DNA of 64,000 bases from Thermoflexus hugenholtzii JAD2 (lineage in GTDB: Bacteria > Chloroflexota > Anaerolineae > Thermoflexales > Thermoflexaceae): positions 149,630 through 213,629 of the forward strand of contig NZ_FYEK01000027.1 in assembly GCF_900187885.1 (NCBI RefSeq), read 5' to 3'. Of this stretch, positions 1-64,000 are shown in pieces. The stretch's first letter is position 1, and each line of letters begins with the position of its first letter. A program made the translations under genes and the position numbers. Under the pieces are notes generated by a model. That model saw only the letters and a list, made by a program, of their open reading frames with translations. It was not told the DNA's origin and did no database searches.

Positions 1-1242
1 GCGCTGGCCCACGGGGAGGAGGTGTTCGAGCTGCTGGAACAGGCCCTGGGGGAGATCCGGGCTCATCTGGAGGCCGATGCGGTGAGCGTATATGGAAGGG
101 ATGCGGCGGGCTCCGGGCTCCGGCTGATGGTCACCCAGGGTTTCTCCCCGATACCTCGGGTGGAACTGGGGGAGGCAGCCAGGACGATCACCGGTCGTGT
201 CGGGGCGACCGGAGAGGCCCTGTGGGTGGAGGACTGCACGGCGTATCCGTATCCGCCGGAGACCCGGGCCATCATCGAACGAGAGGGGTTCCGCACCCAT
301 GCCGCGCTGCCCTTGCGCCATCAGGGGGAGATCCTGGGGGTGCTCCATGTGCTCTGGCGCCGGCCCCGTGCGCTGGATCCGGAGATCCGGGATCTGCTGC
401 AGAGCCTGGCGGACCTGCTGGCCACAGGGATCCATCGGGCCCAGCTGCTGGAGCGGGCGCGTCAGGAGGCGGCGGAGCGGGCGGCCCTCAACCGGGCGCT
501 GGGGGAGGCACTGCGGTTGCGGGAGGAGATGATCCAGAACGTCTCCCACGAGCTGCGCACGCCACTTACGGTGGCCATGGGGTATCTGGAGCTGCTGGCC
601 GAAGGGGTGCTGGGTCCCTTGAACGCGGCCCAGCGGGAGGCCGTGGAGGTCAGCCGCGGGCGCCTGCAGGAGCTGCACCGGTATGTGGAGCTGCTGCTGA
701 CCATGCAGATGGCACGGGCGGCGGGGGAAGGGCGTCGGCAGCCCCTGGACCTGGCGGATCTGGTCCGGGAGGCGGCGCGGCGCCTTCAGGCCCGGCTGGA
801 TCCGGCTCGCCACTCGCTTCAGGTGGAGGTCCCGAAGGAACCCGTGTGGATGGTGGGGGATCCCGAAGAGCTGGCCTGTGCCATCGGGGAGGTTCTGGAT
901 AACGCAGTGAAATTCTCACCCGCAGGGGGGCGGATTGGGATCGCCCTCGCAGTGGGAGAGGGGGAGATCCTCCTGCGGGTGTGGGATGAAGGGATCGGTA
1001 TCCCGCCGGAGCATCTGCCGCGGGTGGGGGAGCCGTTCTATCAGGTGGAGGGAGGCACCACGCGCCGCTTCAGCGGGATGGGGATCGGCCTGGCGGCTGT
1101 CCGGGCGATCCTCGAGGCCCACGGCGGTGCCTTCCACATCCGACCCCGATCCCCTCGCGGCACCGAAGTCCTCCTGCGACTCCCCTTGCACCGGGATCCG
1201 GAGCCCCAGACGTCCCCGCCGGATCCCGATCCCCGGGGCTGA
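1..1242 (+). CDS. GAF-domain sensor histidine kinase (5' end outside window)
   Basis: Cytoplasmic two-component sensor kinase, C-terminal 406+ residues. Numbering from the GTG at 22, a GAF domain covers about residues 15-140, followed by a short coiled linker. A HisKA domain has the H-box around His176 (NVSHELRTPL). The HATPase domain shows the N box (DNAVKFSP), G1 (DEGIGIP) and G2 (GMGIGLA). No membrane segment is visible in this part. The frame is open to base 1, so GTG 22 is only the first in-window candidate and the protein probably begins upstream. No response regulator follows; the next gene is a DeoR repressor beyond a 267-bp gap, so the partner must lie upstream or elsewhere. The ligand of the GAF domain cannot be read from sequence. 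Confidence 0.9.
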   Translation, partial: ALAHGEEVFELLEQALGEIRAHLEADAVSVYGRDAAGSGLRLMVTQGFSPIPRVELGEAARTITGRVGATGEALWVEDCTAYPYPPETRAIIEREGFRTHAALPLRHQGEILGVLHVLWRRPRALDPEIRDLLQSLADLLATGIHRAQLLERARQEAAERAALNRALGEALRLREEMIQNVSHELRTPLTVAMGYLELLAEGVLGPLNAAQREAVEVSRGRLQELHRYVELLLTMQMARAAGEGRRQPLDLADLVREAARRLQARLDPARHSLQVEVPKEPVWMVGDPEELACAIGEVLDNAVKFSPAGGRIGIALAVGEGEILLRVWDEGIGIPPEHLPRVGEPFYQVEGGTTRRFSGMGIGLAAVRAILEAHGGAFHIRPRSPRGTEVLLRLPLHRDPEPQTSPPDPDPRG

Positions 1243-1446
1243 GGGGTCGGGCCGCTGTGAGCCGTTGCCTGACCAGCGCGAGGCCCAGGGCGCTTATTGA
1301 AGACCGGAAAGTTCCGCGCTCTCCCTCGGGCTCTCCTGCTCTTTCAGGGCGGGGGCCGTATCGGACCCATAGATCCAGAACTCATTCAGCGTCTGGATCC
1401 ATCCCACGCCTGGCAAGGCCGGAAGGCCCAGCTCCCTCCGCCCCTC

Positions 1447-1474
1447 TTGACAAGCGATTGATTTTGAATACAAT
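1447..1474 (+). promoter_or_regulatory. Sigma-70-type promoter of the rhamnose operon
   Basis: A perfect -35 TTGACA (1447-1452) is separated by 16 bp from TACAAT (1469-1474). It lies 36 bp upstream of the DeoR-family start codon. Its position rules out the upstream in-frame TTG at 1474 as the regulator's start. Confidence 0.8.
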
Positions 1475-1486
1475 TGAAGCCAAAGA

Positions 1487-1506
1487 ATTCGAAACCATTC
1501 GAAACC
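1487..1506 (+). promoter_or_regulatory. Tandem 10-bp direct repeat, probable DeoR-family operator
   Basis: ATTCGAAACC occurs twice head to tail at 1487-1496 and 1497-1506, one helical turn apart, just downstream of the -10 box and immediately before the regulator's ATG. DeoR-family repressors commonly bind direct repeats near their own promoters, so autoregulation and sugar-responsive control of the downstream operon is the simplest reading (inference). Confidence 0.6.
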
Positions 1507-1509
1507 CCC

Positions 1510-2274
1510 ATGCGGTATCCGTATGAGCGGCGGCAGGCGATCCTGCGGATTTTGGAGGCCGAGGGGCGGGTCTCGGTGGCGGATCTCAGCCGCCGGTTTG
1601 CCCTCTCGGAGGTGACGATTCGGAAGGACCTGGCGTGGCTGGAGGCGCAGGGGTTGTTGATTCGCACGCATGGGGGGGCCCTGCCGGCGGATCGCAACCC
1701 GGTCGAGCTGGCGTTTGAAGTGCGGGAACGCCTGAACCGGGAGGAGAAGATCCGCATTGGGCAGGCGGCGGCGTCCCTGGTTCAGGATGGAGACAGCATC
1801 GCCCTGGATGCCAGCACGACGGCCATGTATCTGGCGCGGTTCCTTCGGGATCGTCGGGAGCTCACCGTGCTCACCAACGGCATCCGGGTGGCGATGGAGT
1901 TCGCCGGGCGGCCGGGGATCACCGTGCTGATGCCCGGGGGCATGTTGCGCTGGGAAGCTTTCTCCCTGGTTGGAACATGGGGCGAGGACCTCCTGCGGCG
2001 GATGCACATCCACAAGGCCTTCGTCGGCGCCAAAGGCTTGACCCTGGAGGAAGGGCTGACCGATGTGAACCCGGAGGAGGTCCGCCTCAAGCAGGCGATT
2101 GTGGAGACGGCCAAGGAAGTGATCGCCATTTTGGACCACACCAAGTGGGGCCGGGTGGCTTTCGCAACGTTCTGTCCTCTGGAGCGGATCCGGCTGGTGA
2201 TCACGGACGTGCAGGCCCCGCCCGAGCTGGTCGAAGCTGTTCGGCGGAGGGGGGTGGAGGTCTGGCAGGTCTGA
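1510..2274 (+). CDS. DeoR/GlpR-family transcriptional regulator of the rhamnose operon
   Basis: 254-residue cytoplasmic repressor. An N-terminal DeoR winged helix-turn-helix (about residues 5-57; RRQAILRILEAEGRVSVADL, then FALSEVTIRKDL) is followed by the DeoRC sugar-phosphate sensor domain (about 70-235), with the DGDSIALDASTTA-type segment near residue 95. ATG 1510 is chosen because it lies just downstream of a strong promoter and the tandem repeat; the upstream TTG overlaps the -10 box. It heads a same-strand run of rhamnose transport and catabolism genes, so it most likely responds to a rhamnose pathway intermediate. The effector is inferred, not seen. Confidence 0.9.
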   Translation: MRYPYERRQAILRILEAEGRVSVADLSRRFALSEVTIRKDLAWLEAQGLLIRTHGGALPADRNPVELAFEVRERLNREEKIRIGQAAASLVQDGDSIALDASTTAMYLARFLRDRRELTVLTNGIRVAMEFAGRPGITVLMPGGMLRWEAFSLVGTWGEDLLRRMHIHKAFVGAKGLTLEEGLTDVNPEEVRLKQAIVETAKEVIAILDHTKWGRVAFATFCPLERIRLVITDVQAPPELVEAVRRRGVEVWQV

Positions 2275-2305
2275 GTCCAATGACCCTTGCGTGGGAGGGG
2301 CAGCG

Positions 2306-2701
2306 ATGGCGTGGCGGCGCTCTCGTCCGAACCATGGGCGGAGGGTCTGGTATATCCCGGATGGCTATCTCCCCCCGCTGTCCTCCGGGCCATCTGAGCT
2401 GGTCAGTCATGAGTCCCTCTGTCTGCTGAACCCCTCCCCGCAAGAAGCCCATGTCACCCTTACGGTTTACTTTGAGGATCGCGATCCCCTTCGCGGGATC
2501 TCCCTGAAGGTGCCGCCCGAGCGCACCTGGCATGTCCGGCTGGATCGGCCGGAGCAGCTGGGCGGCCACGTGATCCCCCGGGGTGTTCCCTACGCGTTGA
2601 AGGTGGAGAGCGATGTGCCCATCGTGGTGCAGCTCTCGCGCATGGATGTGACACAGCCGAACCTCGCCCTGATGACCACGATGGGCTATCCGGCGGAATG
2701 A
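2306..2701 (+). CDS. ASRT-superfamily protein (Anabaena sensory rhodopsin transducer-like, PF07100)
   Basis: 131-residue soluble protein that aligns along its length with the Anabaena sensory rhodopsin transducer family. Recognisable blocks are the WxIPDGYLPP start, SHESLCLLNP, a beta-rich middle (HVTLTVYFEDRDP), ERTWHVRLD and VPIVVQLSRMD. ATG 2306 has a GGGAGGGG ribosome site. Its stop overlaps an in-frame ATG of the next gene. There is no rhodopsin nearby; the gene sits between the rhamnose regulator and the rhamnose importer. Family members have been proposed to bind small molecules such as sugars, so a rhamnose-sensing or accessory role is plausible but inferred. Confidence 0.8.
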   Translation: MAWRRSRPNHGRRVWYIPDGYLPPLSSGPSELVSHESLCLLNPSPQEAHVTLTVYFEDRDPLRGISLKVPPERTWHVRLDRPEQLGGHVIPRGVPYALKVESDVPIVVQLSRMDVTQPNLALMTTMGYPAE

Positions 2702-2712
2702 AGGAGTGGGAG

Positions 2713-4239
2713 ATGGATACGCCTCTCCTCGCGCTTCGGAACATCTATAAGGCTTTCCCGGGGGTTCAGGCGCTGGCCGGGGTTTCCCTGGACCTCCACG
2801 CGGGGGAGGTGCACGCCCTGGTGGGGGAGAACGGGGCGGGGAAATCGACGCTGATCAAGATCGCCGCAGGGGTTCATGAGCCGGACGCCGGGGAGATCCT
2901 GATCGGGGGGCGGCCGGTGCGGCTTCAGGGGCCCCGCCATGCGACGACCCTGGGCATCGCGGTGATCCATCAGGAGCCCTATCTCTTCCCCACCCTCTCG
3001 GTGCTGGAGAACCTGTTCGTGGGTTTTCATCCGCGCAGGGGGCCGCTGGGCCTGGTGGATTGGCGGGCGATGGCCCAGCGAGCAGAGGGCGTGTTCCGGG
3101 AGCTGGGGATCTCGTTGCCGCTGGATCGCCCGGCCGGGGAGCTCAGCGCCGCCCAGCAGCAGCTGCTCCAGATCGCCCGTTCCCTCCTTCAGGACGCGCG
3201 GGTCCTGATCATGGACGAGCCCACCTCGTCCCTCTCCCAGAAAGAGGTGGAGATCCTTTTCGGGATCATCGGGCGCCTGCGCCAGCGTGGGGTAGGCGTT
3301 CTTTATATTTCCCACCGTCTGGAGGAGGTCTTCGCGCTGGCCGACCGGGTGACCGTGCTGCGGGATGGCCAGTGGGTGGGGACCTATCCGATCTCCGCGG
3401 TCACGCCGGAGGCCTTGATCGCCCGTATGGTGGGCCGGGAGCTCACCCAGATGTTCCCCCATACGCCCCATCCCCCCGGCGAGGTCCGGTTGCGGGTCCA
3501 GGGTTTGGGGCGCCCTGGCCTCTTCGAGGGGATCTCCTTTGAGTTGCGGGCAGGGGAGATCGTGGGGATGGCCGGTCTGGTGGGGGCCGGTCGCTCGGAG
3601 GTTGCCCAGGCCATCTTCGGCATCCTCCCGCTGGAGGAGGGCTGGATCGAAGTGGATGGACGCCGGATGGTCCCCCGGGCGCCCTGGGAGGCGATGGCCG
3701 CGGGGATTTTCTACATCCCGGAGGACCGTCACCGGCAGGGGATCGTGGCGCCGCTCTCAGTGCGGGCTAACCTGACCCTGGCGATCCTGCGCCGGCTGGC
3801 CCGTTTCGGCTGGATCGATCGCCGCGCGGAGGACGCGCTGGTGGACGCCTATCGGGAGCGCCTGCGGATCCGCGTGTCGGATCCGGAGCAGCCCGTGGGC
3901 ACCCTCTCTGGTGGCAACCAGCAAAAGGTGGTGGTGGCTCGTGGGCTGGCCACCCAGCCTCGCGTTCTGATCCTGGACGAGCCTACCCGGGGCATCGATG
4001 TGGGGACCAAGGCGGAGATCCACCGGTTGATGGATGAGCTGGCGGGGCAGGGGATGGCGATCCTGATGATCTCCTCGGAGTTGCCGGAGATCCTGGGGAT
4101 GTCGGATCGCATCCTGGTGATGCGGGCCGGCCGTCTGATGGGCGAGTTGCGGCGGGAGGAGGCCACGCCGGAGCAGGTGATGGCGCTGGCCATGGGCCTG
4201 ACCTCCAATGGCGGGGTCCAGGCCCCGGAGGCGCGCTGA
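2713..4239 (+). CDS. rhaT: Rhamnose/ribose-type sugar ABC importer, double ATPase subunit
   Basis: 508-residue cytoplasmic ATPase with two ABC domains, of the RbsA/XylG/RhaT class. The first domain has Walker A GENGAGKST (residues 38-46) and a Walker B ending IMDEPTSSLS. The second carries the degenerate P-loop GLVGAGRSE typical of this class, the signature LSGGNQQKV and Walker B LILDEPTRGID. ATG 2713 is preferred over ATG 2698 because AAGGAG (2701-2706) sits at proper spacing before it. It energises the two permeases and lipoprotein that follow directly. Rhamnose specificity is inferred from the isomerase, kinase and aldolase downstream. Confidence 0.92.
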   Translation: MDTPLLALRNIYKAFPGVQALAGVSLDLHAGEVHALVGENGAGKSTLIKIAAGVHEPDAGEILIGGRPVRLQGPRHATTLGIAVIHQEPYLFPTLSVLENLFVGFHPRRGPLGLVDWRAMAQRAEGVFRELGISLPLDRPAGELSAAQQQLLQIARSLLQDARVLIMDEPTSSLSQKEVEILFGIIGRLRQRGVGVLYISHRLEEVFALADRVTVLRDGQWVGTYPISAVTPEALIARMVGRELTQMFPHTPHPPGEVRLRVQGLGRPGLFEGISFELRAGEIVGMAGLVGAGRSEVAQAIFGILPLEEGWIEVDGRRMVPRAPWEAMAAGIFYIPEDRHRQGIVAPLSVRANLTLAILRRLARFGWIDRRAEDALVDAYRERLRIRVSDPEQPVGTLSGGNQQKVVVARGLATQPRVLILDEPTRGIDVGTKAEIHRLMDELAGQGMAILMISSELPEILGMSDRILVMRAGRLMGELRREEATPEQVMALAMGLTSNGGVQAPEAR

Positions 4240-4251
4240 GGGGGGAGCCCG

Positions 4252-5232
4252 ATGGGGTGGAAAGGACGGGAGCCGTTTCTGTTGATCGTTAACGCGCTGC
4301 TGATCGTGATCTTGGCGGCCACCACGCCCTTTATGATGCGGCCGGACGCGGCGGGCGGCCGCGTGCTGGACCTGAGCGCGTTGCGTCTGCTACTGGACAA
4401 CTACGCAGCGACGTTCATCGGGGCGGTGGGGATGACGCTGGTCATCCTGGCCGGCCAAATCGACCTATCGGTGGGCTCCGCCCTGGCCTTGTGTGCGGTG
4501 GTCGCTGCCCAGGTCTCCCAGATGGGATGGCCGGTTCCCCTGGCTTTCCTGGCTCCGATCCTGGTGGGGACGCTCATCGGACTGATCAACGGCGCTATCG
4601 TCGCCTACGGGCGGATCCACGCCATCCTGGTGACGTTGGGGATGATGACTCTCCTGCGCGGCCTGGTGGTTCACCTGGTCCCGGCGGGCTGGGTGGCGAC
4701 CAGCGATGCCTTCAAGGGGGTGGGCCTGGCCCGGCCGCTGGGGGTTTCCACCTCAATCTGGATCGCTGCAGCCTTCGCCCTGGTGGTGGCCCTGGCCGCC
4801 CGTTACACGCGCTGGGGACGGGAGATCTATGCCGTGGGGAGCAACCCGAACGCCGCGGCCATCGTGGGGATCCGCCCCCACCGCATCTGGTTCACCGTCC
4901 TTCTTTTCAACGGATTTGCCATCGGGCTGGCCAGCGCCGTCCATGCCTCCCGCTTCGGGGTGATCCAGAACAACATCGGGCAGGGATTTGAGCTGCTGCT
5001 CATCACCGCAGTGGTCATCGGAGGGACCAGCATCTTCGGCGGCTATGGGAGCGTGGGAGGGACTCTCCTGGGGGTCCTGTTCCTGGCGCTGGTTCGTTCG
5101 GCGCTGATTTACTTCCGTATCCCTGCGCTCTGGGAACAGGCCGTTTACGGCGCCTTTCTGCTCTTCGCGGTAGGTCTGGACATCGCCCGGTCGCGGGCGT
5201 GGGCGCGGGCGTGGCGAGGGGGGACGGCATGA
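4252..5232 (+). CDS. rhaP: Rhamnose ABC importer permease 1
   Basis: 326-residue integral membrane permease of the BPD_transp_2 (RbsC-like) family with about 8-10 hydrophobic segments. The family hallmark block is present (GQIDLSVGSALAL near residue 70; VIGGTSIFGGYGSVGGTLLG near 260). It follows the ATPase by 12 bp and its stop overlaps the next start (ATGA at 5229). Forms a heterodimeric channel with the second permease. The rhaP/rhaQ assignment between the two paralogues is arbitrary. Confidence 0.9.
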   Translation: MGWKGREPFLLIVNALLIVILAATTPFMMRPDAAGGRVLDLSALRLLLDNYAATFIGAVGMTLVILAGQIDLSVGSALALCAVVAAQVSQMGWPVPLAFLAPILVGTLIGLINGAIVAYGRIHAILVTLGMMTLLRGLVVHLVPAGWVATSDAFKGVGLARPLGVSTSIWIAAAFALVVALAARYTRWGREIYAVGSNPNAAAIVGIRPHRIWFTVLLFNGFAIGLASAVHASRFGVIQNNIGQGFELLLITAVVIGGTSIFGGYGSVGGTLLGVLFLALVRSALIYFRIPALWEQAVYGAFLLFAVGLDIARSRAWARAWRGGTA

Positions 5233-6278
5233 GGGAGATCCGGCGGCCGGGAGCGATCGCCCGGGGATGGACCCGGGAAGGGATCCTGTTGGGGATCGTG
5301 GCGGGATTGCTGATCGCCATCGCCCTGCTGACGCCCAAGTTCCTGACGGCCACCAACTTGCAGATCACCTCCCGCTATCTGGTGGAGGTGGGCCTGGTGG
5401 CCATCCCGATGACGATGATCATCCTGATCCGCGGGATTGACATCTCCGTGGGCTCCATCGTCGCCCTCACCACAATCGTCCTGGGGTTCTCGTGGAGCGT
5501 GTATCGGATCCCCATGGTCGCCGCGATCGCCCTGGCCCTGACGGTGGCGACCCTTTGCGGCCTCCTGAACGGGTTGGCCATCACCCGGTTGCGGGTTCCG
5601 GATTTGGTGGTGACCCTTTCGACCCTGGCGATCTACCGGGGGATCGCCGAGGGCCTCGGGGGTGGGGGGCGGGTCTATCTGTATGAGGATCCGATCATGC
5701 GCTTTCTGGGGGAGGGGCAAATCCTGGGGATCCCGGTGGGGCTGTGGGTGTTCCTGCCAGCGGTGCTCATCGCTGGACTGGTGCTGGACCGGACCGCCTG
5801 GGGGAGGTCGCTATACGCCATCGGGCATAACGAGACGGCCGCGCGCTTCGCCGGGATAAGGGTGGACCGGATCCGCCTGCTGGTTTACACCCTTTCCGGG
5901 CTGGCCAGCGGGGTGAGTGCCCTCTTTATGGCCGGACGCCTGGGGACGGCGCGGGCGACGGCCGGCCTGGGCCTGGAGTTCGAGGTCATCACGGCGGTGG
6001 TCGTGGGGGGGACGGCGATCTCCGGCGGGGAAGGGAGCATCTGGGGCAGCTTCCTGGGCGTGGTGATGGTCACCGCCTTGCGAAACGGCCTCAACCTGAT
6101 CGGGGTGCCCTCCCCGATTCAGGCCATGATCATCGGCGCGTTGCTGATCCTGACGGTGCTGGTGAACGAGAATCTGCGCGTGCGCATCCGGGGATGGGTG
6201 CGCCCGGCAACGCCGGTGCCCGCGCATGAGGCGGAGCCGGCGCCCGCGGCGAACCCGTCTCCCCATGAAAGGAGGTGA
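5229..6278 (+). CDS. rhaQ: Rhamnose ABC importer permease 2
   Basis: 349-residue membrane permease, second RbsC-like subunit. Conserved RGIDISVGSIVALT and GGTAISGGEGSIWGSFLG blocks match those of the upstream permease. ATG 5229 overlaps the preceding TGA, indicating translational coupling; a further upstream GTG would overlap the neighbour by more than 30 bp and is not favoured. The C-terminal tail is hydrophilic, Pro/Ala-rich. Together with the paired permease, the ATPase and the lipoprotein it completes one importer. Confidence 0.9.
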   Translation: MREIRRPGAIARGWTREGILLGIVAGLLIAIALLTPKFLTATNLQITSRYLVEVGLVAIPMTMIILIRGIDISVGSIVALTTIVLGFSWSVYRIPMVAAIALALTVATLCGLLNGLAITRLRVPDLVVTLSTLAIYRGIAEGLGGGGRVYLYEDPIMRFLGEGQILGIPVGLWVFLPAVLIAGLVLDRTAWGRSLYAIGHNETAARFAGIRVDRIRLLVYTLSGLASGVSALFMAGRLGTARATAGLGLEFEVITAVVVGGTAISGGEGSIWGSFLGVVMVTALRNGLNLIGVPSPIQAMIIGALLILTVLVNENLRVRIRGWVRPATPVPAHEAEPAPAANPSPHERR

Positions 6279-6356
6279 GACCGCAGCATCCGGAAGCCCA
6301 ATTCTTTGTTGCGACGGTAGTTCAGAACCCCAAATCTCAGGAGGAGGGAGGTTGCC

Positions 6357-7421
6357 ATGAAGCGTCGTCCGTTGCCCTTGCTGATCGTCGGTCTGGTCAT
6401 GGCCCTGATCCTGGCCCAGTGCGCGCCGGCGCCGACGCCGGCGGCCCAGCCGCCCGCTGCGGCGCCTTCCCCCACCGCCGCTCCTTCTCCTACAGCGGCT
6501 CCTGCGAAGAAGTTCGTCATCTACCATGTGCCGAAGGCGGTGGGCATCGACTACTTCAAGTCGGCCCATCAGGGCATGGAGGAGGCGGCGAAGGAGTTCG
6601 GCGACGTGGAGCTCCACTATGAGGGCTCCATCAACGCCAGCGCCGAGGAGCAGATCAAGGTGCTGGAGGACATCATCACCAAGAAGCCCGATGCCCTCAT
6701 CGTCTCCGCCAACGACCCCCAGGCCCTGGTGCCGGTGCTCAAGCGGGCCCGCGAGGCCGGCATCACGGTGGTCACGTACGACGCCGATGTGCTGCCCGAG
6801 GCCCGCATCTTCTTCATCAACCAGGCCACCTTTGAGGGCATCGGCAAGGCCCTGATCGATGAAGCAGCCAATCAGGTGGGGCCGGAGGCCAAGATCGCCA
6901 TCATCTCCACCTTCCCCACGGCCCCCAACCAGAGCCGCTGGGTGGAGGAGATGCAAAAGTATATGTCCCAGGCCTACCCCAAGATGCAGCTGGTGGACAT
7001 CCGCTACGGGGAGGACGATCAGGCCAAGAGCCGTCAGCAGGCCACGGACCTCATCGCCGCCCACCCCGAGGTGCAGTTCCTGATCGTCCCGACCTCGGTG
7101 GGCTGCCCCGGCGTGGCTGACGCCCTGGAGGCGGCCGGCAAGGTGGGCCAGATCAAGATGACCTGTCTGGCCACCCCCAACGGGATGCGGGCCTACGTCA
7201 AGCGGGGCACCCTGGAGGCCTTCTACCTGTGGAACGTGGTGGACCTGGGTTATCTGGCGATGTATGTGACCCACGGGCTGCTGACCGGCGAGATCAAGCC
7301 CACGGATAAGACGGTGAAGGCCGGCCGGCTGGGCGAGCGTGAGGTTGGCCCGGACAACGTGATCCTGCTCGGCCCGCCCTTCCGGTTCGACAAGAACAAC
7401 ATCGATCAATTCAACTTCTAA
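6357..7421 (+). CDS. rhaS: Rhamnose ABC importer substrate-binding lipoprotein
   Basis: 354-residue extracytoplasmic sugar-binding protein, periplasmic-binding-protein type 1 fold (Peripla_BP_4). The signal peptide ends in a lipobox (ILAQC, Cys about 22), followed by a Pro/Ala/Ser/Thr linker to about residue 50. The binding domain then starts ([17 protein letters not shown]). The [15 protein letters not shown] segment is typical of sugar binders of this class. A strong AGGAGGGAGG ribosome site precedes ATG 6357. A long GC hairpin follows the stop, which could stabilise this part of the transcript, as is common for binding proteins needed in excess. Confidence 0.92.
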
Positions 7422-7433
7422 ATGCGCGGGTAT

Positions 7434-7460
7434 GGGGGAGGGCCTCTTCGGCCCTCCCCC
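7434..7460 (+). terminator. 11-bp GC hairpin between the binding protein and isomerase genes
   Basis: GGGGGAGGGCC (7434-7444) and GGCCCTCCCCC (7450-7460) form a perfect 11-bp stem with a 5-nt loop (TCTTC). No T-tract follows, so it is more likely a partial attenuator or 3'-end stabiliser inside the operon than a full intrinsic terminator. Confidence 0.6.
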
Positions 7461-7503
7461 GGCTCGACAGGGCTTTCCGTTCGCTCAGACGAGGGGGGAA
7501 GCC

Positions 7504-8742
7504 ATGGCGGGGGTGCCTGGCTATGAGGCCCTGGCGGAAACCTTGGCCCGCCGGGGCGTGGATGTAGAGGCGGTGAAGGCTGCCCTGAAGCGGCAGCGGA
7601 TCGAGACGCCCTCCTGGGGTTATGGCAACTCCGGCACTCGTTTTAAGGTGTTTCCATGGCCGGGGGCAGCCCGGAACATCTACGAGAAGCTGGCGGACGC
7701 GGCGGTGGTGCATCGATTCACCGGCGTGTGTCCCACGGTGGCCATCCACATCCCGTGGGATAAAGTGGAAGATTGGGAAGGCCTGCGGCAATACGCCGCC
7801 AGCCTGGGGCTTCAGATCGGGGCGGTGAACCCCAACCTGTTCCAGGACGACGATTACCGGCTGGGCAGCGTCTGCCATCCGGATCCCCGGGTGCGGCGTC
7901 GGGCGGTGGAGCACATGCTGGAGTGCATCGAGATCGCCGAAAAGGTCGGCTCCTCCATCCTGAGCCTCTGGTTCGCCGACGGCACCAACTACCCCGGTCA
8001 GGACGACTTCCGGGCGCGCAAACATCGCATGCTGGAGGCTCTCTCGGAGGTCTACCGCCGGATGCCGCCGGGGATGCGAATGCTGATCGAATATAAGTTC
8101 TTCGAGCCGGCCTTCTATCACACCGATCTGGCGGACTGGGGGATGGCCTATGTCATCGCAACCCACCTCGGGCCCCAGGCCCAGGTCCTGGTGGACACCG
8201 GTCACCATCCCCAGGGGACCAACATCGAGCACATCGTGGCCTTCTTGTTAGATGAGGGCCGGTTGGGGGGCTTTCATTTCAACAATCGGAAATACGCCGA
8301 CGACGACCTGATCGTCGGGTCCATCAACCCCTTCGAACTCTTCCTGATCTTCAATGAGCTGGTCGCAGCGGAGCAGGACCCGCGGACGGCGGAGACGGCC
8401 CGGGCGGTGGCTTACATGATCGATCAGTCCCACAACATCGAGCCGAAGATCGAAGCGATGATCCAGTCGGTGGTGAACATCCAGACGGCCTACGCGAAGG
8501 CGCTTCTGGTGGATCGACAGCGGCTGCGGGAGGCGCAGGAGGCGGGCGACGTCCTGGAGGCCCACCGGGTTCTCCTGGAAGCCTACGAGACCGACGTGCG
8601 TCCGCTGCTGGCCCAGGTCCGTCTGGAGATGGGACTGGATCCAGATCCGGTGGCCGCTTTCCGACGGAGCGGATACGCAGAGAAGGTGGCCCGGGAACGG
8701 GGGATCGCCGTTGCGGCCAGCGGCTACCCCGGCGCATCTTAA
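7504..8742 (+). CDS. rhaI: L-rhamnose isomerase (Pseudomonas-type RhaI)
   Basis: 412-residue cytoplasmic TIM-barrel isomerase converting L-rhamnose to L-rhamnulose. Recognisable blocks are [20 protein letters not shown] (about residues 38-57), HIPWDK, a metal-ligand Glu in [28 protein letters not shown] and [13 protein letters not shown], which match the P. stutzeri-type sugar isomerase rather than E. coli RhaA. ATG 7504 is preceded by GAGGGGGGAAG; an upstream in-frame start at 7432 would run through the hairpin and is rejected. First intracellular step of the pathway encoded here. Confidence 0.93.
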
Positions 8743-8809
8743 CCTTGGAATTCAGGGCCGCTCCCTGAGCTCTCGGTTTCATCCGGATTTGCCTCAGGAG
8801 GGATGGAGG

Positions 8810-10870
8810 ATGCCGCGCAACCTCTGGAAGGAAGAGGAAGCGGCGGGCTTGAGCGAGCTGGAGCTTCTGGTCTACCGCTCCCGCCTGCTGGGGGCCGATC
8901 GAAGCGTGTGCAACATCTTCGGGGGCAACACATCGGCCAAGACGATAGAGCTGGACTTCCGGGGCCGCCCCGTTCGCACGCTGTGGGTGAAGGGCTCCGG
9001 GTCGGATCTGGCAACGATCACGCTGAAGGGCTTCGCGGCGCTGCGGTTGGACGACGTGTTGCCCCTCATGGAGCGGGAGAGCCTCTCCGATGAGGAGATG
9101 GTGGAGTATCTTTCCCACTGTTATCTGAAGCCAGGGATGCCTCGCCCCTCCATTGAGACGCTGCTGCACGCCTTTATCCCCGCCCCCCACGTGGATCACA
9201 CCCACCCGGACGCTATCGTGAGTCTGGCCACGTCGGAGAACGGACCGGAGCATGTGCGGCGTCTCTTCGGCGACCGCGCGGTCTGGGTTCCCTATGTGCG
9301 GCCGGGGTTCACCCTGAGCAAATGGATCGCCGAGGCGGTGCGGGCCAACCCGCAGGCGGAGTGCGTGGTGATGGCCAAGCACGGCCTGGTGACCTGGGGG
9401 GAGGATGCCCGTTCCTGCTACGAGAACACCATCCGGATCATCCAGGAGGCGGAGGATTACATCGCCGAGCAGGCGATGGGCCGTCGGATCTTCGGCGGGG
9501 TGCGCGTCCCCGCGTTGCCGGAGGATCGGCGCCGGGAGATCGCAGCGAAGCTGCTGCCGATCCTGCGGGGCGCGGTAAGCCGGGAGCGCCGACATATCCT
9601 GCGCTACGACGACAGCCCGGAGGTTCTGGATTTCGTGGGCAGCGAGGGAGCCCGGGAGGTCGCTCGAGTGGGTTCCGCATGCCCGGATCATCTGGTGCAC
9701 ACCAAGCATTGGCCGTTGTTTGTGGAGTGGGATGGCTCTGACGTGGAGGGGCTAAAGGCCTCCCTGGTCCGGGAAGTTGAGCGCTATCGGGAAGAGTATG
9801 TCCGTTACTTTGAAGCGCACCGGGGCCCCCAGGACACGATGATGGATCCCTCCCCGCGCATCATTCTCATCCCAGGCCTCGGGCTGATCGCCACCGGGAA
9901 GGACGCGTTTATGGCCGGTGTGGCCCGGGATCTCTATCACCGGGCCATCGCGGTGATGCGTGGAGCCACCGCCCTGGATCGTTTTGTCTCCCTCACGCCG
10001 GCGGAAGCCTTCGCGGTGGAATACTGGCCGCTGGAGCTGTACAAGCTGACCCTCCGTCCTCCTGAGCGAGAGCTGGCGGGCCGGGTGGCGGTGATCACCG
10101 GAGGGGCTTCCGGCATTGGCCGTGCGACGGCGTATCGCCTGGCCCAGGAAGGGGCCCACGTGGTGATCCTGGACATCAACCGGGAGGGCGCGGAAGCGGT
10201 GGCCGCCGACCTCGTCTCCCGCTATGGGGAGGGACGGGGGATGGCCGTGCCCTGTGATGTCACCGATGAGGCTCAGGTCGCCGAAGCCTTCCGCCGCACG
10301 GTTCTGGCATATGGAGGGGTGGATATTGTGATCAACAACGCGGGCATCGCCCACTCAGCCCCGGTTACGGAGACCTCGACGGCGGATTGGGATCGCCTGT
10401 ATCACGTGCTGGTGCGCGGCTATTTCCTTGTGGCCCGCGAGGCGTTCCGGATCTGGAAGGCGCAGGGGATCGGGGGGAGCATGGTCATCGTCGCTTCGAA
10501 AAACGCTTTGGTCGCCGGGAAGAACACCGCCGCCTATAGCTCCGCCAAGGCCGCAGAGGTGCATCTGGCCCGCTGTCTGGCCGAGGAGGGAGGCGAGATC
10601 GGGGTTCGTGTGAACGTGGTCTGTCCCGATGCCGTGATCCGGGGTTCCAGCATATGGGACACGCGCTGGCGGGAGGAGCGGGCGCGCACGTATGGGATCG
10701 CCCCGGAGCAGCTGGAGGAATATTACCGCCAGCGCACGACCCTCAAGGTCAACGTGTATCCGGAGGACGTGGCCGAGGCCATCCTCTTCTTCGCCTCCGA
10801 TCGCTCGGCGAAGACCACCGGCGGGATCCTGACGGTGGATGGAGGGGTTCCCGCTGCCTACGTTCGCTGA
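8810..10870 (+). CDS. rhaD: Bifunctional rhamnulose-1-phosphate aldolase / short-chain dehydrogenase
   Basis: 686-residue fusion. The N-terminal class II aldolase domain (about residues 20-260) has the zinc-ligand stretch HVDHTHPDA and FGGNTSAK. The C-terminal SDR domain (about 420-686) has the Rossmann TGGASGIG, NNAG and the YSSAK catalytic pair. Known relatives cleave L-rhamnulose-1-phosphate to DHAP and L-lactaldehyde; the SDR half is thought to act on lactaldehyde. ATG 8810 has an AGGAGGG site upstream, whereas the upstream in-frame start at 8711 overlaps rhaI. The fusion may channel the reactive aldehyde (inference). Confidence 0.92.
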   Translation: MPRNLWKEEEAAGLSELELLVYRSRLLGADRSVCNIFGGNTSAKTIELDFRGRPVRTLWVKGSGSDLATITLKGFAALRLDDVLPLMERESLSDEEMVEYLSHCYLKPGMPRPSIETLLHAFIPAPHVDHTHPDAIVSLATSENGPEHVRRLFGDRAVWVPYVRPGFTLSKWIAEAVRANPQAECVVMAKHGLVTWGEDARSCYENTIRIIQEAEDYIAEQAMGRRIFGGVRVPALPEDRRREIAAKLLPILRGAVSRERRHILRYDDSPEVLDFVGSEGAREVARVGSACPDHLVHTKHWPLFVEWDGSDVEGLKASLVREVERYREEYVRYFEAHRGPQDTMMDPSPRIILIPGLGLIATGKDAFMAGVARDLYHRAIAVMRGATALDRFVSLTPAEAFAVEYWPLELYKLTLRPPERELAGRVAVITGGASGIGRATAYRLAQEGAHVVILDINREGAEAVAADLVSRYGEGRGMAVPCDVTDEAQVAEAFRRTVLAYGGVDIVINNAGIAHSAPVTETSTADWDRLYHVLVRGYFLVAREAFRIWKAQGIGGSMVIVASKNALVAGKNTAAYSSAKAAEVHLARCLAEEGGEIGVRVNVVCPDAVIRGSSIWDTRWREERARTYGIAPEQLEEYYRQRTTLKVNVYPEDVAEAILFFASDRSAKTTGGILTVDGGVPAAYVR

Positions 10871-10948
10871 GGGGGACATCTTCCAAACCAGAGATGGCCG
10901 GCGCTCAGGTTGCTCAGACCGACGGCACAGGGCACGGAGGGTTGGCGC

Positions 10949-12433
10949 ATGCTTCGTCTGGCGGCCATCGACCTGGGGGCGGAGAGCGGACGGGTGTTCC
11001 TGGGGACGTTCGATGGGGAACGCCTGTCCGTCGAGGAGATCCATCGTTTCCCGAACGTCCCGGTTCGGGTTCAGGGCACCCTCTATTGGGACATCCTTCG
11101 CCTCTTCGAAGGAGTCCGGGAAGGTTTGCTCCGGGCCGCCCGGGTTTCCGGAGGGCGCATCGCTTCGGTGGGGGTCGACACCTGGGGGGTGGATTTCGCC
11201 CTGCTGGACCGCCAGGGCCGGCTGATCGGGAACCCGGTGCATTATCGGGATCGCCGCACCGAGGGGATGATGGAGCGGGTTTTCCAGCGCATCCCCCGCG
11301 AGGAGATCTACCGCCGCACCGGGATCCAGTTCATGCCGATCAACACCCTCTATCAGTTGTTCGCCATGGTGGCGCGGGAGGATCCCTGGCTGGAGATCGC
11401 CCACACCTTCCTGACGATCCCTGACCTTTTCCATTACTGGCTGAGCGGGGTGAAGGCCTGCGAGTTCACCAACGCCACGACCACGCAATGTTACGATCCC
11501 TTGGCTGGGGATTGGGCGCGGGATTTGCTGGGACGTCTGGGGATCCCCACCCACCTTTTCCCCGAGATCGTGCCCCCGGGGACCATCCTGGGGCCGCTCC
11601 AGCCGGAGCTGGCGCAGGAGCTGGGTCTTCCCGAGACTCAGGTGGTCGCGCCGGCCAGCCACGACACTGGCTCCGCGGTGGCCGCTGTCCCCTTCCAGCA
11701 TCCCGATGCGGCTTATATCAGCTCGGGGACGTGGTCCTTGGTCGGCGTGGAGGTCAGGGCCCCGGTGATCCGGGAGGAGGCCCTGGCGGACAACTTCACC
11801 AACGAAGGGGGCGTGGGAGGGACCTTCCGGCTGCTGAAGAACGTGATGGGGCTGTGGCTGCTTCAGGAGTGCCGGCGCACATGGACCGCCCAGGGACAGC
11901 AATGGGATTATGAGGCTCTGGTTCGTCTGGCGGAAGCGGCCCCTCCGCTCCGATCGCTCATCGATCCGGATGATCCGCGATTCCTGCCTCCAGGAGAGAT
12001 GCCCGCACGGATTCAGGCGTTCTGCCAGGAGACCGGCCAGCCCATCCCAGAGGAACCCGCGGAGATCGTCCGCTGTATCCTGGAGAGCCTCGCCCTGAAG
12101 TATCGATGGGTGATCGAGCGCCTAGAGGCCCTGCTCGCACGTCCCATCCCGCTGATCCACGTAGTCGGCGGCGGATCCCGCAATGCCCTCCTCTGTCAGT
12201 GGACGGCGGATGCCGCCGGACGCCCGGTGCTGGCCGGGCCTGCCGAAGCCACGGCGCTGGGCAACCTCATCGTGCAGGCGATGGCCCTGGGCCATCTCTC
12301 CAACCTCGAGGAGGCTCGCGCGGTGATCCGGCGCTCCTTCGCTCCGCTTCTCTATGAGCCCCGCGCTTCCTCCACCTGGGAGGAGGCTTACCAGCGCTTT
12401 GTCACCCAGATCCTTCCCGCTGGAAGGAAATGA
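10949..12433 (+). CDS. rhaB: L-rhamnulokinase
   Basis: 494-residue FGGY-family carbohydrate kinase (ASKHA fold) phosphorylating L-rhamnulose at C1 with ATP. The N-terminal phosphate loop AIDLGAESGRV (residues 5-15), VGVDTWGVDFAL, the ISSGTWSLVGVE segment and the VVGGGSRNALLCQWTADA C-terminal signature are diagnostic. ATG 10949 follows CACGGAGGG at good spacing. It comes after the aldolase fusion by about 80 bp on the same strand and completes the isomerase-kinase-aldolase set. Confidence 0.93.
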   Translation: MLRLAAIDLGAESGRVFLGTFDGERLSVEEIHRFPNVPVRVQGTLYWDILRLFEGVREGLLRAARVSGGRIASVGVDTWGVDFALLDRQGRLIGNPVHYRDRRTEGMMERVFQRIPREEIYRRTGIQFMPINTLYQLFAMVAREDPWLEIAHTFLTIPDLFHYWLSGVKACEFTNATTTQCYDPLAGDWARDLLGRLGIPTHLFPEIVPPGTILGPLQPELAQELGLPETQVVAPASHDTGSAVAAVPFQHPDAAYISSGTWSLVGVEVRAPVIREEALADNFTNEGGVGGTFRLLKNVMGLWLLQECRRTWTAQGQQWDYEALVRLAEAAPPLRSLIDPDDPRFLPPGEMPARIQAFCQETGQPIPEEPAEIVRCILESLALKYRWVIERLEALLARPIPLIHVVGGGSRNALLCQWTADAAGRPVLAGPAEATALGNLIVQAMALGHLSNLEEARAVIRRSFAPLLYEPRASSTWEEAYQRFVTQILPAGRK

Positions 12434-12579
12434 GGATAGAGACGACCCAGCAGGTCGCCCCTGCCGGATCGAACGGCGATCGCCGCTTCCCGGTGCGCCC
12501 GATGGAGGCATGTCGCCTGAGGTAAACTGGGGAAGCGGCGGTGATCCACCAGCCTGATCCGCCCAGAGGAGGAGAGACG

Positions 12580-13986
12580 ATGAGCGTCCCCAGCCCGGCC
12601 TTTCGCGCGCGCATCCGCCAGGGGCTCTCCGATACCGTCCTCCAGGAGGCGCTGCAGCGGGCCACCCGATCCTTCCAGATCAGCCGTGAGCAGGCGTTCG
12701 CGGACCTCCCGGACGCCGAGGCGGTCCGCGACCGCGCCCGCGCCATCCGCGCCCACACCATCGCCCACCTGGACCGCTACCTGGAGCAGTTCGCCCGGGC
12801 GGTGGAGCGACACGGCGGGAAGGTCTTCTGGGCCGCCACGGCGCAGGAGGCGTGCGATTACGTCTTGGGTCTAGCTCGGGCCCGGGGCATCTCCTTGGTC
12901 GCCAAGAGCAAGTCCATGGTCAGCGAGGAGATCGGCCTCAACGCCGCCCTGGAGGCCGCCGGGATCCGGGTGGTGGAAACAGACTTGGGGGAGTTCATCA
13001 TCCAGCTGGCCGGGGAACGCCCCTCCCACATCATCACCCCGGCCATCCACAAGCGGCGGGAGGACGTCTCGCAGCTCTTCCAGAAGCATCTGGGGATGCC
13101 CCCTACCGACGAGATCCCCGCCATGACCGCCGCGGCCCGCCAGGCCCTGCGCCAGATTTTCCTGGACGCCCGCATGGGGATCAGCGGGGTCAACTTCGGG
13201 ATCGCTGAGACGGGGACCCTGGTGCTGGTGACCAACGAGGGCAACGGCCGGATGGTGACCACCCTGCCGCCCATCCACGTGGCCCTGATGGGCATCGAGC
13301 GGGTGGTGCCCACGTGGGAGGACGCCGAGATCCTGTTGCGGGTGCTGGCCCGCAGCGCCACCGGACAGGCCCTCACCGCCTACACGTCGTTCCTCACCGG
13401 CCCCCGTCGACCCAAGGAGCCCGATGGACCCGAGGAGCTGCACGTGGTGCTGGTGGACAACGGCCGCTCCCGCTGGCTGGGCACCCCGTTGGAGGAAGCG
13501 CTGTACTGCATCCGTTGCGGGGCCTGCCTGAACGCCTGCCCGGTCTACCAGGCCATCGGGGGCCACGCGTACGGCAGCGTGTATCCCGGGCCCATTGGAT
13601 CCATTGTCACGCCCATGCTGGGGGACGGAGCCGGCGCGGAGCTCGCTTACGCCAGCAGCCTGTGCGGGGCCTGTCAGGAGATCTGCCCAGTGCGCATCGC
13701 CATCCCCGATCTCCTGATCCGTTGGCGGCAGATGGAGGCCGGCCGCCTCCTGCCGGCCTGGGAGCGGGCCGCCCTCTGGGCTTACGCTCGAATCGCCCGC
13801 CACCCCGCGGCCTGGACGCGGCTCGGCCGCTGGGCGATGGCGCTCCTGCGTCGCCTGGGGCGAGGGGGATGGCTGCGATGGGGCCCCGGGCCCCTGCGGG
13901 CCTGGACGGCGGTCCGGGATCTCCCCGTCCCGCAACGTCCGGCTTTCCGGGAGTGGTGGGCCTCCCGGGGAGGAGGTGTCCCATGA
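12580..13986 (+). CDS. lutB: LutB-type iron-sulfur lactate oxidation subunit
   Basis: 468-residue cytoplasmic subunit of the L-lactate dehydrogenase (lactate to pyruvate) complex. The LUD domain (about residues 60-295) contains VAKSKSMVSEEIGLN and GISGVNFGIAETGT. Two ferredoxin-like 4Fe-4S motifs follow, CIRCGACLNACP (about 310-321) and CGACQEICP (about 365-373). A basic amphipathic tail comes after. ATG 12580 follows GAGGAGGAGAG. Its stop overlaps the lutC start. Placed 146 bp after rhaB, it can consume the L-lactate derived from rhamnose lactaldehyde. Confidence 0.92.
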   Translation: MSVPSPAFRARIRQGLSDTVLQEALQRATRSFQISREQAFADLPDAEAVRDRARAIRAHTIAHLDRYLEQFARAVERHGGKVFWAATAQEACDYVLGLARARGISLVAKSKSMVSEEIGLNAALEAAGIRVVETDLGEFIIQLAGERPSHIITPAIHKRREDVSQLFQKHLGMPPTDEIPAMTAAARQALRQIFLDARMGISGVNFGIAETGTLVLVTNEGNGRMVTTLPPIHVALMGIERVVPTWEDAEILLRVLARSATGQALTAYTSFLTGPRRPKEPDGPEELHVVLVDNGRSRWLGTPLEEALYCIRCGACLNACPVYQAIGGHAYGSVYPGPIGSIVTPMLGDGAGAELAYASSLCGACQEICPVRIAIPDLLIRWRQMEAGRLLPAWERAALWAYARIARHPAAWTRLGRWAMALLRRLGRGGWLRWGPGPLRAWTAVRDLPVPQRPAFREWWASRGGGVP

Positions 13987-14675
13987 CCCATCCGGTGCTG
14001 GAACGCGTTCGTCGGCAGGTCACCCGGCGGCCGATGCCCTCCGGGCCGGTCCCGCGGTGGCCCCTGGACGCGCCGCGGGGGAGCGCGGCCGCCCTCGAGC
14101 GGCTTCAGGCGGCATGGACAGCGGTGGGCGTGGCCTTCGTCCACTGCCCCACCGAGGCCGCGGCCTTCCGGGAGATCGTCGCCCGGCTGCAGGAGCGGAA
14201 GGTCCGGCACGTGCTGATGGATGCGCGCACCCACCGCGCGTATCCCGGCCTGCGGGAGGCTCTGGAGGACGCCGGGCTGACGGTGATGAGCGGCGGCCTT
14301 CCCCGGGAGGAGGGGCCGCGCTACCTGGGGCTGGGGCGCTGGGCGACGGCCGAGGCCGGCATTACCGAGGTGGTGGCTGCCTTCGCGGACACCGGGACGC
14401 TGTGGGTGGCCGGGGGCGCGGGGAGGATGCGCTGCGCCTCGCTGTTGCCGCCGCTGCACATCGCCTTGGTCCGGCGGGCCCAGGTCTTTCCGTGTCTGGC
14501 CGCCTGGCTGGCGGAGGCCCGGGCCTCCGGGGCGCTGATGGAATGGGTGGAGGAAAGCAGCGCGCTGATCGCCATCACGGGGCCCAGCCGGACCTCGGAC
14601 ATTGAGAAGACGCTGACGCTGGGGGTGCATGGGCCGCGGGAGGTGATCGCCTTTCTGATCGAGGAGGCCGTATGA
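13983..14675 (+). CDS. lutC: LutC-type LUD-domain lactate oxidation subunit
   Basis: 230-residue LUD-domain protein. The C-terminal block (ADTGTLWVAGGAGRMRCASLLPPLHIALV, then ITGPSRTSDIEKTLTLGVHGP) is the LutC signature. ATG 13983 overlaps the lutB TGA (ATGA), and its own stop overlaps the lutA start, so the three genes are translationally coupled. Residues 1-40 are Pro/Arg-rich and poorly conserved. It works with LutA and LutB in oxidation of L-lactate to pyruvate. Confidence 0.9.
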   Translation: MTHPVLERVRRQVTRRPMPSGPVPRWPLDAPRGSAAALERLQAAWTAVGVAFVHCPTEAAAFREIVARLQERKVRHVLMDARTHRAYPGLREALEDAGLTVMSGGLPREEGPRYLGLGRWATAEAGITEVVAAFADTGTLWVAGGAGRMRCASLLPPLHIALVRRAQVFPCLAAWLAEARASGALMEWVEESSALIAITGPSRTSDIEKTLTLGVHGPREVIAFLIEEAV

Positions 14676-15394
14676 GCCCGACGGTCCAGCTCTTCGTCAC
14701 ATGCCTGGTGGACTGGCTGCGGCCGGAGATCGGGATCGCGACCGTGCAGTTGCTGGAAAGGATCGGCGTCGCGGTGCGCTTCCCGGAGGCCCAGACCTGT
14801 TGCGGACAGCCCGCCTTCAACGTGGGGCGCTGGGGGGAGGCCCGGGCCATGGCCGAACACTGGGTGCGGACCTTCGACCCCGAGCTCCCGGTGGTGGCCC
14901 CCTCCGGCTCGTGCGTGGCGATGATCCGCCACGGCTACCGGGCGCTCCTGGAGGGACATCCCCTTTACAGGCGCTGGGAGGCCCTGGCGGCCCGCACCTA
15001 TGAGCTCAGCCAGTATCTGGTGGACGGGTTGGGGATCGAGGACCTGGGGATCCGGCGCGCGGGAACGGTGACTTATCATCCTTCGTGCCATCTCCTGCGG
15101 ATGCTGGGGGTGCGGGAGGCACCGGAGCGGCTGATCCGGGCCACGGGGGCGGAATATCGCCTGCTCCCGGAGGCGACCGCCTGCTGCGGCTTCGGGGGGC
15201 TCTTCTCCCTGCACTTCGAGGAGGTCTCCGGCGCGATGCTCGCCCGCAAGATCCAGGCCATCCGCTCCACCGGCGCGGAGGTGGTCCTGGGGTGCGACTG
15301 GAGCTGCCTGATGCACATCGGCGGCGGGCTGCACCGCCAGGGCCTGCCGGTCCGCGCTCTGCACCTCGCCGAGTGGCTGGCGGGGGGGGAATGA
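14672..15394 (+). CDS. lutA: LutA-type CCG-domain lactate oxidation subunit
   Basis: 240-residue protein with two cysteine-rich CCG domains: CLVDWLRPE with CCGQPAFN in the first half, HPSCHLLRMLG with CCGFGG in the second. This arrangement binds iron-sulfur or heterodisulfide-reductase-type clusters. ATG 14672 overlaps the lutC stop. The order B-C-A differs from the Bacillus order A-B-C. Third subunit of the lactate-oxidising complex. Confidence 0.92.
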   Translation: MSPTVQLFVTCLVDWLRPEIGIATVQLLERIGVAVRFPEAQTCCGQPAFNVGRWGEARAMAEHWVRTFDPELPVVAPSGSCVAMIRHGYRALLEGHPLYRRWEALAARTYELSQYLVDGLGIEDLGIRRAGTVTYHPSCHLLRMLGVREAPERLIRATGAEYRLLPEATACCGFGGLFSLHFEEVSGAMLARKIQAIRSTGAEVVLGCDWSCLMHIGGGLHRQGLPVRALHLAEWLAGGE

Positions 15395-15398
15395 CCCG

Positions 15399-15899
15399 AT
15401 GGACCTGCACGCCCTGCGGGAACGCCTGATCGCTTTCTTCGCTGACCAGCCGGACGTGGCGGCGGCGTATCTGTTCGGATCCGTGGCCCGCGGGAAGGCC
15501 ACGCCGCGCTCGGATCTGGACGTGGCGGTCTTGCTGGCGCCCGCGCCCTCGTCCCCCCAGGAAGAATGGGAGCGCCGGGAGGCCCTGTCGAAGGCCCTCA
15601 GCCGGATCGTGGGCCGCCCGGTGGATGTGGTGATCCTGAACCGGGCTCCTCCGCTGCTCTGCCATCAGGTGCTGCGGGAAGGCCAGCGGATCTACGAGCG
15701 GGATCCGGAGACCCGGATCGAGTTCGAGGTGCGTGTGGGAAAGATCTACGCGGATCTCCGGCCGATGTGGGACTTCTTCGATCGGATCCTGGAACAGGAG
15801 CTGGAGGAGGGTCGCCTTGGGGAGCTCCGACGACATGATTCGGGAAAGGCTTCGCTGGCTGCGAAGCGAGGTCGCCTATCTAAAAAGCGAAAGGGATAA
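15399..15899 (+). CDS. MntA-type minimal nucleotidyltransferase (antitoxin-like)
   Basis: 166-residue nucleotidyltransferase with GSVARGKATPRSDLDVAVLL (about residues 27-46), i.e. the GSxxxG and DxD metal-binding motif. Such MNT proteins are antitoxins that AMPylate a HEPN (HepT) toxin. It starts 5 bp after lutA. The C-terminal 20 residues are Lys/Arg/Ser-rich and run through the start of a HepT remnant in another frame; the family normally ends nearer residue 140, so the tail is probably read-on past an original stop. The partner toxin looks truncated. Confidence 0.75.
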   Translation: MDLHALRERLIAFFADQPDVAAAYLFGSVARGKATPRSDLDVAVLLAPAPSSPQEEWERREALSKALSRIVGRPVDVVILNRAPPLLCHQVLREGQRIYERDPETRIEFEVRVGKIYADLRPMWDFFDRILEQELEEGRLGELRRHDSGKASLAAKRGRLSKKRKG

Positions 15900-15993
15900 A
15901 ATCCGCTCGTTCCAGGTATACGTCCAGGATGCTCGCCTGAAACGCGCGGTCGAACGCACGGCGAAGGGGACCCGGGGCGATGGGGGACTTTGA
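15835..15993 (+). pseudogene. Truncated HepT (HEPN/DUF86) toxin remnant
   Basis: 52-codon frame overlapping the end of the MNT gene. It starts MIRERLRWLRSEV and includes LKRAVERT, the beginning of the DUF86/HepT family. Intact members are about 110-140 residues and continue with the RxxxxxH catalytic region, which is absent here. After RAVERT the frame turns into unrelated GC-rich sequence and stops, so the toxin active site is lost. Treated as a decayed gene. Confidence 0.6.
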
Positions 15994-16062
15994 CCCAACG
16001 CAACGTCTCGGGGGGGAGATCCGGGCATCCTCTCGTTGGATCTCCGGCCGGAGGCATCCCGC

Positions 16063-16569
16063 ATGCGGACGCTGTATTTCATCACCGTGGGCTTGCATCT
16101 GCTGGCCGCGATCTTCTGGATCGGGGGACTGCTCTTCCTGGCTCTAACGGTGGTCCCGGTGGTCCGTCGGCCGGCGTTCCGCGCGCTCTCCTCCGCGCTT
16201 CTGGAGGCCATCGGCCTGCGGTTTCGAAGCCTGGGCTGGATCGCGATGGGAGTTCTGGTCCTCACCGGCCTGATCAACCTGCTCGCCCGGGGGGTGACGC
16301 CGGCGCTCCTGATGGATCCCGCCTTCTGGGGAGGCTCCTTCGGGCGGGCGCTGGCGGGGAAGCTGCTCACGGTGGCTCTGGTCATCGGCTTGAACGCGTT
16401 GCACGATTTCTGGGCCGGCCCCCGGGCGACCCGGGCCCTCGCGGTCGACCCCGAGGGGGCGGAGGGGGCGCGCTGGCGGCGCCTCGCCTCCTGGCTGGCC
16501 CGCCTGACGCTGCTGGCCAGCCTGGGGGCGTTGACCTTCGCCGTCTTCATGGTGCGGGGTTGGCCGTGA
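16063..16569 (+). CDS. CopD/DUF4149-like four-helix membrane protein
   Basis: 168-residue integral membrane protein with four predicted helices (about residues 5-28, 50-70, 95-115 and 145-165). The first helix HLLAAIFWIGGLLFLALTVVP resembles CopD and DUF4149-type proteins, with a conserved His and W-x-G. ATG 16063 is preferred; an in-frame upstream start at 16036 lacks a better site. It sits at the head of three small membrane-protein genes. Copper or haem handling is suggested only by weak family resemblance. Confidence 0.6.
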   Translation: MRTLYFITVGLHLLAAIFWIGGLLFLALTVVPVVRRPAFRALSSALLEAIGLRFRSLGWIAMGVLVLTGLINLLARGVTPALLMDPAFWGGSFGRALAGKLLTVALVIGLNALHDFWAGPRATRALAVDPEGAEGARWRRLASWLARLTLLASLGALTFAVFMVRGWP

Positions 16570-16587
16570 GGCGGGGAGGAGGCGAGG

Positions 16588-17007
16588 ATGCCGCGGCTCA
16601 CCCGATGGTTCATCCGCGCGGCGCTGGCGCATCTGATCGCCGCTCTGCTTCTGGGGGCGTTGTTGGGAGGGGGACGGGTGCTCTCCCTGCCGCCGATCCT
16701 GGCCGCGGCCACCCCGGTGTATTTCCATCTCCTGATGCTGGGCGGGGTCGCCCAGTTCATCATCGGGGTGGCCTGGTGGATGTTCCCGCCGCTTTCTAAG
16801 GAGCGTCCCCGGGGGAACGAGGCCCTGGCCTGGGCGGTCTTCTTCCTGCTGAACGGCGGGTTGATCCTGCGGGCGATTTGTGAACCATGGGTCGCGGTGG
16901 ATCCGCAGCCGATCGCCCGCGGGGGGCTGTTCTTGAGCGCCCTGGCCCTGGTGGCGGCCGGATGGATCGTCGTGGGCCTGCTCTGGCCCCGGGTGAAGGG
17001 GAGGTGA
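16588..17007 (+). CDS. Small four-helix membrane protein, haem-copper-oxidase-subunit-I-like fragment family (copy 1)
   Basis: 139 residues, four hydrophobic helices, starting RLTRWFIRAALAHLIAALLLG. The second helix region YFHLLMLGGVAQFIIGVAWWMFP has a conserved His followed by GxxxxxxxGVAWWMFP, reminiscent of one quarter of the NorB/cbb3 oxidase subunit I fold. It lies 18 bp after the CopD-like gene and 1 bp before a clear paralogue. No haem-ligand set complete enough for catalysis is visible. Function unknown. Confidence 0.6.
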   Translation: MPRLTRWFIRAALAHLIAALLLGALLGGGRVLSLPPILAAATPVYFHLLMLGGVAQFIIGVAWWMFPPLSKERPRGNEALAWAVFFLLNGGLILRAICEPWVAVDPQPIARGGLFLSALALVAAGWIVVGLLWPRVKGR

Positions 17008-17008
17008 G

Positions 17009-17422
17009 ATGCCGCCCTTGAGCCGGTATATGGTCCGCCTGGCGCTGCTCCATCTGGCCCTCGGCTTCTTTTTCGGGGGCCTGATGCTCGCGCACAAAGC
17101 CTTCCCGATCGCGCCGTGGGCGATGCGGCTGCTCCCCTGGCACATCCACAGCCTGCTGATCGGCTGGACGATCCAGCTGGCCTTTGGGGTGGCTTACTGG
17201 ATCTTCCCGCGGTTCGCCCTGGAGCGGCCGGGGGATCCGCGGGGGCGGGCGGGATGGGCCTGGGCTTCCCTGGTGCTGCTGAACGCTGGGGTCCTGTGCG
17301 CCGGCCCGGCGGGGGCGATGGGCTGGGGGCCCGGGCTCGCCCTCGGGTCAGCCATGGAGACCCTGGGGGTCCTCGCCTTCGTCGTCCATCTGTGGCCCCG
17401 GGTGCGCCCCGCCATTCTATGA
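17009..17422 (+). CDS. Small four-helix membrane protein, paralogue of the preceding gene (copy 2)
   Basis: 137 residues with the same layout as its neighbour: RYMVRLALLHLALGFFFGG helix, HIHSLLIGWTIQLAFGVAYWIFPR second helix, and two more helices ending HLWPRVR. The shared H-x(n)-G-x-x-x-QxxxGVAxWxFP block shows tandem duplication. Start ATG 17009 lies 1 bp after the preceding stop, implying co-translation and probably a heterodimer (inference). No enzyme activity assigned. Confidence 0.6.
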   Translation: MPPLSRYMVRLALLHLALGFFFGGLMLAHKAFPIAPWAMRLLPWHIHSLLIGWTIQLAFGVAYWIFPRFALERPGDPRGRAGWAWASLVLLNAGVLCAGPAGAMGWGPGLALGSAMETLGVLAFVVHLWPRVRPAIL

Positions 17423-17510
17423 TCCAACCGGATGCCGTGGCGAGCCGGGATCCGATACAATAGGAGCCTTGAGCGCGGCGCGGATTCCGTTGTAACCCGG
17501 GAGGCGCTCG

Positions 17511-18260
17511 ATGTGGGATGTGCCCATCGTCTGGATCGCGGCCTTTATCGCCGGGGCGATGAACGCCGTCGCCGGCGGGGGGACGCTGGTGTCCTTCCCC
17601 GCGCTGGTGTGGCTGGGCCGCCCGCCGATCCTGGCCAACGCCACCAACACCGTGGCCTTGCTGCCCGGCTCCATCGCCGGGGCCTTCGGCTTCCGGCGGG
17701 AGCTCCCGAAGCTCCGCCGCTGGCTCCTGATCCTGTTCTGGCCCTCCCTAATGGGCGGCTTCCTGGGCTCGTATGTCCTGCTCCACACCCCGGAGCGCCT
17801 CTTCCGTGACATCATCCCGTATCTGTTGCTGTTCGCCACCGTCCTCCTGATGGTCGGCCCCCGGTTGCAGCGTTGGATCCCCCGCCCCGCTGGACCGATC
17901 TCTCCGTGGCGGTGGGCGGCCCTGGCGTTCTTCCAGCTCCTGGTGGGCTTTTACGGCGGCTATTTCGGGGCAGGCATCGGCATCCTGATGCTGGCCGCGC
18001 TGGAGCTGATGGGCCTGGAGGACATCCATCAGATGAACGCCCTCAAAAACGTGCTGGCCTTCACCATCAACGGCATCGCCGCCCTGTATTTCATCCAATC
18101 CCATGCGGTGCTCTGGGGGGATGCGCTGTGGATGGCCGTGGGGGCGATGGCGGGCGGATATGCCTCCTCCACCATCGCGCAGCGCGTGGATCGAAGCTGG
18201 GTGCGCCGCACGGTGGTCGCCATCGGCTTCCTCGTGGCCTTCCGCTCGTTCTTCCGTTGA
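17511..18260 (+). CDS. TSUP (TauE/SafE) family sulfite/anion exporter
   Basis: 249-residue membrane protein with about eight helices in two repeats. Family landmarks are AGAMNAVAGGGTLVSFPAL (about residues 14-32), the GFYGGYFGAGIGILMLAAL block that starts the second repeat (about 145-163), and QMNALKNVLAFTINGIAAL. Such proteins carry sulfite, sulfonates or organic acids outward. A TACAAT element at 17456-17461 could be the -10 of its own promoter, but no convincing -35 was found. Substrate not determinable. Confidence 0.85.
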   Translation: MWDVPIVWIAAFIAGAMNAVAGGGTLVSFPALVWLGRPPILANATNTVALLPGSIAGAFGFRRELPKLRRWLLILFWPSLMGGFLGSYVLLHTPERLFRDIIPYLLLFATVLLMVGPRLQRWIPRPAGPISPWRWAALAFFQLLVGFYGGYFGAGIGILMLAALELMGLEDIHQMNALKNVLAFTINGIAALYFIQSHAVLWGDALWMAVGAMAGGYASSTIAQRVDRSWVRRTVVAIGFLVAFRSFFR

Positions 18261-18266
18261 GCTCGC

Positions 18267-18851
18267 TCAGGGAGAGCTCTCCTCCGGAACGAGCACGAGG
18301 TCAAACTGCCCCCGCGTCTGGCCGGGCTGCGGGTAATACTGGGTCACCAGCACCCGATGCCCTTCCGCGGTAACCCGGATGTGGATGTGGGGCGGGCGGC
18401 CGCCGTAGGATGGCGGGAAGTGGCTTTCGAAGGCATAAGCGCCCCGCTCGTCGGCGAAGACCGTGGCCCGATACGCGTCAGCGTAGCGCCCGTCCGGCCC
18501 CGCCAGCCAGAACTCGATGCGCGCGCCCGGCAGCGGCCGGCAGCCCCGGCTGGAGCGCACCACGCCCACGAGCCGGAACCCCTCGCCGACTTTGGAGCGG
18601 ACCGGTGCCCCCGGCCGATAGAACGGCCCCAGGGCGTCCGGTGGGGTAGGAGCGCAGGCCTCCGGCTCCGGGGTGGAAGGTGGTTCGGTGGGTGAGGGTG
18701 GCGGGGTTGTGGAGAGCGCCGGAGGCGGCGCCTCTGGGCGGATCGTCGCCGGTGTGAAGGCCGGGCGCGTCGGAGAGTCCTTCTTCCCCGGGATCGGCGC
18801 GCAAAGGCTGAGAAACCCGAGCATCGCCAGCAACCATCCGGCGCGATGCAT
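18267..18851 (-). CDS. Secreted lipoprotein related to intradiol ring-cleavage dioxygenases
   Basis: 194-residue exported protein. The N-terminal signal ends in a lipobox (LSLC, Cys about 17), then a Pro/Ser/Thr-rich spacer to about residue 65. The intradiol-dioxygenase beta-sandwich domain starts at GPFYRPGAP. The iron-ligand pattern appears intact: Tyr in DGRYADAYR, Tyr in PPSYGGRPPHIHI and the two His of HIH. It lies 43 bp downstream of the PQQ-dehydrogenase gene on the same strand. Extracytoplasmic members of this group are widespread, but their aromatic substrate is generally unknown. Confidence 0.8.
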   Translation of the reverse strand: MHRAGWLLAMLGFLSLCAPIPGKKDSPTRPAFTPATIRPEAPPPALSTTPPPSPTEPPSTPEPEACAPTPPDALGPFYRPGAPVRSKVGEGFRLVGVVRSSRGCRPLPGARIEFWLAGPDGRYADAYRATVFADERGAYAFESHFPPSYGGRPPHIHIRVTAEGHRVLVTQYYPQPGQTRGQFDLVLVPEESSP

Positions 18852-18894
18852 GCATGCCTCCCTTCACCATCAGCGTCCGCCCTCGTCGGAGCCC

Positions 18895-20124
18895 TCACGG
18901 CCCGGGCACGAGGCGCAGGATCCGATCATCCTCCGGGCCCGGGCGCCCTCGGCCGTCGCGGTTGCTGGTCGTGAAGTAGAGATAACCGTCCGGCCCCATC
19001 TTCACCTCGCGGATGCGCCCGAAGACGCCCTGGAACAGCGCCTCGTGGAAGATCACCGTGATCCCATCCGGCCCCAGGATCACGTGGTGGAGATGCTGTC
19101 CTCGAAGGGCGCCGAAGAACAGGTGCCCGTTCCACGGAGCCAGCCGGTCCCCGGTCACGAAATCCATCCCGGCGGGCGCCCACGTGGTGCTTTCCCCGCT
19201 ATACAGGATGGGATCCGTGAAGCGGGGGTCGCCGGCGATGCCGGTCACGATGGGCCAGCCGTAGTTCGCGCCGGGCCGGATGAGGTTGAGCTCATCGCGG
19301 CAGCACAGGCCCATCTCGCCGCTGGGGCCGTGCTCCGTGCTGTAGAGCTGTTGGGTCTCCGGGTGCCAGGCCAGGCCCTGGGGGTTGCGGTGGCCCAGCG
19401 AATAGACATACGAGCCCGGGAAGGGGTTATCCGCCGGCACCGAGCCGTCCGGGTTCAGGCGGAGGATCTTCCCCGCCAGGCTGTCCAGTCGCTGGGCTTG
19501 ATCGCGCTGGGCTGCGTCCCCCGTGGTGGCATAGAGCTTGCCGTCCGGGCCGAAGGCCAGACGGCCGCCGTCGTGGATCCCGGCTCCCGGGATGCCGTCC
19601 AGGAGGACACGCTCCTCCCCGGCAACCTCCCCTCGCATGGTGAGCCGGGAGATCCGGTTGCGCAGGGCGCCCCCGGCCCGATAGGTATACATCACGTAGA
19701 GATAGCCGTTGCGGGGGAAATCCGGATCCAGGGCCAGGCCCATGAGCCCGCCCTCGCCGGTGGCGGCCACCGGGAGGACGGCCACCGGCTCCGGGCGCAG
19801 CCGGCCGTTCTCGATCACCCGGATCCGGCCGGGGCGCTCGGTGACGAAGATCCGACCGTCCGGCGCGAAGGCGAGGGCCCACGGCACCTCCAGGCCGGTC
19901 GCCACCACCTCCACCCGGGGCTGGAAGGCCGCCGACGGAGAGGGGGAGGCGCTGGGCGTGGAGGGGACAGGAGAAGGTCGGAGCGGGGTCGCCGTCGGTG
20001 ATGGGCGGGGCGCAGAGGTGGAAATCTCGATCGGGGAAGCCCTCGGCGCGGGCGAGGCGGGCCCCCGACCGCACGCGCCCATCCAGAGCAGCGCAACTCC
20101 TATCAGCGGCAACGCTTTTCGCAT
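18895..20124 (-). CDS. PQQ-dependent aldose sugar dehydrogenase lipoprotein (GSDH family)
   Basis: 409-residue exported six-bladed beta-propeller of the soluble glucose/sorbosone dehydrogenase family. ATG 20124 gives a clean lipoprotein signal (lipobox WMGAC) followed by a Ser/Pro/Thr linker to about residue 60, with GGAGG upstream; an in-frame start 102 bp earlier is rejected. Diagnostic blocks are LEVPWALAFAPDGRIFVTERPGRI near the start of the domain, GEGGLMGLALDPDF, and HRNPQGLAWHPETQQLYSTEHGP with the catalytic His region. Oxidises extracellular aldoses with PQQ. Probably transcribed together with the dioxygenase-like gene. Confidence 0.88.
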   Translation of the reverse strand: MRKALPLIGVALLWMGACGRGPASPAPRASPIEISTSAPRPSPTATPLRPSPVPSTPSASPSPSAAFQPRVEVVATGLEVPWALAFAPDGRIFVTERPGRIRVIENGRLRPEPVAVLPVAATGEGGLMGLALDPDFPRNGYLYVMYTYRAGGALRNRISRLTMRGEVAGEERVLLDGIPGAGIHDGGRLAFGPDGKLYATTGDAAQRDQAQRLDSLAGKILRLNPDGSVPADNPFPGSYVYSLGHRNPQGLAWHPETQQLYSTEHGPSGEMGLCCRDELNLIRPGANYGWPIVTGIAGDPRFTDPILYSGESTTWAPAGMDFVTGDRLAPWNGHLFFGALRGQHLHHVILGPDGITVIFHEALFQGVFGRIREVKMGPDGYLYFTTSNRDGRGRPGPEDDRILRLVPGP

Positions 20125-20200
20125 GGGAAGCCTCCGACATCGAATGGCGCAAGCGGAAAGCCATTCTCGGACCCATGGCCGGATCTTTTCAGCATCTATG

Positions 20201-20720
20201 TTGTAGGAGCGACCCTTTTGTGTCATCGTAAGTTAAGGTTTCGGGCTGAAGTCTCTCTCGTCAGAGGTGGCCAGTAGCCTTATTGAGAGCAGCGGTTCGG
20301 GGCTGAAGCCCCTCCTACGAGAATTCGCCTTGTAGGAACGGCTTCAACCGCGACCCTTTGTGCCATCGAAGACGGAGGTTCAGGGCTGAAGTCCCTCCTA
20401 TGTAAGCCGAAATCCATTTCAGCATCTGTATGGGTAGGAGCGGCTTTAGCCGCGACCCTTGCGTCATTGAAGACGGAGGTTCGGGCTGTAGGAGCGGCTT
20501 CAGCCGCGACTCTGCGTTATCGAAGATGCGATGCTCGGGGCTGAAGCCCCTTCTACAAAAAGATCAATTCTGTAGCAGCAGCTTTAGCCGCGATCTTGCT
20601 CTTACTTCCGCTTCCGCCACGACCCTTTGCGTCATCCAAGACGCGAAGTTCGGGGCTAAAGACCCTCCTATAAAAAGATCAATATTGCAGGAGCGGCTTT
20701 CGCTGCAACCCTTGCGTCCG
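20201..20720. repeat. REP/BIME-like palindromic repeat array 1
   Basis: Fills most of a 653-bp gap between the PQQ-dehydrogenase start and the ferritin stop. The roughly 70-bp unit begins GTAGGAG with an inner hairpin CGGCTTCAGCCG, passes through a variable GTCATCGAAGACGGAGGTTC segment, and ends with a second hairpin GGGGCTGAAGCCCC followed by CTCCTAC, so its outer ends are complementary. Copies or part-copies lie near 20202-20260, 20289-20321, 20331-20403, 20434-20487, 20487-20557, 20571-20672 and 20685-20720, some separated by AAAAAGATCAAT. No gene is seen inside. Confidence 0.85.
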
Positions 20721-20777
20721 GCGGATGAGAGCGTTCTTCGATCGTCACCTGAAGGCGCTGGGTGAGCGGGATGGAGT

Positions 20778-21275
20778 TTACTCCGCCTCCCGACGGGCCA
20801 GCTCACGGTCCATCATCACCAGCCCGGCCCCATTCTCCCCGATGCGCCGGAGCGCCTCCAGGATCTGCTCCACGGACTTCTCCTCCTCGACCTGCTCTTC
20901 CAGGAACCAGTGGAGCAGGGGCAGGCTGGAGGGATCGTTCTCCTGGACGGCGATCTGGTAGAGGTTCCGGATGAGGCCGGTGACCCGGCGCTCGTGCTGG
21001 AGGGCCTGGGCGAAGACCTCCTGCGGCGAGGGGAAGTCGGCGGGGGGCTGCTCGATGGCCTGCAGGACCACCCGCTCCCCCCGATCGCAGAGGTGATCGA
21101 AGAACTTCATGGCGTGGCCCACTTCCTCACGGGCCTGCACCCGCATCCAATGGGCGAACCCAGGCAGGTTGAGGGCCTCGAAGTAAGCGGCCATGGAAAG
21201 ATACAGATAGGCGGAGTAAAGTTCATGCTTGATCTGGTCGTTCATTGCATCCCGGAGAGCTTTGCTCATCGCCAT
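20778..21275 (-). CDS. ftnA: Bacterial non-haem ferritin
   Basis: 165-residue four-helix ferritin storing iron as a 24-mer cage. Ferroxidase-site residues are visible in HELYSAYLYLSMA (Glu and Tyr of helix A), the AREEVGHAMKFF ExxH of helix B, and QVEEEKSVEQIL of the later helix. ATG 21275 is chosen because AAGGAGG sits just upstream; longer in-frame starts have none. It is transcribed divergently from the sigma-factor gene. The iron link with feoB elsewhere in the window is thematic only. Confidence 0.92.
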   Translation of the reverse strand: MAMSKALRDAMNDQIKHELYSAYLYLSMAAYFEALNLPGFAHWMRVQAREEVGHAMKFFDHLCDRGERVVLQAIEQPPADFPSPQEVFAQALQHERRVTGLIRNLYQIAVQENDPSSLPLLHWFLEEQVEEEKSVEQILEALRRIGENGAGLVMMDRELARREAE

Positions 21276-21433
21276 GGGAAGCCTCCTTCGCATCTGAAAT
21301 GGACGGGGCCGGATTCAGGTCCAGTCTAAACCACAACTCCGGAGCTTGCCATCCTGAACGGAGGGAGGGACAGCGGCCGGGTCGGCCATCACGATAAGGC
21401 GACGTTTCCGTTAAATCATTTGGGAACATTGCG

Positions 21434-22027
21434 ATGGGGGAATCTTCGGCGCGAGCCCATGCGATGGAGGCCCGCATCGCCTCCGGGGATGTGGAGGCGG
21501 AGGTCATCCAGCGGGCACAGGCGGGCGACCCGGAGGCGATCGGGTGGCTCTACGATCGCTATTACCTGCCCATCTACCGCTACCTGCGGGTCCGGGTGGA
21601 GGACCAGGAGGCCGCTGAGGATCTGGCTGCGGAGGTGTTCGTGCGCATGATCGAGCATCTGCCCCGCTACCAGGCCCGCGGGCGCCCCTTCCTCGCCTGG
21701 CTTTACACCATCGCCCGCAACCTGCTGACGGACTATTACCGCTCCCAGCGCGGGGCCCCACTGGACCTCCCGGATCCGGAGCGAGAGCGGGGGGACGAGG
21801 GGGTGATGGAGCGGATTGAAGCGCGGGCCCAGCAGGATTGCCTGTGGCGGGCCCTCCGGCAGCTGACCCCGGAGCAGCAGGAGGTGCTCTTCCACCGCTT
21901 CTTCGAGGGGCGCTCGGTGGAGGAGACCGCCCAGCTAATGGGCAAACAGCCCGGCGCGATCAAGGCCTTGCAGCATCGCGCCCTGGCCGCCCTGCGACGG
22001 CGAATGGAGGAGATGGGATGTCGCTGA
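21434..22027 (+). CDS. ECF-type RNA polymerase sigma factor
   Basis: 197-residue sigma-70-family factor. Region 2 (about residues 25-95) includes DRYYLPIYRYLRVRV, AEDLAAEVFVRM and AWLYTIARNLLTDYYR. Region 4 (about 130-190) includes LTPEQQEVLFHRFFEGRSVEETAQLMGK, the DNA-binding helix-turn-helix. The start ATG 21434 lacks a clear ribosome site and ATG 21464 is a possible alternative. It overlaps by 10 bp the next gene, a DUF5667 membrane protein that presumably controls it. Confidence 0.88.
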   Translation: MGESSARAHAMEARIASGDVEAEVIQRAQAGDPEAIGWLYDRYYLPIYRYLRVRVEDQEAAEDLAAEVFVRMIEHLPRYQARGRPFLAWLYTIARNLLTDYYRSQRGAPLDLPDPERERGDEGVMERIEARAQQDCLWRALRQLTPEQQEVLFHRFFEGRSVEETAQLMGKQPGAIKALQHRALAALRRRMEEMGCR

Positions 22028-22812
22028 AGCAACCGTCGTTTGAAGAAGCGCTGGCCCGCTGCCTGGAAGAGGTGGCAGCCGGCGCGGACGTAGAGCGCGT
22101 GGTGGCCCGCTATCCGGCCTACGCGGCGGCGCTCCGCCCCTTGCTGGAGACCGCCCTTCAACTTCGCGAGACTGAAGTCCCGCCCCCGCGCGAGGAAGCG
22201 ATCCGGCGCGGTCGCATGCGCGCGGTGGGGGCCGCTCGGCGGATGCGCCCCGCGACCCGAAGCGGGCTCACGGTCCGCCGGTGGGTTTCCGCCCTCCTCA
22301 CCGCCGGGCTGTTGCTGGCGCTGCTCTTCGGAGGAGGCGCCTTAGGGGTCCGAGTCGCCGAGGCCAGCTTGCCGGGCGACCCCCTTTATCCGCTCAAGTT
22401 GCTGAAGGAATCCGCGGAGCTGACCTGGGCGGAGTGGCAGGGGGATCCCACGCCGGCCCTGATCCGCCAGCTGGAGCGCCGTTCCGAGGAGATCGAGACT
22501 CTGCAGCGCCAGGGCCGCCCGGTGCATCCGGCAGCGTTGCAGCGCTCCACCCGTTTGCTGATCCGGTTGATCCTCCTGGCCGAGCAGCATCCGGATCATC
22601 CGCTCCTGCGGCAGCGCGCGCTGCAGGCCATTGAGAGGCATCGGATGGTCCTTCTGGCCCTGCGGGATCGGGTCCCGCTGGCCGCGCGGCCGGCCCTGGA
22701 GCGGGCCCTGGAGCGGGCGGAGCGGGCTCGGGAGGCGATCCGGAAGGCCCCCATCCCCCCAGGCCCCCCCGGACGCCGGCCAGAGCCCCCGGTTCCGGGG
22801 CCGAAACGATGA
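22018..22812 (+). CDS. DUF5667-domain membrane protein, probable anti-sigma factor
   Basis: 264 residues. A cytoplasmic N-terminus (residues 1-80) with LARCLEEVAAGADVERVVARYP is followed by one transmembrane helix (about 86-108) and an extracytoplasmic domain beginning ASLPGDPLYPLKLLKE, the DUF5667 signature. A long helical stretch and a Pro-rich tail complete it. ATG 22018 overlaps the sigma-factor stop, a layout typical of sigma/anti-sigma pairs. The stress it senses is unknown. Confidence 0.75.
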   Translation: MSLKQPSFEEALARCLEEVAAGADVERVVARYPAYAAALRPLLETALQLRETEVPPPREEAIRRGRMRAVGAARRMRPATRSGLTVRRWVSALLTAGLLLALLFGGGALGVRVAEASLPGDPLYPLKLLKESAELTWAEWQGDPTPALIRQLERRSEEIETLQRQGRPVHPAALQRSTRLLIRLILLAEQHPDHPLLRQRALQAIERHRMVLLALRDRVPLAARPALERALERAERAREAIRKAPIPPGPPGRRPEPPVPGPKR

Positions 22813-22838
22813 GGGTCACCGCAGCGGCCCCGATGGGC

Positions 22839-24758
22839 TCAGCGCCGCAGCAGGCGGGCGCTGTTCAGGAGGATGCCCACGTCCGGCACCACCTGGGCCG
22901 CCGCCGCGAGGATCGGCGGGAGAAACCCCAGGGCGGCCAGCAGCGCTCCGATGGCGTTATAGACCGTGGCGAGGGCGAAGTTCCACTGGATGACATTCAT
23001 CGTGGACCGGGCGATCCGGACCGCCTCGGGCAGGAGCCGCCAGTCGTCCCGCAGCAGGACGATGTGTCCGGCCTCCAGGGCCACATCCGTCCCACTCCCC
23101 ATGGCGATCCCCACGTCGGCCTGGGCCAGGGCCGGGGCGTCGTTGACGCCGTCCCCTACCATCACCACGACCCGCCCCTCGGTCTGGTAGGCCCGGACGG
23201 CCGCGATCTTGTCCTCCGGGAGGAGCCCGGCCCGGAAGGGGATACCGAGGGACCTCGCCACGGCCGCCGCCGCCTCCGGGCGATCCCCGGTCAGGAGTTC
23301 GACCCGCCGGAGCCCCAGCCGCTGGAGTTCCTGGAGGGCGTCGCGCGCCTCTGGACGGAGGGTATCCTGCACGGTGAGAAGCCCGATCGGCTGGCCGTCG
23401 AGCCGGACGGCGACCACGGTCTTCCCCTCGGCCGCCAGGCGGGCGGCGAGGGCCTGGAGGCGATCCGCTCCGTCCGGCGCGATCCGGCCCACCGTCACCG
23501 TGTGGCCACCGATCTGCGCCCGCACGCCGATCCCCGGCAGGGCCTCGAAGGTTTCGACCGCCGGAACCCGGACGCCCCGCTCTCGGGCGAGGGCGCGCAC
23601 GGCCTCGGCGAGCGGGTGCTCGGAGTCCCGCTCGGCCGCGGCAGCGAAGGCCAGCACTTCCTCCTCCCGCCACCCGTCGAGGGGGATCACGTCGGCCACC
23701 TGCGGGCGGCCGAGGGTGACCGTTCCGGTCTTATCGACCAGCAGCACCTCCGCCCGGGCGAGGGCTTCGAGGAACCGCCCGCCCTTGATGAGGAGGCCCC
23801 GGCGGGCGGCGGCGCCGATGGCCGCGAGCATCGCCACCGGGGTGGCGAGGGCGAAGGCGCACGTGCAGGCCACCGCGAACACCGCGGCCATCGCCAGCGG
23901 ATCGCGCCGCAACACCAGCACCAGGAGCCCGACCGTCGCCACGGCCGGCAGATACCACGTCGCCACTCGATCGGCAAGCCGCTGGACTTCGGGCCGGCTC
24001 CGCTCCGCCTCCTCCACGAGGCGCAGGATCCGACCGAAGGTGGTATCCGCCCCCACCGACGTCGCCCGGACGCGCAGGCTCCCGAGCTGACAGATCGAGG
24101 CGGCCCAGACCCGGCTCCCGGGCCCCACCTCCACGGGCATTGCCTCCCCGGTGAGGGCGCTTGGGTCCACCGTGGCGTGTCCCTCGATCACCTCACCGTC
24201 CACCGGGATCCGCTCGCCGGGCCGCACGACCACCACCTCGCCCGGCTGCACCGCCTCCACCGGGACCTCGCGTTCCTCCCCGGAGCGGAGCACCCGCGCC
24301 CGCTGGGGCCGAAGGGCGAGGAGGGATCGCATGGCGCGGCGAGCCTGCTCGACCGTGAGGCGCTCGACCTCCTCTCCGATCCGCATGAAGAGCGCCAGCA
24401 CGAGGGCGCTCGACCATTCCCCCACGAGGGCGGTGGCGAGCACACCTGCCGTCATCAGGGTATGGGGAGTGACCCGTCCCCGGCGGGCTGCCCGCGCCAC
24501 ATCCCGGAACGCCGGGAGGCCGGCCAGGAGCGTCCCGCCGGCCCACAAGGGCCACGGGATCCGGGATTCCAGAAGATGGAACCATCCCAGTCGCTCTCCG
24601 ACGACAATGAGGAGGACCAGCATCAGAAGGCCTGCGAAGGCCGCGGAGGCCCGGGCGCCCACCTCCGCGATCCCCGAGCCGGCTCCCGAGCGGCCCTCCC
24701 GTGCCTTTTCCGCCTCCTCCAGGACGTCCACGCCGCACCGCTCGCAGCCTTGCGACAT
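22839..24758 (-). CDS. P1B-type heavy-metal-translocating ATPase with CTC transport motif
   Basis: 639-residue membrane ATPase. The N-terminus carries CERCG (possible metal site), followed by paired helices, an actuator domain (TGEAMP), the phosphorylation site DKTGTVT, the nucleotide-domain HP in SEHPLAEAV and GDGVNDAPAL. The transmembrane metal motif reads CTCAFALATP where most P1B pumps have CPC. The late helices contain N-x-YN and a QVVPDVG stretch instead of the MxxSS of copper pumps. ATG 24758 follows GGAGGAGG. Metal identity is therefore uncertain; efflux of a soft or transition metal is inferred. Confidence 0.88.
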   Translation of the reverse strand: MSQGCERCGVDVLEEAEKAREGRSGAGSGIAEVGARASAAFAGLLMLVLLIVVGERLGWFHLLESRIPWPLWAGGTLLAGLPAFRDVARAARRGRVTPHTLMTAGVLATALVGEWSSALVLALFMRIGEEVERLTVEQARRAMRSLLALRPQRARVLRSGEEREVPVEAVQPGEVVVVRPGERIPVDGEVIEGHATVDPSALTGEAMPVEVGPGSRVWAASICQLGSLRVRATSVGADTTFGRILRLVEEAERSRPEVQRLADRVATWYLPAVATVGLLVLVLRRDPLAMAAVFAVACTCAFALATPVAMLAAIGAAARRGLLIKGGRFLEALARAEVLLVDKTGTVTLGRPQVADVIPLDGWREEEVLAFAAAAERDSEHPLAEAVRALARERGVRVPAVETFEALPGIGVRAQIGGHTVTVGRIAPDGADRLQALAARLAAEGKTVVAVRLDGQPIGLLTVQDTLRPEARDALQELQRLGLRRVELLTGDRPEAAAAVARSLGIPFRAGLLPEDKIAAVRAYQTEGRVVVMVGDGVNDAPALAQADVGIAMGSGTDVALEAGHIVLLRDDWRLLPEAVRIARSTMNVIQWNFALATVYNAIGALLAALGFLPPILAAAAQVVPDVGILLNSARLLRR

Positions 24759-24836
24759 CTCCTCCTCCCTTCCGCATCGACCCCTTTCCATTTTATGCCA
24801 TAGGCCCTTGGGATCTCCTCGGCAACGCTCTCCCCC

Positions 24837-24864
24837 TTGACAACCCCTGTCAAGCCCATATAAT
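24837..24864 (+). promoter_or_regulatory. Near-consensus promoter of the SorC-regulated operon with overlapping palindrome
   Basis: TTGACA (24837-24842), 16 bp, then a perfect TATAAT (24859-24864). TTGACA is also the left half of TTGACA-ACCCC-TGTCAA (24837-24853), an inverted repeat covering the -35 box, and a TTCA/TGAA repeat (TTCAACTTTGTGAA) lies in the leader. Either could be the operator for the adjacent regulator. Confidence 0.75.
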
Positions 24865-24898
24865 AAATGTTACCTTATGTTCAACTTTGTGAATCCCC

Positions 24899-25855
24899 AT
24901 GGATGACGAGCGGTTAGCCCAGGTTGCGTCCTGGTATTACGAGGAGGGGCTGGATCAGGGGGCGATCGCCCGGCGGCTGGGGTGCTCGCGTTCCATGGTC
25001 TCGCGTTACCTCAAGGAGGCGCGGGCCCGGGGCCTGGTGGAGATCCGGATCCGGCATCCCCTGAAGACCGATCCCCGGCTGGAGGAAGCGCTGCGCGCGG
25101 CCTTCTCCCTTCGGGAGGCCTGGGTGCTGGGCAACCCTCCGGCGGGTGACCGTCTGCGGTTGCGCCGGCTGGGGGAGCTGGGAGCGCAGGCGCTGCAACG
25201 GCGGCTGCGCCCGGGGATCCGCATCGGGTTGAGCTGGGGCACGGCCGTCTACGAGGTGGTGCGGGCGATGCCCGAGATCCCGCTGAAGGGCGCCCAGGTG
25301 ATCCAGATCATCGGCGCCCTGGGCGCCGGCGACCCGATGATCGACGGGCCGGAGCTCGCCCGCTGGCTGGCGGAGAAGCTGGAGGCCCCGGTTCGCCATC
25401 TGCACGCCCCCCTGCTGGTGGAAAGCGAAGCGGTGGCCCAGGCCCTGCGGCATGAGCGGACCATCGCCGAGACCCTGGCCCTGGCCCGCAAGGTCCATGT
25501 AGCTCTGATTGGGATCGGCTCGGTGGACCCTCGACTCTCCAGCCTGCGGCGGGCAGGCTATTTGAGGGAATCTGAGCTGGAGGCGCTCCGGGCCGCCGGG
25601 GCGGTGGGGGATGTGCTGGCCCGGGCGCTGGACGCGGAGGGGAACCCCCTGGATCATCCTCTGAACCGGCGGGTGATCGGCCTGGAGCTCGAGGCGCTGC
25701 GCCGGATCCCCACGGTGATCGCCGTGGCCGGGGGCGCGGCCAAGGCCCCAGCGATCCGGGCTGCGCTGCGCGGCGGCTATGTCGATGTGCTGGTCACCGA
25801 CGCAGAGGCGGCGGCGGCCGTCCTCGCCATGGAGGGAGCGCTGGCCTATGCGTGA
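24899..25855 (+). CDS. SorC/DeoR-family sugar-binding transcriptional regulator
   Basis: 318-residue regulator. The N-terminal helix-turn-helix (residues 5-55; [24 protein letters not shown]) is joined to the SorC sugar-phosphate-binding domain (about 60-315) with [19 protein letters not shown] and [18 protein letters not shown]. No Shine-Dalgarno sequence is evident in the short leader. Its stop overlaps the start of the E1 gene (ATG 25848), so regulator and enzyme genes are co-translated. It probably controls this operon in response to a phosphorylated metabolite. Confidence 0.9.
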
Positions 25856-27905
25856 AGCGCCGACGACGTCTCTTCTCGACGCGACGCTCGACCTCCCCCG
25901 GGAGCGCCTGATCGACTGGCTCTACCAGATGCTGCTCATCCGGGCCTTTGAGGAGACGGTGGAGCAGCTCTACGCGGCCGGCAAGATGCACGGCACCATG
26001 CATCTTTACATCGGCCAGGAGGCGGTGGCCGTGGGGGCCATCGCCGCCCTGCGCCCCGATGACTACATCACCTCGACCCATCGCGGCCACGGCCACGCCA
26101 TCGCCAAAGGGCAGGACCTGCGGGCGATGCTGGCGGAGCTGTTGGGGAAGGAGACAGGGGTGTGCCGCGGCCGCGGCGGCTCGATGCACCTGGCTGATCT
26201 CGAGCGGGGCAATCTAGGGGCCAACGGCATCGTGGCCGGGGGGATCCCCATCGCCGTAGGGGCAGGGCTCAGCATCCGCATGCAAAGGCAGGATCGGGTG
26301 GTGCTGTGCTTCTTCGGCGATGGAGCGGCCAACCACGGCAACTTCCACGAGGGCCTGAACATGGCTGCCATCTGGCGGCTGCCGGTGGTCTTCCTCTGCG
26401 AGAACAACCAATACGCCATGTCCATGCCGGTCCAACGGGCCATGGCCGTGCACCGGGTGGCCGATCGCGCCGCTGCCTATGGGATCCCCGGGGAGACGGT
26501 GGATGGCATGGATGTGGTGGCGGTGTATCGGTCGGTCCAGGCGGCGGTGGAGCGGGCCCGGCGGGGGGAGGGCCCCACGCTGATCGAGGCGATCACGTAT
26601 CGCTACAAAGGGCACTCTAAGAGCGACCGCCAGGTCTACCGCACCCGGGACGAGGTGCAGGCCTGGATGGCCCGCGACCCGATCGCCCGGCTCCGCGAGG
26701 CGCTGATCGCCCGGGGGTGGCTCTCGGAGGCGGAGGCGGCGACCCTGGAGGAGCGGGCCCGGGAGGCCGTGGCGGAGGCCCTCCGGGCCGCCGAAGGAGA
26801 TCCGGAGCCCGAGGTGGCACAGTTGACCGAAGGCGTCTACGCCGAGGATCCGCTTTTCCCTCCTCGCTGGATCCGGCAGGCCTTCGGCTCCGAGGTCCCG
26901 GTGGAGCCGCCGGCGGGGACGCGGGCGCTTTCCTACGCGGAGGCCCTGCGGGAGGCGATGACCCAGGCCATGGCCGCCGACGAGCGGGTCTTCCTGATGG
27001 GCGAGGACATCGGGGTCTACGGCGGGGCCTTCGGGGTCACCCAGGGGCTGATCGAGCGGTTCGGGCCGGAGCGGGTGCGGGACACCCCGATCTCGGAGAA
27101 CACCATCGTCGGGGCCGGTGTCGGGGCGGCCCTCACCGGGATGCGCCCCATCGTGGAGATGCAGTTCATGGACTTCGTGACCCTGGCCATGGAGCAGACC
27201 GTCCTCCAGGCCGCCAAGGTCCGCTACATGTTCGGGGGGAAGGCCCGGGTTCCGCTGGTGCTGCGGCTCCCCGGAGGCTCCGGCACGGGGGCGGCGGCCC
27301 AGCACTCGGAGAGCCTGGAGGCGTGGTTCGTGCACGTGCCGGGGTTGAAGGTGGCCGCACCCGCCACGCCCTATGATGCCAAGGGGCTGCTGCTGGCCGC
27401 CCTGGCCGATGACAACCCGGTGATCTTCGTGGAGCACAAGCTGCTCTATCGAACCCGCGGGCCGGTTCCGGAGGAGCCCTATCTCGTCCCCTTGGGGAAG
27501 GCGGCGGTGCGGCGGCCGGGGCGCCATCTCACCATCGTTGCTTACTCCATCGCGGTGTTGCGGGCCCTGGAAGCGGCGGAACGGCTGGCGACGGAGGGGA
27601 TCGAGGCGGAGGTGATCGATCTGCGCACCCTGAAGCCCTACGACGCCGAGACGGTGATCGCCTCGGTGAAGAAGACGGGGAGGCTGCTGATCGTGCACGA
27701 GGCGCCGCTGCTGGGCGGGTTCGGCGGGGAGCTGGCGGCCGCGGTCGCCCAGAGCGAGGCCTTCGCCTATCTGGAGGCCCCCATCATCCGCCTGGGCGGC
27801 GTGGATGTCCCCATCCCCTATCATCCGCGCCTGGAGCGGGCGGCGGTTCCCCAGGTGGAAGATATCGTCGAGGCGGCCCGGCGGCTGGCGCGCCTGGAGA
27901 TCTGA
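25848..27905 (+). CDS. Fused E1 alpha-beta subunit of a thiamine-diphosphate 2-oxoacid (pyruvate/acetoin-type) dehydrogenase
   Basis: 685-residue fusion. The alpha half (about residues 15-340) has [15 protein letters not shown], the TPP motif [15 protein letters not shown] and ENNQYAMS. The beta half (about 360-685) has [19 protein letters not shown] and MQFMDF. Most relatives encode alpha and beta separately. ATG 25848 overlaps the regulator stop. It decarboxylates pyruvate, acetoin or a similar substrate and passes the acyl group to the downstream E2. Which substrate cannot be settled from sequence; no E3 gene is in the window, so E3 is presumably shared. Confidence 0.88.
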
Positions 27906-27925
27906 TAGGGGAGGCTCGGAAACGC

Positions 27926-29218
27926 ATGCCGGTCCCGGTGATCATGCCCAAATTCGAGATGGCCCAGGAGAGCGGGAGGATCCTCCGCTGGCTGAAGCAG
28001 GAAGGGGAAACGGTCACCAAAGGCGAGGCCCTCCTGGAGGTGGAGACCGACAAGGTGGCGATGGAGGTGGAGGCGCCGGCCAGCGGAACCCTGGTGGGGA
28101 TCCGGGTTGGTCCCGGAGCGGTGGTGCCCATCGGCCAGCCCATCGCCTACATCCTCCTGCCCGGGGAGGTCTGGGAGGGCGCGCCGGGCGCATCGCCGGC
28201 TACCTCGCCGGCCGGCGCCCCGCGGGCGACGCCGGTGGCGGAGCGGATCGCCCAGGCCCACGGGGTGGATCTTTCGGTGGTGCCGGGCACCGGCCCGGGA
28301 GGACGGGTGACCAAAGCGGACGTGGAGGCGTTCCTGGCTCAGCGCGCGGCCGAGGGGAAGGTGAAGGCGGCCCCGGCGGCGCGGCGGCTGGCCCGGGAGC
28401 TGGGGGTGGATCTGCGGCAGGTGGAGGGGACCGGCCCGGGCGGGCGGATCCAATCCGAGGATGTGCGGCGGGCGGCGGAGGCGTTGCGCGGCGCCGTCGT
28501 CCCGGAGGCCCCGGCCCGCCCGGCGATCCGCCGTCGGGTGCCGCTGGCCGGGATGCGGCGGACCATCGCGGAGCGGATGAGCCGGAGCGTGCGGGAGGCG
28601 CCGCAATTCACGGTCAGCATCGATGTGGAGATGAGCCGGGCGATGGCCATCGTCGAGGATCTCGCGGCCTGGGCGGAGCGGGAGGGCGGGCCCCGAGTAA
28701 CCCTCACGGCGCTGCTGGTGAAGGCCTGCGCCTGGGCCCTGCGGCGGCATCCCGCCCTCAACGCCACGCTGGAGGGGGAGGAGATCCTGGAGTGGGAGGA
28801 CGTGAACATCGGGGTGGCAGTGGCCGTCCCCGAGGGCCTGGTGGTGCCGGTGATCCACGAGGCCGATCGGCGAGGGCTGATGGAGATCGCGCAGATCCTG
28901 GAGGAGAAAGCCCGGCGGGCGCGGGAGGGGGCGCTGCGTCTGGAGGATGTGCAGGGGGGAACTTTCACCTTATCGAATCTGGGGATGTATGGGGTGGATC
29001 GGTTCACGGCGATCCTCAACCCACCCCAAGCGGGCATCCTGGCGGTGGGCCGGGTGGCGAAGCGACCGGTGGTCGGGGGAGGAGATGAGGTCGTGGTGCG
29101 CCCGGTGGCGACCCTCACCCTGACGGCGGACCACCGGGTGATCGACGGCGCGCAGGCGGCTCAGTTCATGGAGACCCTCCGGGCAGTCCTGGAGCGGCCG
29201 GGGCTGTTGCTGGGGTGA
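27926..29218 (+). CDS. Dihydrolipoamide acyltransferase (E2) with two E3-binding domains
   Basis: 430 residues. An N-terminal lipoyl domain (1-78) has the lipoyl-lysine at Lys43 (ETDKVAMEV). Two peripheral-subunit-binding domains follow in tandem: ATPVAERIAQAHGVDLSVVPG (about 100-120) and APAARRLARELGVDLRQVEG (about 148-167), each followed by TGPGGR. The catalytic acyltransferase domain (about 200-428) ends with the DHRVIDG active-site motif. Most E2 proteins have one binding domain. It lies 20 bp after E1 on the same strand and forms the core of the complex. Confidence 0.9.
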   Translation: MPVPVIMPKFEMAQESGRILRWLKQEGETVTKGEALLEVETDKVAMEVEAPASGTLVGIRVGPGAVVPIGQPIAYILLPGEVWEGAPGASPATSPAGAPRATPVAERIAQAHGVDLSVVPGTGPGGRVTKADVEAFLAQRAAEGKVKAAPAARRLARELGVDLRQVEGTGPGGRIQSEDVRRAAEALRGAVVPEAPARPAIRRRVPLAGMRRTIAERMSRSVREAPQFTVSIDVEMSRAMAIVEDLAAWAEREGGPRVTLTALLVKACAWALRRHPALNATLEGEEILEWEDVNIGVAVAVPEGLVVPVIHEADRRGLMEIAQILEEKARRAREGALRLEDVQGGTFTLSNLGMYGVDRFTAILNPPQAGILAVGRVAKRPVVGGGDEVVVRPVATLTLTADHRVIDGAQAAQFMETLRAVLERPGLLLG

Positions 29219-29375
29219 AAGGGGACCTGCATGAGGCGATCCTCCATGCGAATGTGGCGCATGGGGTCGAGCCGGTTCTCACCATTGCAACTTTTGCCTG
29301 TCCGGCAGGTTTCCGCAGTACGGTGAATCTGGAGGAAGAGGAAATAGTCTTCCGAGCCGGAGCGGCGTTAAGTCG

Positions 29376-29774
29376 ATGGGAACGGTGCATCGTCGGAAAC
29401 CGGGGGCGTGGGACTGGGAGGGGGTCCCGGCGGTGCCCTATGAGGGGCCGAGGGGTGTCTGTGGCTCCCGACGGGTGCTGATCGGCCCCCGGGAGCGCGC
29501 GCCCTATTTCGTGATCCGCTACTTCGAGCTCCCGCCCGGTTGCCGGTCCTCCCTGGACCGCCATTCCCACGACCACGGGGTGGTGGTCCTGCGGGGCCGC
29601 GCCCAGGTGCAGCTGGGGGAAGAGCGCTTCGAGGTGGGGCCCGGGGACGTGATTTACATCGCCCCTCACGAGGCGCATCAATTCGTCAACATCGGCGAGG
29701 AGCCCTTCGGCTTCCTCTGTGTGATCCCGAACAAGGCGTTGTTGCGAGAACGGCGATCGGAGGAAGGAGAATGA
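29376..29774 (+). CDS. Small cupin-domain protein (copy 1)
   Basis: 132-residue single-domain cupin. Cupin motif 1 HSHDHGVVVLRGRAQVQLGEE (from about residue 65) has the His metal ligands; motif 2 (GDVIYIAPHEAHQFVNIG) has the last His. It follows the E2 gene by 157 bp and its stop overlaps the dehydrogenase start (ATGA at 29771), so it is coupled to that gene. It resembles the convergent cupin at 30851-31345 (shared RYFEL, SSL, GEEPFGFLC/GDEPFGFLC). Possible sugar-isomerase or metabolite-binding role; unassigned. Confidence 0.75.
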   Translation: MGTVHRRKPGAWDWEGVPAVPYEGPRGVCGSRRVLIGPRERAPYFVIRYFELPPGCRSSLDRHSHDHGVVVLRGRAQVQLGEERFEVGPGDVIYIAPHEAHQFVNIGEEPFGFLCVIPNKALLRERRSEEGE

Positions 29775-30796
29775 TCTCCCATGCCCGGGCCCTGATCTAC
29801 CACAGCCGGGAGGACCTGCGGATCGCGGAGGTTCCGCTGCGGCCCCTAACGGAGGGGGAAGTATTGGTGCGCATCCGGGTCTGCGGGCTGTGCCCCGGGG
29901 AGATCATGGACTGGTATATGGCGAAGAAGGCTCCCTTCACCCCCGGCCACGAGCTGGTCGGCGAGGTGGTGGCCGTGGGCTCGGGGGTCACCGCCTTTCG
30001 GGGCGGGGAGCGCGTGGTGGTGCATCACCACGCCCCATGCGGCGCGTGCCGGTTCTGCCGGCGGGGCGATTCCGTGCACTGCCCCACCTGGCGCTCCACC
30101 CGCCTGATCCCCGGCGGCCTCAGCACCTACGCCATCGTCCCCCCGCCGGTGGTGGAACGGGATCTCCTTCCGATCCCCGACCATGTCCCGGATGAGGCCG
30201 CGGCCTTCACCGAGCCTTTGGCCACAGTGGTGAAAGCCTTGCGGCGGGCCGGGCTGCGGGAGGGGGACCGGGTGGCGGTGATCGGGCTGGGGGTGATGGG
30301 GTTGTTGCACGGGATGGTGGCCCTGCGGTGGGGGGCCGAACGCGTGTGGGGGATCGAGCGGCTTCCCGCCCGCCGGGAGATCGCCGTCCGGTTCGGGATC
30401 CTCCCCCTATCTCCCGAGGAGGCAGCGGAGCGGATCCGGGAGGAGAGCGAGGGATGGGGGGCGGACGTGGTCGTCGTCGGCCCGGGCTCCGTGGAGGCCA
30501 TCGAGCTGGGATGGTCCCTCGCGGCCCCGGGAGGCACTCTTCTGCTGTTCACGCCCACACCTCCCGAAGCCCGCTGGCCGGTCGATGTCCACACGCTCTA
30601 TTTCCGGGAGATCCGGGTGATCCCCAGCTACTCCGCGGGCCCTCCGGAAATGCGCGAAGCCCTCGCCCTCCTCTCGGAGGGCCTGCCGGTGGAATCCCTC
30701 ATCACCCACCGCCTGTCCCTGGAGGAGGCCCCGCAGGGATATCAGGCCATGCGATCCTACGAGGCGTTGAAGGTCCTCGTGTATCCATTCCGGTGA
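29771..30796 (+). CDS. Zinc-dependent medium-chain alcohol/polyol dehydrogenase
   Basis: 341-residue MDR-family NAD(P)-dependent dehydrogenase. The catalytic zinc region (CGLCPGEIMDW, then GHELVGEV) is followed by the structural-zinc cysteines CGACRFCRRGDSVHC (about residues 94-108) and the Rossmann VIGLGVMGLLHGMVAL. It resembles sorbitol/threonine-dehydrogenase-type enzymes, consistent with a SorC-type regulator upstream. Start ATG 29771 overlaps the cupin stop. The substrate is unknown; a sugar alcohol or sugar acid feeding the 2-oxoacid dehydrogenase is a reasonable guess. Confidence 0.85.
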   Translation: MISHARALIYHSREDLRIAEVPLRPLTEGEVLVRIRVCGLCPGEIMDWYMAKKAPFTPGHELVGEVVAVGSGVTAFRGGERVVVHHHAPCGACRFCRRGDSVHCPTWRSTRLIPGGLSTYAIVPPPVVERDLLPIPDHVPDEAAAFTEPLATVVKALRRAGLREGDRVAVIGLGVMGLLHGMVALRWGAERVWGIERLPARREIAVRFGILPLSPEEAAERIREESEGWGADVVVVGPGSVEAIELGWSLAAPGGTLLLFTPTPPEARWPVDVHTLYFREIRVIPSYSAGPPEMREALALLSEGLPVESLITHRLSLEEAPQGYQAMRSYEALKVLVYPFR

Positions 30797-30801
30797 AAGA
30801 C

Positions 30802-30828
30802 AGGGCGGGTGTCGGGAGCCCTCGCCCT
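30802..30828. terminator. Possible bidirectional terminator hairpin between convergent genes
   Basis: AGGGCG (30802-30807) pairs with CGCCCT (30823-30828), followed by CTCTT, in the 54-bp gap between the dehydrogenase and the convergent cupin gene. Short stem and weak T-tract. Confidence 0.35.
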
Positions 30829-30850
30829 CTTCCCGGATGACTCTCCATCC

Positions 30851-31345
30851 TCAGAACACGTAGGGCGCGGTCCTCGGGTTCCGCTTGAGGGCCTTCCATT
30901 CTTCTTCATCGACCGGGCGCGGGGGATCACGCTCGGCGTCCACCGGGCAGAGGAACCCGAAGGGTTCATCGCCGTCGTTGATCCAGCGATGGGGGACCTC
31001 CGGGGGAACGTAAACGATGTCGAAGGGGGCCACCTCGAAGACCTCCGGCCCGACCAGAGCCTTCCCCCTCCCTCGGATGACGATGATGAGGTGGATGTGC
31101 TGGTGTTTCTCCAAGCTGGAGTAGGCACCGGGGGCCAGTTCGAAATAGCGCATCTGGAACCGGCATGGGATCTCCGGAGGCCCCCCCAGGGTGAAGCGGG
31201 TGATCCCCCGCCAGCCCATCCCGCGGGCATCCCCCAGGCTGAACTTGTAGGCCTCCGGTTCCACGCCTTCCCAGCGGAAGGTCCGGGCATCAAAGGAGAT
31301 CCGCCGGCCGGATGGGAGGGTTGCTTTCTCTCGGATCTCTGCCAT
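30851..31345 (-). CDS. Small cupin-domain protein (copy 2)
   Basis: 164-residue cupin with an N-terminal extension (residues 1-50) and one beta-barrel. Motif 1 is KHQHIHLIIVIRGRGKALVG; motif 2 is FDIVYVPPEVPHRWINDGDEPFGFLC. Metal-ligand histidines are retained. It converges on the dehydrogenase gene and is a paralogue of the cupin at 29376-29774, placing two related cupins either side of one dehydrogenase. No enzyme function can be assigned. Confidence 0.75.
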   Translation of the reverse strand: MAEIREKATLPSGRRISFDARTFRWEGVEPEAYKFSLGDARGMGWRGITRFTLGGPPEIPCRFQMRYFELAPGAYSSLEKHQHIHLIIVIRGRGKALVGPEVFEVAPFDIVYVPPEVPHRWINDGDEPFGFLCPVDAERDPPRPVDEEEWKALKRNPRTAPYVF

Positions 31346-31443
31346 CTTGCGGCACCCCGTTCGGTGGGGAAAGATCGTAAAAGATCAGGGTTTATTGTGC
31401 CCCTGCTCGAAGGCTTTGCGCAAATCCTAAGGGGATGCGCGAT

Positions 31444-31524
31444 GGGTCGCGGCGAAAGCCGCTCCTACAACAAACATAAGGATGCCGAAATGAATTTCGG
31501 CACCCCATCGGGTGGGCCCACCCG
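31444..31524. repeat. Solitary REP-like arm and adjacent palindromes upstream of feoB
   Basis: GTCGCGGCGAAAGCCGCTCCTACA (arms GCGGC/GCCGC) at about 31446-31469 is a reverse-oriented arm of the repeat family of the two arrays. TGCCGAAAT/ATTTCGGCA (about 31483-31502) follows, a motif also found in both arrays. A perfect 16-bp palindrome CGGGTGGGCCCACCCG lies at 31509-31524. The 299-bp gap 31346-31644 otherwise shows nothing recognisable. Confidence 0.6.
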
Positions 31525-31644
31525 GATGGAGAGCTGCAGATGATCACCCGGGCTTCGTGAAGTTCCTCACTGCTCCTCTTGTAACCCTCACTTTAATGTA
31601 GAAAGCGATGATCCGAACGATCTCGAGCTGAGAAAAGGGCGGCT

Positions 31645-33612
31645 GTGGCGTCCTGTCATTCGGAGCCGACGGAGCGATTGGAGGATCTTCCCCAGCGTCC
31701 GGTGGTGCTGGTGGGGCCGCCGAACGTGGGCAAATCGGCGCTGTTCTTCCGGCTCACCGGCCGCTACGCCACCGTCTCCAACTACCCGGGCACCACGGTG
31801 GACCTGCTGATGGGGCGCCTCCCGGAGGGGGCCCCCTTGCTGGACACCCCGGGGATCCACAGCCTGTTTCCTCTTTCCGCTGAGGAGCAGGTGACGCAAG
31901 CGCTGATCCTGAGCGCCCAGCCCCAGGCGGTGATCCAGGTGGCGGACGCCCGGCATCTCCGCCAGGCCCTCCTGCTCACCCTCCAGCTGGCCGAGCTGGA
32001 GCTCCCCCTCGTCCTCGACCTCAACCTGATGGACGAGGCGCAGGCGGAGGGCATCGAGATCGACCTGGAGGGGCTGGCGGCCCGCTTGGGGATCCCGGTG
32101 GCCGCCACGGTGGCGGTCTCCGGGCACGGTCTGGACCGCCTGCGTGCCCTCATCCCGGAGGCCCGCATCCCTCGGGTCCGCCCCACGTATGAGGCGCCTC
32201 TGGAGGAGGCCCTGCGGCAGCTGGAAGAGCGCCTGCCTCCGGCCCCCGGCCGCCGGTATCGGGCCCTTGGGCTGCTGCTGGAGGATCCCTGGACCTGCCA
32301 GCACGTCCCCGATGAGGGGCTCCGTCAGGAGGCGGCGGCCCTGCGAGGGGCCCTGGAGGCCCATTACGGACGGCCCCTGCTCTATGTCCTGACCCGGCAG
32401 CGCTACCAGTGGGCGGAGCGGTTGCTGGACGGCCTGGTGCGCCGGACCCCTCGCGCGGCGGGCGTCCGGCAGGGGCTGCGGGAGCGGCTGGACGCACTGA
32501 TGCTCCACCCCATCGGGGGCTGGCTGGTCATCGCGGTCGTCCTCTGGCTCACGTATCAGATCGTCGGCGTGTTCGGCGCCCAGGTGCTGGTGGGGCTCCT
32601 GGAGGAGACGGTGTTCGGCGCCTGGATCCTTCCCGCGCTGACGGCGCTGGCCCAGCGATGGATCCCGTGGGGACTGGTTCGGGATTTCCTCCTCGGGCCC
32701 TACGGTCAGATCTCTATGGCGCTGACCTACGGGCTGGCCATCGTGTTCCCCATCGTGGGGACGTTCTTCCTGATGTTCAGCCTGATGGAGGACTCCGGAT
32801 ATCTCCCCCGCCTGGCGGTGATGCTGAACCGTCCTTTCAAAGCCTTGGGGCTGAACGGCCGGGCGGTCCTCCCCATGGTGCTGGGCCTGGGGTGCGTGAC
32901 CATGGCCACGATGACCACGCGGGTGCTGCAGACCCGGCGGGAGCGGGTGCTGGTCACCCTGTTGCTGGCCCTGGCCGTCCCCTGCTCGGCGCAGCTGGGA
33001 GTGATCTTCGGGATGATCGCCATGGCCGGCCCGGGGGCCCTGGGGGTCTGGCTCGCCGTGGTGGCGGCGGTGCTGGGCCTGGTGGGCGCCTTGGCCGCCC
33101 GGGTGGTCCCGGGGGAGCCCTCGGATTTCATCCTGGAGCTGCCCCCGCTGCGGGCGCCCCGCCTCGAGAACCTGGCCCTCAAGACCTTGGCCCGGATCGA
33201 ATGGTATCTCAAAGAGGTGGTGCCCTTATTCATGCTCAGCACGGCCATCCTCTTCGCACTGGATCGCCTGGGCCTGCTCGAGGGGATCGAGCGGGCGATG
33301 GCGCCGCTGGTGACCGGATGGCTGGGGCTGCCGCCGCAGACCGCCGGGATGTTTCTCCTCGGCTTCCTGCGACGGGATTACGGCGCAACGGGGCTGTTCG
33401 ATCTCGCCCGGGAGGGTGTGCTGACGCCCCATCAGATCTTGGTGAGCCTGGTGGTGATCACGCTGTTCATCCCGTGCATCGCCACAGTGATGATGATGAT
33501 CAAGGAGCACGGCTGGCGCACGGCGGTGGCCATCTTCGCCTTCGTCTTCCCCTTCGCCTTCCTGGTGGGCGGGGCGACCCATCACATCCTGCGGTGGCTG
33601 GGATGGGGGTGA
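31645..33612 (+). CDS. feoB: FeoB ferrous iron transporter
   Basis: 655-residue membrane GTPase importing Fe(II). The N-terminal G domain has G1 GPPNVGKS (residues 24-31), G2 around YPGTTVD, G3 DTPGIHS and G4 NLMD. About eight transmembrane helices follow, with Gate motifs LGLGCVTMATMTTRV and CSAQLGVIFGMIA and the C-terminal FIPCIATVMMM. GTG 31645 is the likely start; no strong ribosome site is visible. G4 NLMD matches the NxxD consensus (NxMD in many FeoB). It is followed 4 bp later by a FeoA-domain gene. Confidence 0.92.
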   Translation: MASCHSEPTERLEDLPQRPVVLVGPPNVGKSALFFRLTGRYATVSNYPGTTVDLLMGRLPEGAPLLDTPGIHSLFPLSAEEQVTQALILSAQPQAVIQVADARHLRQALLLTLQLAELELPLVLDLNLMDEAQAEGIEIDLEGLAARLGIPVAATVAVSGHGLDRLRALIPEARIPRVRPTYEAPLEEALRQLEERLPPAPGRRYRALGLLLEDPWTCQHVPDEGLRQEAAALRGALEAHYGRPLLYVLTRQRYQWAERLLDGLVRRTPRAAGVRQGLRERLDALMLHPIGGWLVIAVVLWLTYQIVGVFGAQVLVGLLEETVFGAWILPALTALAQRWIPWGLVRDFLLGPYGQISMALTYGLAIVFPIVGTFFLMFSLMEDSGYLPRLAVMLNRPFKALGLNGRAVLPMVLGLGCVTMATMTTRVLQTRRERVLVTLLLALAVPCSAQLGVIFGMIAMAGPGALGVWLAVVAAVLGLVGALAARVVPGEPSDFILELPPLRAPRLENLALKTLARIEWYLKEVVPLFMLSTAILFALDRLGLLEGIERAMAPLVTGWLGLPPQTAGMFLLGFLRRDYGATGLFDLAREGVLTPHQILVSLVVITLFIPCIATVMMMIKEHGWRTAVAIFAFVFPFAFLVGGATHHILRWLGWG

Positions 33613-33616
33613 GCGG

Positions 33617-34036
33617 ATGCAGACGCGTTGCCCAATGTGCGGCTATGTCTTCGATCCGGCCGAGCTGCAGTGCCACACCGCGTGTCCGATCGGCGCGCGA
33701 TGCGCCCTGATGTGCTGCCCGCAGTGCGGCTACCAGATGCCGGACCTGGAGCGCTCAGTCGGCGTGCGGTGGTTGCGGGGGTTGCTGGGCTGGCTCCGCC
33801 CATCCCGGCCGGCCTCCGCCCCCACGCTAGCCGACCTCCCGCCTGGCCGCTCCGCCGTGGTGACGGACGTGGAGGAGATCCAGGGGGAACGGCTGGCCCG
33901 GCTGGCCCAGATGGGCTTGCTCCCCGGGGCGGAAGTTCGGGTTCTCCGGAGGCGCCCGACGCTGATCGTCGAGGTGGATGGCATGACCCTGGCCCTGGAT
34001 CCCACCGTGGCCATGCGCATCCGGGTGGCCTCCTGA
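33617..34036 (+). CDS. feoA: FeoA-domain protein with N-terminal cysteine-rich region
   Basis: 139 residues. The N-terminal 40 residues hold eight cysteines (CPMCG, CHTACP, CALMCCPQCG), which looks like a zinc ribbon or iron-sulfur site. A FeoA (SH3-like) domain occupies about residues 68-139 (LADLPPGRSAVVTDVEE, LAQMGLLPGAEV, IRV). FeoA stimulates FeoB. Standalone FeoA is about 75-80 residues; the Cys-rich extension may sense iron or redox state (inference). Confidence 0.85.
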   Translation: MQTRCPMCGYVFDPAELQCHTACPIGARCALMCCPQCGYQMPDLERSVGVRWLRGLLGWLRPSRPASAPTLADLPPGRSAVVTDVEEIQGERLARLAQMGLLPGAEVRVLRRRPTLIVEVDGMTLALDPTVAMRIRVAS

Positions 34037-34054
34037 AGGCCCCGATATCCCCCC

Positions 34055-36502
34055 TCAGGATCCGGGGACGGTCCCCGGGGAAGGGAAAGACTGGATCCGC
34101 CAGTCGGCGCAGGTGTCCGTGTCCCGCCCCGCCGGGTAGCGCTCGAGGCTCTGCCCGCGAGACGGAGCCGAGCAGCGGGGCGCGCTCCCCCATTCCACCC
34201 GATCCACCTCTCCCTCCGGCCCGATCAGGACCACCTCATCCTGCGTGTTGTTGAGGTTCCAGGTTCCCCGCCCCCATGTCGGATCGGGGAGGAGGTCGGG
34301 AACCGCGGGATCGGTCCCAGCCAGCTCGAAGTCCGGCGGGATCCCGTAGCGCATGCGGAAGGCCTGGGCGGAGACGGCGATGATCCGGACCTGGCCGGGG
34401 GCGATGGAGGCACCGGGCGGGAAGCGATACATCCCCTCGTAGTCCCCCGGCGTCGCCGCGTCGCCGATGCGATACAGCGAGAGATCCAGGAGCTCCCCAC
34501 CCGGGTTATAGATCTCCACCCACTCTTCGTTGGGGTCGATCCGGGGGGCGTTGACCAGCACCTCGCTGATCAACAGATGCGGGGGGCGGTGATCCCGGAA
34601 GACCAGGGGCAGGTAGATCTTCGGCCGGGCGAGCTCCCAGTCGAACCGGAACAGCTCCGTTAGGGCATGGAACCCTTCCTCCGACCGGAAGATCAGCATC
34701 AGCTCCCGGTTCAGCTTGTGGGAGGTCTCCGTCCCGTTGGTCGAGCCCAGGATCACGTAGGGCGCTCCGCCCTGGCGGAGGAGGAACATCTTGTTGTGCA
34801 GGCCGTTCCCGCCGGGGTTCCCCAGGCGCACCTGAAGGGTGGCGGAGAGGGTTGGGCTCATCGCTCGCAAAGCCTCCAGATATGCCGCAGTGGCGCTGTT
34901 CCCCCGCGGGGCGTTCGGATCATCGTAGAAGCGGTCCAGCATGATCTGCACCGAGGCCCCGCGCCCGGCGGCCTCAATGAGAGTGGCCAGGACCAGGTTC
35001 GGGGAGATCACCGGGGCGACGCCAGGATCCGCCGCGCTGGGGCCCCACCAGGGCGGCAGAGCCAGCTGCTGGACTTGGAGGACGTCCCCCGCGCCGGCCG
35101 AGCGCAGCGGGTGCCACATCGGGTTCTCGAAGTCCAGGATGCCCTCCGGTCCGACGATGAGGGCAACCTCGGTGGCGGTGATCGGGATCGGCTCCCGGAA
35201 GCGGACCGGGTAAGCGGTCCCGCCCAGGGAGAGGGGCGGGGTGTAGGTGAGGGGAGGGTCTTCCATCAGGGGGACGACGTCCCGGAAGACGGGGTCCGTG
35301 TCGAAGCGGAAGAGGTCGGTCAGGAAGCCTGCCATCTCGGCGGACTCGAAGGCCACCAGGACGCCGCGCTGGCCCTGGGTCCCATCATCCTTCGGATCAT
35401 CGGGCATCGCCCGGGGGCTCAGGTTCTCCGTCCCGATCAGCACCCGCCGGTCGTCTGCCACCAGGAATTTGGCGTGGGCGTAGGCGTAGCGGCGCAGGGC
35501 CGGCGGGCTGGCCGCGGGCATGTTGCGCATGATCAGACACTGGCCGCCGGCCTCCCGCAAGAGCCGGCAGGCGTAACGGGCGTCGTCCGTGAGGCCGCCC
35601 GGAGGCGTGCCGTCCAGCAGCAGGGTGACCGAGACCCCGCGGCGGGCGGCGGCGGCGAGGCGCTCCGCCAACCGGGGATGCTCGAACGTGAAGAGCTCCC
35701 CCCGGATGGAGTGTTGCGCCGCATCGATCCAGGCCGAGACCGCCTCGAAGGCGTGATCCGGGGCGATGATCAGGGTCATGGGGAAGGTCCCGCTCAGACG
35801 GAACGGCGCCCCGAAGCGTTCCGGGGCCCAGCCCGGGAACCGCAGGCGGCGCCCGACCCACGGATCCTCCCGATCGCTGGCCCAGTCGGAGGCGGTGTCG
35901 GTATCCAGGGGATGTCCCGTGGCCGGATCCGCCCGTCGGACCAGGAGACGCCCTTCGGTGCGGGCACCCCGGATTCCATAGATCTGGAGGAGGCGTCCGT
36001 GCCAGCCCAGGGTCTCCGTGTAGCCGTCCCCATACAGCACCGCGTCCACCAAGTCGCCGGCGGCGTCCCGGAGGACCACCTCATCGCCGGCGTTGGCGAA
36101 GCCCGGCCACGTCCCGCTGACCGGCCGCACCCCTTCCAGCCCGTCTGGGAAGACCGCGGCGTCCGGAGGATGGCCGAAGGCGAGGGTGAACGAGAGGGCG
36201 TGGTGGGCGATCCAGAGGGAGGCGGGCGGGGTGATCAAGAAGCCCGCGGGGAAGCGCACCCCACCGGTCCCCGTGATGCGATCCCGCAGCGTCCACCCGC
36301 TGAGATCGATGGGTTCTGTTCCGAGGACGGTGAGCTGCACTGCTTCGTCGGGCTCGCCGGAGAAAACGCCGTCCGGGTGGACGGCGGTGATCCACACCGG
36401 AGGTCGGCCGGCCTGGAAGGCGCGGGGCGGGACAAGGAAGGCGATGAGGGCGCCGGTCAGGCCCAGCAGCAGAGAGAGGATCAGGCGGCGGACGCGGTGC
36501 AT
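34055..36502 (-). CDS. Large exported phospholipase-D-like protein with lamin-tail domains
   Basis: 815 residues. An N-terminal signal or anchor (residues 1-28, LILSLLLGLTGALIAFLV) is followed by a lamin-tail-type beta domain (about 35-180). Two PLD modules follow: HAKFLVADDRRVLIGTENLS and HNKMFLLRQGGAPYVILGST, each with HxK. The aspartate that usually completes HKD is represented by D/Q-type spacing in the second copy. A C-terminal lamin-tail domain (about 685-810; LLISEVLVNAPRIDPNEEWVEIYNP) ends it. ATG 36502 gives the signal peptide. Likely a cell-surface or secreted nuclease/phosphodiesterase; substrate unknown. Confidence 0.8.
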   Translation of the reverse strand: MHRVRRLILSLLLGLTGALIAFLVPPRAFQAGRPPVWITAVHPDGVFSGEPDEAVQLTVLGTEPIDLSGWTLRDRITGTGGVRFPAGFLITPPASLWIAHHALSFTLAFGHPPDAAVFPDGLEGVRPVSGTWPGFANAGDEVVLRDAAGDLVDAVLYGDGYTETLGWHGRLLQIYGIRGARTEGRLLVRRADPATGHPLDTDTASDWASDREDPWVGRRLRFPGWAPERFGAPFRLSGTFPMTLIIAPDHAFEAVSAWIDAAQHSIRGELFTFEHPRLAERLAAAARRGVSVTLLLDGTPPGGLTDDARYACRLLREAGGQCLIMRNMPAASPPALRRYAYAHAKFLVADDRRVLIGTENLSPRAMPDDPKDDGTQGQRGVLVAFESAEMAGFLTDLFRFDTDPVFRDVVPLMEDPPLTYTPPLSLGGTAYPVRFREPIPITATEVALIVGPEGILDFENPMWHPLRSAGAGDVLQVQQLALPPWWGPSAADPGVAPVISPNLVLATLIEAAGRGASVQIMLDRFYDDPNAPRGNSATAAYLEALRAMSPTLSATLQVRLGNPGGNGLHNKMFLLRQGGAPYVILGSTNGTETSHKLNRELMLIFRSEEGFHALTELFRFDWELARPKIYLPLVFRDHRPPHLLISEVLVNAPRIDPNEEWVEIYNPGGELLDLSLYRIGDAATPGDYEGMYRFPPGASIAPGQVRIIAVSAQAFRMRYGIPPDFELAGTDPAVPDLLPDPTWGRGTWNLNNTQDEVVLIGPEGEVDRVEWGSAPRCSAPSRGQSLERYPAGRDTDTCADWRIQSFPSPGTVPGS

Positions 36503-36662
36503 CCCCGGGTTCCTCTTTCCGGATGAGTGTCTGCTCTGTAAAGATGATAGACACTTGCCCCGGAGAAACCGTTTCCGAGCGGGGGGCGCCGCATCCGCCG
36601 GCTCCCGGGCTCCGTCTTTCATTATGGAGACGGAGGTTCGCGGTGGGCCCTCCGATCGCGGG

Positions 36663-37199
36663 TCACGGGCCGGGATCGGGTGGGGCGGGGCGAGCGGTCA
36701 GGGCTTCGGGGGCGAGGATCTCGGGCAGATCGTCGAGGGAACGGGTCATCCGGACCCATTTCCCCCAGCGGCCGTTCTCCCGGAAGCCGAGGTTCCGGTA
36801 GAGGGACCGAGCGCGCTCGTTGCGCTCCCCCACCCAGAGCTCGCACTCCCGGCAGCCCCGGGCGCGCAGGTAGGCCATCCCCCGCAGCAGCAGCGCGCGC
36901 CCCAGCCCCATGCCCTGATACTCGGGGTCCACCACCAGCTCATGGATCGCCCCCACCGCCCCGTGGTCCCAGCGGGAGTCGGTGGCGATGAAGCCGACCG
37001 GGCGCGGGCCATCGTAGGCGATGAAGGAGCCCGTGGGATCGCGGTGGCGGAGCCATTTCAGGTAGGCCTTCACTTCTGCGCGATGGCGGTAGAAGTAGTC
37101 CCCCAACGGCTGATAGGCGCGGAAATAGAGATCGATCAGGTCCGCGGAGCCGGAGAGGGGCTCCTGGACGATGCGGATGGCTTCGATGGAGCGCGGCAA
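36663..37199 (-). CDS. GNAT-family N-acetyltransferase
   Basis: 178-residue acetyl-CoA-dependent transferase. The core runs from GPRPVGFIATD to the acetyl-CoA loop ELVVDPEYQGMGLGRALLLRGMAYLRARG (about residues 88-116) and ends RSLYRNLGFRENGRWG. Start is TTG 37199, supported by a perfect AAGGAGGTGATC Shine-Dalgarno just upstream. Downstream of an orphan toxin-like gene on the same strand. Substrate unknown; the RimI-like loop suggests protein N-terminal or small-molecule acetylation. Confidence 0.8.
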   Translation of the reverse strand: MPRSIEAIRIVQEPLSGSADLIDLYFRAYQPLGDYFYRHRAEVKAYLKWLRHRDPTGSFIAYDGPRPVGFIATDSRWDHGAVGAIHELVVDPEYQGMGLGRALLLRGMAYLRARGCRECELWVGERNERARSLYRNLGFRENGRWGKWVRMTRSLDDLPEILAPEALTARPAPPDPGP

Positions 37200-37203
37200 A
37201 GAG

Positions 37204-37215
37204 GATCACCTCCTT
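37204..37215 (-). promoter_or_regulatory. Full-length anti-16S Shine-Dalgarno before a TTG start
   Basis: On the minus strand AAGGAGGTGATC matches twelve bases of the canonical 16S 3'-tail complement, nine nucleotides (counted from GGAGG) before the TTG of the GNAT gene. This decides the start and may compensate for the weak start codon. Confidence 0.7.
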
Positions 37216-37456
37216 CCAGGGCGCGTTTCATCCCGCAGCGATGTCCGTCCGGTCCCGAATGGAGCCTGGAGGTGCTGTGGCCACAGGTAGCCTGGGGTAA
37301 CTGCGTGCCATTGTCCCAAAGCGCTCGCAGGCGGAGAACCGGAGGCGGGGGCTCTAAGCCACCGGTCCGGCCGGGGAAACCCAGGTGTTAGGCTTCGGGA
37401 AGGGCTCGCTGATCCTCCCGCGTTACCGGACGGATGCCGTTCCGGCATGGCCGCTC

Positions 37457-37702
37457 TCAACGATACGCATCGTTCCGCTTGCGGATGTCCTCGATCTGAA
37501 TCGTATGCTCGTCCCAGGTCAGGTAGATCCGATACTCGCCCGCCCGATAGGACAACAACTCTCCCCGATCATGGCGGATCTTCGTCAGCGGGGGGCGCTG
37601 GGCCTGCTCCAGCTGACGGATCCGCCGCATGACCTGCTCCCGATGCTTGGGATGCAGCTCTTCCAGCGCGCGCCAGGCTCGCTCTGTGATCCGAAGCACC
37701 AT
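37457..37702 (-). CDS. Orphan RelE/ParE-superfamily toxin-like protein
   Basis: 81-residue basic protein: MVLRITERAWRALEELHPKH at the start, then KIRHDRGELLSYRAGEYRIYLTWD and a short C-terminus. The pattern matches the RelE/ParE mRNA-interferase fold (LRxGxYRIxY). ATG 37702 is chosen; a start 27 bp upstream is possible. No antitoxin-sized gene lies within 150 bp on either side. An AT-rich stretch upstream (TAAAAT on the minus strand around 37750) may be its -10. A solitary toxin suggests an inactive or chromosomally tamed copy. Confidence 0.65.
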   Translation of the reverse strand: MVLRITERAWRALEELHPKHREQVMRRIRQLEQAQRPPLTKIRHDRGELLSYRAGEYRIYLTWDEHTIQIEDIRKRNDAYR

Positions 37703-37850
37703 TGGAACCTCACCACCCTCTCCCGCCATCCATCACCCGTTTTCTAACCTTATTTTACATCGGCCGGTTCCCCTCCGGCGAATTTGTGGCCCAGATCTCC
37801 GGAGGGGAGCCCTGGACCGAGAGATCATTGTCTGAGCGCTCTTAAGGATT

Positions 37851-38672
37851 TTAGGTCGCAAGCTTCACTTTTTCGGAGATCCGTTCCAGCTGGGTGCGGC
37901 AGGTTTCGATGAGCTGGGCGATCCGAACGGGGTCGCGGGGGGTCCTCCGGAGGGCCTGTTGGAGGGCCTCCAGTGTGCGGGTAAGGTCGCTCCAGGCCTG
38001 GAGGAGGGGATCCGGGCTGGGGGGTGGGGCGGGACGCGGGGCTGGGAAGATGGGGAGGGGTTGGGGAGCGGGGCCGAGGCCCAGGGCGCCGCGGACCTGA
38101 TCCAGGATCTCCTGGAAGACCGTTTCGTCCTGGACGAAGTTGCGGGTGGCGTCAATGATCAGAAAGGGGCCGGGGTAGGTCGCAAAGAAGGCCTCGTAAG
38201 CGAGGCGCAGACGCTCGATGTAGCCGCGGTCCATCCCGCGCTCGTAGGGGCGATCCCGCAGGGCGATGCGGGCCATCAGCGTGTCGGTATCCGCCCGAAG
38301 ATAGAGGACCAGGGTGGGCGTGGGGATCTTCTCCGCCAGGGCCTGATGGAGCTGCTCATAAAGGGCCAGCTCGTCCCCGGTCAGGTTCAGGCGCGCGAAC
38401 AGGCGGTCCTTGGCGAACATGTAATCGCTGATCACCGGCCCATGCTCCAGATGGGCCGCAAGCTCCTGATGTTGCCGGTAGCGGCTGAGCAGGAAGAAGA
38501 TCTGGGTGGGGAAGGCATAGCGGGCGCGGTCCTGATAGAAGTAGAGGAGGAACGGGTTCTCCTCGAACCGCTCCAGGAGGGGACGGGCCTGCAGGGCGGG
38601 GGCCAGCATGCGGGCCAGGGTGGTCTTGCCGACGCCGATCACGCCTTCGATGGCCAGAAACCAGTGGGGCAT
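37851..38672 (-). CDS. Deoxynucleoside kinase (dNK/dGK-dAK family) with C-terminal extension
   Basis: 273-residue cytoplasmic kinase for salvage of deoxynucleosides. The P-loop GVIGVGKTT lies at residues 10-18, substrate-site LERFEENPFLLYFYQD follows, then the DR(Y/F) lid-type DRPYERGMDRGYIERL and LIIDATRNFV. The kinase fold ends near residue 200. A Pro-rich linker (about 205-225) and a helical tail LQAWSDLTRTLEALQQALRR extend beyond the usual 200-220 residues. Which deoxynucleoside is preferred cannot be read. Confidence 0.85.
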   Translation of the reverse strand: MPHWFLAIEGVIGVGKTTLARMLAPALQARPLLERFEENPFLLYFYQDRARYAFPTQIFFLLSRYRQHQELAAHLEHGPVISDYMFAKDRLFARLNLTGDELALYEQLHQALAEKIPTPTLVLYLRADTDTLMARIALRDRPYERGMDRGYIERLRLAYEAFFATYPGPFLIIDATRNFVQDETVFQEILDQVRGALGLGPAPQPLPIFPAPRPAPPPSPDPLLQAWSDLTRTLEALQQALRRTPRDPVRIAQLIETCRTQLERISEKVKLAT

Positions 38673-38699
38673 AAACGCCTCCGGCTCCCGGGATGATGA

Positions 38700-39500
38700 C
38701 TAACTCGAGAGGAATCCGCCATCCACGGCGAGGACCGCTCCGTTGACATAGCTGGCCAGATCGCTGGCCAGGAAAAGGGCGGCCCGGGCCACCTCATCCG
38801 GATCCCCGAACCGGCCCATGGGAAGCCGGGCGTTGAAGTGGAAGGCGAGGACCATCCGCCGGATGTTCAGCCTTCGGAGGGTCTCCCGCTGGAGCCGGCG
38901 CACGCCTTCTGTGCGGATTCCTCCGGGGACCAGGACGTTGGCCCGGATCCCCCGGCGGCCGAACTCCCGGGCGATGGCGCGCGTCAGGGCCACCACGCCC
39001 AGTTTGGCGGCGTCGTAGTGAGCGAGCCCCTCCGCAAAGGGCAGGAAGGCCTCCACCGAGCTGATGTTCACAATGGCGCCTCCTCGCCCCCGGGGTAAAG
39101 CGCGGATGAACGCCTGGCACATCCAGAAGACGGCGTCCAGGTTCACGGCCATGGCGCCGTCGTAGAAAGCTTCATCGATCTCCTCAAAGGACCGGAACGT
39201 GTAAGCCCCTGCGTTGTTCACCAGGATCTCCACCGACCGGCCTTTGAGCCGCGCCCACAGGGCCTCGATCTCCTCCTTGCGGGAGAGATCCACCTGATGG
39301 CTGTGAACTTCCACTCGGCTTTCCCGAAGCGTTTCCTGAAGGTGCCGGAGGCCCTCTTCGTCCCGATCCACGAGCTCCAGGCTCGCCCCGGCCTCCGCGA
39401 ACCGGAGGGTGATGGCCTTCCCGATCCCGGACGCCGCTCCGGTGATGAGCGCTCTCTTCCCTTTCAGGGAGAGAAGGTCTGGAAGCGCGGGATCCGCCAT
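38700..39500 (-). CDS. Short-chain dehydrogenase/reductase (glucose-1-dehydrogenase-like)
   Basis: 266-residue NAD(P)-dependent oxidoreductase of the classical SDR family. The dinucleotide motif TGAASGIG lies near residue 22, NNAG near 92, the catalytic Ser in NISSVEA and YDAAK, and PGG after the active site. The C-terminal segment (GRFGDPDEVARAALFLASD, VNGAVLAVDGGF) is typical of polyol or 3-oxoacyl reductase SDRs. ATG 39500 has AAGGAGGG upstream. It lies 27 bp before the kinase gene on the same strand. Substrate unknown. Confidence 0.88.
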   Translation of the reverse strand: MADPALPDLLSLKGKRALITGAASGIGKAITLRFAEAGASLELVDRDEEGLRHLQETLRESRVEVHSHQVDLSRKEEIEALWARLKGRSVEILVNNAGAYTFRSFEEIDEAFYDGAMAVNLDAVFWMCQAFIRALPRGRGGAIVNISSVEAFLPFAEGLAHYDAAKLGVVALTRAIAREFGRRGIRANVLVPGGIRTEGVRRLQRETLRRLNIRRMVLAFHFNARLPMGRFGDPDEVARAALFLASDLASYVNGAVLAVDGGFLSS

Positions 39501-39549
39501 AGACGGTTCCCTCCTTCGAGAAGGTCTCGCTGTGTTCGGGTTCAAGGGA

Positions 39550-41910
39550 CTACAGCACCCGGGCGCCGGTGCGGCGGGCGATGGCCTCCAGGGCGCGGAG
39601 GGCGAGATCGCGGGTCAGCGCGTCCACCCGGGGATCGAAGGCCACGGCCCGGATGGCGGCCAGGTCGTCGGCCTCCCCCATCCGAGCCAGGGTGAGCAAC
39701 GCCGCCCGTTGCACCTCTGGTTCCCCTCGTTCCAGCGCCCGATACAGGCTTTGCCGGGCCGACCCGCCCCCGACTCCCTCTCCTTCCCGCACCGCCCACT
39801 CGATCAGCCACCCCAGCTGCTCGAGGACCACCGGGCGCAGGTCGGGTGGGGCGGGCTCCCGGCCGGCCGCCCAGCGCGCCAGGGCGTCCTGGGCAGCCGA
39901 GCGCACCAGCCACTCCCGATCCTCTCGAGCCAGGGCCTCCAGTCGGGCCTTCGCCCACTCCTCCCGAAAGCCAGCCAGGGCGAAGGCGGCCGCCCGCCGC
40001 ACGCGCCAGTCCGCCTCCTCCGTCGCCTCCTGCAGCAGCTGAGGGCCCTCCGGGTAGTTCCGCAGCGCCTCCGCCGCCAGGATCCGGATTTCCTCTTCGG
40101 CCTCCAAGAGCAGAAGAACCAGCCGTTGCATGGCGGGTTCGGTGCCGTGCTCCCCCAGGGCGGTCACCGCGGCCCGGCGGACCTCGGGATCGGGATCCGA
40201 CAGGGCCTGCTCCAGGAAGGGCAGGTCGCTCTCCTGCCCCAGCCATCCCAGCCCGCGGACCGCGGCCATGCGGATCTCGGGGTCCGGGTGGCGGAGGGCT
40301 TTGTGGAAGAGCACCGGCACCCCCCGGTCTCTGGTGCGGACCAGCGCCTCGGCGAGGCGCCGGCGCAGGGCGGGCGGCAGGCCGGGCTTCAGGAAGGCTC
40401 GGGCCAGGGCGGCCATCCCGTCCGCACGCCATGGCGCCTGGGGCGAGGCCACGGCGATCCACTCGGCTACCCGCAGCAGCCGCGTGTAGAAGGCGTCGTC
40501 GGGCTCCGACAAGGCGCGTTCGACGATCCCGATCATCGGTCCCAGGGCGGCGTAGAACGTGAAGACGGCTTCCCATCGCGGATCATCGAGATGGCGCGCA
40601 AGGGGCACCGGATCGCCGGCTTGGGCAATCGCCCACGCCGCCAGATACGCCTGGAGGAGGGGATGGCGGAAGTGTCCGTGCTCCTCATCGATGGGGACGA
40701 TGGGCCGGCCGGGGGCGGTGAGGGCTTCGATGGCGGCGTCCATCTGACGTCGGGCGGCCGAGGCCGCCAGCTCCGGGAGGGTCTGACGGATCGTCTCTTC
40801 CAGATCCTCCAGGGTGATCTGAAAGCGTTCCTCCTCCAGGAGCCGCAAGGCCACCCGCCCGAGGACCAGCCGGGCGCCGGGCATGGTCAGCGCGGTCTTC
40901 CCGGTGATCCCCTGGAGCAGGCGTTCCAGGATGGCGTCGTAAAGCCCTGGATCCCCTGGGCGGGCGGATCCCAGGGCGAGGGCGGCGGCCACATCCGCGG
41001 GACGCCAGCGCCCAATCCGATCCCGGCGCCACGCGGCGGATCGCTCCCGGAGATCCAGGAGGGGGATCCCCGTCGCCTCCGCCCATCCCTCGAGGAATCG
41101 CTCAACCTGGGCTCTGGACCAGGGAGCCAGCGGGAGGGCGACGAAGCCCATCCCCTCCAGGGGCTGGGTGGGGAAGTGATCCCCCGCCACCACGATGCGA
41201 AGCTCGGGATAGGCCTCGACGAGCTGTCCCAGCCAGCGGATGACCTCCGGCTGGCGGGGAGGAGGGATCTCGTCCAGCTCGTCGAGGAGCAGGAGGGCGT
41301 TTCCATCCTTCAAAGCGGTCTGGATCATCCCCTCCAGACGGGGGCGGAGGATGAGGGGGACCATCCGGCCCAGGAACCTGAGGAGCAGGGCCTCGGGCGA
41401 GGCGGTGGGATCGGGTTCGATGAGCGGGAGGCGCACGTAGAGGGGAAGCGGCGCCTGTCCGTCCAGTCGCCCGGCCAGGGCCTCTTGGATCAGGTAGCAG
41501 AGGGCGCCGGTGCGGCCGCTGCCAGGAGGGCCGTAGATGAAGAGCCGTCGGGTCGCCCGCAGAACCGGCCGCAAGGGGACGGGATCCTCCGGCGGGAGGG
41601 TCTGGATCTGGGTAGAGGGGTAGGGAGGTGGCGGGAGCAAGACGGGCTCGATCAGGCAACGGGCGAGCCGGGGATCCAGGGCGGACCAGGCGATCCAGTG
41701 GGGGAGCTGTTCGGCCAGCCACTGGCGATACTGGGACTCGGCGGCGAGGCGCAGGCGCTGGCCGGCCTGCTCTAAGCGGCCTCTCAGCGCGGCGTAGCGG
41801 GCTTGCAGGGGACGCCGGATCGCATAGAGCAACCCGACGCCGAGCAGGGCCAGCAGGGCCCCGATCAGGGCGGAGAGCGGATCGAAGCGCCATGCGCCGG
41901 GGAATCCCAC
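39550..41910 (-). CDS. Membrane-anchored NACHT-type STAND NTPase with C-terminal HEAT repeats
   Basis: 786 residues. One N-terminal transmembrane helix (about 13-30) and a coiled region (30-70) precede a NACHT-like NTPase with Walker A GPPGSGRT (127-134) and Walker B LLLLDELDE (about 206). A helical region follows, then about 6-8 HEAT repeats from about residue 520 (e.g. LRHPDPEIRMAAVRGLGWLG, LSDPDPEVRRAAVTALGEHG). The Walker A lysine is replaced by arginine, so nucleotide binding may be altered. NLR-like proteins of this form act as sensors or scaffolds; here the gene is next to a response regulator. Function inferred only. Confidence 0.82.
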   Translation of the reverse strand: MGFPGAWRFDPLSALIGALLALLGVGLLYAIRRPLQARYAALRGRLEQAGQRLRLAAESQYRQWLAEQLPHWIAWSALDPRLARCLIEPVLLPPPPYPSTQIQTLPPEDPVPLRPVLRATRRLFIYGPPGSGRTGALCYLIQEALAGRLDGQAPLPLYVRLPLIEPDPTASPEALLLRFLGRMVPLILRPRLEGMIQTALKDGNALLLLDELDEIPPPRQPEVIRWLGQLVEAYPELRIVVAGDHFPTQPLEGMGFVALPLAPWSRAQVERFLEGWAEATGIPLLDLRERSAAWRRDRIGRWRPADVAAALALGSARPGDPGLYDAILERLLQGITGKTALTMPGARLVLGRVALRLLEEERFQITLEDLEETIRQTLPELAASAARRQMDAAIEALTAPGRPIVPIDEEHGHFRHPLLQAYLAAWAIAQAGDPVPLARHLDDPRWEAVFTFYAALGPMIGIVERALSEPDDAFYTRLLRVAEWIAVASPQAPWRADGMAALARAFLKPGLPPALRRRLAEALVRTRDRGVPVLFHKALRHPDPEIRMAAVRGLGWLGQESDLPFLEQALSDPDPEVRRAAVTALGEHGTEPAMQRLVLLLLEAEEEIRILAAEALRNYPEGPQLLQEATEEADWRVRRAAAFALAGFREEWAKARLEALAREDREWLVRSAAQDALARWAAGREPAPPDLRPVVLEQLGWLIEWAVREGEGVGGGSARQSLYRALERGEPEVQRAALLTLARMGEADDLAAIRAVAFDPRVDALTRDLALRALEAIARRTGARVL

Positions 41911-41939
41911 AGCCTTCCTCCTCTTATTATCCTATTATC

Positions 41940-42638
41940 CTACTCCACCGTCCCCAGCTCGTCCGGGCCGACGAGCCGGTAGCCAATCCCCCGCTCCGTC
42001 CGGATGAAGAGGGGGTGATTGGGGTCCGGCTCGATCTTCTGGCGGAGATACCAGATGTAGAGCTTGAGGTAGCCGCGGTCCTGGACGTGCTCCTCCCCCC
42101 ATACCTCTCTGAGGAGGAAATCATGGGTGAGGGGGCGGCCGGCGAAGCGGGCGAGGGTGGAGAGGAGCCGGAATTCCGTAGGCGTCAGCTCCACCGGGCG
42201 TCCGTCGACCCGGACCTCCTGGGTGATCAGGTTGACGTAGAGGCGGCCGTTGTCGTAGACCCCGCGGGCGGTAGTGGACTCATAGCGCCGCAGGACAGCC
42301 TGGACGCGAGCCAGGAGCTGGCGGGGGCCGAAGGGCTTGGTCAGGTAATCATCCGCGCCGGCCTCCAGGCCGCGCACGATATCCGACTCCGCTCCCAGGG
42401 CGCTGATGATGATCACAGGGATCTCGGAGGTGGCGCGGATGGCCCGCAGGACCTCCCAGCCGTCCATGCCGGGCAGCATCAGATCCAGGAGGATCAGGTC
42501 GGGCCTCTGTGCCTGCAGGAGAGCGAGGCCTTCCGGGCCGCTGTGGGCGACGAGAGCCTGGTAGTTGTTCTGTTCCAGCTGCCATGCCAGGAAGCGGGCG
42601 AGCTCCACATCGTCTTCGATCAGCAGGATCTTTTTCAC
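41940..42638 (-). CDS. OmpR/PhoB-family response regulator
   Basis: 232 residues. The receiver domain (1-120) has the acidic pair EDD (8-10), phosphoacceptor Asp52 in LLDLMLPGMDG, and Lys in the KPF motif. A winged-helix DNA-binding domain (about 132-228) includes LTPTEFRLLSTLARFAGRPLTHDFLLREVWG and RTERGIGYRL. It lies upstream of the NACHT-HEAT gene on the same strand with a 29-bp gap. No histidine kinase is adjacent, so it is an orphan regulator. Confidence 0.9.
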   Translation of the reverse strand: MKKILLIEDDVELARFLAWQLEQNNYQALVAHSGPEGLALLQAQRPDLILLDLMLPGMDGWEVLRAIRATSEIPVIIISALGAESDIVRGLEAGADDYLTKPFGPRQLLARVQAVLRRYESTTARGVYDNGRLYVNLITQEVRVDGRPVELTPTEFRLLSTLARFAGRPLTHDFLLREVWGEEHVQDRGYLKLYIWYLRQKIEPDPNHPLFIRTERGIGYRLVGPDELGTVE

Positions 42639-42890
42639 GTCCGACCCCCCATGGATTCAGCCTGAGCCTGCTCTTGGGTATCACCGGGGGTGGAAGCGCC
42701 GGGCTCCTGCTTTATGTTTTTACCACAAAACGCGGATCACCGCCTGCGCGTTGCGCCCGAAAGCGAGGGCGGTCGGGGCGGGCGATGAGAGACCGCCATC
42801 AGCATGAGCAATGGGAGTGGCTATCGGACCGGATTGGGCCTCTCGCCGGGACCCCACCTCAGTCAGGGCGTGAAAACGGGGAAGCGATCG

Positions 42891-42986
42891 GTCGCAGGGG
42901 GTGTGTCCCAAGATTGTAGGGCAAATGTTCGCAGTTGTCCTACAAGGCGGCCAGGCCCGACAAAATCAGGACACACCCGTCGCAGG
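42891..42986. mobile_element. 80-bp MITE with perfect 10-bp terminal inverted repeats and 8-bp target duplication
   Basis: The element spans 42899-42978: GGGTGTGTCC at the left end and its exact complement GGACACACCC at the right end. It is flanked directly by GTCGCAGG at 42891-42898 and again at 42979-42986, a perfect 8-bp target-site duplication. An inner inverted repeat TTGTAGG/CCTACAA (about 42914-42942) lies within. There is no coding capacity, so it must be moved by a transposase elsewhere. It sits in the untranslated gap before the TPP riboswitch. Confidence 0.85.
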
Positions 42987-42993
42987 CAAATGA

Positions 42994-43023
42994 TGGACAA
43001 GGAGTGGAAATTGCAGGTAAACT
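42994..43023 (+). promoter_or_regulatory. Possible promoter upstream of the TPP riboswitch
   Basis: TGGACA (42994-42999), 18-bp spacer and TAAACT (43018-43023), about 40 bp before the riboswitch aptamer. It begins only a few bases after the MITE target duplication. Acceptable but not strong. Confidence 0.4.
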
Positions 43024-43063
43024 TAAGTAAGCAACGGTCTCCTGGATCTCAGCAGCAGGCGGA

Positions 43064-43177
43064 TTCCCGGGGGAGTCCGCGGGGAAGCGGGCTGAGAGGG
43101 CGCCTTCCGGAGGGGATTCCCCGAAGGCCCGGCGCCGACCCTTTGAACCTGATCCGGATCATGCCGGCGGAGGGAAG
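43064..43177 (+). ncRNA. TPP (thi-box) riboswitch
   Basis: The thi-box core is plain: CTGAGA (43092-43097), GACCCTTTGAACCTGATC (43137-43154), CATGCCGGCGGAGGGAA (about 43160-43176), and the closing P1 helix TTCCC/GGGAA (from about 43064 to 43176). A variable P3 stem GCGCC...GGCGC lies between. It precedes a thiamine pyrophosphokinase gene on the same strand, so it should repress that gene when TPP is high. Confidence 0.93.
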
Positions 43178-43212
43178 GGAACGATGCGTCTTCGGTTCGC
43201 CGTTCAGGGGGC

Positions 43213-43254
43213 ACTCCGAAGTCCCTCCTGGGGAGTTTCTCTCTCCATTCTTTT
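43213..43254 (+). terminator. Candidate TPP-responsive terminator
   Basis: ACTCC (43213-43217) pairs with GGAGT (43232-43236), followed by TTCTCTCTCCATTCTTTT. It lies between the riboswitch and the thiN gene and could be the expression platform. The stem is short, and the 257-bp stretch 43178-43433 otherwise shows no recognised gene. Confidence 0.35.
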
Positions 43255-43433
43255 GACTCTCCCGGCGCGTCTCCTGAGGCCATGTGCGCTGGATGCCCTC
43301 AGCCGGTTCTCTTCAGCCTACGGTGTAACGCCGGACAGAAGGAGCCGCGCCCCTTTCGTCGCCGCTCTCCAAACGCTTTCTCCGCGGAGGAGAGTCGAGA
43401 GACCCTGGCATTCTGAGTGGGAGGCATAAACCG

Positions 43434-44066
43434 ATGATCGTGGTGGTGGCCGGCGGGGAGGTGGATCCTGAGGCGTTGCGCCGGGCGGTCTCCGGCGCGC
43501 GCTGGATCCTGGCCGCGGATGGGGGAGCGGCCCACCTGCGGGCCATCGGCGTCCTCCCCCATCGGGTGATCGGGGATCTGGATTCCATGGATCCGGAGAC
43601 CCTCGCTTGGCTGGAAGTCCACGGGGTCCCGATCGAGCGCCACCCGGTGGATAAGGACGCCACGGACCTGGAGCTGGCTCTGGATCACGCCCGGACCCTG
43701 GGGACGACCATCCGGGTGTTCGGAGCGTGGGGCTCCCGGCTGGATCAGACCCTGGCCTCGCTGCTGCTTCTGGCCCACCCCCGATGGGCGGGCTGTGACA
43801 TCCGGTTTGTGGGAGAAGGACGGGAGGCCTTCGTGATCCGGGAGGAGGACTGGATCGAGGGGGAGCCGGGGGATCGGGTCTCCCTGATCCCGCTGATCGG
43901 GGACACGGAGGGGGTGACGCTGGAGGGGCTGTTCTACCCCCTGACGGAGGGGACGCTGCCTTTCGCGGCCACCCTGGGGGTGAGCAACCGGCTGATCGCC
44001 CCCCGGGCCCGGGTGCGGGTCCGACGGGGCCTCCTCCTGGTGATCCACGAGCGGGGAGAGGGTTAA
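43434..44066 (+). CDS. thiN: Thiamine pyrophosphokinase
   Basis: 210-residue cytoplasmic enzyme converting thiamine to thiamine diphosphate with ATP. The N-terminal half has ILAADGGAAHLRAIGVLPHRVIGDLDSM (about residues 22-49) and the signature DKDATDLELALDHA. The central FGAWGSRLDQTLASLLLL and the small C-terminal beta domain (VSLIPLIGD, SNRLI) complete the TPK fold. It is controlled by the TPP riboswitch upstream. The thiamine-type transporter genes downstream make a salvage set with it. Confidence 0.92.
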   Translation: MIVVVAGGEVDPEALRRAVSGARWILAADGGAAHLRAIGVLPHRVIGDLDSMDPETLAWLEVHGVPIERHPVDKDATDLELALDHARTLGTTIRVFGAWGSRLDQTLASLLLLAHPRWAGCDIRFVGEGREAFVIREEDWIEGEPGDRVSLIPLIGDTEGVTLEGLFYPLTEGTLPFAATLGVSNRLIAPRARVRVRRGLLLVIHERGEG

Positions 44067-44116
44067 ACCCGCAGCTGGGGATGGCTGCAGCCTGCAGACA
44101 GGATCATGGAGGACCG

Positions 44117-44514
44117 CCGGTTCGGGACGAAAGTGGCTTCCGCCGCGACCCACAAAGTAGGCCGAGATTCATTTCGGCCCGCATCCTGTCGGAGAGGTTC
44201 GGGGCGAAGGCCCATCCTAAGGCTGATGTTTGCAGGAGCGACTTCAGCCGCGAACTTTTGATCATCGAAGACGGGAGTTCGGGGCGAAAGCCCCTCCTAC
44301 AAAAACCGTCTTTTCGTAGGAGCCGCGACCCTTGCTGTTTCGAGGATGGAGGGTTCGGGCTGTAGGAACAGCCTTCGACGCGGCCCCTCGCGAGATCGAA
44401 AACGAAGGTTTGGGGCGAAAGCCTCTCCTACAGAAGCCCATTTTTGTAGGAGCGGCTTCAGCCGCGACCTTCGCGTCATCGAGAACCGGAGGTTCGGGTC
44501 GAAGGATCGCGGCT
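44117..44514. repeat. REP/BIME-like palindromic repeat array 2
   Basis: Occupies most of the 647-bp gap between thiN and the thiamine-binding lipoprotein gene. Same family as the array at 20201-20720, with variant arms GGGGCGAAAGCCCC and CGGCTTCAGCCG bounded by GTAGGAG and CTCCTAC. The clearest full copy is about 44230-44301; others are 44315-44432 (nested or degenerate) and 44446-44514. A GCCGAGATTCATTTCGGC hairpin lies at about 44161. The rest of the gap (44515-44713) shows no gene. Confidence 0.82.
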
Positions 44515-44713
44515 CTTTCTCTACCGATGATCGGCGATGGGATGGAGGGCAACTTCCTGCAGTTGCTCTGCTTGGACCGCAAGGCGCAACGGGAGGGGAG
44601 AGGCTGGCCTCTGCTCCTATCCGATCGTTCAAGGACATGAGCCAAAGCGAAAGCCCCTCCTGCCGTTGTGAGGTGAAGTGGCCTTCAGACCTTCCTATCC
44701 GGAGGCAGGGACC

Positions 44714-45841
44714 ATGAAGCGTCGAGCGATTCTCATCGGCGTGCTGATGGCGCTCACCGCAGCTTGCACCACGCCTGCGGTGACGCCGATGCCCTCGCCG
44801 GTCCCGGCGTCGCCGGCTCCCACGCCCTCCCCGAGCCCGGCGACGCCCACGGCCACGCCGGCGGGCCCGCGGGAGCTGGTGCTGATGACCCACGACAGCT
44901 TCGCCGTCAGCGAGGAGGTGCTGCGGGAGTTCGAGCAGCGCTACCACGCGCGGGTCCAGATCCTCAAGGCGGGCGATGCAGGGGCCGCCCTCAACAAGGC
45001 CATCCTGGCCAAGGGGGCACCCCTGGCCGACGTGTTCTTCGGGGTCGACAACACCTTCTTCAGCCGGGCCATCCGGGAGGACCTCTTCGAACCCTACCGG
45101 CCGAAGGGCCTGGAGGAGATCCCCGCGGAGTTCATCCTGGACCCCGAGCTCCGGCTGATCCCCATCGATTACGGCGACGTCTGCGTGAACTATGACAAGA
45201 AATACTTTCGGGAGAAGGGGCTGAAGCCGCCGGAGACCCTGGAGGACCTCGCGCGGCCGGAGTATCGGGGCTTGCTGGTGGTGGAGAACCCGGCCACCTC
45301 CTCCCCGGGCCTGGCGTTCATGCTGGCCACGATCGCCCACTTCGGGGAGGAGCGCTGGTTGGATTTCTGGCGGGCCCTGAAGGCCAACGACGTGAAGATC
45401 ACCGAGGGCTGGGAGGACGCGTATTACAAAGAGTTCAGCGGGGCCACGGGGAGCCCGGGGACGCGCCCGCTGGTGGTGAGCTACGCCACCAGCCCGGCGG
45501 CGGAGGTGTATTTCAGCCAGGGCCAGCTCTCCGAGCCTCCCACCGGGAACGTCCTGGGGAAGGACGCCTGCTTCCGCCAGATCGAGTTCGCCGGCATCCT
45601 GAAAGGGGCGCGGAACCGGGACCTGGCGGAGCGCTGGATGGATTACATGATCAGCCTGCGCTTCCAGGAGGACATCCCCCTCCAGATGTTCGTCTTCCCG
45701 GTCCACCCGAAGGCGAAGCTCCCGGACTTCTTCCAGAAGTTCGCGGAGGTCCCGAAGGAGCCCGCCCGCCTGGATCCCGCCCGGATCGATGCCAACCGGG
45801 AGCGGTGGATCCAGGAGTGGACGGATTTGATGCTGCGGTGA
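44714..45841 (+). CDS. thiB: Thiamine-type ABC transporter substrate-binding lipoprotein
   Basis: 375-residue exported binding protein of the ThiB/TbpA type (family 1 extracellular binding proteins). The signal peptide ends in a lipobox (LTAAC, Cys 18), then a Pro/Ser/Thr linker to about residue 52, then ELVLMTHDSFAVSEEVLREFE, a characteristic thiamine-binding-protein opening. The VFFGVDNTFFSRA and IPIDYGDVCVNYDKKYF segments follow. ATG 44714 is used. It lies downstream of thiN and upstream of a permease, separated from it by a Uma2 gene. Thiamine specificity is inferred from family and context. Confidence 0.87.
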   Translation: MKRRAILIGVLMALTAACTTPAVTPMPSPVPASPAPTPSPSPATPTATPAGPRELVLMTHDSFAVSEEVLREFEQRYHARVQILKAGDAGAALNKAILAKGAPLADVFFGVDNTFFSRAIREDLFEPYRPKGLEEIPAEFILDPELRLIPIDYGDVCVNYDKKYFREKGLKPPETLEDLARPEYRGLLVVENPATSSPGLAFMLATIAHFGEERWLDFWRALKANDVKITEGWEDAYYKEFSGATGSPGTRPLVVSYATSPAAEVYFSQGQLSEPPTGNVLGKDACFRQIEFAGILKGARNRDLAERWMDYMISLRFQEDIPLQMFVFPVHPKAKLPDFFQKFAEVPKEPARLDPARIDANRERWIQEWTDLMLR

Positions 45842-45906
45842 GGGTCAAGCAAAATGAGGGGAGTGCGGTTCCGGCTCGCCCGAACCGGGGTGCGGGAGGT
45901 CCGGCG

Positions 45907-46551
45907 ATGCGGGTTCGGTTGATGACGGAAAGCGGTGAGGAGATCATGGGCGCTTTTCTGCTCCGTCTGGGAGGATGGACCGAGGCCCGTTACTTTGAAG
46001 AGGCGCCGGAGGATCATCTCTGGGAGTTCGAGGACGGGGAGGTGATCGTGCACTCGCCGGCCACCCTCTCCCACCAGCGCCTGGTGGGATTTCTCTCCTT
46101 CCTGCTGCGGGGCTACGTTGAGGCCCATGGGCTGGGAGAGGTCTTCAACGCACCAGCGGTTCTTCGCCTGCGGCCGGGGGCGGTCAAAGAGCCGGACCTC
46201 TTTTTCGTGCATCGGGATCGTCTCCCGGGGAGCCGCTCTGACTGGGTGGAGGGCCCGGCGGACCTGGTGGTGGAGGTCGTCTCCCCTTCCACTCGGCGCT
46301 ATGACCTCGAAGAGAAAGCCCGGATATACGAAGAGGGCGGGGTTCGGGAATACTGGGTGGTGGATCCAGAGCGCCAGGTGGTGACGATTCACCGGCTCGG
46401 TCACCCCGGCTACCGGGTGGGGGAGATCTCCCGGGGGCGGATCCCATCTACAGCGGTCCCCGGGTTCTGGATCGAAGCGGAATGGCTGTGGCGGGATCCG
46501 CTCCCCGCTGCCCTGGAATGTCTCCGGCAGATCCTGGAGGCGTCCGGGTAA
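45907..46551 (+). CDS. Uma2-family (DUF820) PD-(D/E)XK nuclease-like protein
   Basis: 214 residues with the Uma2 core: the DGEVIVHSPATLSHQRLVGFL N-terminal block, then AVKEPDLFFVHRDRL, VVEVVSPSTRRYDLEEKARIYEEGGVREYWVVDPE. This contains the PD and ExxS-x-K restriction-like residues. The longer in-frame start at 45805 overlaps the thiB end; ATG 45907 is preferred. Uma2 genes are abundant, often multicopy, in Chloroflexota and cyanobacteria, with unknown function. Its place between transporter genes suggests a recent insertion. Confidence 0.8.
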   Translation: MRVRLMTESGEEIMGAFLLRLGGWTEARYFEEAPEDHLWEFEDGEVIVHSPATLSHQRLVGFLSFLLRGYVEAHGLGEVFNAPAVLRLRPGAVKEPDLFFVHRDRLPGSRSDWVEGPADLVVEVVSPSTRRYDLEEKARIYEEGGVREYWVVDPERQVVTIHRLGHPGYRVGEISRGRIPSTAVPGFWIEAEWLWRDPLPAALECLRQILEASG

Positions 46552-46593
46552 GCCGGACGTCTGTCGAGGATCGGTCAGGGCTGCCTGCACAGG

Positions 46594-48342
46594 ATGCGAA
46601 CCCGCATGGGAAAAGTGGGCCGACGGGATCTCCTGCTGGCGCTGCCGCTTCTGTTCTTTTCCCTCTTTTATGCATATCCCATTATCTCGATCCTGCGCCT
46701 GAGCCTCATGCCCGCAGGCGTCCTGGAAGGGGAGGCGATCCTTCGGACCCTGGGAAGCCCGTCCTTCCGGAAGGTCCTGGGGTTCACGGTGGGGCAGGCG
46801 GCCCTTTCCACGGTGGTGACCCTTCTCCTCGGGCTCCCCCTGGCGGGCCTCTTCGCCCGTTATCAGCTGCCCGGCCGCCGCCTGTGGCAGGCGATGGCCA
46901 CCGTCCCCTTTGTGCTCCCCACGGTGGTGGTGGCGGCGGCCTTCACGGCCCTCCTGGGCCCTCGGGGCTGGGTGAATCAGGCCCTGATGGCCCTGTTCGG
47001 CCTCCCGGAACCACCGATCCCCTTTGTGAACACCCTGACCGCCATCGTCGTCGCCCACGTGTTCTACAACCTCACGCTGGTGCTGCGCATCGTGGGGAAC
47101 GCCTGGAGCCATCTGGATCCCATCCTGGAGATGGCGGCCCAGACCCTGGGGGCGGATCGCTGGCGGGTCCTCACGCGGGTGACCGGGCCGTTGTTGCTCC
47201 CGGCCATCCTGGCCGCCGCGGCCCTGGTGTTCCTGTTCGATTTCACCAGCTTCGGGGTGGTGTTGCTGCTGGGGGGTCCCCGGTATGCCACACTGGAGGT
47301 GGAGATCTACCGGCAGGCCGTTGGCCTCTTCAATTTGCCGGCGGCGGCCACCCTCTCGCTGGTCCAGCTGGCCTTCAACTTCGCGCTCCTGTATCTCTAC
47401 ACGCGGCTCCAGGCCCGTTGGGTTGTTCCCTTGGAATGGCGGCCGGAGGCCTCCACCGCCCGTCCGTTGCGGACGTGGGAGGAGCGCTTGCTGGCGGGCC
47501 TGGCGCTGGCGATCCTTTTCCTCTGGATCGGCCTGCCGTTGCTGGCCTTGGCCCTGCGCTCGGTGACCCCCATGACCCTGCGCAAGCCCGGCGAGCCGGC
47601 TTACTACACCGGATGGATCACCCTGGGCTACTACCGGGAGCTCTGGATCAACCGGCGCGGCGCCGTCACTTACGTGGCGCCCATCGAGGCGGTCCGTAAT
47701 TCCCTGCTCTTCGCGGCCGCGACCATGGGCCTCTCATTGTTTCTGGGCGGGCTGGCCGCTTACGGGCTGGCGGGCCGGCGTCGCATCCGCTGGCTGGATC
47801 CGCTGCTCATGCTCCCTCTTTCCACTTCGGCGGTCACCCTGGGGTTCGGGTTCCTGGTCGGCTTCAGCCATCCGCCGGAGCCGTTGCGGGCGTGGCCGGG
47901 GCTGGTGGCGGCGGTGCAGGCCCTGCGCACCTCGCCGCTGCTGGTGGTGATCGCCCACACCCTGATCGCCTATCCGTTCGTGGTGCGCATCCTCCTGCCG
48001 GCCCTGGAGGGGATGAACCCGCGCTGGCGGGAGGCGGCGATGACCCTGGGGGCCTCGCCGGCGCAGGTCTGGTGGCGGGTGGAGCTGCCCCTGCTGGGCC
48101 GGGCGTGGCTGGCCGCCGCCGTCTTCGCCTTCTGCGTCTCCCTGGGGGAGTTCGGGGCCACCGCCCTCATCGCCCGGCCCACCATGCCCACCATGCCCCT
48201 GGCCATCGCCCGCTTCCTCAGCCAGCCCGGGGAGCTGAACCTGGGCCAAGCCATGGCGATGAGCACATTGTTGCTCCTCCTCACCTTCCTCGGTATCCTT
48301 CTCATCGAACGGTTCCGCTACCGGGGGATCGGGACGTTTTGA
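46594..48342 (+). CDS. thiP: Thiamine-type ABC transporter permease (ThiP-like, duplicated)
   Basis: 582-residue integral membrane protein with about 12 helices in two homologous halves. Each half carries an EAA-type loop: ILEMAAQTLGADRWRVLTRVTGPLL (about residues 177-201) and REAAMTLGASPAQVWWRVELPLL (near 487). This single-chain duplicated architecture is that of ThiP/FbpB-type permeases. No ATPase partner gene follows in this window, so it must use an ATPase encoded elsewhere. Cotranscription with thiB across the Uma2 gene is likely. Confidence 0.87.
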   Translation: MRTRMGKVGRRDLLLALPLLFFSLFYAYPIISILRLSLMPAGVLEGEAILRTLGSPSFRKVLGFTVGQAALSTVVTLLLGLPLAGLFARYQLPGRRLWQAMATVPFVLPTVVVAAAFTALLGPRGWVNQALMALFGLPEPPIPFVNTLTAIVVAHVFYNLTLVLRIVGNAWSHLDPILEMAAQTLGADRWRVLTRVTGPLLLPAILAAAALVFLFDFTSFGVVLLLGGPRYATLEVEIYRQAVGLFNLPAAATLSLVQLAFNFALLYLYTRLQARWVVPLEWRPEASTARPLRTWEERLLAGLALAILFLWIGLPLLALALRSVTPMTLRKPGEPAYYTGWITLGYYRELWINRRGAVTYVAPIEAVRNSLLFAAATMGLSLFLGGLAAYGLAGRRRIRWLDPLLMLPLSTSAVTLGFGFLVGFSHPPEPLRAWPGLVAAVQALRTSPLLVVIAHTLIAYPFVVRILLPALEGMNPRWREAAMTLGASPAQVWWRVELPLLGRAWLAAAVFAFCVSLGEFGATALIARPTMPTMPLAIARFLSQPGELNLGQAMAMSTLLLLLTFLGILLIERFRYRGIGTF

Positions 48343-48353
48343 AGGAGGAGGGG

Positions 48354-48926
48354 ATGCGGCAGCGGGTGGTTGCGGTGTTCGGCGGCCACGCCCCGGCGCC
48401 GGGATCCGCGGATTACGAGATGGCCCGGGAGCTGGGCCGCCGCCTGGCCGAGGCCGGCTTCATCGTGATGAGCGGCGGGTATGGAGGGACGATGGAAGCG
48501 GTCAGCCGCGGGGCGCGGGAAGCCGGCGGGCTCGCCATCGGGGTCACGGTGGACCTGTTCGACCGCTGGGGGTTGAAGGCCAACCCCTATCTCGATGTGG
48601 AGATCAAGTTCCCCACCCTCTTCCAGCGCCTGCATTACCTGGTGACCGCCGGCGACGCCCTGGTCGCCCTGCCCGGCGGCATCGGGACGTTGAGCGAGAT
48701 GGCCATGGCCTGGAGCCTCCTCCAGACCCGGGAGCTGGCCCCCCGGCCCTTCCTCCTGATCGGGGCGCGCTGGCGCCGCCTGCTGGAGGCCTATCACGAT
48801 CCCCTCTACATCCGGGAGGAGGACCTGGACCTGCTGCAGGTGGTGGAAAGCGTGGAGGAGGCGGTTCTTCGATTGCAGGCCATGATAGCGGAAGGGGCGC
48901 CGGTGGGATCAGGGCCGCGAGGTTGA
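48354..48926 (+). CDS. LOG-family/TIGR00725 nucleotide-binding protein
   Basis: 190-residue Rossmann-like protein with FGGHAPAPGSADYEMA near the N-terminus, VMSGGYGGTMEAVSRGA in the middle and the PGGIGTLSEMAMAW signature (about residues 107-120) of the LOG/lysine-decarboxylase-like superfamily. Members cleave nucleoside-5'-monophosphates (cytokinin-activating type) or are uncharacterised. AAGGAGGAGGGG precedes ATG 48354, 11 bp after the permease stop, implying cotranscription. Confidence 0.82.
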   Translation: MRQRVVAVFGGHAPAPGSADYEMARELGRRLAEAGFIVMSGGYGGTMEAVSRGAREAGGLAIGVTVDLFDRWGLKANPYLDVEIKFPTLFQRLHYLVTAGDALVALPGGIGTLSEMAMAWSLLQTRELAPRPFLLIGARWRRLLEAYHDPLYIREEDLDLLQVVESVEEAVLRLQAMIAEGAPVGSGPRG

Positions 48927-48951
48927 GATCGTTTCGGAAGGGGAAGCGGCG

Positions 48952-50082
48952 ATGAAGATCCTGTGCGTGGACATCGGAACCGGGACCCAGGACATCCTCC
49001 TCTACGACAGCGAGAAGGAGCTGGAGAACGCCTATCAGCTGGTCCTGCCCTCGCCGACCATGCGGGTGGCGCGAGCGGTGCGGCAGGCCACCCGGGAGCG
49101 TCGGCCGATCCTCTTGACCGGCGTCCTGATGGGCGGCGGGCCGTGCCAGTGGGCGGTGGAGGACCACCTGCGGGCCGGCCTCCCGGTGTATGCGACGCCG
49201 GAAGCGGCGCAGACGTTCAACGATGATCTGGACGCGGTGCAGGCGATGGGGGTGCGCCTCGTCAGCGAGGACGAGGCCGCTCGCATGGGGGATCGGGTGG
49301 TCCATCTGGTGTTGCGGGACTTCGACTGGGAGGCGTTGCGGCGAGCCTTCGAGGCCTTCGGGGTGCCCCTACGGCCGGACGGGGTCGCCGTGGCGGTCTT
49401 CGATCACGGGGCGGCGCCACCCGGTTACTCCGACCGCAGGTTCCGGTTCGATTACCTGGCTCAGCGTTTGGCCGAACATCGGGCGCTCACCGTCTTCGCC
49501 CATCGAGGGGAGGAGATCCCTGCCCCCCTCACCCGGTTGCAGGCGGTGGTGCGCACGGTGCGGGAGGCCTTCGACGGCCCGGTGGTGGGGATGGACACCG
49601 CCCCTGCGGCGGCCCTGGGCGCGACGCTGGACCCTCGGGTGGCTTCCTGGCGGCAATGCCTGGTGGTGAACATCGGGAACTTCCACACCCTGGCCTTTCG
49701 CCTGCGGGAAGGGCAGGTGGAGGGGCTCTTCGAGCATCACACGGGCTTCCTGGATGGGGAGAAGCTGGACCGTCTGCTGGGCCGGCTGGCGGAGGGCGCC
49801 CTGGGTTTCGAGGAGGTGTTCGACGACATGGGCCACGGGGCGCTGGTGTTCGAGGTCGCGCCGATGCGGCCGGAAGGGGTGGCCGTCGTCGGGCCCCGCC
49901 GCGGGTTGTTGCGGGGATCTCGCCATCCAGTTTACTTTGCGGTCCCCTATGGAGACATGATGCTGGCGGGCTGCTTCGGGTTGCTCTGCGGCTTCGCCGC
50001 GTGCTATCCCGAATTCGCCCCGCTCATCCGGGATTCCCTTCAAGGCGCCCCGCGGCCCGCCCCCTGGGAGGTGGAGCGATAA
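48952..50082 (+). CDS. DUF1786 ASKHA-fold protein
   Basis: 376 residues beginning ILCVDIGTGTQDILLYDS, the phosphate-loop start of actin-like ATPases. LLTGVLMGGGPCQWAVEDHL and VVNIGNFHTLAFRL follow, the latter being the second nucleotide-binding block. It matches the DUF1786 family seen in archaea and some bacteria, sometimes annotated pyruvate-formate-lyase-activating-like without proof. Starts 25 bp after the LOG-type gene on the same strand. Function unknown. Confidence 0.75.
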   Translation: MKILCVDIGTGTQDILLYDSEKELENAYQLVLPSPTMRVARAVRQATRERRPILLTGVLMGGGPCQWAVEDHLRAGLPVYATPEAAQTFNDDLDAVQAMGVRLVSEDEAARMGDRVVHLVLRDFDWEALRRAFEAFGVPLRPDGVAVAVFDHGAAPPGYSDRRFRFDYLAQRLAEHRALTVFAHRGEEIPAPLTRLQAVVRTVREAFDGPVVGMDTAPAAALGATLDPRVASWRQCLVVNIGNFHTLAFRLREGQVEGLFEHHTGFLDGEKLDRLLGRLAEGALGFEEVFDDMGHGALVFEVAPMRPEGVAVVGPRRGLLRGSRHPVYFAVPYGDMMLAGCFGLLCGFAACYPEFAPLIRDSLQGAPRPAPWEVER

Positions 50083-50186
50083 CCGGGGGTTCCGCAGGGA
50101 GCGCCTCCCTATTTGCTCCGGCTTCGACCTGTTGCGGCGGGTCCATCCCATCCGCCCGCAGGTGCATCGCTTCCCTGAGCAGCAAG

Positions 50187-50402
50187 TCAGTGTTTATGGG
50201 AGAAAGCCAGAAAGCGCACAAGGACAAATGCGATGGTGAAACTGAGGGTACCGGCCAGCACCGGGAGGATCGCCTCCATCCATGTCCTTTGCTCAAAGCC
50301 CAACCACAGGGCTAGACCTGTGATCAGGAAGGCCGACGCCCCAACCACAGTGGGGAGCAGGATCTGGATCCAGAGATCGGCTTTTCGCTGCCCAGCGCCC
50401 AT
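50187..50402 (-). CDS. Small two-helix membrane protein, candidate immunity or export partner
   Basis: 71 residues, basic N-terminus (MGAGQRKADLW) and two hydrophobic helices (about residues 12-33 and 43-66) joined by a short loop, ending LAFSHKH. No family recognised. It starts 24 bp after the stop of the cysteine-rich precursor gene on the same strand, and base composition in both is less GC-rich than in the neighbourhood. Small membrane proteins directly following secreted-peptide genes often provide self-protection or export; that role is inference. Confidence 0.55.
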   Translation of the reverse strand: MGAGQRKADLWIQILLPTVVGASAFLITGLALWLGFEQRTWMEAILPVLAGTLSFTIAFVLVRFLAFSHKH

Positions 50403-50426
50403 GACTTCCTCCTTTCGAGCAAAGAT

Positions 50427-50897
50427 CTAGTAGAAACGTCCGCAACCGAAGTGGCATCCTCCTCCACACAGGCCGCCACACATCCCTCCGCAAATCAGGG
50501 TGCAGACCACGTTGGGTCCACAAATAATTACGCATGCTAATGCACATCTCACACCGCATAAACCACCACAAAGTGCATTACAGATCAAGCAATCCCAATC
50601 CACCTGATTGATCACGGGTGCTTCGAAGCGTTCGATTTCACCCCTTGAGCCGACCCTTAGAGCATATCGCTGCCCATTATTATGAGTATCTGCAGGTTCA
50701 ACCAAAATTCCGGCGGGAGGTTTGGGGCTTGCAGGCTCATGCTCGGCCTTCACTGACTTGGGGCTTCCTAAGATGGAGAGGGTGATCTGCGCGATGAGCG
50801 CCCCTCCGGCCCGGCGCAGGAAATCGCGCCTTCCCCAATCCCCGCCGAGCACGGGGCCGATCCGGGCCACGGCCTGGGCCACCCGCAGGGCCCGCAC
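50427..50897 (-). CDS. Twin-arginine-type precursor with C-terminal 13-cysteine CX3C-repeat peptide
   Basis: 156 residues from GTG 50897. WGRRDFLRRAGGALIAQITL (residues 21-40) is a twin-arginine-type signal: RR followed by a hydrophobic stretch. A Pro-rich and then hydrophilic segment (45-100) precedes a 54-residue tail with 13 cysteines at 103, 106, 110, 114, 118, 122, 126, 132, 136, 140, 144, 148 and 152, mostly four apart with Gly between. It resembles halocin-like Cys-rich secreted peptides only in general form. The upstream DCC gene is in the same frame, separated by one TAG, so both may once have been, or still be, one polypeptide. Confidence 0.65.
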   Translation of the reverse strand: MRALRVAQAVARIGPVLGGDWGRRDFLRRAGGALIAQITLSILGSPKSVKAEHEPASPKPPAGILVEPADTHNNGQRYALRVGSRGEIERFEAPVINQVDWDCLICNALCGGLCGVRCALACVIICGPNVVCTLICGGMCGGLCGGGCHFGCGRFY

Positions 50898-50909
50898 CGG
50901 GCCCAGGAC

Positions 50910-51146
50910 CTACCCCAGGCGCGCCCGCATCCCAAGGCCCGCCAAGACCCGCACGCGCTCCCCCTCGATCTCAACGAGCATCGGTTCCCACCGCCAGCCG
51001 GGACGGGCGCGGTCCAGCAGGGCCTGGACCGCGGGGTCTCGCAAATTCCGCACCCGTAGCCGCCCGCCGCTGAGCGTTTCCACCTCCCGCGCCAGGGCAG
51101 CGCATATGGAACACCCCGCATCGTAAAGCAGCCACCGCGTCCCCAT
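50910..51146 (-). CDS. DCC-family thiol-disulfide oxidoreductase-like protein, short
   Basis: 78 residues: WLLYDAGCSICAALAREVETLSGGRLRV is the DCC (DUF393) opening with CSIC as the redox-active pair, then RDPAVQALLDRARPGWRWEP and RVLAGLGMRARLG, where TAG (50912-50910) ends the frame. Typical DCC proteins are 110-140 residues. The codons after the TAG continue in the same frame as LGPVRALRVAQAVARIGP, which looks like natural DCC C-terminal sequence, so the stop probably splits a longer gene. A ribosome site AAGGGAGG precedes ATG 51146. It may form or reshuffle disulfides for the adjacent peptide. Confidence 0.7.
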   Translation of the reverse strand: MGTRWLLYDAGCSICAALAREVETLSGGRLRVRNLRDPAVQALLDRARPGWRWEPMLVEIEGERVRVLAGLGMRARLG

Positions 51147-51200
51147 CGCCGACCTCCCTTGCCTGGGTTTCCGCTTCTCAGCGCAGCCCGCTCCCCGCTT

Positions 51201-51230
51201 CTTGTCTGTCCCCCGCCTCAGGGGACAAGG
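51201..51230. repeat. TTGTCTGTCCCC hairpin, copy 1
   Basis: CTTGTCTGTCCCC, a 7-nt loop and GGGGACAAG form an imperfect hairpin between the LuxR-like gene and the DCC gene. A near-identical element lies at 53083-53112 in the same orientation. It could act as a terminator for the LuxR-like gene. Confidence 0.6.
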
Positions 51231-51251
51231 CCTTCCGCGGGCGGTCCCCGT

Positions 51252-51956
51252 TTACCCAAAGCCCATCAGGGCCTCGATTAGCTGCCAGAAGTCCGGCAAG
51301 GGATCCTCTTCCAGCAGCGCCGCGCAACGGGGGTCCAGGAGGCCGCCCTGGGCCCGCCAGCGGGTCAGGTCCACCCGATCCACCCGCCCCAGCCGGGCCA
51401 GGGCCCGCGTTAGATGAGTGCGGGCGGTCTCCGGCGCGATGCCGAGCACGCGGGCGATCTCTTTGTTGCTCAGGCCGTGGGCCGCCGCCCAGGCCACCGC
51501 CCGCTGCTGCGGGCTGAGGCTGAGGGCCGCCCACGGATCGCCCCATCTCGCCCGCCAGCGCTGGGCTCGCCGCACCGCCCCCGGGGTCCACAGCGACATC
51601 CCGGCCAGGGCCTCTCGGACAGCGCCGGTGAGCCTTTCGCACGGTTGCCCCCGCCCCAGGCAGCCCCGGGCACCGGCCTTCCAGGCCAGGGCCTCGAGGG
51701 CGGGATGGGGAGTTTCCACCAGCAGTAGCCCAGATATTTCCGGTTGCGCCCGGATGGCAGCGGCCAGCAGCGCCGCGCCGCTGCCGTCGGGGAGCTCGAA
51801 GGCCACGAGCAGGGCGGAAGGGGGATGGCGCGCCCAGGCGGCCCGGGCCTCGGCGGCGGTGGCCACCTCCCAGGCGATGGGGAAGCCCAGGGCGCTCAGG
51901 CGCTCGGCCCAGGCGGCCCGGCGCATCGAATCCCCATCCACCAGCCCCACTGCCAT
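51252..51956 (-). CDS. LuxR-type regulator with degenerate receiver domain
   Basis: 234 residues. The N-terminal receiver-like domain (1-118) starts VGLVDGDSMRR, but at the phosphoacceptor position it reads LLVAFELPDGSG, with Ala where Asp is expected, so it is a pseudo-receiver. A LuxR/GerE helix-turn-helix follows (about 145-205; LSPQQRAVAWAAAHGLSNKEIARVLGIAPETARTHL). ATG 51956 follows AAAGGTG. Located in the middle of the minus-strand cluster, it is the obvious candidate regulator of the Cys-rich peptide genes. No cognate kinase is nearby. Confidence 0.75.
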   Translation of the reverse strand: MAVGLVDGDSMRRAAWAERLSALGFPIAWEVATAAEARAAWARHPPSALLVAFELPDGSGAALLAAAIRAQPEISGLLLVETPHPALEALAWKAGARGCLGRGQPCERLTGAVREALAGMSLWTPGAVRRAQRWRARWGDPWAALSLSPQQRAVAWAAAHGLSNKEIARVLGIAPETARTHLTRALARLGRVDRVDLTRWRAQGGLLDPRCAALLEEDPLPDFWQLIEALMGFG

Positions 51957-52132
51957 CGCCACCTTTCAGAGGAGGATGCCCGATTACATTGTAGGAGGCC
52001 AACCGAGTTGAGGGCAAGGCATGTCGGCCTGCAGAGGACTCCCTATAGGGCCATCGTCTCCGAGCGATCAGGGGGGCAGGGATCTTCGGCCCCCTGCTCC
52101 GCCTGCACGGGAGGTTCCCCGCCATTTGGGGC

Positions 52133-52704
52133 TCAGCGCCCCCACCGCGCGGCCAGGGCCTGGGCGGCCTGGTTCAGGAGCTGTCGCGTGGCGACTTCCT
52201 GCGTCCCGTTCACGATCAGGAGGCTGAGGACCTCGCCGCGCACCTGCACCAGGATCCGGAGGGTACCCCCTTCGGAGTCCCGGCCCGAGACCTCCCAGCC
52301 TCCGACCTCCGGCCGCTCCTTCAGCCCCCAGTCGCGGATCAACGTTTCCGCCGCCCGGCGGGCCTGGGCGGCGTCGGCATAGCGATAGAGGAGAGGAAAT
52401 GAAACACCAGGCGGGTTTGCTGACCGTCATAAACGGCGAGCCCCACCCCATAGCCTTCCCGGAACCGGAGGGGTTCCTCCTGGATCCCCATGCCGCCGAG
52501 GTTCTCTGAATTCAGCGGATGCTTGAGCGCCTGGGGAGAGAGAGGGCCCTCTTCCAGGCGATCACTTTGGAGGAAAGCCTCCGCAGGCAACGCTTGCGCC
52601 GCCAGCGGGGAGGGGGTGGAGGGCTGCGCCAGGGCCCGATGGAGGGCCGCCGCCATGCCCATGGCCAGCATCAGAACGCTCACACCCATTCCGATGCGCT
52701 TCAT
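52133..52704 (-). pseudogene. Exported protein gene interrupted by a frameshift
   Basis: ATG 52704 (GAGGAGG upstream) begins MKRIGMGVSVLMLAMGMAA, a signal peptide, then a polar segment to GVGLAVYDGQQTRLVFHF. Near 52385-52395 the frame is lost to a tail of PTPPRPAGRRKR and a stop at 52339. In the neighbouring frame the protein continues naturally: LLYRYADAAQARRAAETLIRDWG, on through LRILVQVRGEVLSLLIVNGTQEV to a stop at 52133. The break sits in a CTCTCCTCT tract, so a 2-bp CT insertion explains it. Either a real mutation or a sequencing error. The full product would be about 190 residues, family unknown. Confidence 0.65.
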
Positions 52705-53033
52705 GGCCGCCTCCTCAATCGAACCATACCCGAGCTTGGTAATGGCTGGGTTGCCATTTCGGCCCCCACGGAGGCTCCGTTGCGAACCATTGTCCAGAAG
52801 GCCACCGCGATGTAAGAGGCGGTCACGTTTGCCCACCATTGCGGCTGAGGCGGAGTAGGGGAAACACTTTGCATCCGTTCACCGAATGCAGGGCTTCCGC
52901 CCCGGGAGAGCAATAGACAGCTGACCCATACGATCAGCCATCGACTTTCGCGAAAGCGTTGGGATCCCTGGGCCACTGGGACATCTGTTGCGCGATCCGT
53001 ATTACGGGATAGCTCTCGCTTCTCCATTTCCAT
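52701..53033 (-). CDS. Small hypothetical exported or membrane protein
   Basis: 110 residues: a charged N-terminus (MEMEKRELSRNTDRA), a hydrophobic stretch SRWLIVWVSCLLLS (about 30-43), a Pro-rich linker, a second hydrophobic part ANVTASYIAVAFWTMV, and a basic end. Its TGA overlaps the ATG of the frameshifted exported-protein gene (ATGA at 52704), which supports real, coupled translation. AGAGGAAG lies just before the start. No family recognised. Confidence 0.5.
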   Translation of the reverse strand: MEMEKRELSRNTDRATDVPVAQGSQRFRESRWLIVWVSCLLLSRGGSPAFGERMQSVSPTPPQPQWWANVTASYIAVAFWTMVRNGASVGAEMATQPLPSSGMVRLRRRP

Positions 53034-53082
53034 CTTCCTCTGTAAGGAATCTCTGTTCAGCGTGATAGTGGGTCTTCTCCGA

Positions 53083-53112
53083 TTTGTCTGTCCCCTGCGT
53101 GGGGGGACAACG
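53083..53112. repeat. TTGTCTGTCCCC hairpin, copy 2
   Basis: TTGTCTGTCCCC, a 6-nt loop and GGGGGGACAA, same orientation as the copy at 51201-51230. It lies 50 bp upstream of the minus-strand cluster and about 95 bp before the divergent glycosyltransferase gene. Together the copies bracket 1.85 kb. Confidence 0.6.
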
Positions 53113-53206
53113 TTTTCGCCACTGTGGGAGGCGGATCCGCGGGGGGCAAAGCGCGCCCTTCGGCTAAAATATTCCTGGAGAACGTCTCCCTGGAGGCCTC
53201 CGCTTG

Positions 53207-53968
53207 ATGGATCGGTCCGTTCGGGTGGATGTGGTCATCCCGGTCTACAACGAGGAGCGGGACCTGGAGCCCAGCGTTCAGAAGCTGCGCGCCTTCCTGC
53301 AGGCGAACTGCCCCTACCGCTGGCGCATCGTGATCGCCGACAACGCCTCGGTGGACCGCACGCCGGAGATCGGGCAGCGGCTGGCAGCCCAGTGGCCGGA
53401 GGAGGTGGCCTACATCCGGCTGAACCGGAAGGGACGGGGGCGGGCGCTGCGCAAGGCCTGGCTGGAGAGCGATGCCGATGTGATGGCCTACATGGACGTC
53501 GATCTATCCACCGACCTCAGCGCCTTCATGCCGCTGATCCAGCCCCTGGTGGAGGGCCGCTATCACGTGGCCACGGGCAGCCGGCTGCACCCGCAATCCC
53601 GCATCACCCGCTCCCTCAAGCGCGAGATCATCTCCCGGATCTACAACTTCATCGTCTGGCTGCTCTTCCCCCGCCGCCGCTTCCGGGATGCCCAGTGCGG
53701 GTTCAAAGCCATCACCCGCCAGGCGGCCCGGGAGCTCGTCCCCCGGGTGGCCAATCAATCCTGGTTCTTCGACACGGAGCTGCTCCTGCGCGCCGAGCAG
53801 CGCGGCTACGCTGTGTGGGAGGTCCCGGTGATCTGGCGGGAGGACCCCGACACCCGGGTGAAGATCCTGCGCACCGCCCTGGAGGACCTGCGGGGCCTAT
53901 GGCGCGTCCGACGGACCCCTGATCCGCCCCCGATCTACACGGATCCGGAGGCCGATTACCCGGATTAG
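53207..53968 (+). CDS. Family 2 glycosyltransferase (dolichyl-phosphate-glucose synthase-like)
   Basis: 253-residue enzyme. The GT-A fold starts VDVVIPVYNEERDLEPSVQKL, with IADNASVDRT and the metal-binding MDVDLSTDL (about residues 97-105), then DAQCGFKAITR and WFFDTELLLRAEQRGY. These match the DPG-synthase-like GT2 group that loads sugars on polyprenyl phosphate. No clear transmembrane helices; one amphipathic stretch IYNFIVWLLFP may attach to the membrane. ATG 53207 follows GGAGG. A TAAAAT element at about 53164 could be its -10. Confidence 0.87.
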   Translation: MDRSVRVDVVIPVYNEERDLEPSVQKLRAFLQANCPYRWRIVIADNASVDRTPEIGQRLAAQWPEEVAYIRLNRKGRGRALRKAWLESDADVMAYMDVDLSTDLSAFMPLIQPLVEGRYHVATGSRLHPQSRITRSLKREIISRIYNFIVWLLFPRRRFRDAQCGFKAITRQAARELVPRVANQSWFFDTELLLRAEQRGYAVWEVPVIWREDPDTRVKILRTALEDLRGLWRVRRTPDPPPIYTDPEADYPD

Positions 53969-54033
53969 AGTCGGGAAGTCCTCCGGAAGCGGCATCCCAT
54001 TCGGTCGGAGAGAGGGGGCGCTCGCCGCAAAGC

Positions 54034-54051
54034 CGCAAAATAAATTTTGCG
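54034..54051. promoter_or_regulatory. Perfect interrupted palindrome upstream of the aldehyde oxidoreductase gene
   Basis: CGCAAAAT-AA-ATTTTGCG, 8-bp arms with a 2-bp centre, ends 25 bp before the ATG at 54077, with GGGAGG between. AT-rich and symmetrical in a GC-rich neighbourhood, it looks like an operator overlapping the promoter region. Confidence 0.6.
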
Positions 54052-54076
54052 TTACAGAAAGGACGGGAGGAAACCG

Positions 54077-55921
54077 ATGACGCGTTTCGGTCGGCTGCTG
54101 AGGGTGGACCTCTCCTCGCAGCGGATCCAAGAGGAGGAGATCCCCTCGGGGTGGGTGGAGGATTTCATCGGGGGCAGCGCCCTGGCGGCGCGGATGCTGT
54201 GGGAGCGCCTCCATCCGAAGGTGGATCCCCTGGGCCCGGAGAACCCCTTGCTGTTCCTCACCGGCCCGCTGACCGGCACCGCCGGCCCGGCCGTCGGACG
54301 GTTTACGGTGTGCGCCTGCTCCCCCGCCACCGGGCTGTGGGGGGAGTCCAACTGCGGCGGGTTCTGGGGGCCGGAGCTGCGCTTCGCCGGCTACGATGCG
54401 TTATGGATTGAGGGACGCGCCCTGGAACCGGTCTACCTCTGGATCCACGACGGCCGGGTCGAGATCCGCCCGGCCGCTCATCTCTGGGGCCGCGATCCCT
54501 ACGCTGTTCAGGCGGCCATCCGGCAGGAGGTGGGGGATCCCCTGGCCCGGGTGGCGGCCATCGGCGTCGCCGGGGAGAACCGGGTCCCCTTCGCCCTGAT
54601 CCTGTGCGACCACGGCCGGGTGGCGGGCCGCACCGGGATGGGCGCGGTGATGGGGGCCAAGAACCTGAAGGCCATCGCGGTGCGGGGGAACCAGCCGTTG
54701 CCCCTGGCCCGCCCGGAGGAGTTCGGGGCGCTGCGGTCGCAGGCTAACCGGGCGCTGCGGGAGGACAACCTGACCCGGGTGTTCCGGGAGACGGGGACGG
54801 CCGGTGCGGCGGAGTATTTCGAGCTGCTGGGGAGCATGCCCAAACGGTATTACGGGCAGGGCACCTGGGAGGGCGCGTCGAAGGTGAGCGGGGCCGCTAT
54901 GGCCGAGACGATCCTCTCGGGAGTTTCGGCCTGCCACGCCTGTGTGATCGCCTGCGGGCGGGTGGTGACCATCCCCGAAGGCCCCTACGCCCGGACGAAG
55001 GCGAAGGGCCCGGAATACGAGACCATCGCCGCCTTCGGCTCGAACCTTCTGAACGACGACCTCGCCCTCATCACGCATCTGGGGGATCTGTGCGATCGCT
55101 ACGGGCTGGATTCCATCAGCATGGGGAACGTCCTTGGCCTGGCCTATCTGCTCTTCGAACGCGGGGTTCTCACAGAGCGGGACACCGGAGGGTTGGCCCT
55201 GCGCTGGGGGGATGCGCGGCCGGCGGAGATCCTCATCGCCCAGACGGCCCGGCGGGAGGGATTCGGGGCGCTGCTGGCCCAGGGGGCCCGTGGCCTGGCA
55301 AGGGCCTTCGGCGCGGAGGATCTGGCGGTGGAGGTGAAAGGCCTGGAGGTCCCCTATCACGATCCGCGCGGGGTGGCAGGGATGGCCCTGAGCTACGCCA
55401 CGTCCCCCCGCGGCGCGTGCCACAACCAGAGCGACTTCTTCATGGTGGAGTTGGGTCAATCCGATGAGGAGCTGGGCATCCCCTATCTCGATCGCCATCA
55501 GTGCGAGGGCAAAGCCCGCTATGTGGCGATCCACCAGAACTGGCGGACGGTGTGCAACAGCCTGGTCCTCTGTTACTTCGCCCATGTGGCTCCCTCTACG
55601 GCCCTGGCCTTGCTCAACGCCGCGATGGGATGGGACTGGGATCTGGGGCGGATGCTGGAGGTGGGGGAACGGGCCTGGCAGCTGAAGCGGGCCCTCAACC
55701 ATCGCCTGGGGGCGACCCGGGCGGACGACCGGCTTCCGAAACGGCTGCTGGAGCCGCTGGGGGAGGGTGGGGCGGCCGGCTTCGTCCCGGATCTGGAGAC
55801 CATGCTGCGGGAGTATTATGAGGTCCGCGGGTGGGACCCGGAGACCGGGCGGCCGAGGCCGGAGACCCTGCGGCGCCTCGGGCTGGCGTTCGCGGCCGAC
55901 GATCTCGAGCGCTCCGCGTGA
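54077..55921 (+). CDS. aor: Tungsten/molybdenum aldehyde:ferredoxin oxidoreductase
   Basis: 614-residue enzyme oxidising aldehydes to carboxylic acids with ferredoxin. The N-terminal domain has LRVDLSSQ and IGGSALAARML, the pterin-binding region GPAVGRFTV and GGFWGPELRFAGYDAL. The 4Fe-4S ligands are ACHACVIACGR (CxxCxxxC, about residues 292-302) and a distant Cys in TVCNSLVLC. Other family blocks are KGPEYETIAAFGSN and DPRG. ATG 54077 follows GGGAGG and a perfect palindrome. It precedes an epimerase by 7 bp. The presence of AOR suggests anaerobic or microaerophilic metabolism. Confidence 0.9.
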   Translation: MTRFGRLLRVDLSSQRIQEEEIPSGWVEDFIGGSALAARMLWERLHPKVDPLGPENPLLFLTGPLTGTAGPAVGRFTVCACSPATGLWGESNCGGFWGPELRFAGYDALWIEGRALEPVYLWIHDGRVEIRPAAHLWGRDPYAVQAAIRQEVGDPLARVAAIGVAGENRVPFALILCDHGRVAGRTGMGAVMGAKNLKAIAVRGNQPLPLARPEEFGALRSQANRALREDNLTRVFRETGTAGAAEYFELLGSMPKRYYGQGTWEGASKVSGAAMAETILSGVSACHACVIACGRVVTIPEGPYARTKAKGPEYETIAAFGSNLLNDDLALITHLGDLCDRYGLDSISMGNVLGLAYLLFERGVLTERDTGGLALRWGDARPAEILIAQTARREGFGALLAQGARGLARAFGAEDLAVEVKGLEVPYHDPRGVAGMALSYATSPRGACHNQSDFFMVELGQSDEELGIPYLDRHQCEGKARYVAIHQNWRTVCNSLVLCYFAHVAPSTALALLNAAMGWDWDLGRMLEVGERAWQLKRALNHRLGATRADDRLPKRLLEPLGEGGAAGFVPDLETMLREYYEVRGWDPETGRPRPETLRRLGLAFAADDLERSA

Positions 55922-55928
55922 GCCGGCC

Positions 55929-56936
55929 ATGCGCATCCTGGTGACCGGTGCCACAGGCTTCCTGGGGCGGAACCTCTGCCCATATCTGGCGGAGCAGGGA
56001 TATCGCGTGCGCGCCCTGGCCCGCCCGGCTTCGGACTGGAAGTTCCTGGCCGCGCATGGGATCGAGGTCGCCTTCGGGGATGTGCAGGACCCCGCCTCCG
56101 TGCGGGCGGCCGTGGAGGGCTGCGATGCGGTGATCCACGCAGCGGGTTACTTTCGGTTCTGGGGTCCGCGGGCGCGCTACTGGGAAGTCAACGTCGAGGG
56201 GACGCGGAACGTGGTGGAGGCGGCCCTGGCCGCGGGTGTGAGGCGGTTCGTCCACATCTCCACGGTGGCGGTGGTGGGGCGGCCGCGCCGGGGCGCGGTG
56301 ATCGATGAAACCTATCCCTGCCAGCCGGTGGATGATTATCAGCGGACGAAGTGGGAGGGCGAGCGGCTGGTTCAGGAGGCGGTCGGGAGAGGGCTCCCGG
56401 CGGTCATCCTGCGCCCGGGAGCCTTCTACGGCCCCTGGGGGCGCTACGCCTTCAACCGGTTGTTCTTCGAGGACTTCCTGCGCGGGCTGCGCCTGCAGGT
56501 CCACGGCGGCCGCCGCTATACATTTCCCATCTTCGTGCCGGACCTCTGCCGGGTGATCGAGGCGGCGCTGCATCGGGGGCGGGTGGGGGAGGTCTACAAC
56601 GTGGCCGATCAAAGCCGGACCCACGGGGAGATCTACGAGATCGTCGCTCGCATCGCCGGGGTTCCCGCGTGGCGGATCAACGTCCCGGCGGCCCCGATGT
56701 GGGCCCTGGCCTGGGCCTGGACGAAGCTGGCGGGCCTCACCGGGCGGGAGCCTTATTACCCGCTGACCCTGGCTACTTATGTGTTCTATGACTGGGTGGT
56801 CTCCTCGGAGAAAGCCCGGCGGGAGCTGGGATTCGAGCCCACGCCCTTCGAGGAGGGGGTCCGCCGCACCCTGGAGTGGTATTGGGCGCAGGGGATCCTG
56901 AGGCCGCCGCGGCGGACTCCGAGCAACTTGCTCTAA
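55929..56936 (+). CDS. NAD-dependent epimerase/dehydratase
   Basis: 335-residue extended SDR. The Rossmann motif TGATGFLG (residues 6-13) is followed by VIHAAGYFRFW, ISTVAVVG and the catalytic YQRTKWEGE (YxxxK). LRPGAFYGPWGR and YNVADQSRTHGEIYEIV mark the sugar-nucleotide or 3-beta-hydroxysteroid-dehydrogenase-like branch. The ATG 55929 lies 7 bp after the AOR stop. Substrate unknown; the late helical region (APMWALAWAWTKLAGLTG) resembles the hydrophobic segment of 3-beta-HSD-like enzymes. Confidence 0.85.
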   Translation: MRILVTGATGFLGRNLCPYLAEQGYRVRALARPASDWKFLAAHGIEVAFGDVQDPASVRAAVEGCDAVIHAAGYFRFWGPRARYWEVNVEGTRNVVEAALAAGVRRFVHISTVAVVGRPRRGAVIDETYPCQPVDDYQRTKWEGERLVQEAVGRGLPAVILRPGAFYGPWGRYAFNRLFFEDFLRGLRLQVHGGRRYTFPIFVPDLCRVIEAALHRGRVGEVYNVADQSRTHGEIYEIVARIAGVPAWRINVPAAPMWALAWAWTKLAGLTGREPYYPLTLATYVFYDWVVSSEKARRELGFEPTPFEEGVRRTLEWYWAQGILRPPRRTPSNLL

Positions 56937-57325
56937 AGAGTGCGGAGCTGGTCAAGGACCTTCTTCATCACGACTTCGGCCAGCTCAAGGGCCACGCGGG
57001 CCTCTTGCTCTCCTGGAAGGCCATAGGGGAGAGGCCCCGGGAGAGCATCCGGATACCTAACTGGTATGTAGTAGTCGTCGAAAATCGCCAAGTTCTGCGA
57101 GAGGTCTGAAAACAAATTTGGAGGAGTGAGCCTCAGAAGCTCCGACACGGAATGCAGGCGGGGTGGTGGATGACCCAGAGCGACGAGCAGACCTTTGAGA
57201 GACTTTTCAACGCATTGTTGCACGTGGAAGCAGACAAGGTTATAGATTCCTTCTTCATAGAGCACTTTCGCGGCAAGGAGATCCTGATAGGCGAGATCGA
57301 GCCACGGCTTAGCCGCCTCGTGCAT
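56933..57325 (-). CDS. HEPN-domain protein (toxin half of HEPN/MNT module)
   Basis: 130-residue helical HEPN protein starting MHEAAKPWLDLAYQDLLAAKVL, with YNLVCFHVQQCVEKSLKGLLV (about residues 28-48) and HPPPRLHSVSELL. The Rx4-6H-type endoribonuclease motif of other HEPN toxins is not obvious. ATG 57325 overlaps the end of the MNT gene by 17 bp. Unlike the truncated HepT at 15.8 kb, this partner is full length. It converges with the epimerase gene, overlapping by 4 bp at the stops. Confidence 0.8.
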   Translation of the reverse strand: MHEAAKPWLDLAYQDLLAAKVLYEEGIYNLVCFHVQQCVEKSLKGLLVALGHPPPRLHSVSELLRLTPPNLFSDLSQNLAIFDDYYIPVRYPDALPGPLPYGLPGEQEARVALELAEVVMKKVLDQLRTL

Positions 57326-57659
57326 AGAGAAGCACCCCCTTGGCCAGGATTTCCTCCCGCACAAATGGCCGTTCCCGGGCGAGCTGCTCGAACTCCTCCG
57401 GCGTGTAGACCAGCAGATCGGTGGCCACGCGGGGCTGAAGGAGCCGCCGGATGGTGTGAAGGCGCTCGATGAACGGCTGGTCCGTCCGCATGACGATGAC
57501 GAGATCAATATCCGACCATGGCCCGATCTCCCCGGTCGCCAGGGATCCGAAGAGGATGATCCGCTCCGGGTTGATCTCCCGACGCAGGATCTCTACAAAA
57601 CGCTGAAGCTCTTCCTCCAGCACCCGGCGGCGCTCCTGGGGCGAGGGATTCCAGCTCAT
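57309..57659 (-). CDS. MNT nucleotidyltransferase (antitoxin half of HEPN/MNT module)
   Basis: 116 residues. RIILFGSLATGEIGPWSDIDLVIV (about residues 33-56) is the GSxxxG plus DxD polymerase-beta-type nucleotidyltransferase motif. The C-terminus is short. It precedes and overlaps the HEPN gene. The pair belongs to the HEPN/MNT (type VII-like) toxin-antitoxin class, in which the MNT protein modifies or restrains the HEPN ribonuclease. Confidence 0.82.
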   Translation of the reverse strand: MSWNPSPQERRRVLEEELQRFVEILRREINPERIILFGSLATGEIGPWSDIDLVIVMRTDQPFIERLHTIRRLLQPRVATDLLVYTPEEFEQLARERPFVREEILAKGVLLYARGG

Positions 57660-57766
57660 CGAAGAACCCCTTAAATAGACTTGAAAAGCCCAACGCTTTC
57701 TGCCAGACCTTCAGTTCACGCAGAATAGTTTCCTTCAGCGAAGGTCCTGGTCATGGGTTCCGTTCG

Positions 57767-59227
57767 CTAAGATCCCGCCCGTCCCATCCGCCAGGTGGTG
57801 CCGTCGGGCCGGTCCTCCAGGAGGATCCCCAGGGCCCGCAGGCGCTCGCGGATCTGATCGGCCCGGGCGAAGTCGCGCTGGCGGCGGGCCTCCGCCCGCA
57901 GCTCGATCAGCAACTGCACTAGCCCCGCCACCAGGTCCGAGGGGACGTCCGGCCGGATCTCATCGGGGATCAGGCCCAGGACCTGGCCGCCCAGCTCCCG
58001 GTAGACGGCGTCGATGGCCTCCAGGACGGGACGGCCCACCGTGGCCCCGCCGAACAGGAGGCCGTTGACGGCCTTGGAGAACTCGAAGAGGACCGACAGG
58101 GCCTCCGGCGTGCTGAAATCGTCGTCCATGGCCTCCAGGAAGGCGCGCCGCGCCCGCTGGATCTCCTCCATAAACGCCTCCGGCTCCGCCGACTCGGGGG
58201 CGTCCCCGCGGGCCAGCCGCTCCCGCACCTCGATCACCGTGTTCCAGAGGCGGTCCAGGCCCTTCTCAGCCCCCTCCATGGCCTCCTCGCTGTAATCGAT
58301 GGGCGAGCGGTAGTGGCTGGAGAGGATGAAGAGGCGGATGGCCTGGGGGCGGTAGCGTTGGAGGGCGTCCTTGATGCGCACCACGTTCCCCAGGCTTTTG
58401 CTCATCTTGACCCCGTTCACCGTGAGCGAGCCGGTGAGCAGCCAGTAGCGGGCGAAGGGCACCCCGTTGGCGGCCTCGGCCTGGGCGATCTCGCTCTCGT
58501 TGTGGGGGAACAGGTTGTCGATGCCCCCGCCGTGGATGTCGAAAGGCTGGCCCAGGTATTTGGTGGCCATCACCGAGCACTCGATGTGCCACCCCGGGTA
58601 GCCCCAGCCCCAGGGGCTGGGCCAGCGCAGGATGTGCTCCGGCTCGGCGCGCTTCCAGAGGGCGAAGTCGGCGGGATGGCGCTTCTCCTCCCGCACCGGG
58701 ACCCGCACGCCCTCCTCCTGCTCCTCCAGACGGCGGCCCGACAGCTTCCCGTATTCCGGCCAGGACTCCACCGAGAAGTAGACAGAGCCATTGACCTCGT
58801 AGGCATGGCCTTTCTGGATCAGGACTTTGATCATCTCGATCATCTCGGGGATGTGGCACGAGGCCCGCGGGGAGATGTCCGGCCGGACCACCCCCAGGGC
58901 GTCCATATCCTCGAAGTAGCTGCGCATGTATTTCTCCACCAACTCCATCGGCTCCAGGCGCTCCCGCGCCGCCCCCTTCAGGATGCGGTCCTCCCCCGTG
59001 TCCAGCAGGTGTCCCACGTCGGTGATGTTTTGGACGTAGCGGACCTTGTAGCCGCGGTAGCGGAAGTAGCGGACGATGACATCCATGGAGACGTAAAGCT
59101 TGGCGTGGCCGACGTGGGCGTGGTCATAGACCGTCGGCCCGCACACATACATGTGGACCCGTCCCTCATGCAGCGGGATGAAGGGCTCCTTGCGGCGGGT
59201 GAGGAAGTTATAGACGACCAGGCTCAT
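57767..59227 (-). CDS. cysS: Cysteinyl-tRNA synthetase
   Basis: 486-residue class I aminoacyl-tRNA synthetase. The CP1 and Rossmann start [17 protein letters not shown] holds the HIGH-equivalent HVGH and the zinc Cys. [14 protein letters not shown] and the KMSKSLGN signature (about residue 270) follow. The DALR helical region follows. Length is normal. It lies 44 bp downstream of the YacL-type gene on the same strand, a pairing seen in several bacteria. Confidence 0.95.
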
Positions 59228-59271
59228 CGGGCGATCTCCCTCCGCTGGATGTGCAGGATCCGAGGGTTTCC

Positions 59272-60318
59272 CTATGAAGCGCTGCGGGCCGGCTCCTCCG
59301 GGCGGGCGAAGATCATCCGCCCCGCCGCGGTCTGGAGCACCTTGGTGACCACCACCGGGATCTCCCGTCCGATGTAGCGCCGCCCCTCCTCCACCACCAC
59401 CATCGTCCCATCCTCCAGATAGCCCACGCCCTGGCCGGGCTCCTTCCCCTCCTGGATGATGGAGAGGGTGAGAGATTCGCCGGGCAGAAGGATGGTGCGC
59501 ACGGCGTTGGCCAGCTCGTTGATGTTCAGGACCCGGACGTTCTGCAGCTCCGCCACGCGGTTGAGGTTGTAATCGTTGGTCATGATCGGGCAGCGCAGCC
59601 GGCGGGCCAGGGCGATCAGCTTCTCATCGACCTCCCGCCCTTCCGCCTCCATATCCACGATGCGAATGGGGACGTGGCCCTCTTTCTGCATGCGGTTGAG
59701 GATCTCCAGGCCGCGCCGCCCCCGGTTCCGCCGCAGGGGGTCCTGGGAGTCAGCGATGTGTTGCAGCTCGTTCAGGACGAAGCGCGGCACCAGCAGGGTG
59801 GCTTGGATGAAGCCGGTGCGGACGACGTCGGCGATGCGCCCGTCGATGATCACGCTGGTGTCCAGGAGGATGGCGTGCTCGCCGTCCCGCTCCCGCAGGT
59901 GGCGGGGGAGCAGGGCCAGGAGGTCCTTATAGCGGGTCCCGGCCACGGTGAGGCCCAGGTAACCGAAGAACACCGCCCCCAGGGAGGGCAGGACCCGGCC
60001 CAGCGGGTCGGGCAGCAGGGAGAGGGGATAGGAGACCAGCCCGGCCATGATCAGGCCCAGGATGAGCCCGGCGGTGCCGGCGAGCAGCTGCTGCAGGGGG
60101 ATGGGACGGATCACCTGCCGGATCATGGCCGCCGGGCGGATGGTCAGCCAGGGGGTAAGGACCAGGCCCAGGATGGCGCCGGCCAGGGCGAAGGCGAGGG
60201 CGAACTGCCACGCCGGCCGGGAGTCCAGCCCCATCCGGGCGGCGTCCATCCCCAGGCGCCACCCGGCGATCCCCAGCACCACCATGCCGATCAGGCGGAG
60301 AAAGCGCTCGAAATCCAT
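59272..60318 (-). CDS. YacL-type PIN/TRAM-domain membrane protein
   Basis: 348 residues. The N-terminal region has four helices (about 5-23, 33-53, 75-97, 110-130). A PIN nuclease domain (about 145-265) starts LLDTSVIIDGRIADV with the acidic residues and MTNDYNL. A TRAM RNA-binding domain (about 285-345) contains GQGVGYLEDGTMVVVE. ATG 60318 follows GGAGG; a start 51 bp upstream is less likely. Bacillus YacL-like proteins are uncharacterised membrane nucleases. It leads into cysS. Confidence 0.88.
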   Translation of the reverse strand: MDFERFLRLIGMVVLGIAGWRLGMDAARMGLDSRPAWQFALAFALAGAILGLVLTPWLTIRPAAMIRQVIRPIPLQQLLAGTAGLILGLIMAGLVSYPLSLLPDPLGRVLPSLGAVFFGYLGLTVAGTRYKDLLALLPRHLRERDGEHAILLDTSVIIDGRIADVVRTGFIQATLLVPRFVLNELQHIADSQDPLRRNRGRRGLEILNRMQKEGHVPIRIVDMEAEGREVDEKLIALARRLRCPIMTNDYNLNRVAELQNVRVLNINELANAVRTILLPGESLTLSIIQEGKEPGQGVGYLEDGTMVVVEEGRRYIGREIPVVVTKVLQTAAGRMIFARPEEPARSAS

Positions 60319-60481
60319 GAATCCTCCATCGATGAAAACGATGCGCCTGCGGATAATTGCAGGATTCATCTTACACCCGGCGGCATGGGGAGAGCAAGGG
60401 GAGCCGGGGAGGGGCAGGACCTTCCGGTTTTTCCGGATGCAGGATGGATCAACGAAACGAGGGGCGGCCGGTCGGTTGCCC

Positions 60482-61222
60482 TTACCGGATCTTTTCCACC
60501 ACCAGGAAGTGGGAGAGCCCCAACCGGTTCAGGGGGGTGTGCTCCAGACGGTCGGCCAGGCGGCGCAGCCAGCGACCAAGGCAGGGATGCCGGTCCGCGA
60601 TCCGATCGAAGGCGGGGAAGATCCGGGTGTGGTGCACAATGCGCACCGGGAGGCCGGCGAAGAGGCGGCGCAAGGCCCGCCCGCTATAGGTCCGCACGTG
60701 GGGAGCTAGACGGTTGCGTAGAGGATCCGGCAGGTAGTTGATTAGGGGGGTGTTCCCGAAGTAATACCGCCCCCGCCAGTAGTGCCCATGGGTTTCAAAA
60801 GGGAACCAGCGGTTCGGGCAGAACAGGAGGATCCGCCCGCCGGGGCGCAGCACCCGCACCATCTCCGCGACCGCCCGACGGTCATCATCCACGTGCTCGA
60901 TGACCTCATGGGAAAGGATCACATCGAAGCTCCCGTCGGGGTAGGGGAGGGCTTCGGCGGCGGCCTGCACCACGCATCCGATGCCGCGCCGGCGGGCCTC
61001 CCGCAGGTAGTCGGCGTCGATGTCCAGCCCATGCACCTCCCGGGAGAACGCCCGCAGGGCCTCCACATAGACCCCGATCCCGCAGCCATCCACCAGGATG
61101 CGGGCTCCCTCCAGGATGGCGTAACGCCGCATCAGCTCCAGACGTCGGGCCTGTCCCGGCCCCCAGATCAGGCTGGGCAACCCGCGTTGGGCGGCCTTCT
61201 CATAGAGCTCGACGGTCGTCAT
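60482..61222 (-). CDS. SAM-dependent class I methyltransferase
   Basis: 246 residues. The SAM-binding core has LVDGCGIGVYVEALRAFS (motif I, about residues 42-59), VHGLDIDADYLREA and DVILSHEVIEHVDDDRRAVAEMVRVLRPGG, typical of Methyltransf_11/23. The C-terminal part (FFETHGHYWRGRYYF-like aromatic stretch) suggests a glycan or lipid substrate. ATG 61222 is chosen after GGGGGTAGG. It lies 40 bp downstream of the sugar-transferase gene in a surface-glycan cluster. Confidence 0.85.
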   Translation of the reverse strand: MTTVELYEKAAQRGLPSLIWGPGQARRLELMRRYAILEGARILVDGCGIGVYVEALRAFSREVHGLDIDADYLREARRRGIGCVVQAAAEALPYPDGSFDVILSHEVIEHVDDDRRAVAEMVRVLRPGGRILLFCPNRWFPFETHGHYWRGRYYFGNTPLINYLPDPLRNRLAPHVRTYSGRALRRLFAGLPVRIVHHTRIFPAFDRIADRHPCLGRWLRRLADRLEHTPLNRLGLSHFLVVEKIR

Positions 61223-61262
61223 CCTACCCCCGCCTCCGGCGCGCGGGATCGGCTCCTCCGGC

Positions 61263-62684
61263 TCAATAGGCGTTGGGGCTTCGGAAGGTGAGGGTCTGAA
61301 CCAGAGTGCGCAGCAGGATCTTGATGTCCAGCCAGAGGGACCAGTTCTCCACATACCAGAGATCGTATTTGGTGCGCTCCGTGATGGAGGTGTCTCCCCG
61401 CAGGCCGTTGATCTGCGCCCAGCCGGTGATCCCCGCCTTCTCCCGATGGCGCTCCATGTAGCGGGGGATCACGCGGCGGAACTGCTCCACGTAGACGGGG
61501 CGCTCCGGGCGCGGCCCCACCAGGCTCATGTCCCCCAGCAGCACGTTGATCAGCTGGGGCAGCTCGTCCAGGTTCAGCCGACGCAGGATCGCGCCCACCC
61601 GGGTCCGCCGCGGATCATCCGGCCGGGTCCAGCCCGGCCCCTCCTTCTCGGCGTCCGCCCGCATGGAGCGGAACTTGAGCATCAGGAAGGGACGCCCGTC
61701 CAGCCCCATGCGCTCCTGCACGTAGAAGACCGGCCCGGGGGAATCCAGCTTGATCAGGATGGCGATGAGCAGCATGAGAGGCGAGAGCAGGATCAATCCC
61801 ACCGCGGCCCCTACGATGTCCATCGCCCGCTTGAGAGCCAGCTTCCAGCCCCGCTGGGCGACATCCCGCACGGTGAGCAGCGGCAACCCTCCCAGGTCAT
61901 CCAGGGAGGGCTGGGTGGCGATCAGCTGGAAGATATCGGGGTAGATCTTGATGGAGAGGTTGCTGCGCTCGCACAGGGAGATCAGGCGCAGCACCTCGCT
62001 GTGGGGAGCCTCCGGGACGGCGATCAGCACCTCATCGACGTCCCGGGCGTAGACCAAATCCGGGAGATCCTCAGCGGTCCCGATCACCGGGACCCCCGCC
62101 ACATGGGTGGCGCCGTTGCCCCGCAGGGCCACCACGCCGATGGGCTCGTAGCCGAACTCGGGCGCGTTCTGGATGCGGCGGATCACCGCCTCCGCCGCCT
62201 CGCCCGTCCCCACGATCAGCATGCGGCTGCGGTCCCAGCCCCGGGCCCGCAGGGCGCCCCACAGGCCCCGCACCAGCAGACGGCCGATCGCGACGAGGAG
62301 GATCCCCAGGCCCCAGGCATACAGCACCATAGCCCGCGGATAATCGAAACCGAACAGGGTGTCTTTGAACGCCAGGGAGACGGTGGCCACGGTGAAGATC
62401 ACCGCGAGGGAGAAGGCCGCCGCGGCCCGGGACAGTTCATCCAGACGGGAGGTGGCCCGGCCGAGATGATAGAGCCGGTGGAGGAAGAACAGGCTGGCCA
62501 CGTAAAGGAGCAGCACCCCCAGCATCGGGAGGTAAGCCGGGAAGCCCGGCAGGTTCTGGGGGGGATAGGGCCATGGGAGCCGGGCGCGGATCGCGTAAGC
62601 GGCGTAGAAGGCGAGAGCCGTCATCCCCAGATCGTTCAGCAACAGGAGGGCGCTGTGCAGCCACCGGGCACGCTTCCGGTTCAT
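61263..62684 (-). CDS. Polyprenyl-phosphate sugar-1-phosphate transferase (exopolysaccharide initiating enzyme)
   Basis: 473-residue membrane enzyme of the WbaP/WcaJ class. There are four N-terminal helices (about 10-130), a CoA-binding-like NAD fold domain ([18 protein letters not shown], about 155-172), and the C-terminal sugar-transferase domain: [19 protein letters not shown], the MLKFRSMR block, the [22 protein letters not shown] signature, and GITGWAQ. It transfers a hexose-1-phosphate to undecaprenyl phosphate to start polysaccharide synthesis. Confidence 0.92.
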
Positions 62685-62703
62685 CCCGCACCTCCTTTTC
62701 CCA

Positions 62704-63651
62704 TCACCGCTCTGAAGCGGAGAAGGCGGGGGCCTCGCGGCGCTCCCGCAGGTCCCGGCGCATCTCCCGCCACAGCCGCCAGCCTCCCTTCAGCACCAGC
62801 CCCACCCGCACCAGCAGATCCAGCCAGGCCGGCGTGGTGGCCTGATAGTGCTTCCGATAGAAGATCCACATCGCCCGGTTGAACTCATAGCGGGCCCGCG
62901 GGCTCATCCGGCTGGAGGCGCGCTTGACGTGCAGGACGACCACCTCCGGGTAGTAATAGATCTTCCAGCCGGCTTGCTTGATGCGATACGCCCAGTCCAG
63001 ATCCTCCCCATACATGAAGAACGATTCGTCCAGCAGCCCTACCTGCAGAATGGCCTCGCGGCGCACCATCATGAACGCCCCGACGACGGAATCCACCTCA
63101 TAGGTTTGATCCGGGTCCAGGAAGGTCAGATTGTAGCGGGCGAAGCGAGGGCTCTTCGGGAAGAGCCGGCTCAGGCCGGAGAAGCGGTAGAAGGCCACCT
63201 CCGGGGTGGGGAAGCTGCGCCGGCACGCCAGGTCCAGGGAGCCATCGGGACGAACGATCTTCGGGCCTGCCGCCCCGGCCTCCGGGTGGGCGTCCATGAA
63301 GGCCACCATCCGGGCCAGGGCGTCCGGCGGCACCTCGGTGTCCGGGTTGAGAAGCAGGGCGTAACGGATTCTGGGCGTCCGCCCCGGCTCCCCGAAGCCG
63401 AAAGCGCGCAGCCCCAGGTTGTTCCCATAGGCGTAGCCGCCGTTGACCGGGCTGCGGATCAACCGGACCTGCGGGAATTCCTGCTCCACCATCGCTGCGC
63501 TGCCGTCCTCCGAGGCGTTGTCCACCACGCACACTTCAAAGGTCACGCCCCGGCTGGCCTGCACCGTCTGCAGGCAGCGCCGCAACAGCTCCCGCGTGTT
63601 GTAGTTCACGATGACCACTCCAACGTCCAGCTCCGCCATCGCCTCCCTCAT
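62704..63651 (-). CDS. Family 2 glycosyltransferase, rhamnosyltransferase-like
   Basis: 315 residues. [21 protein letters not shown] and [10 protein letters not shown] start the GT-A fold, with [18 protein letters not shown] carrying the metal site, and [30 protein letters not shown] the acceptor motif. A C-terminal helical or hydrophobic segment follows. ATG 63651 overlaps the TGA of the upstream sortase gene (ATGA), so the two are coupled. It extends a surface polysaccharide built by the sugar transferase downstream. Confidence 0.88.
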
Positions 63652-64000
63652 CGCAGCTCTCCCACCACCACCAGCCGGTGGGTGTCCACCCGATAAGGAT
63701 AACACGTGATCAGGGTAACCACCGGATCGCGGGTGGGGGCCATCACCTCCACCTGGGTGGGGAGGACCACCTGTTTCTGGACCACGACGTAGCGATAGGC
63801 CCGGCTTCCGGCGTAGACCCAGATCTCATCGCCGATGCGGAGCTTCTCGAGGTCCCGGAACACTTCCCCGTAAATGTCGTTATGGCCGGCCAGCACCATG
63901 TTCCCGGGCTCCCCGGGGTTCGCCGTCCCCGGGTGATGTCCCACGCCTTTTTTCAAGGCTTCCCAATCCGTCCCTGGGACCACGGGGGCGTCCACCCCGA
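63648..64000 (-). CDS. Sortase (C-terminal part, 5' end outside window)
   Basis: At least 115 residues of a cysteine transpeptidase. The catalytic triad residues are visible: His in [14 protein letters not shown], Cys in [10 protein letters not shown] and Arg in VDTHRLVVV. The frame is open to base 64000, so the N-terminus with its signal anchor is missing. The [16 protein letters not shown] opening is typical of class D/E sortases. It attaches or assembles surface proteins. Leads the polysaccharide gene cluster in this direction. Confidence 0.88.

Follow-up and report, generated by a model that had tools for sequence, protein, structure and literature searches.

What does the open reading frame at positions 50427-50897 (minus strand) encode in the window, the 64,000-nucleotide stretch of DNA analysed here, and does its run of cysteines place the product in a known class of peptide? 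The frame (156 aa, GTG start) comprises an RR signal, a linker and a Cys-ladder payload (50430-50591, minus strand), in which 13 cysteines (residues 103, 106, 110, 114, 118, 122, 126, 132, 136, 140, 144, 148 and 152) include two six-cysteine blocks at i+4, which CGPNVVC connects. Upon re-reading, the 13 cysteines that the original prediction had placed in the last 54 residues, and its gap series of 3,4,4,4,4,4,6,4,4,4,4,4, matched exactly; the spacing that it had called strict is four residues in 10 of the 12 gaps, but the other two differ, and the orthologue in a second genome, G006, swaps one cysteine. When the 13 cysteines were shuffled within the 54-aa tail, 10 gaps of 4 occurred in 0 of 200,000 shuffles (maximum 8). 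The cysteine codons are mixed (7 TGC, 6 TGT) and the spacers also vary, so the ladder is not a 12-nt microsatellite. The tail is Gly-rich and hydrophobic (GRAVY 1.39), and the GC3 of the payload is 0.47, compared with 0.83-0.87 in the leader and neighbouring genes, which is consistent with a separate origin of the payload.

Among nine genomes of the genus, the ladder payload was seen in only two, that of the window and G006, the latter carrying the sole ladder orthologue found. The ladder is not strictly conserved between them: G006 has lost one ladder cysteine and gained another at the next i+4 position past the last, keeping a total of 13.

The frame had been taken as a whole unit, which did not stand, as it makes up just the 3′ half of a gene whose DCC1-like part lies upstream and is in one frame with it in relatives. 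This DCC1-like CxxC domain, the N-terminal half of the leader module (50910-51146, minus strand), was recognized from the alignment, the frame of the relatives and a sub-threshold match to PF04134 (E = 0.014, 17.1 bits, cut-off 27.8); the DCC1-like domains of the relatives score E = 0.003-0.02 with the same model. Its ATG at 51146 has a well-placed Shine-Dalgarno sequence, AAGGGAGG (51153-51160, minus strand), which is kept in G006 and in another genome, G004. The frame stops at a TAG (50910-50912), where relatives have CAG, 12 nt ahead of the GTG that starts the ladder frame. In relatives, the DCC1-like CxxC domain, the RR segment, an often present, variable middle part and the payload form one polypeptide, and therefore a nonsense codon splits the leader-payload gene in the window. 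Positions 50781-51140 (G000:C27:200410-200769) match the leader profile with E = 6.3e-60 with this one TAG inside, and the window gene is thus not a single uninterrupted leader-payload frame. With the DCC1-like half cut off by the TAG, translation of the payload part would have to restart at the GTG at 50897, which is plausible; the allele in the window may be poorly expressed or in decay. Alignments further place a junction at 50681-50682 (minus strand), where the window lacks ~240 nt of middle part that G006 has between RR segment and tail, an in-frame difference of 80 codons. The DCC1-like part of G006 has its own stop, elsewhere than the TAG of the window, and truncation affects many DCC1-like halves, both ladder genes being cases in point.

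The RR-type signal and Pro linker of the original prediction were both read again in the sequence: a twin-arginine motif, RRDFLRR (50811-50831, minus strand), precedes a hydrophobic stretch, a linker that contains Pro is also present, and TatC is encoded in the genome (E = 3.4e-57). Motif, hydrophobic stretch and Tat machinery, the marks of a Tat substrate, are therefore all present. The TIGR01409 TAT model did not report the window protein, and was reached by one relative (16.9 bits versus 16.7). A possible signal peptidase site lies between VKA and E, after residue 51 (~50745); cutting there alone would leave ~105 aa, compared with the 5-6 kDa product that had been expected.

The gene neighbourhood provides further clues. 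A 71-aa protein with two predicted transmembrane (TM) segments, a candidate immunity protein, is encoded 25 nt downstream of the payload (50187-50402, minus strand; Shine-Dalgarno at ~50407-50415), and is kept beside the ladder in G006. A small multi-TM protein downstream is a trait of the Chloroflexota-type DCC1-Tat leader precursors: an ORF of 71-129 aa with at least two TM segments, starting at most 150 nt downstream, follows 12 of 15 precursors and 1 of 92 control ORF ends, a comparison in which several of the 15 precursors share a genus, and so are not independent, and all 92 long control ORFs are from the window. Upstream lies a LuxR-type (GerE) response-regulator-like gene, a candidate regulator (51252-51962, minus strand; PF00196, E = 4.2e-11), and DNA related to it was found elsewhere in the genus. 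A gene for a Uma2-type putative nuclease also occurs near the locus (45805-46548, plus strand; PF05685, E = 4e-35).

From the architecture, the gene order and the relatives, we infer a toxin and immunity function, and consider it rather probable that the ladder frame contributes the payload end to a modular, Cys-rich, bacteriocin-like precursor exported by Tat. The leader would combine a cytoplasmic DCC1-like CxxC domain with a twin-arginine signal, the payload would be exchangeable, and the small membrane protein encoded next to it would most likely provide immunity to the producer. The precursor would be exported by Tat, as the motif and TatC suggest, and presumably cleaved after VKA. Once outside, the cysteine tail would oxidize to a compact, hydrophobic, disulfide-held peptide, probably a helix-turn-helix, which would attack the membranes of competitors. 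The exported peptide thus probably inhibits competing microbes, and the small membrane protein may protect the producer. Four things had escaped the original prediction: the DCC1-like half, which ends in an in-frame stop codon; the membrane protein next door; the LuxR-type gene; and the relation to fulvocin C-related precursors that is described below.

The leader has up to 10-11 matches per genome among the nine genomes of the genus, with very different C-termini. These comprise the ladder, hydrophobic Cys-rich tails, 10-Cys tails and 22- to 26-Cys tails, as well as a matrixin-like protease (PF00413, E = 7.9e-9) and a ~250-aa domain; since the last two also ride on the leader, it is not exclusive to bacteriocins. 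Across the phylum, the leader profile matched 11 of 400 genomes. Nine genomes of this sample that carry the leader lie outside the genus, one with a truncated locus, and at all eight complete-leader loci a Cys-rich hydrophobic tail comes next (at six of them in frame; G698 and G507 have it in a different frame). In the other tails, cysteines lie 3, 8 and 11 residues apart more often, and 2, 5, 6, 9 and 10 apart less often, than expected, which is a helical pattern. The leader also occurs in Thermomicrobium roseum and in Streptomyces.

The latter two were found by searching plasmids with the leader from genome G528, which retrieved Streptomyces proteins annotated as 'bacteriocin fulvocin C-related' and a T. 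roseum hypothetical protein. Fulvocin C comes from Myxococcus fulvus (Tsai & Hirsch 1981, as cited in PMC8708641). The C-termini of the Streptomyces proteins with this leader pass the fulvocin C-related model NF033852 (E = 1e-27 to 1e-30), and the two leader profiles align over 121 columns with E = 1e-33, the G528 sequence in the second having been found with the first. Like the window type, the Streptomyces members have a leader of DCC1-like and RR parts and carry a Cys-rich payload at the C-terminus. The payloads themselves differ: the window tail has 13 cysteines at i+4 and a GRAVY of 1.39, whereas the Streptomyces fulvocin-type tail that was measured has 8 cysteines and a GRAVY of −0.36. 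Neither the window protein nor its tail matched NF033852 (35-bit cut-off), and a clear downstream TM protein is absent at the three Streptomyces genes examined. The ladder is thus a new payload on a leader common to the fulvocin C-related bacteriocin type.

The T. roseum locus (TRD_RS12315, WP_012642562) is organized in the same order as the window, with a response regulator upstream, a DCC1-RR-Cys-rich precursor of 18 cysteines and then a 104-aa protein with two TM segments. Unlike in the window, its precursor is one uninterrupted gene that includes the middle part, and its tail (16 cysteines in 68 aa) has irregular gaps without a long i+4 run, whereas the window tail is laddered.

Halocin C8 (TIGR04449) likewise is a hydrophobic, C-terminal Cys-rich peptide, and its precursor is also twin-arginine. 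The window tail scored 9.2 bits with TIGR04449 (cut-off 24, E = 2.3) and a relative in genome G023 15.2 bits, and none of the 400 phylum genomes gave a match at E = 0.01; a halocin C8-like identity was thus rejected, in agreement with the original prediction that the resemblance was only loose. Production and immunity are encoded by one gene in halocin C8 (Sun et al. 2005, as cited in PMC12893001), while the candidate immunity protein of the window is a separate gene. Plant α-hairpinins, described in PMC11591084 as helix-loop-helix antimicrobial peptides with cysteines in a set motif, offer an analogy, for which no sequence relation is claimed, and contain only four cysteines compared with 13 in the window tail.

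Wider searches with the window protein gave no match in Pfam, NCBIfam or PDB sequences, and no relative in IMG/VR. As the halocin C8-like, Cxxx-target (see below), Pfam and PDB tests all failed, the protein is filed under none of these families. A profile of the tail gave no other credible match over the 400 phylum genomes, that in genome G455 looking like chance. When the class, the GTDB genomes and viral contigs were scanned with DNA patterns for the Cys ladder, most of the matches listed were short tandem repeats or lay out of frame; the few real Cys proteins among the genome matches listed (for example L107, L142, L194 and L224) resemble repeat proteins, lack hydrophobic spacers and were set aside. 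In an AF2 model from the two ladder sequences, residues 101-126 and 130-151 are helical on either side of GPN, with pLDDT of ~59-75 in an overall poor model (mean 48), and a Foldseek search with this low-confidence model gave nothing meaningful (all E > 4). AF2 on a halocin-like paralogue also yielded a poor model. On an ideal α-helix, six cysteines at i+4 turn through 200 degrees, so that a simple one-faced ladder is inexact.

The original prediction of a secreted disulfide-, metal- or thioether-bearing peptide included two chemistries that lead to other readings of the ladder. One is a periplasmic thiolate metal binder, by analogy with Csp1, the Tat-exported copper storage protein. Csp1 is itself Cys-rich, with 13 cysteines. 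Many cysteines at i+4 behind a Tat-type signal suit such a role, and the Csp proteins, which are thiolate-lined four-helix bundles, offer a parallel. We nonetheless regard this as unlikely, given the failure of the Pfam, NCBIfam and PDB sequence searches, a 54-aa Gly-rich and hydrophobic tail with two low-confidence predicted helices, the place of the ladder in a cassette that swaps payloads and includes a TM partner, and no metal gene among the neighbours tested. The other is a radical-SAM-modified Cxxx-repeat peptide of the TIGR04114/TIGR04115 type, bearing thioether bonds. The prediction had known of no described family with a CX3C ladder, a view that the Cxxx-repeat radical SAM targets of NCBIfam TIGR04114 contradict, although the window tail does not belong to them. 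The cysteine spacing, every fourth residue, is identical, and the G006 tail scored 9.7 bits with TIGR04114; however, the cut-off is 20, the window tail was not reported, and no match in the genus exceeded the cut-off. The TIGR04115 maturase had no match in the window genome and none over the cut-off in the genus, and no radical SAM domain was found among the neighbours tested. Since TIGR04114 is not passed and TIGR04115 is missing from the genome, the thioether option is disfavoured, and we consider this reading highly improbable; a secreted, disulfide-bearing peptide does fit.

A weightier objection is that the window copy might be a decaying cassette, a relic of array collapse without a working peptide. 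The TAG in the DCC1-like half and the absent middle part would be expected from decay, as would the different TAG and lost DCC1 start of G006, its missing ladder cysteine, and the truncated leaders elsewhere in the genus. The dN/dS ratios (~0.6 in the tail and ~1.1 in the TM gene, against ~0.09 in a DUF1786 neighbour) point the same way, yet with such small counts they fit antagonistic evolution or relaxed constraint, and a comparison of just two ladder sequences does not separate selection on the ladder from relaxed constraint. Against decay, the RR segment, the tail and the TM frame are open in both species although the last 84 precursor codons differ by 19 substitutions, the length difference in the middle part is in frame, the Shine-Dalgarno sites are retained, and both tails have 13 cysteines, with the one gained in G006 at the next i+4 position. 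We therefore hold decay to be a real but doubtful explanation, and continue with the bacteriocin-like precursor as the preferred reading.

How such a precursor could obtain its payload is suggested by comparison with G004. The flanks of the window are ~88-96% similar to G004, which carries ~12 kb of cassettes at the site of the single cassette in the window. This array of DCC1-RR cassettes (L053, G004:C1:599001-619000, at ~3500-15800) lies between DUF1786 and LuxR-type genes. The start of the window leader is identical to the array-head leader of G004 at 77 of 80 bases; near the RR motif, it is closer to the leader of the G006 ladder (39/40 versus 30/40), and further on, it corresponds to the ladder cassette only. 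Read from these identities, the window leader is a mosaic and the window allele joins an array-head leader to the ladder payload, and recombination between repeated leaders would be the simplest reading. The leader repeats would then serve as homology tracts, at which recombination swaps the payloads of arrays between strains, a process to which the array and single cassette at one site and the mosaic leader both point.

More tentatively, and with somewhat less than even confidence, we propose that the DCC1-Tat leader provides a general platform, subject to recombination, for secreting antagonistic peptides, and that the CX3C ladder represents a new class of payload on it, a disulfide-laddered helical hairpin that resembles no characterised bacteriocin. 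Homologous recombination at the leaders would shuffle such payloads, with matched membrane immunity proteins. If so, a domain annotated only as 'DCC1-like' could be used to search Chloroflexota and Actinomycetota for a platform of secreted Cys-rich peptides, and would connect fulvocin C-type bacteriocins with numerous unannotated precursors and with putative immunity proteins. The ladder would offer a compact model for studying how many disulfides fold within a single short peptide, and the arrays would exemplify bacterial payload swapping on a common leader.

Several other leader-associated genes were observed. Matrixin-like metalloproteases are fused to the leader module or its remnants at L055 (5876-6724, minus strand), which passes PF00413, and L050 (15329-16174, minus strand). 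Leader genes with the ~250-aa domain ('FLLLPxGAPLP...LCQT') occur at L042 (1-1212 and just downstream), L053 (10768-11481, minus strand) and L063 (5276-5809); they adjoin Cys-rich proteins with an HxHM/HVHL-type motif, for which a likeness to the M23-type peptidase fold is a candidate. One leader payload (L062, 580-1839, minus strand) has 21 cysteines in 45 residues, mostly in CGC/CCC runs, and an isolated DCC1-like leader remnant, WP_013798027, is present on plasmid pAS9A-1 of Hoyosella subflava (L378, 1429-1737).
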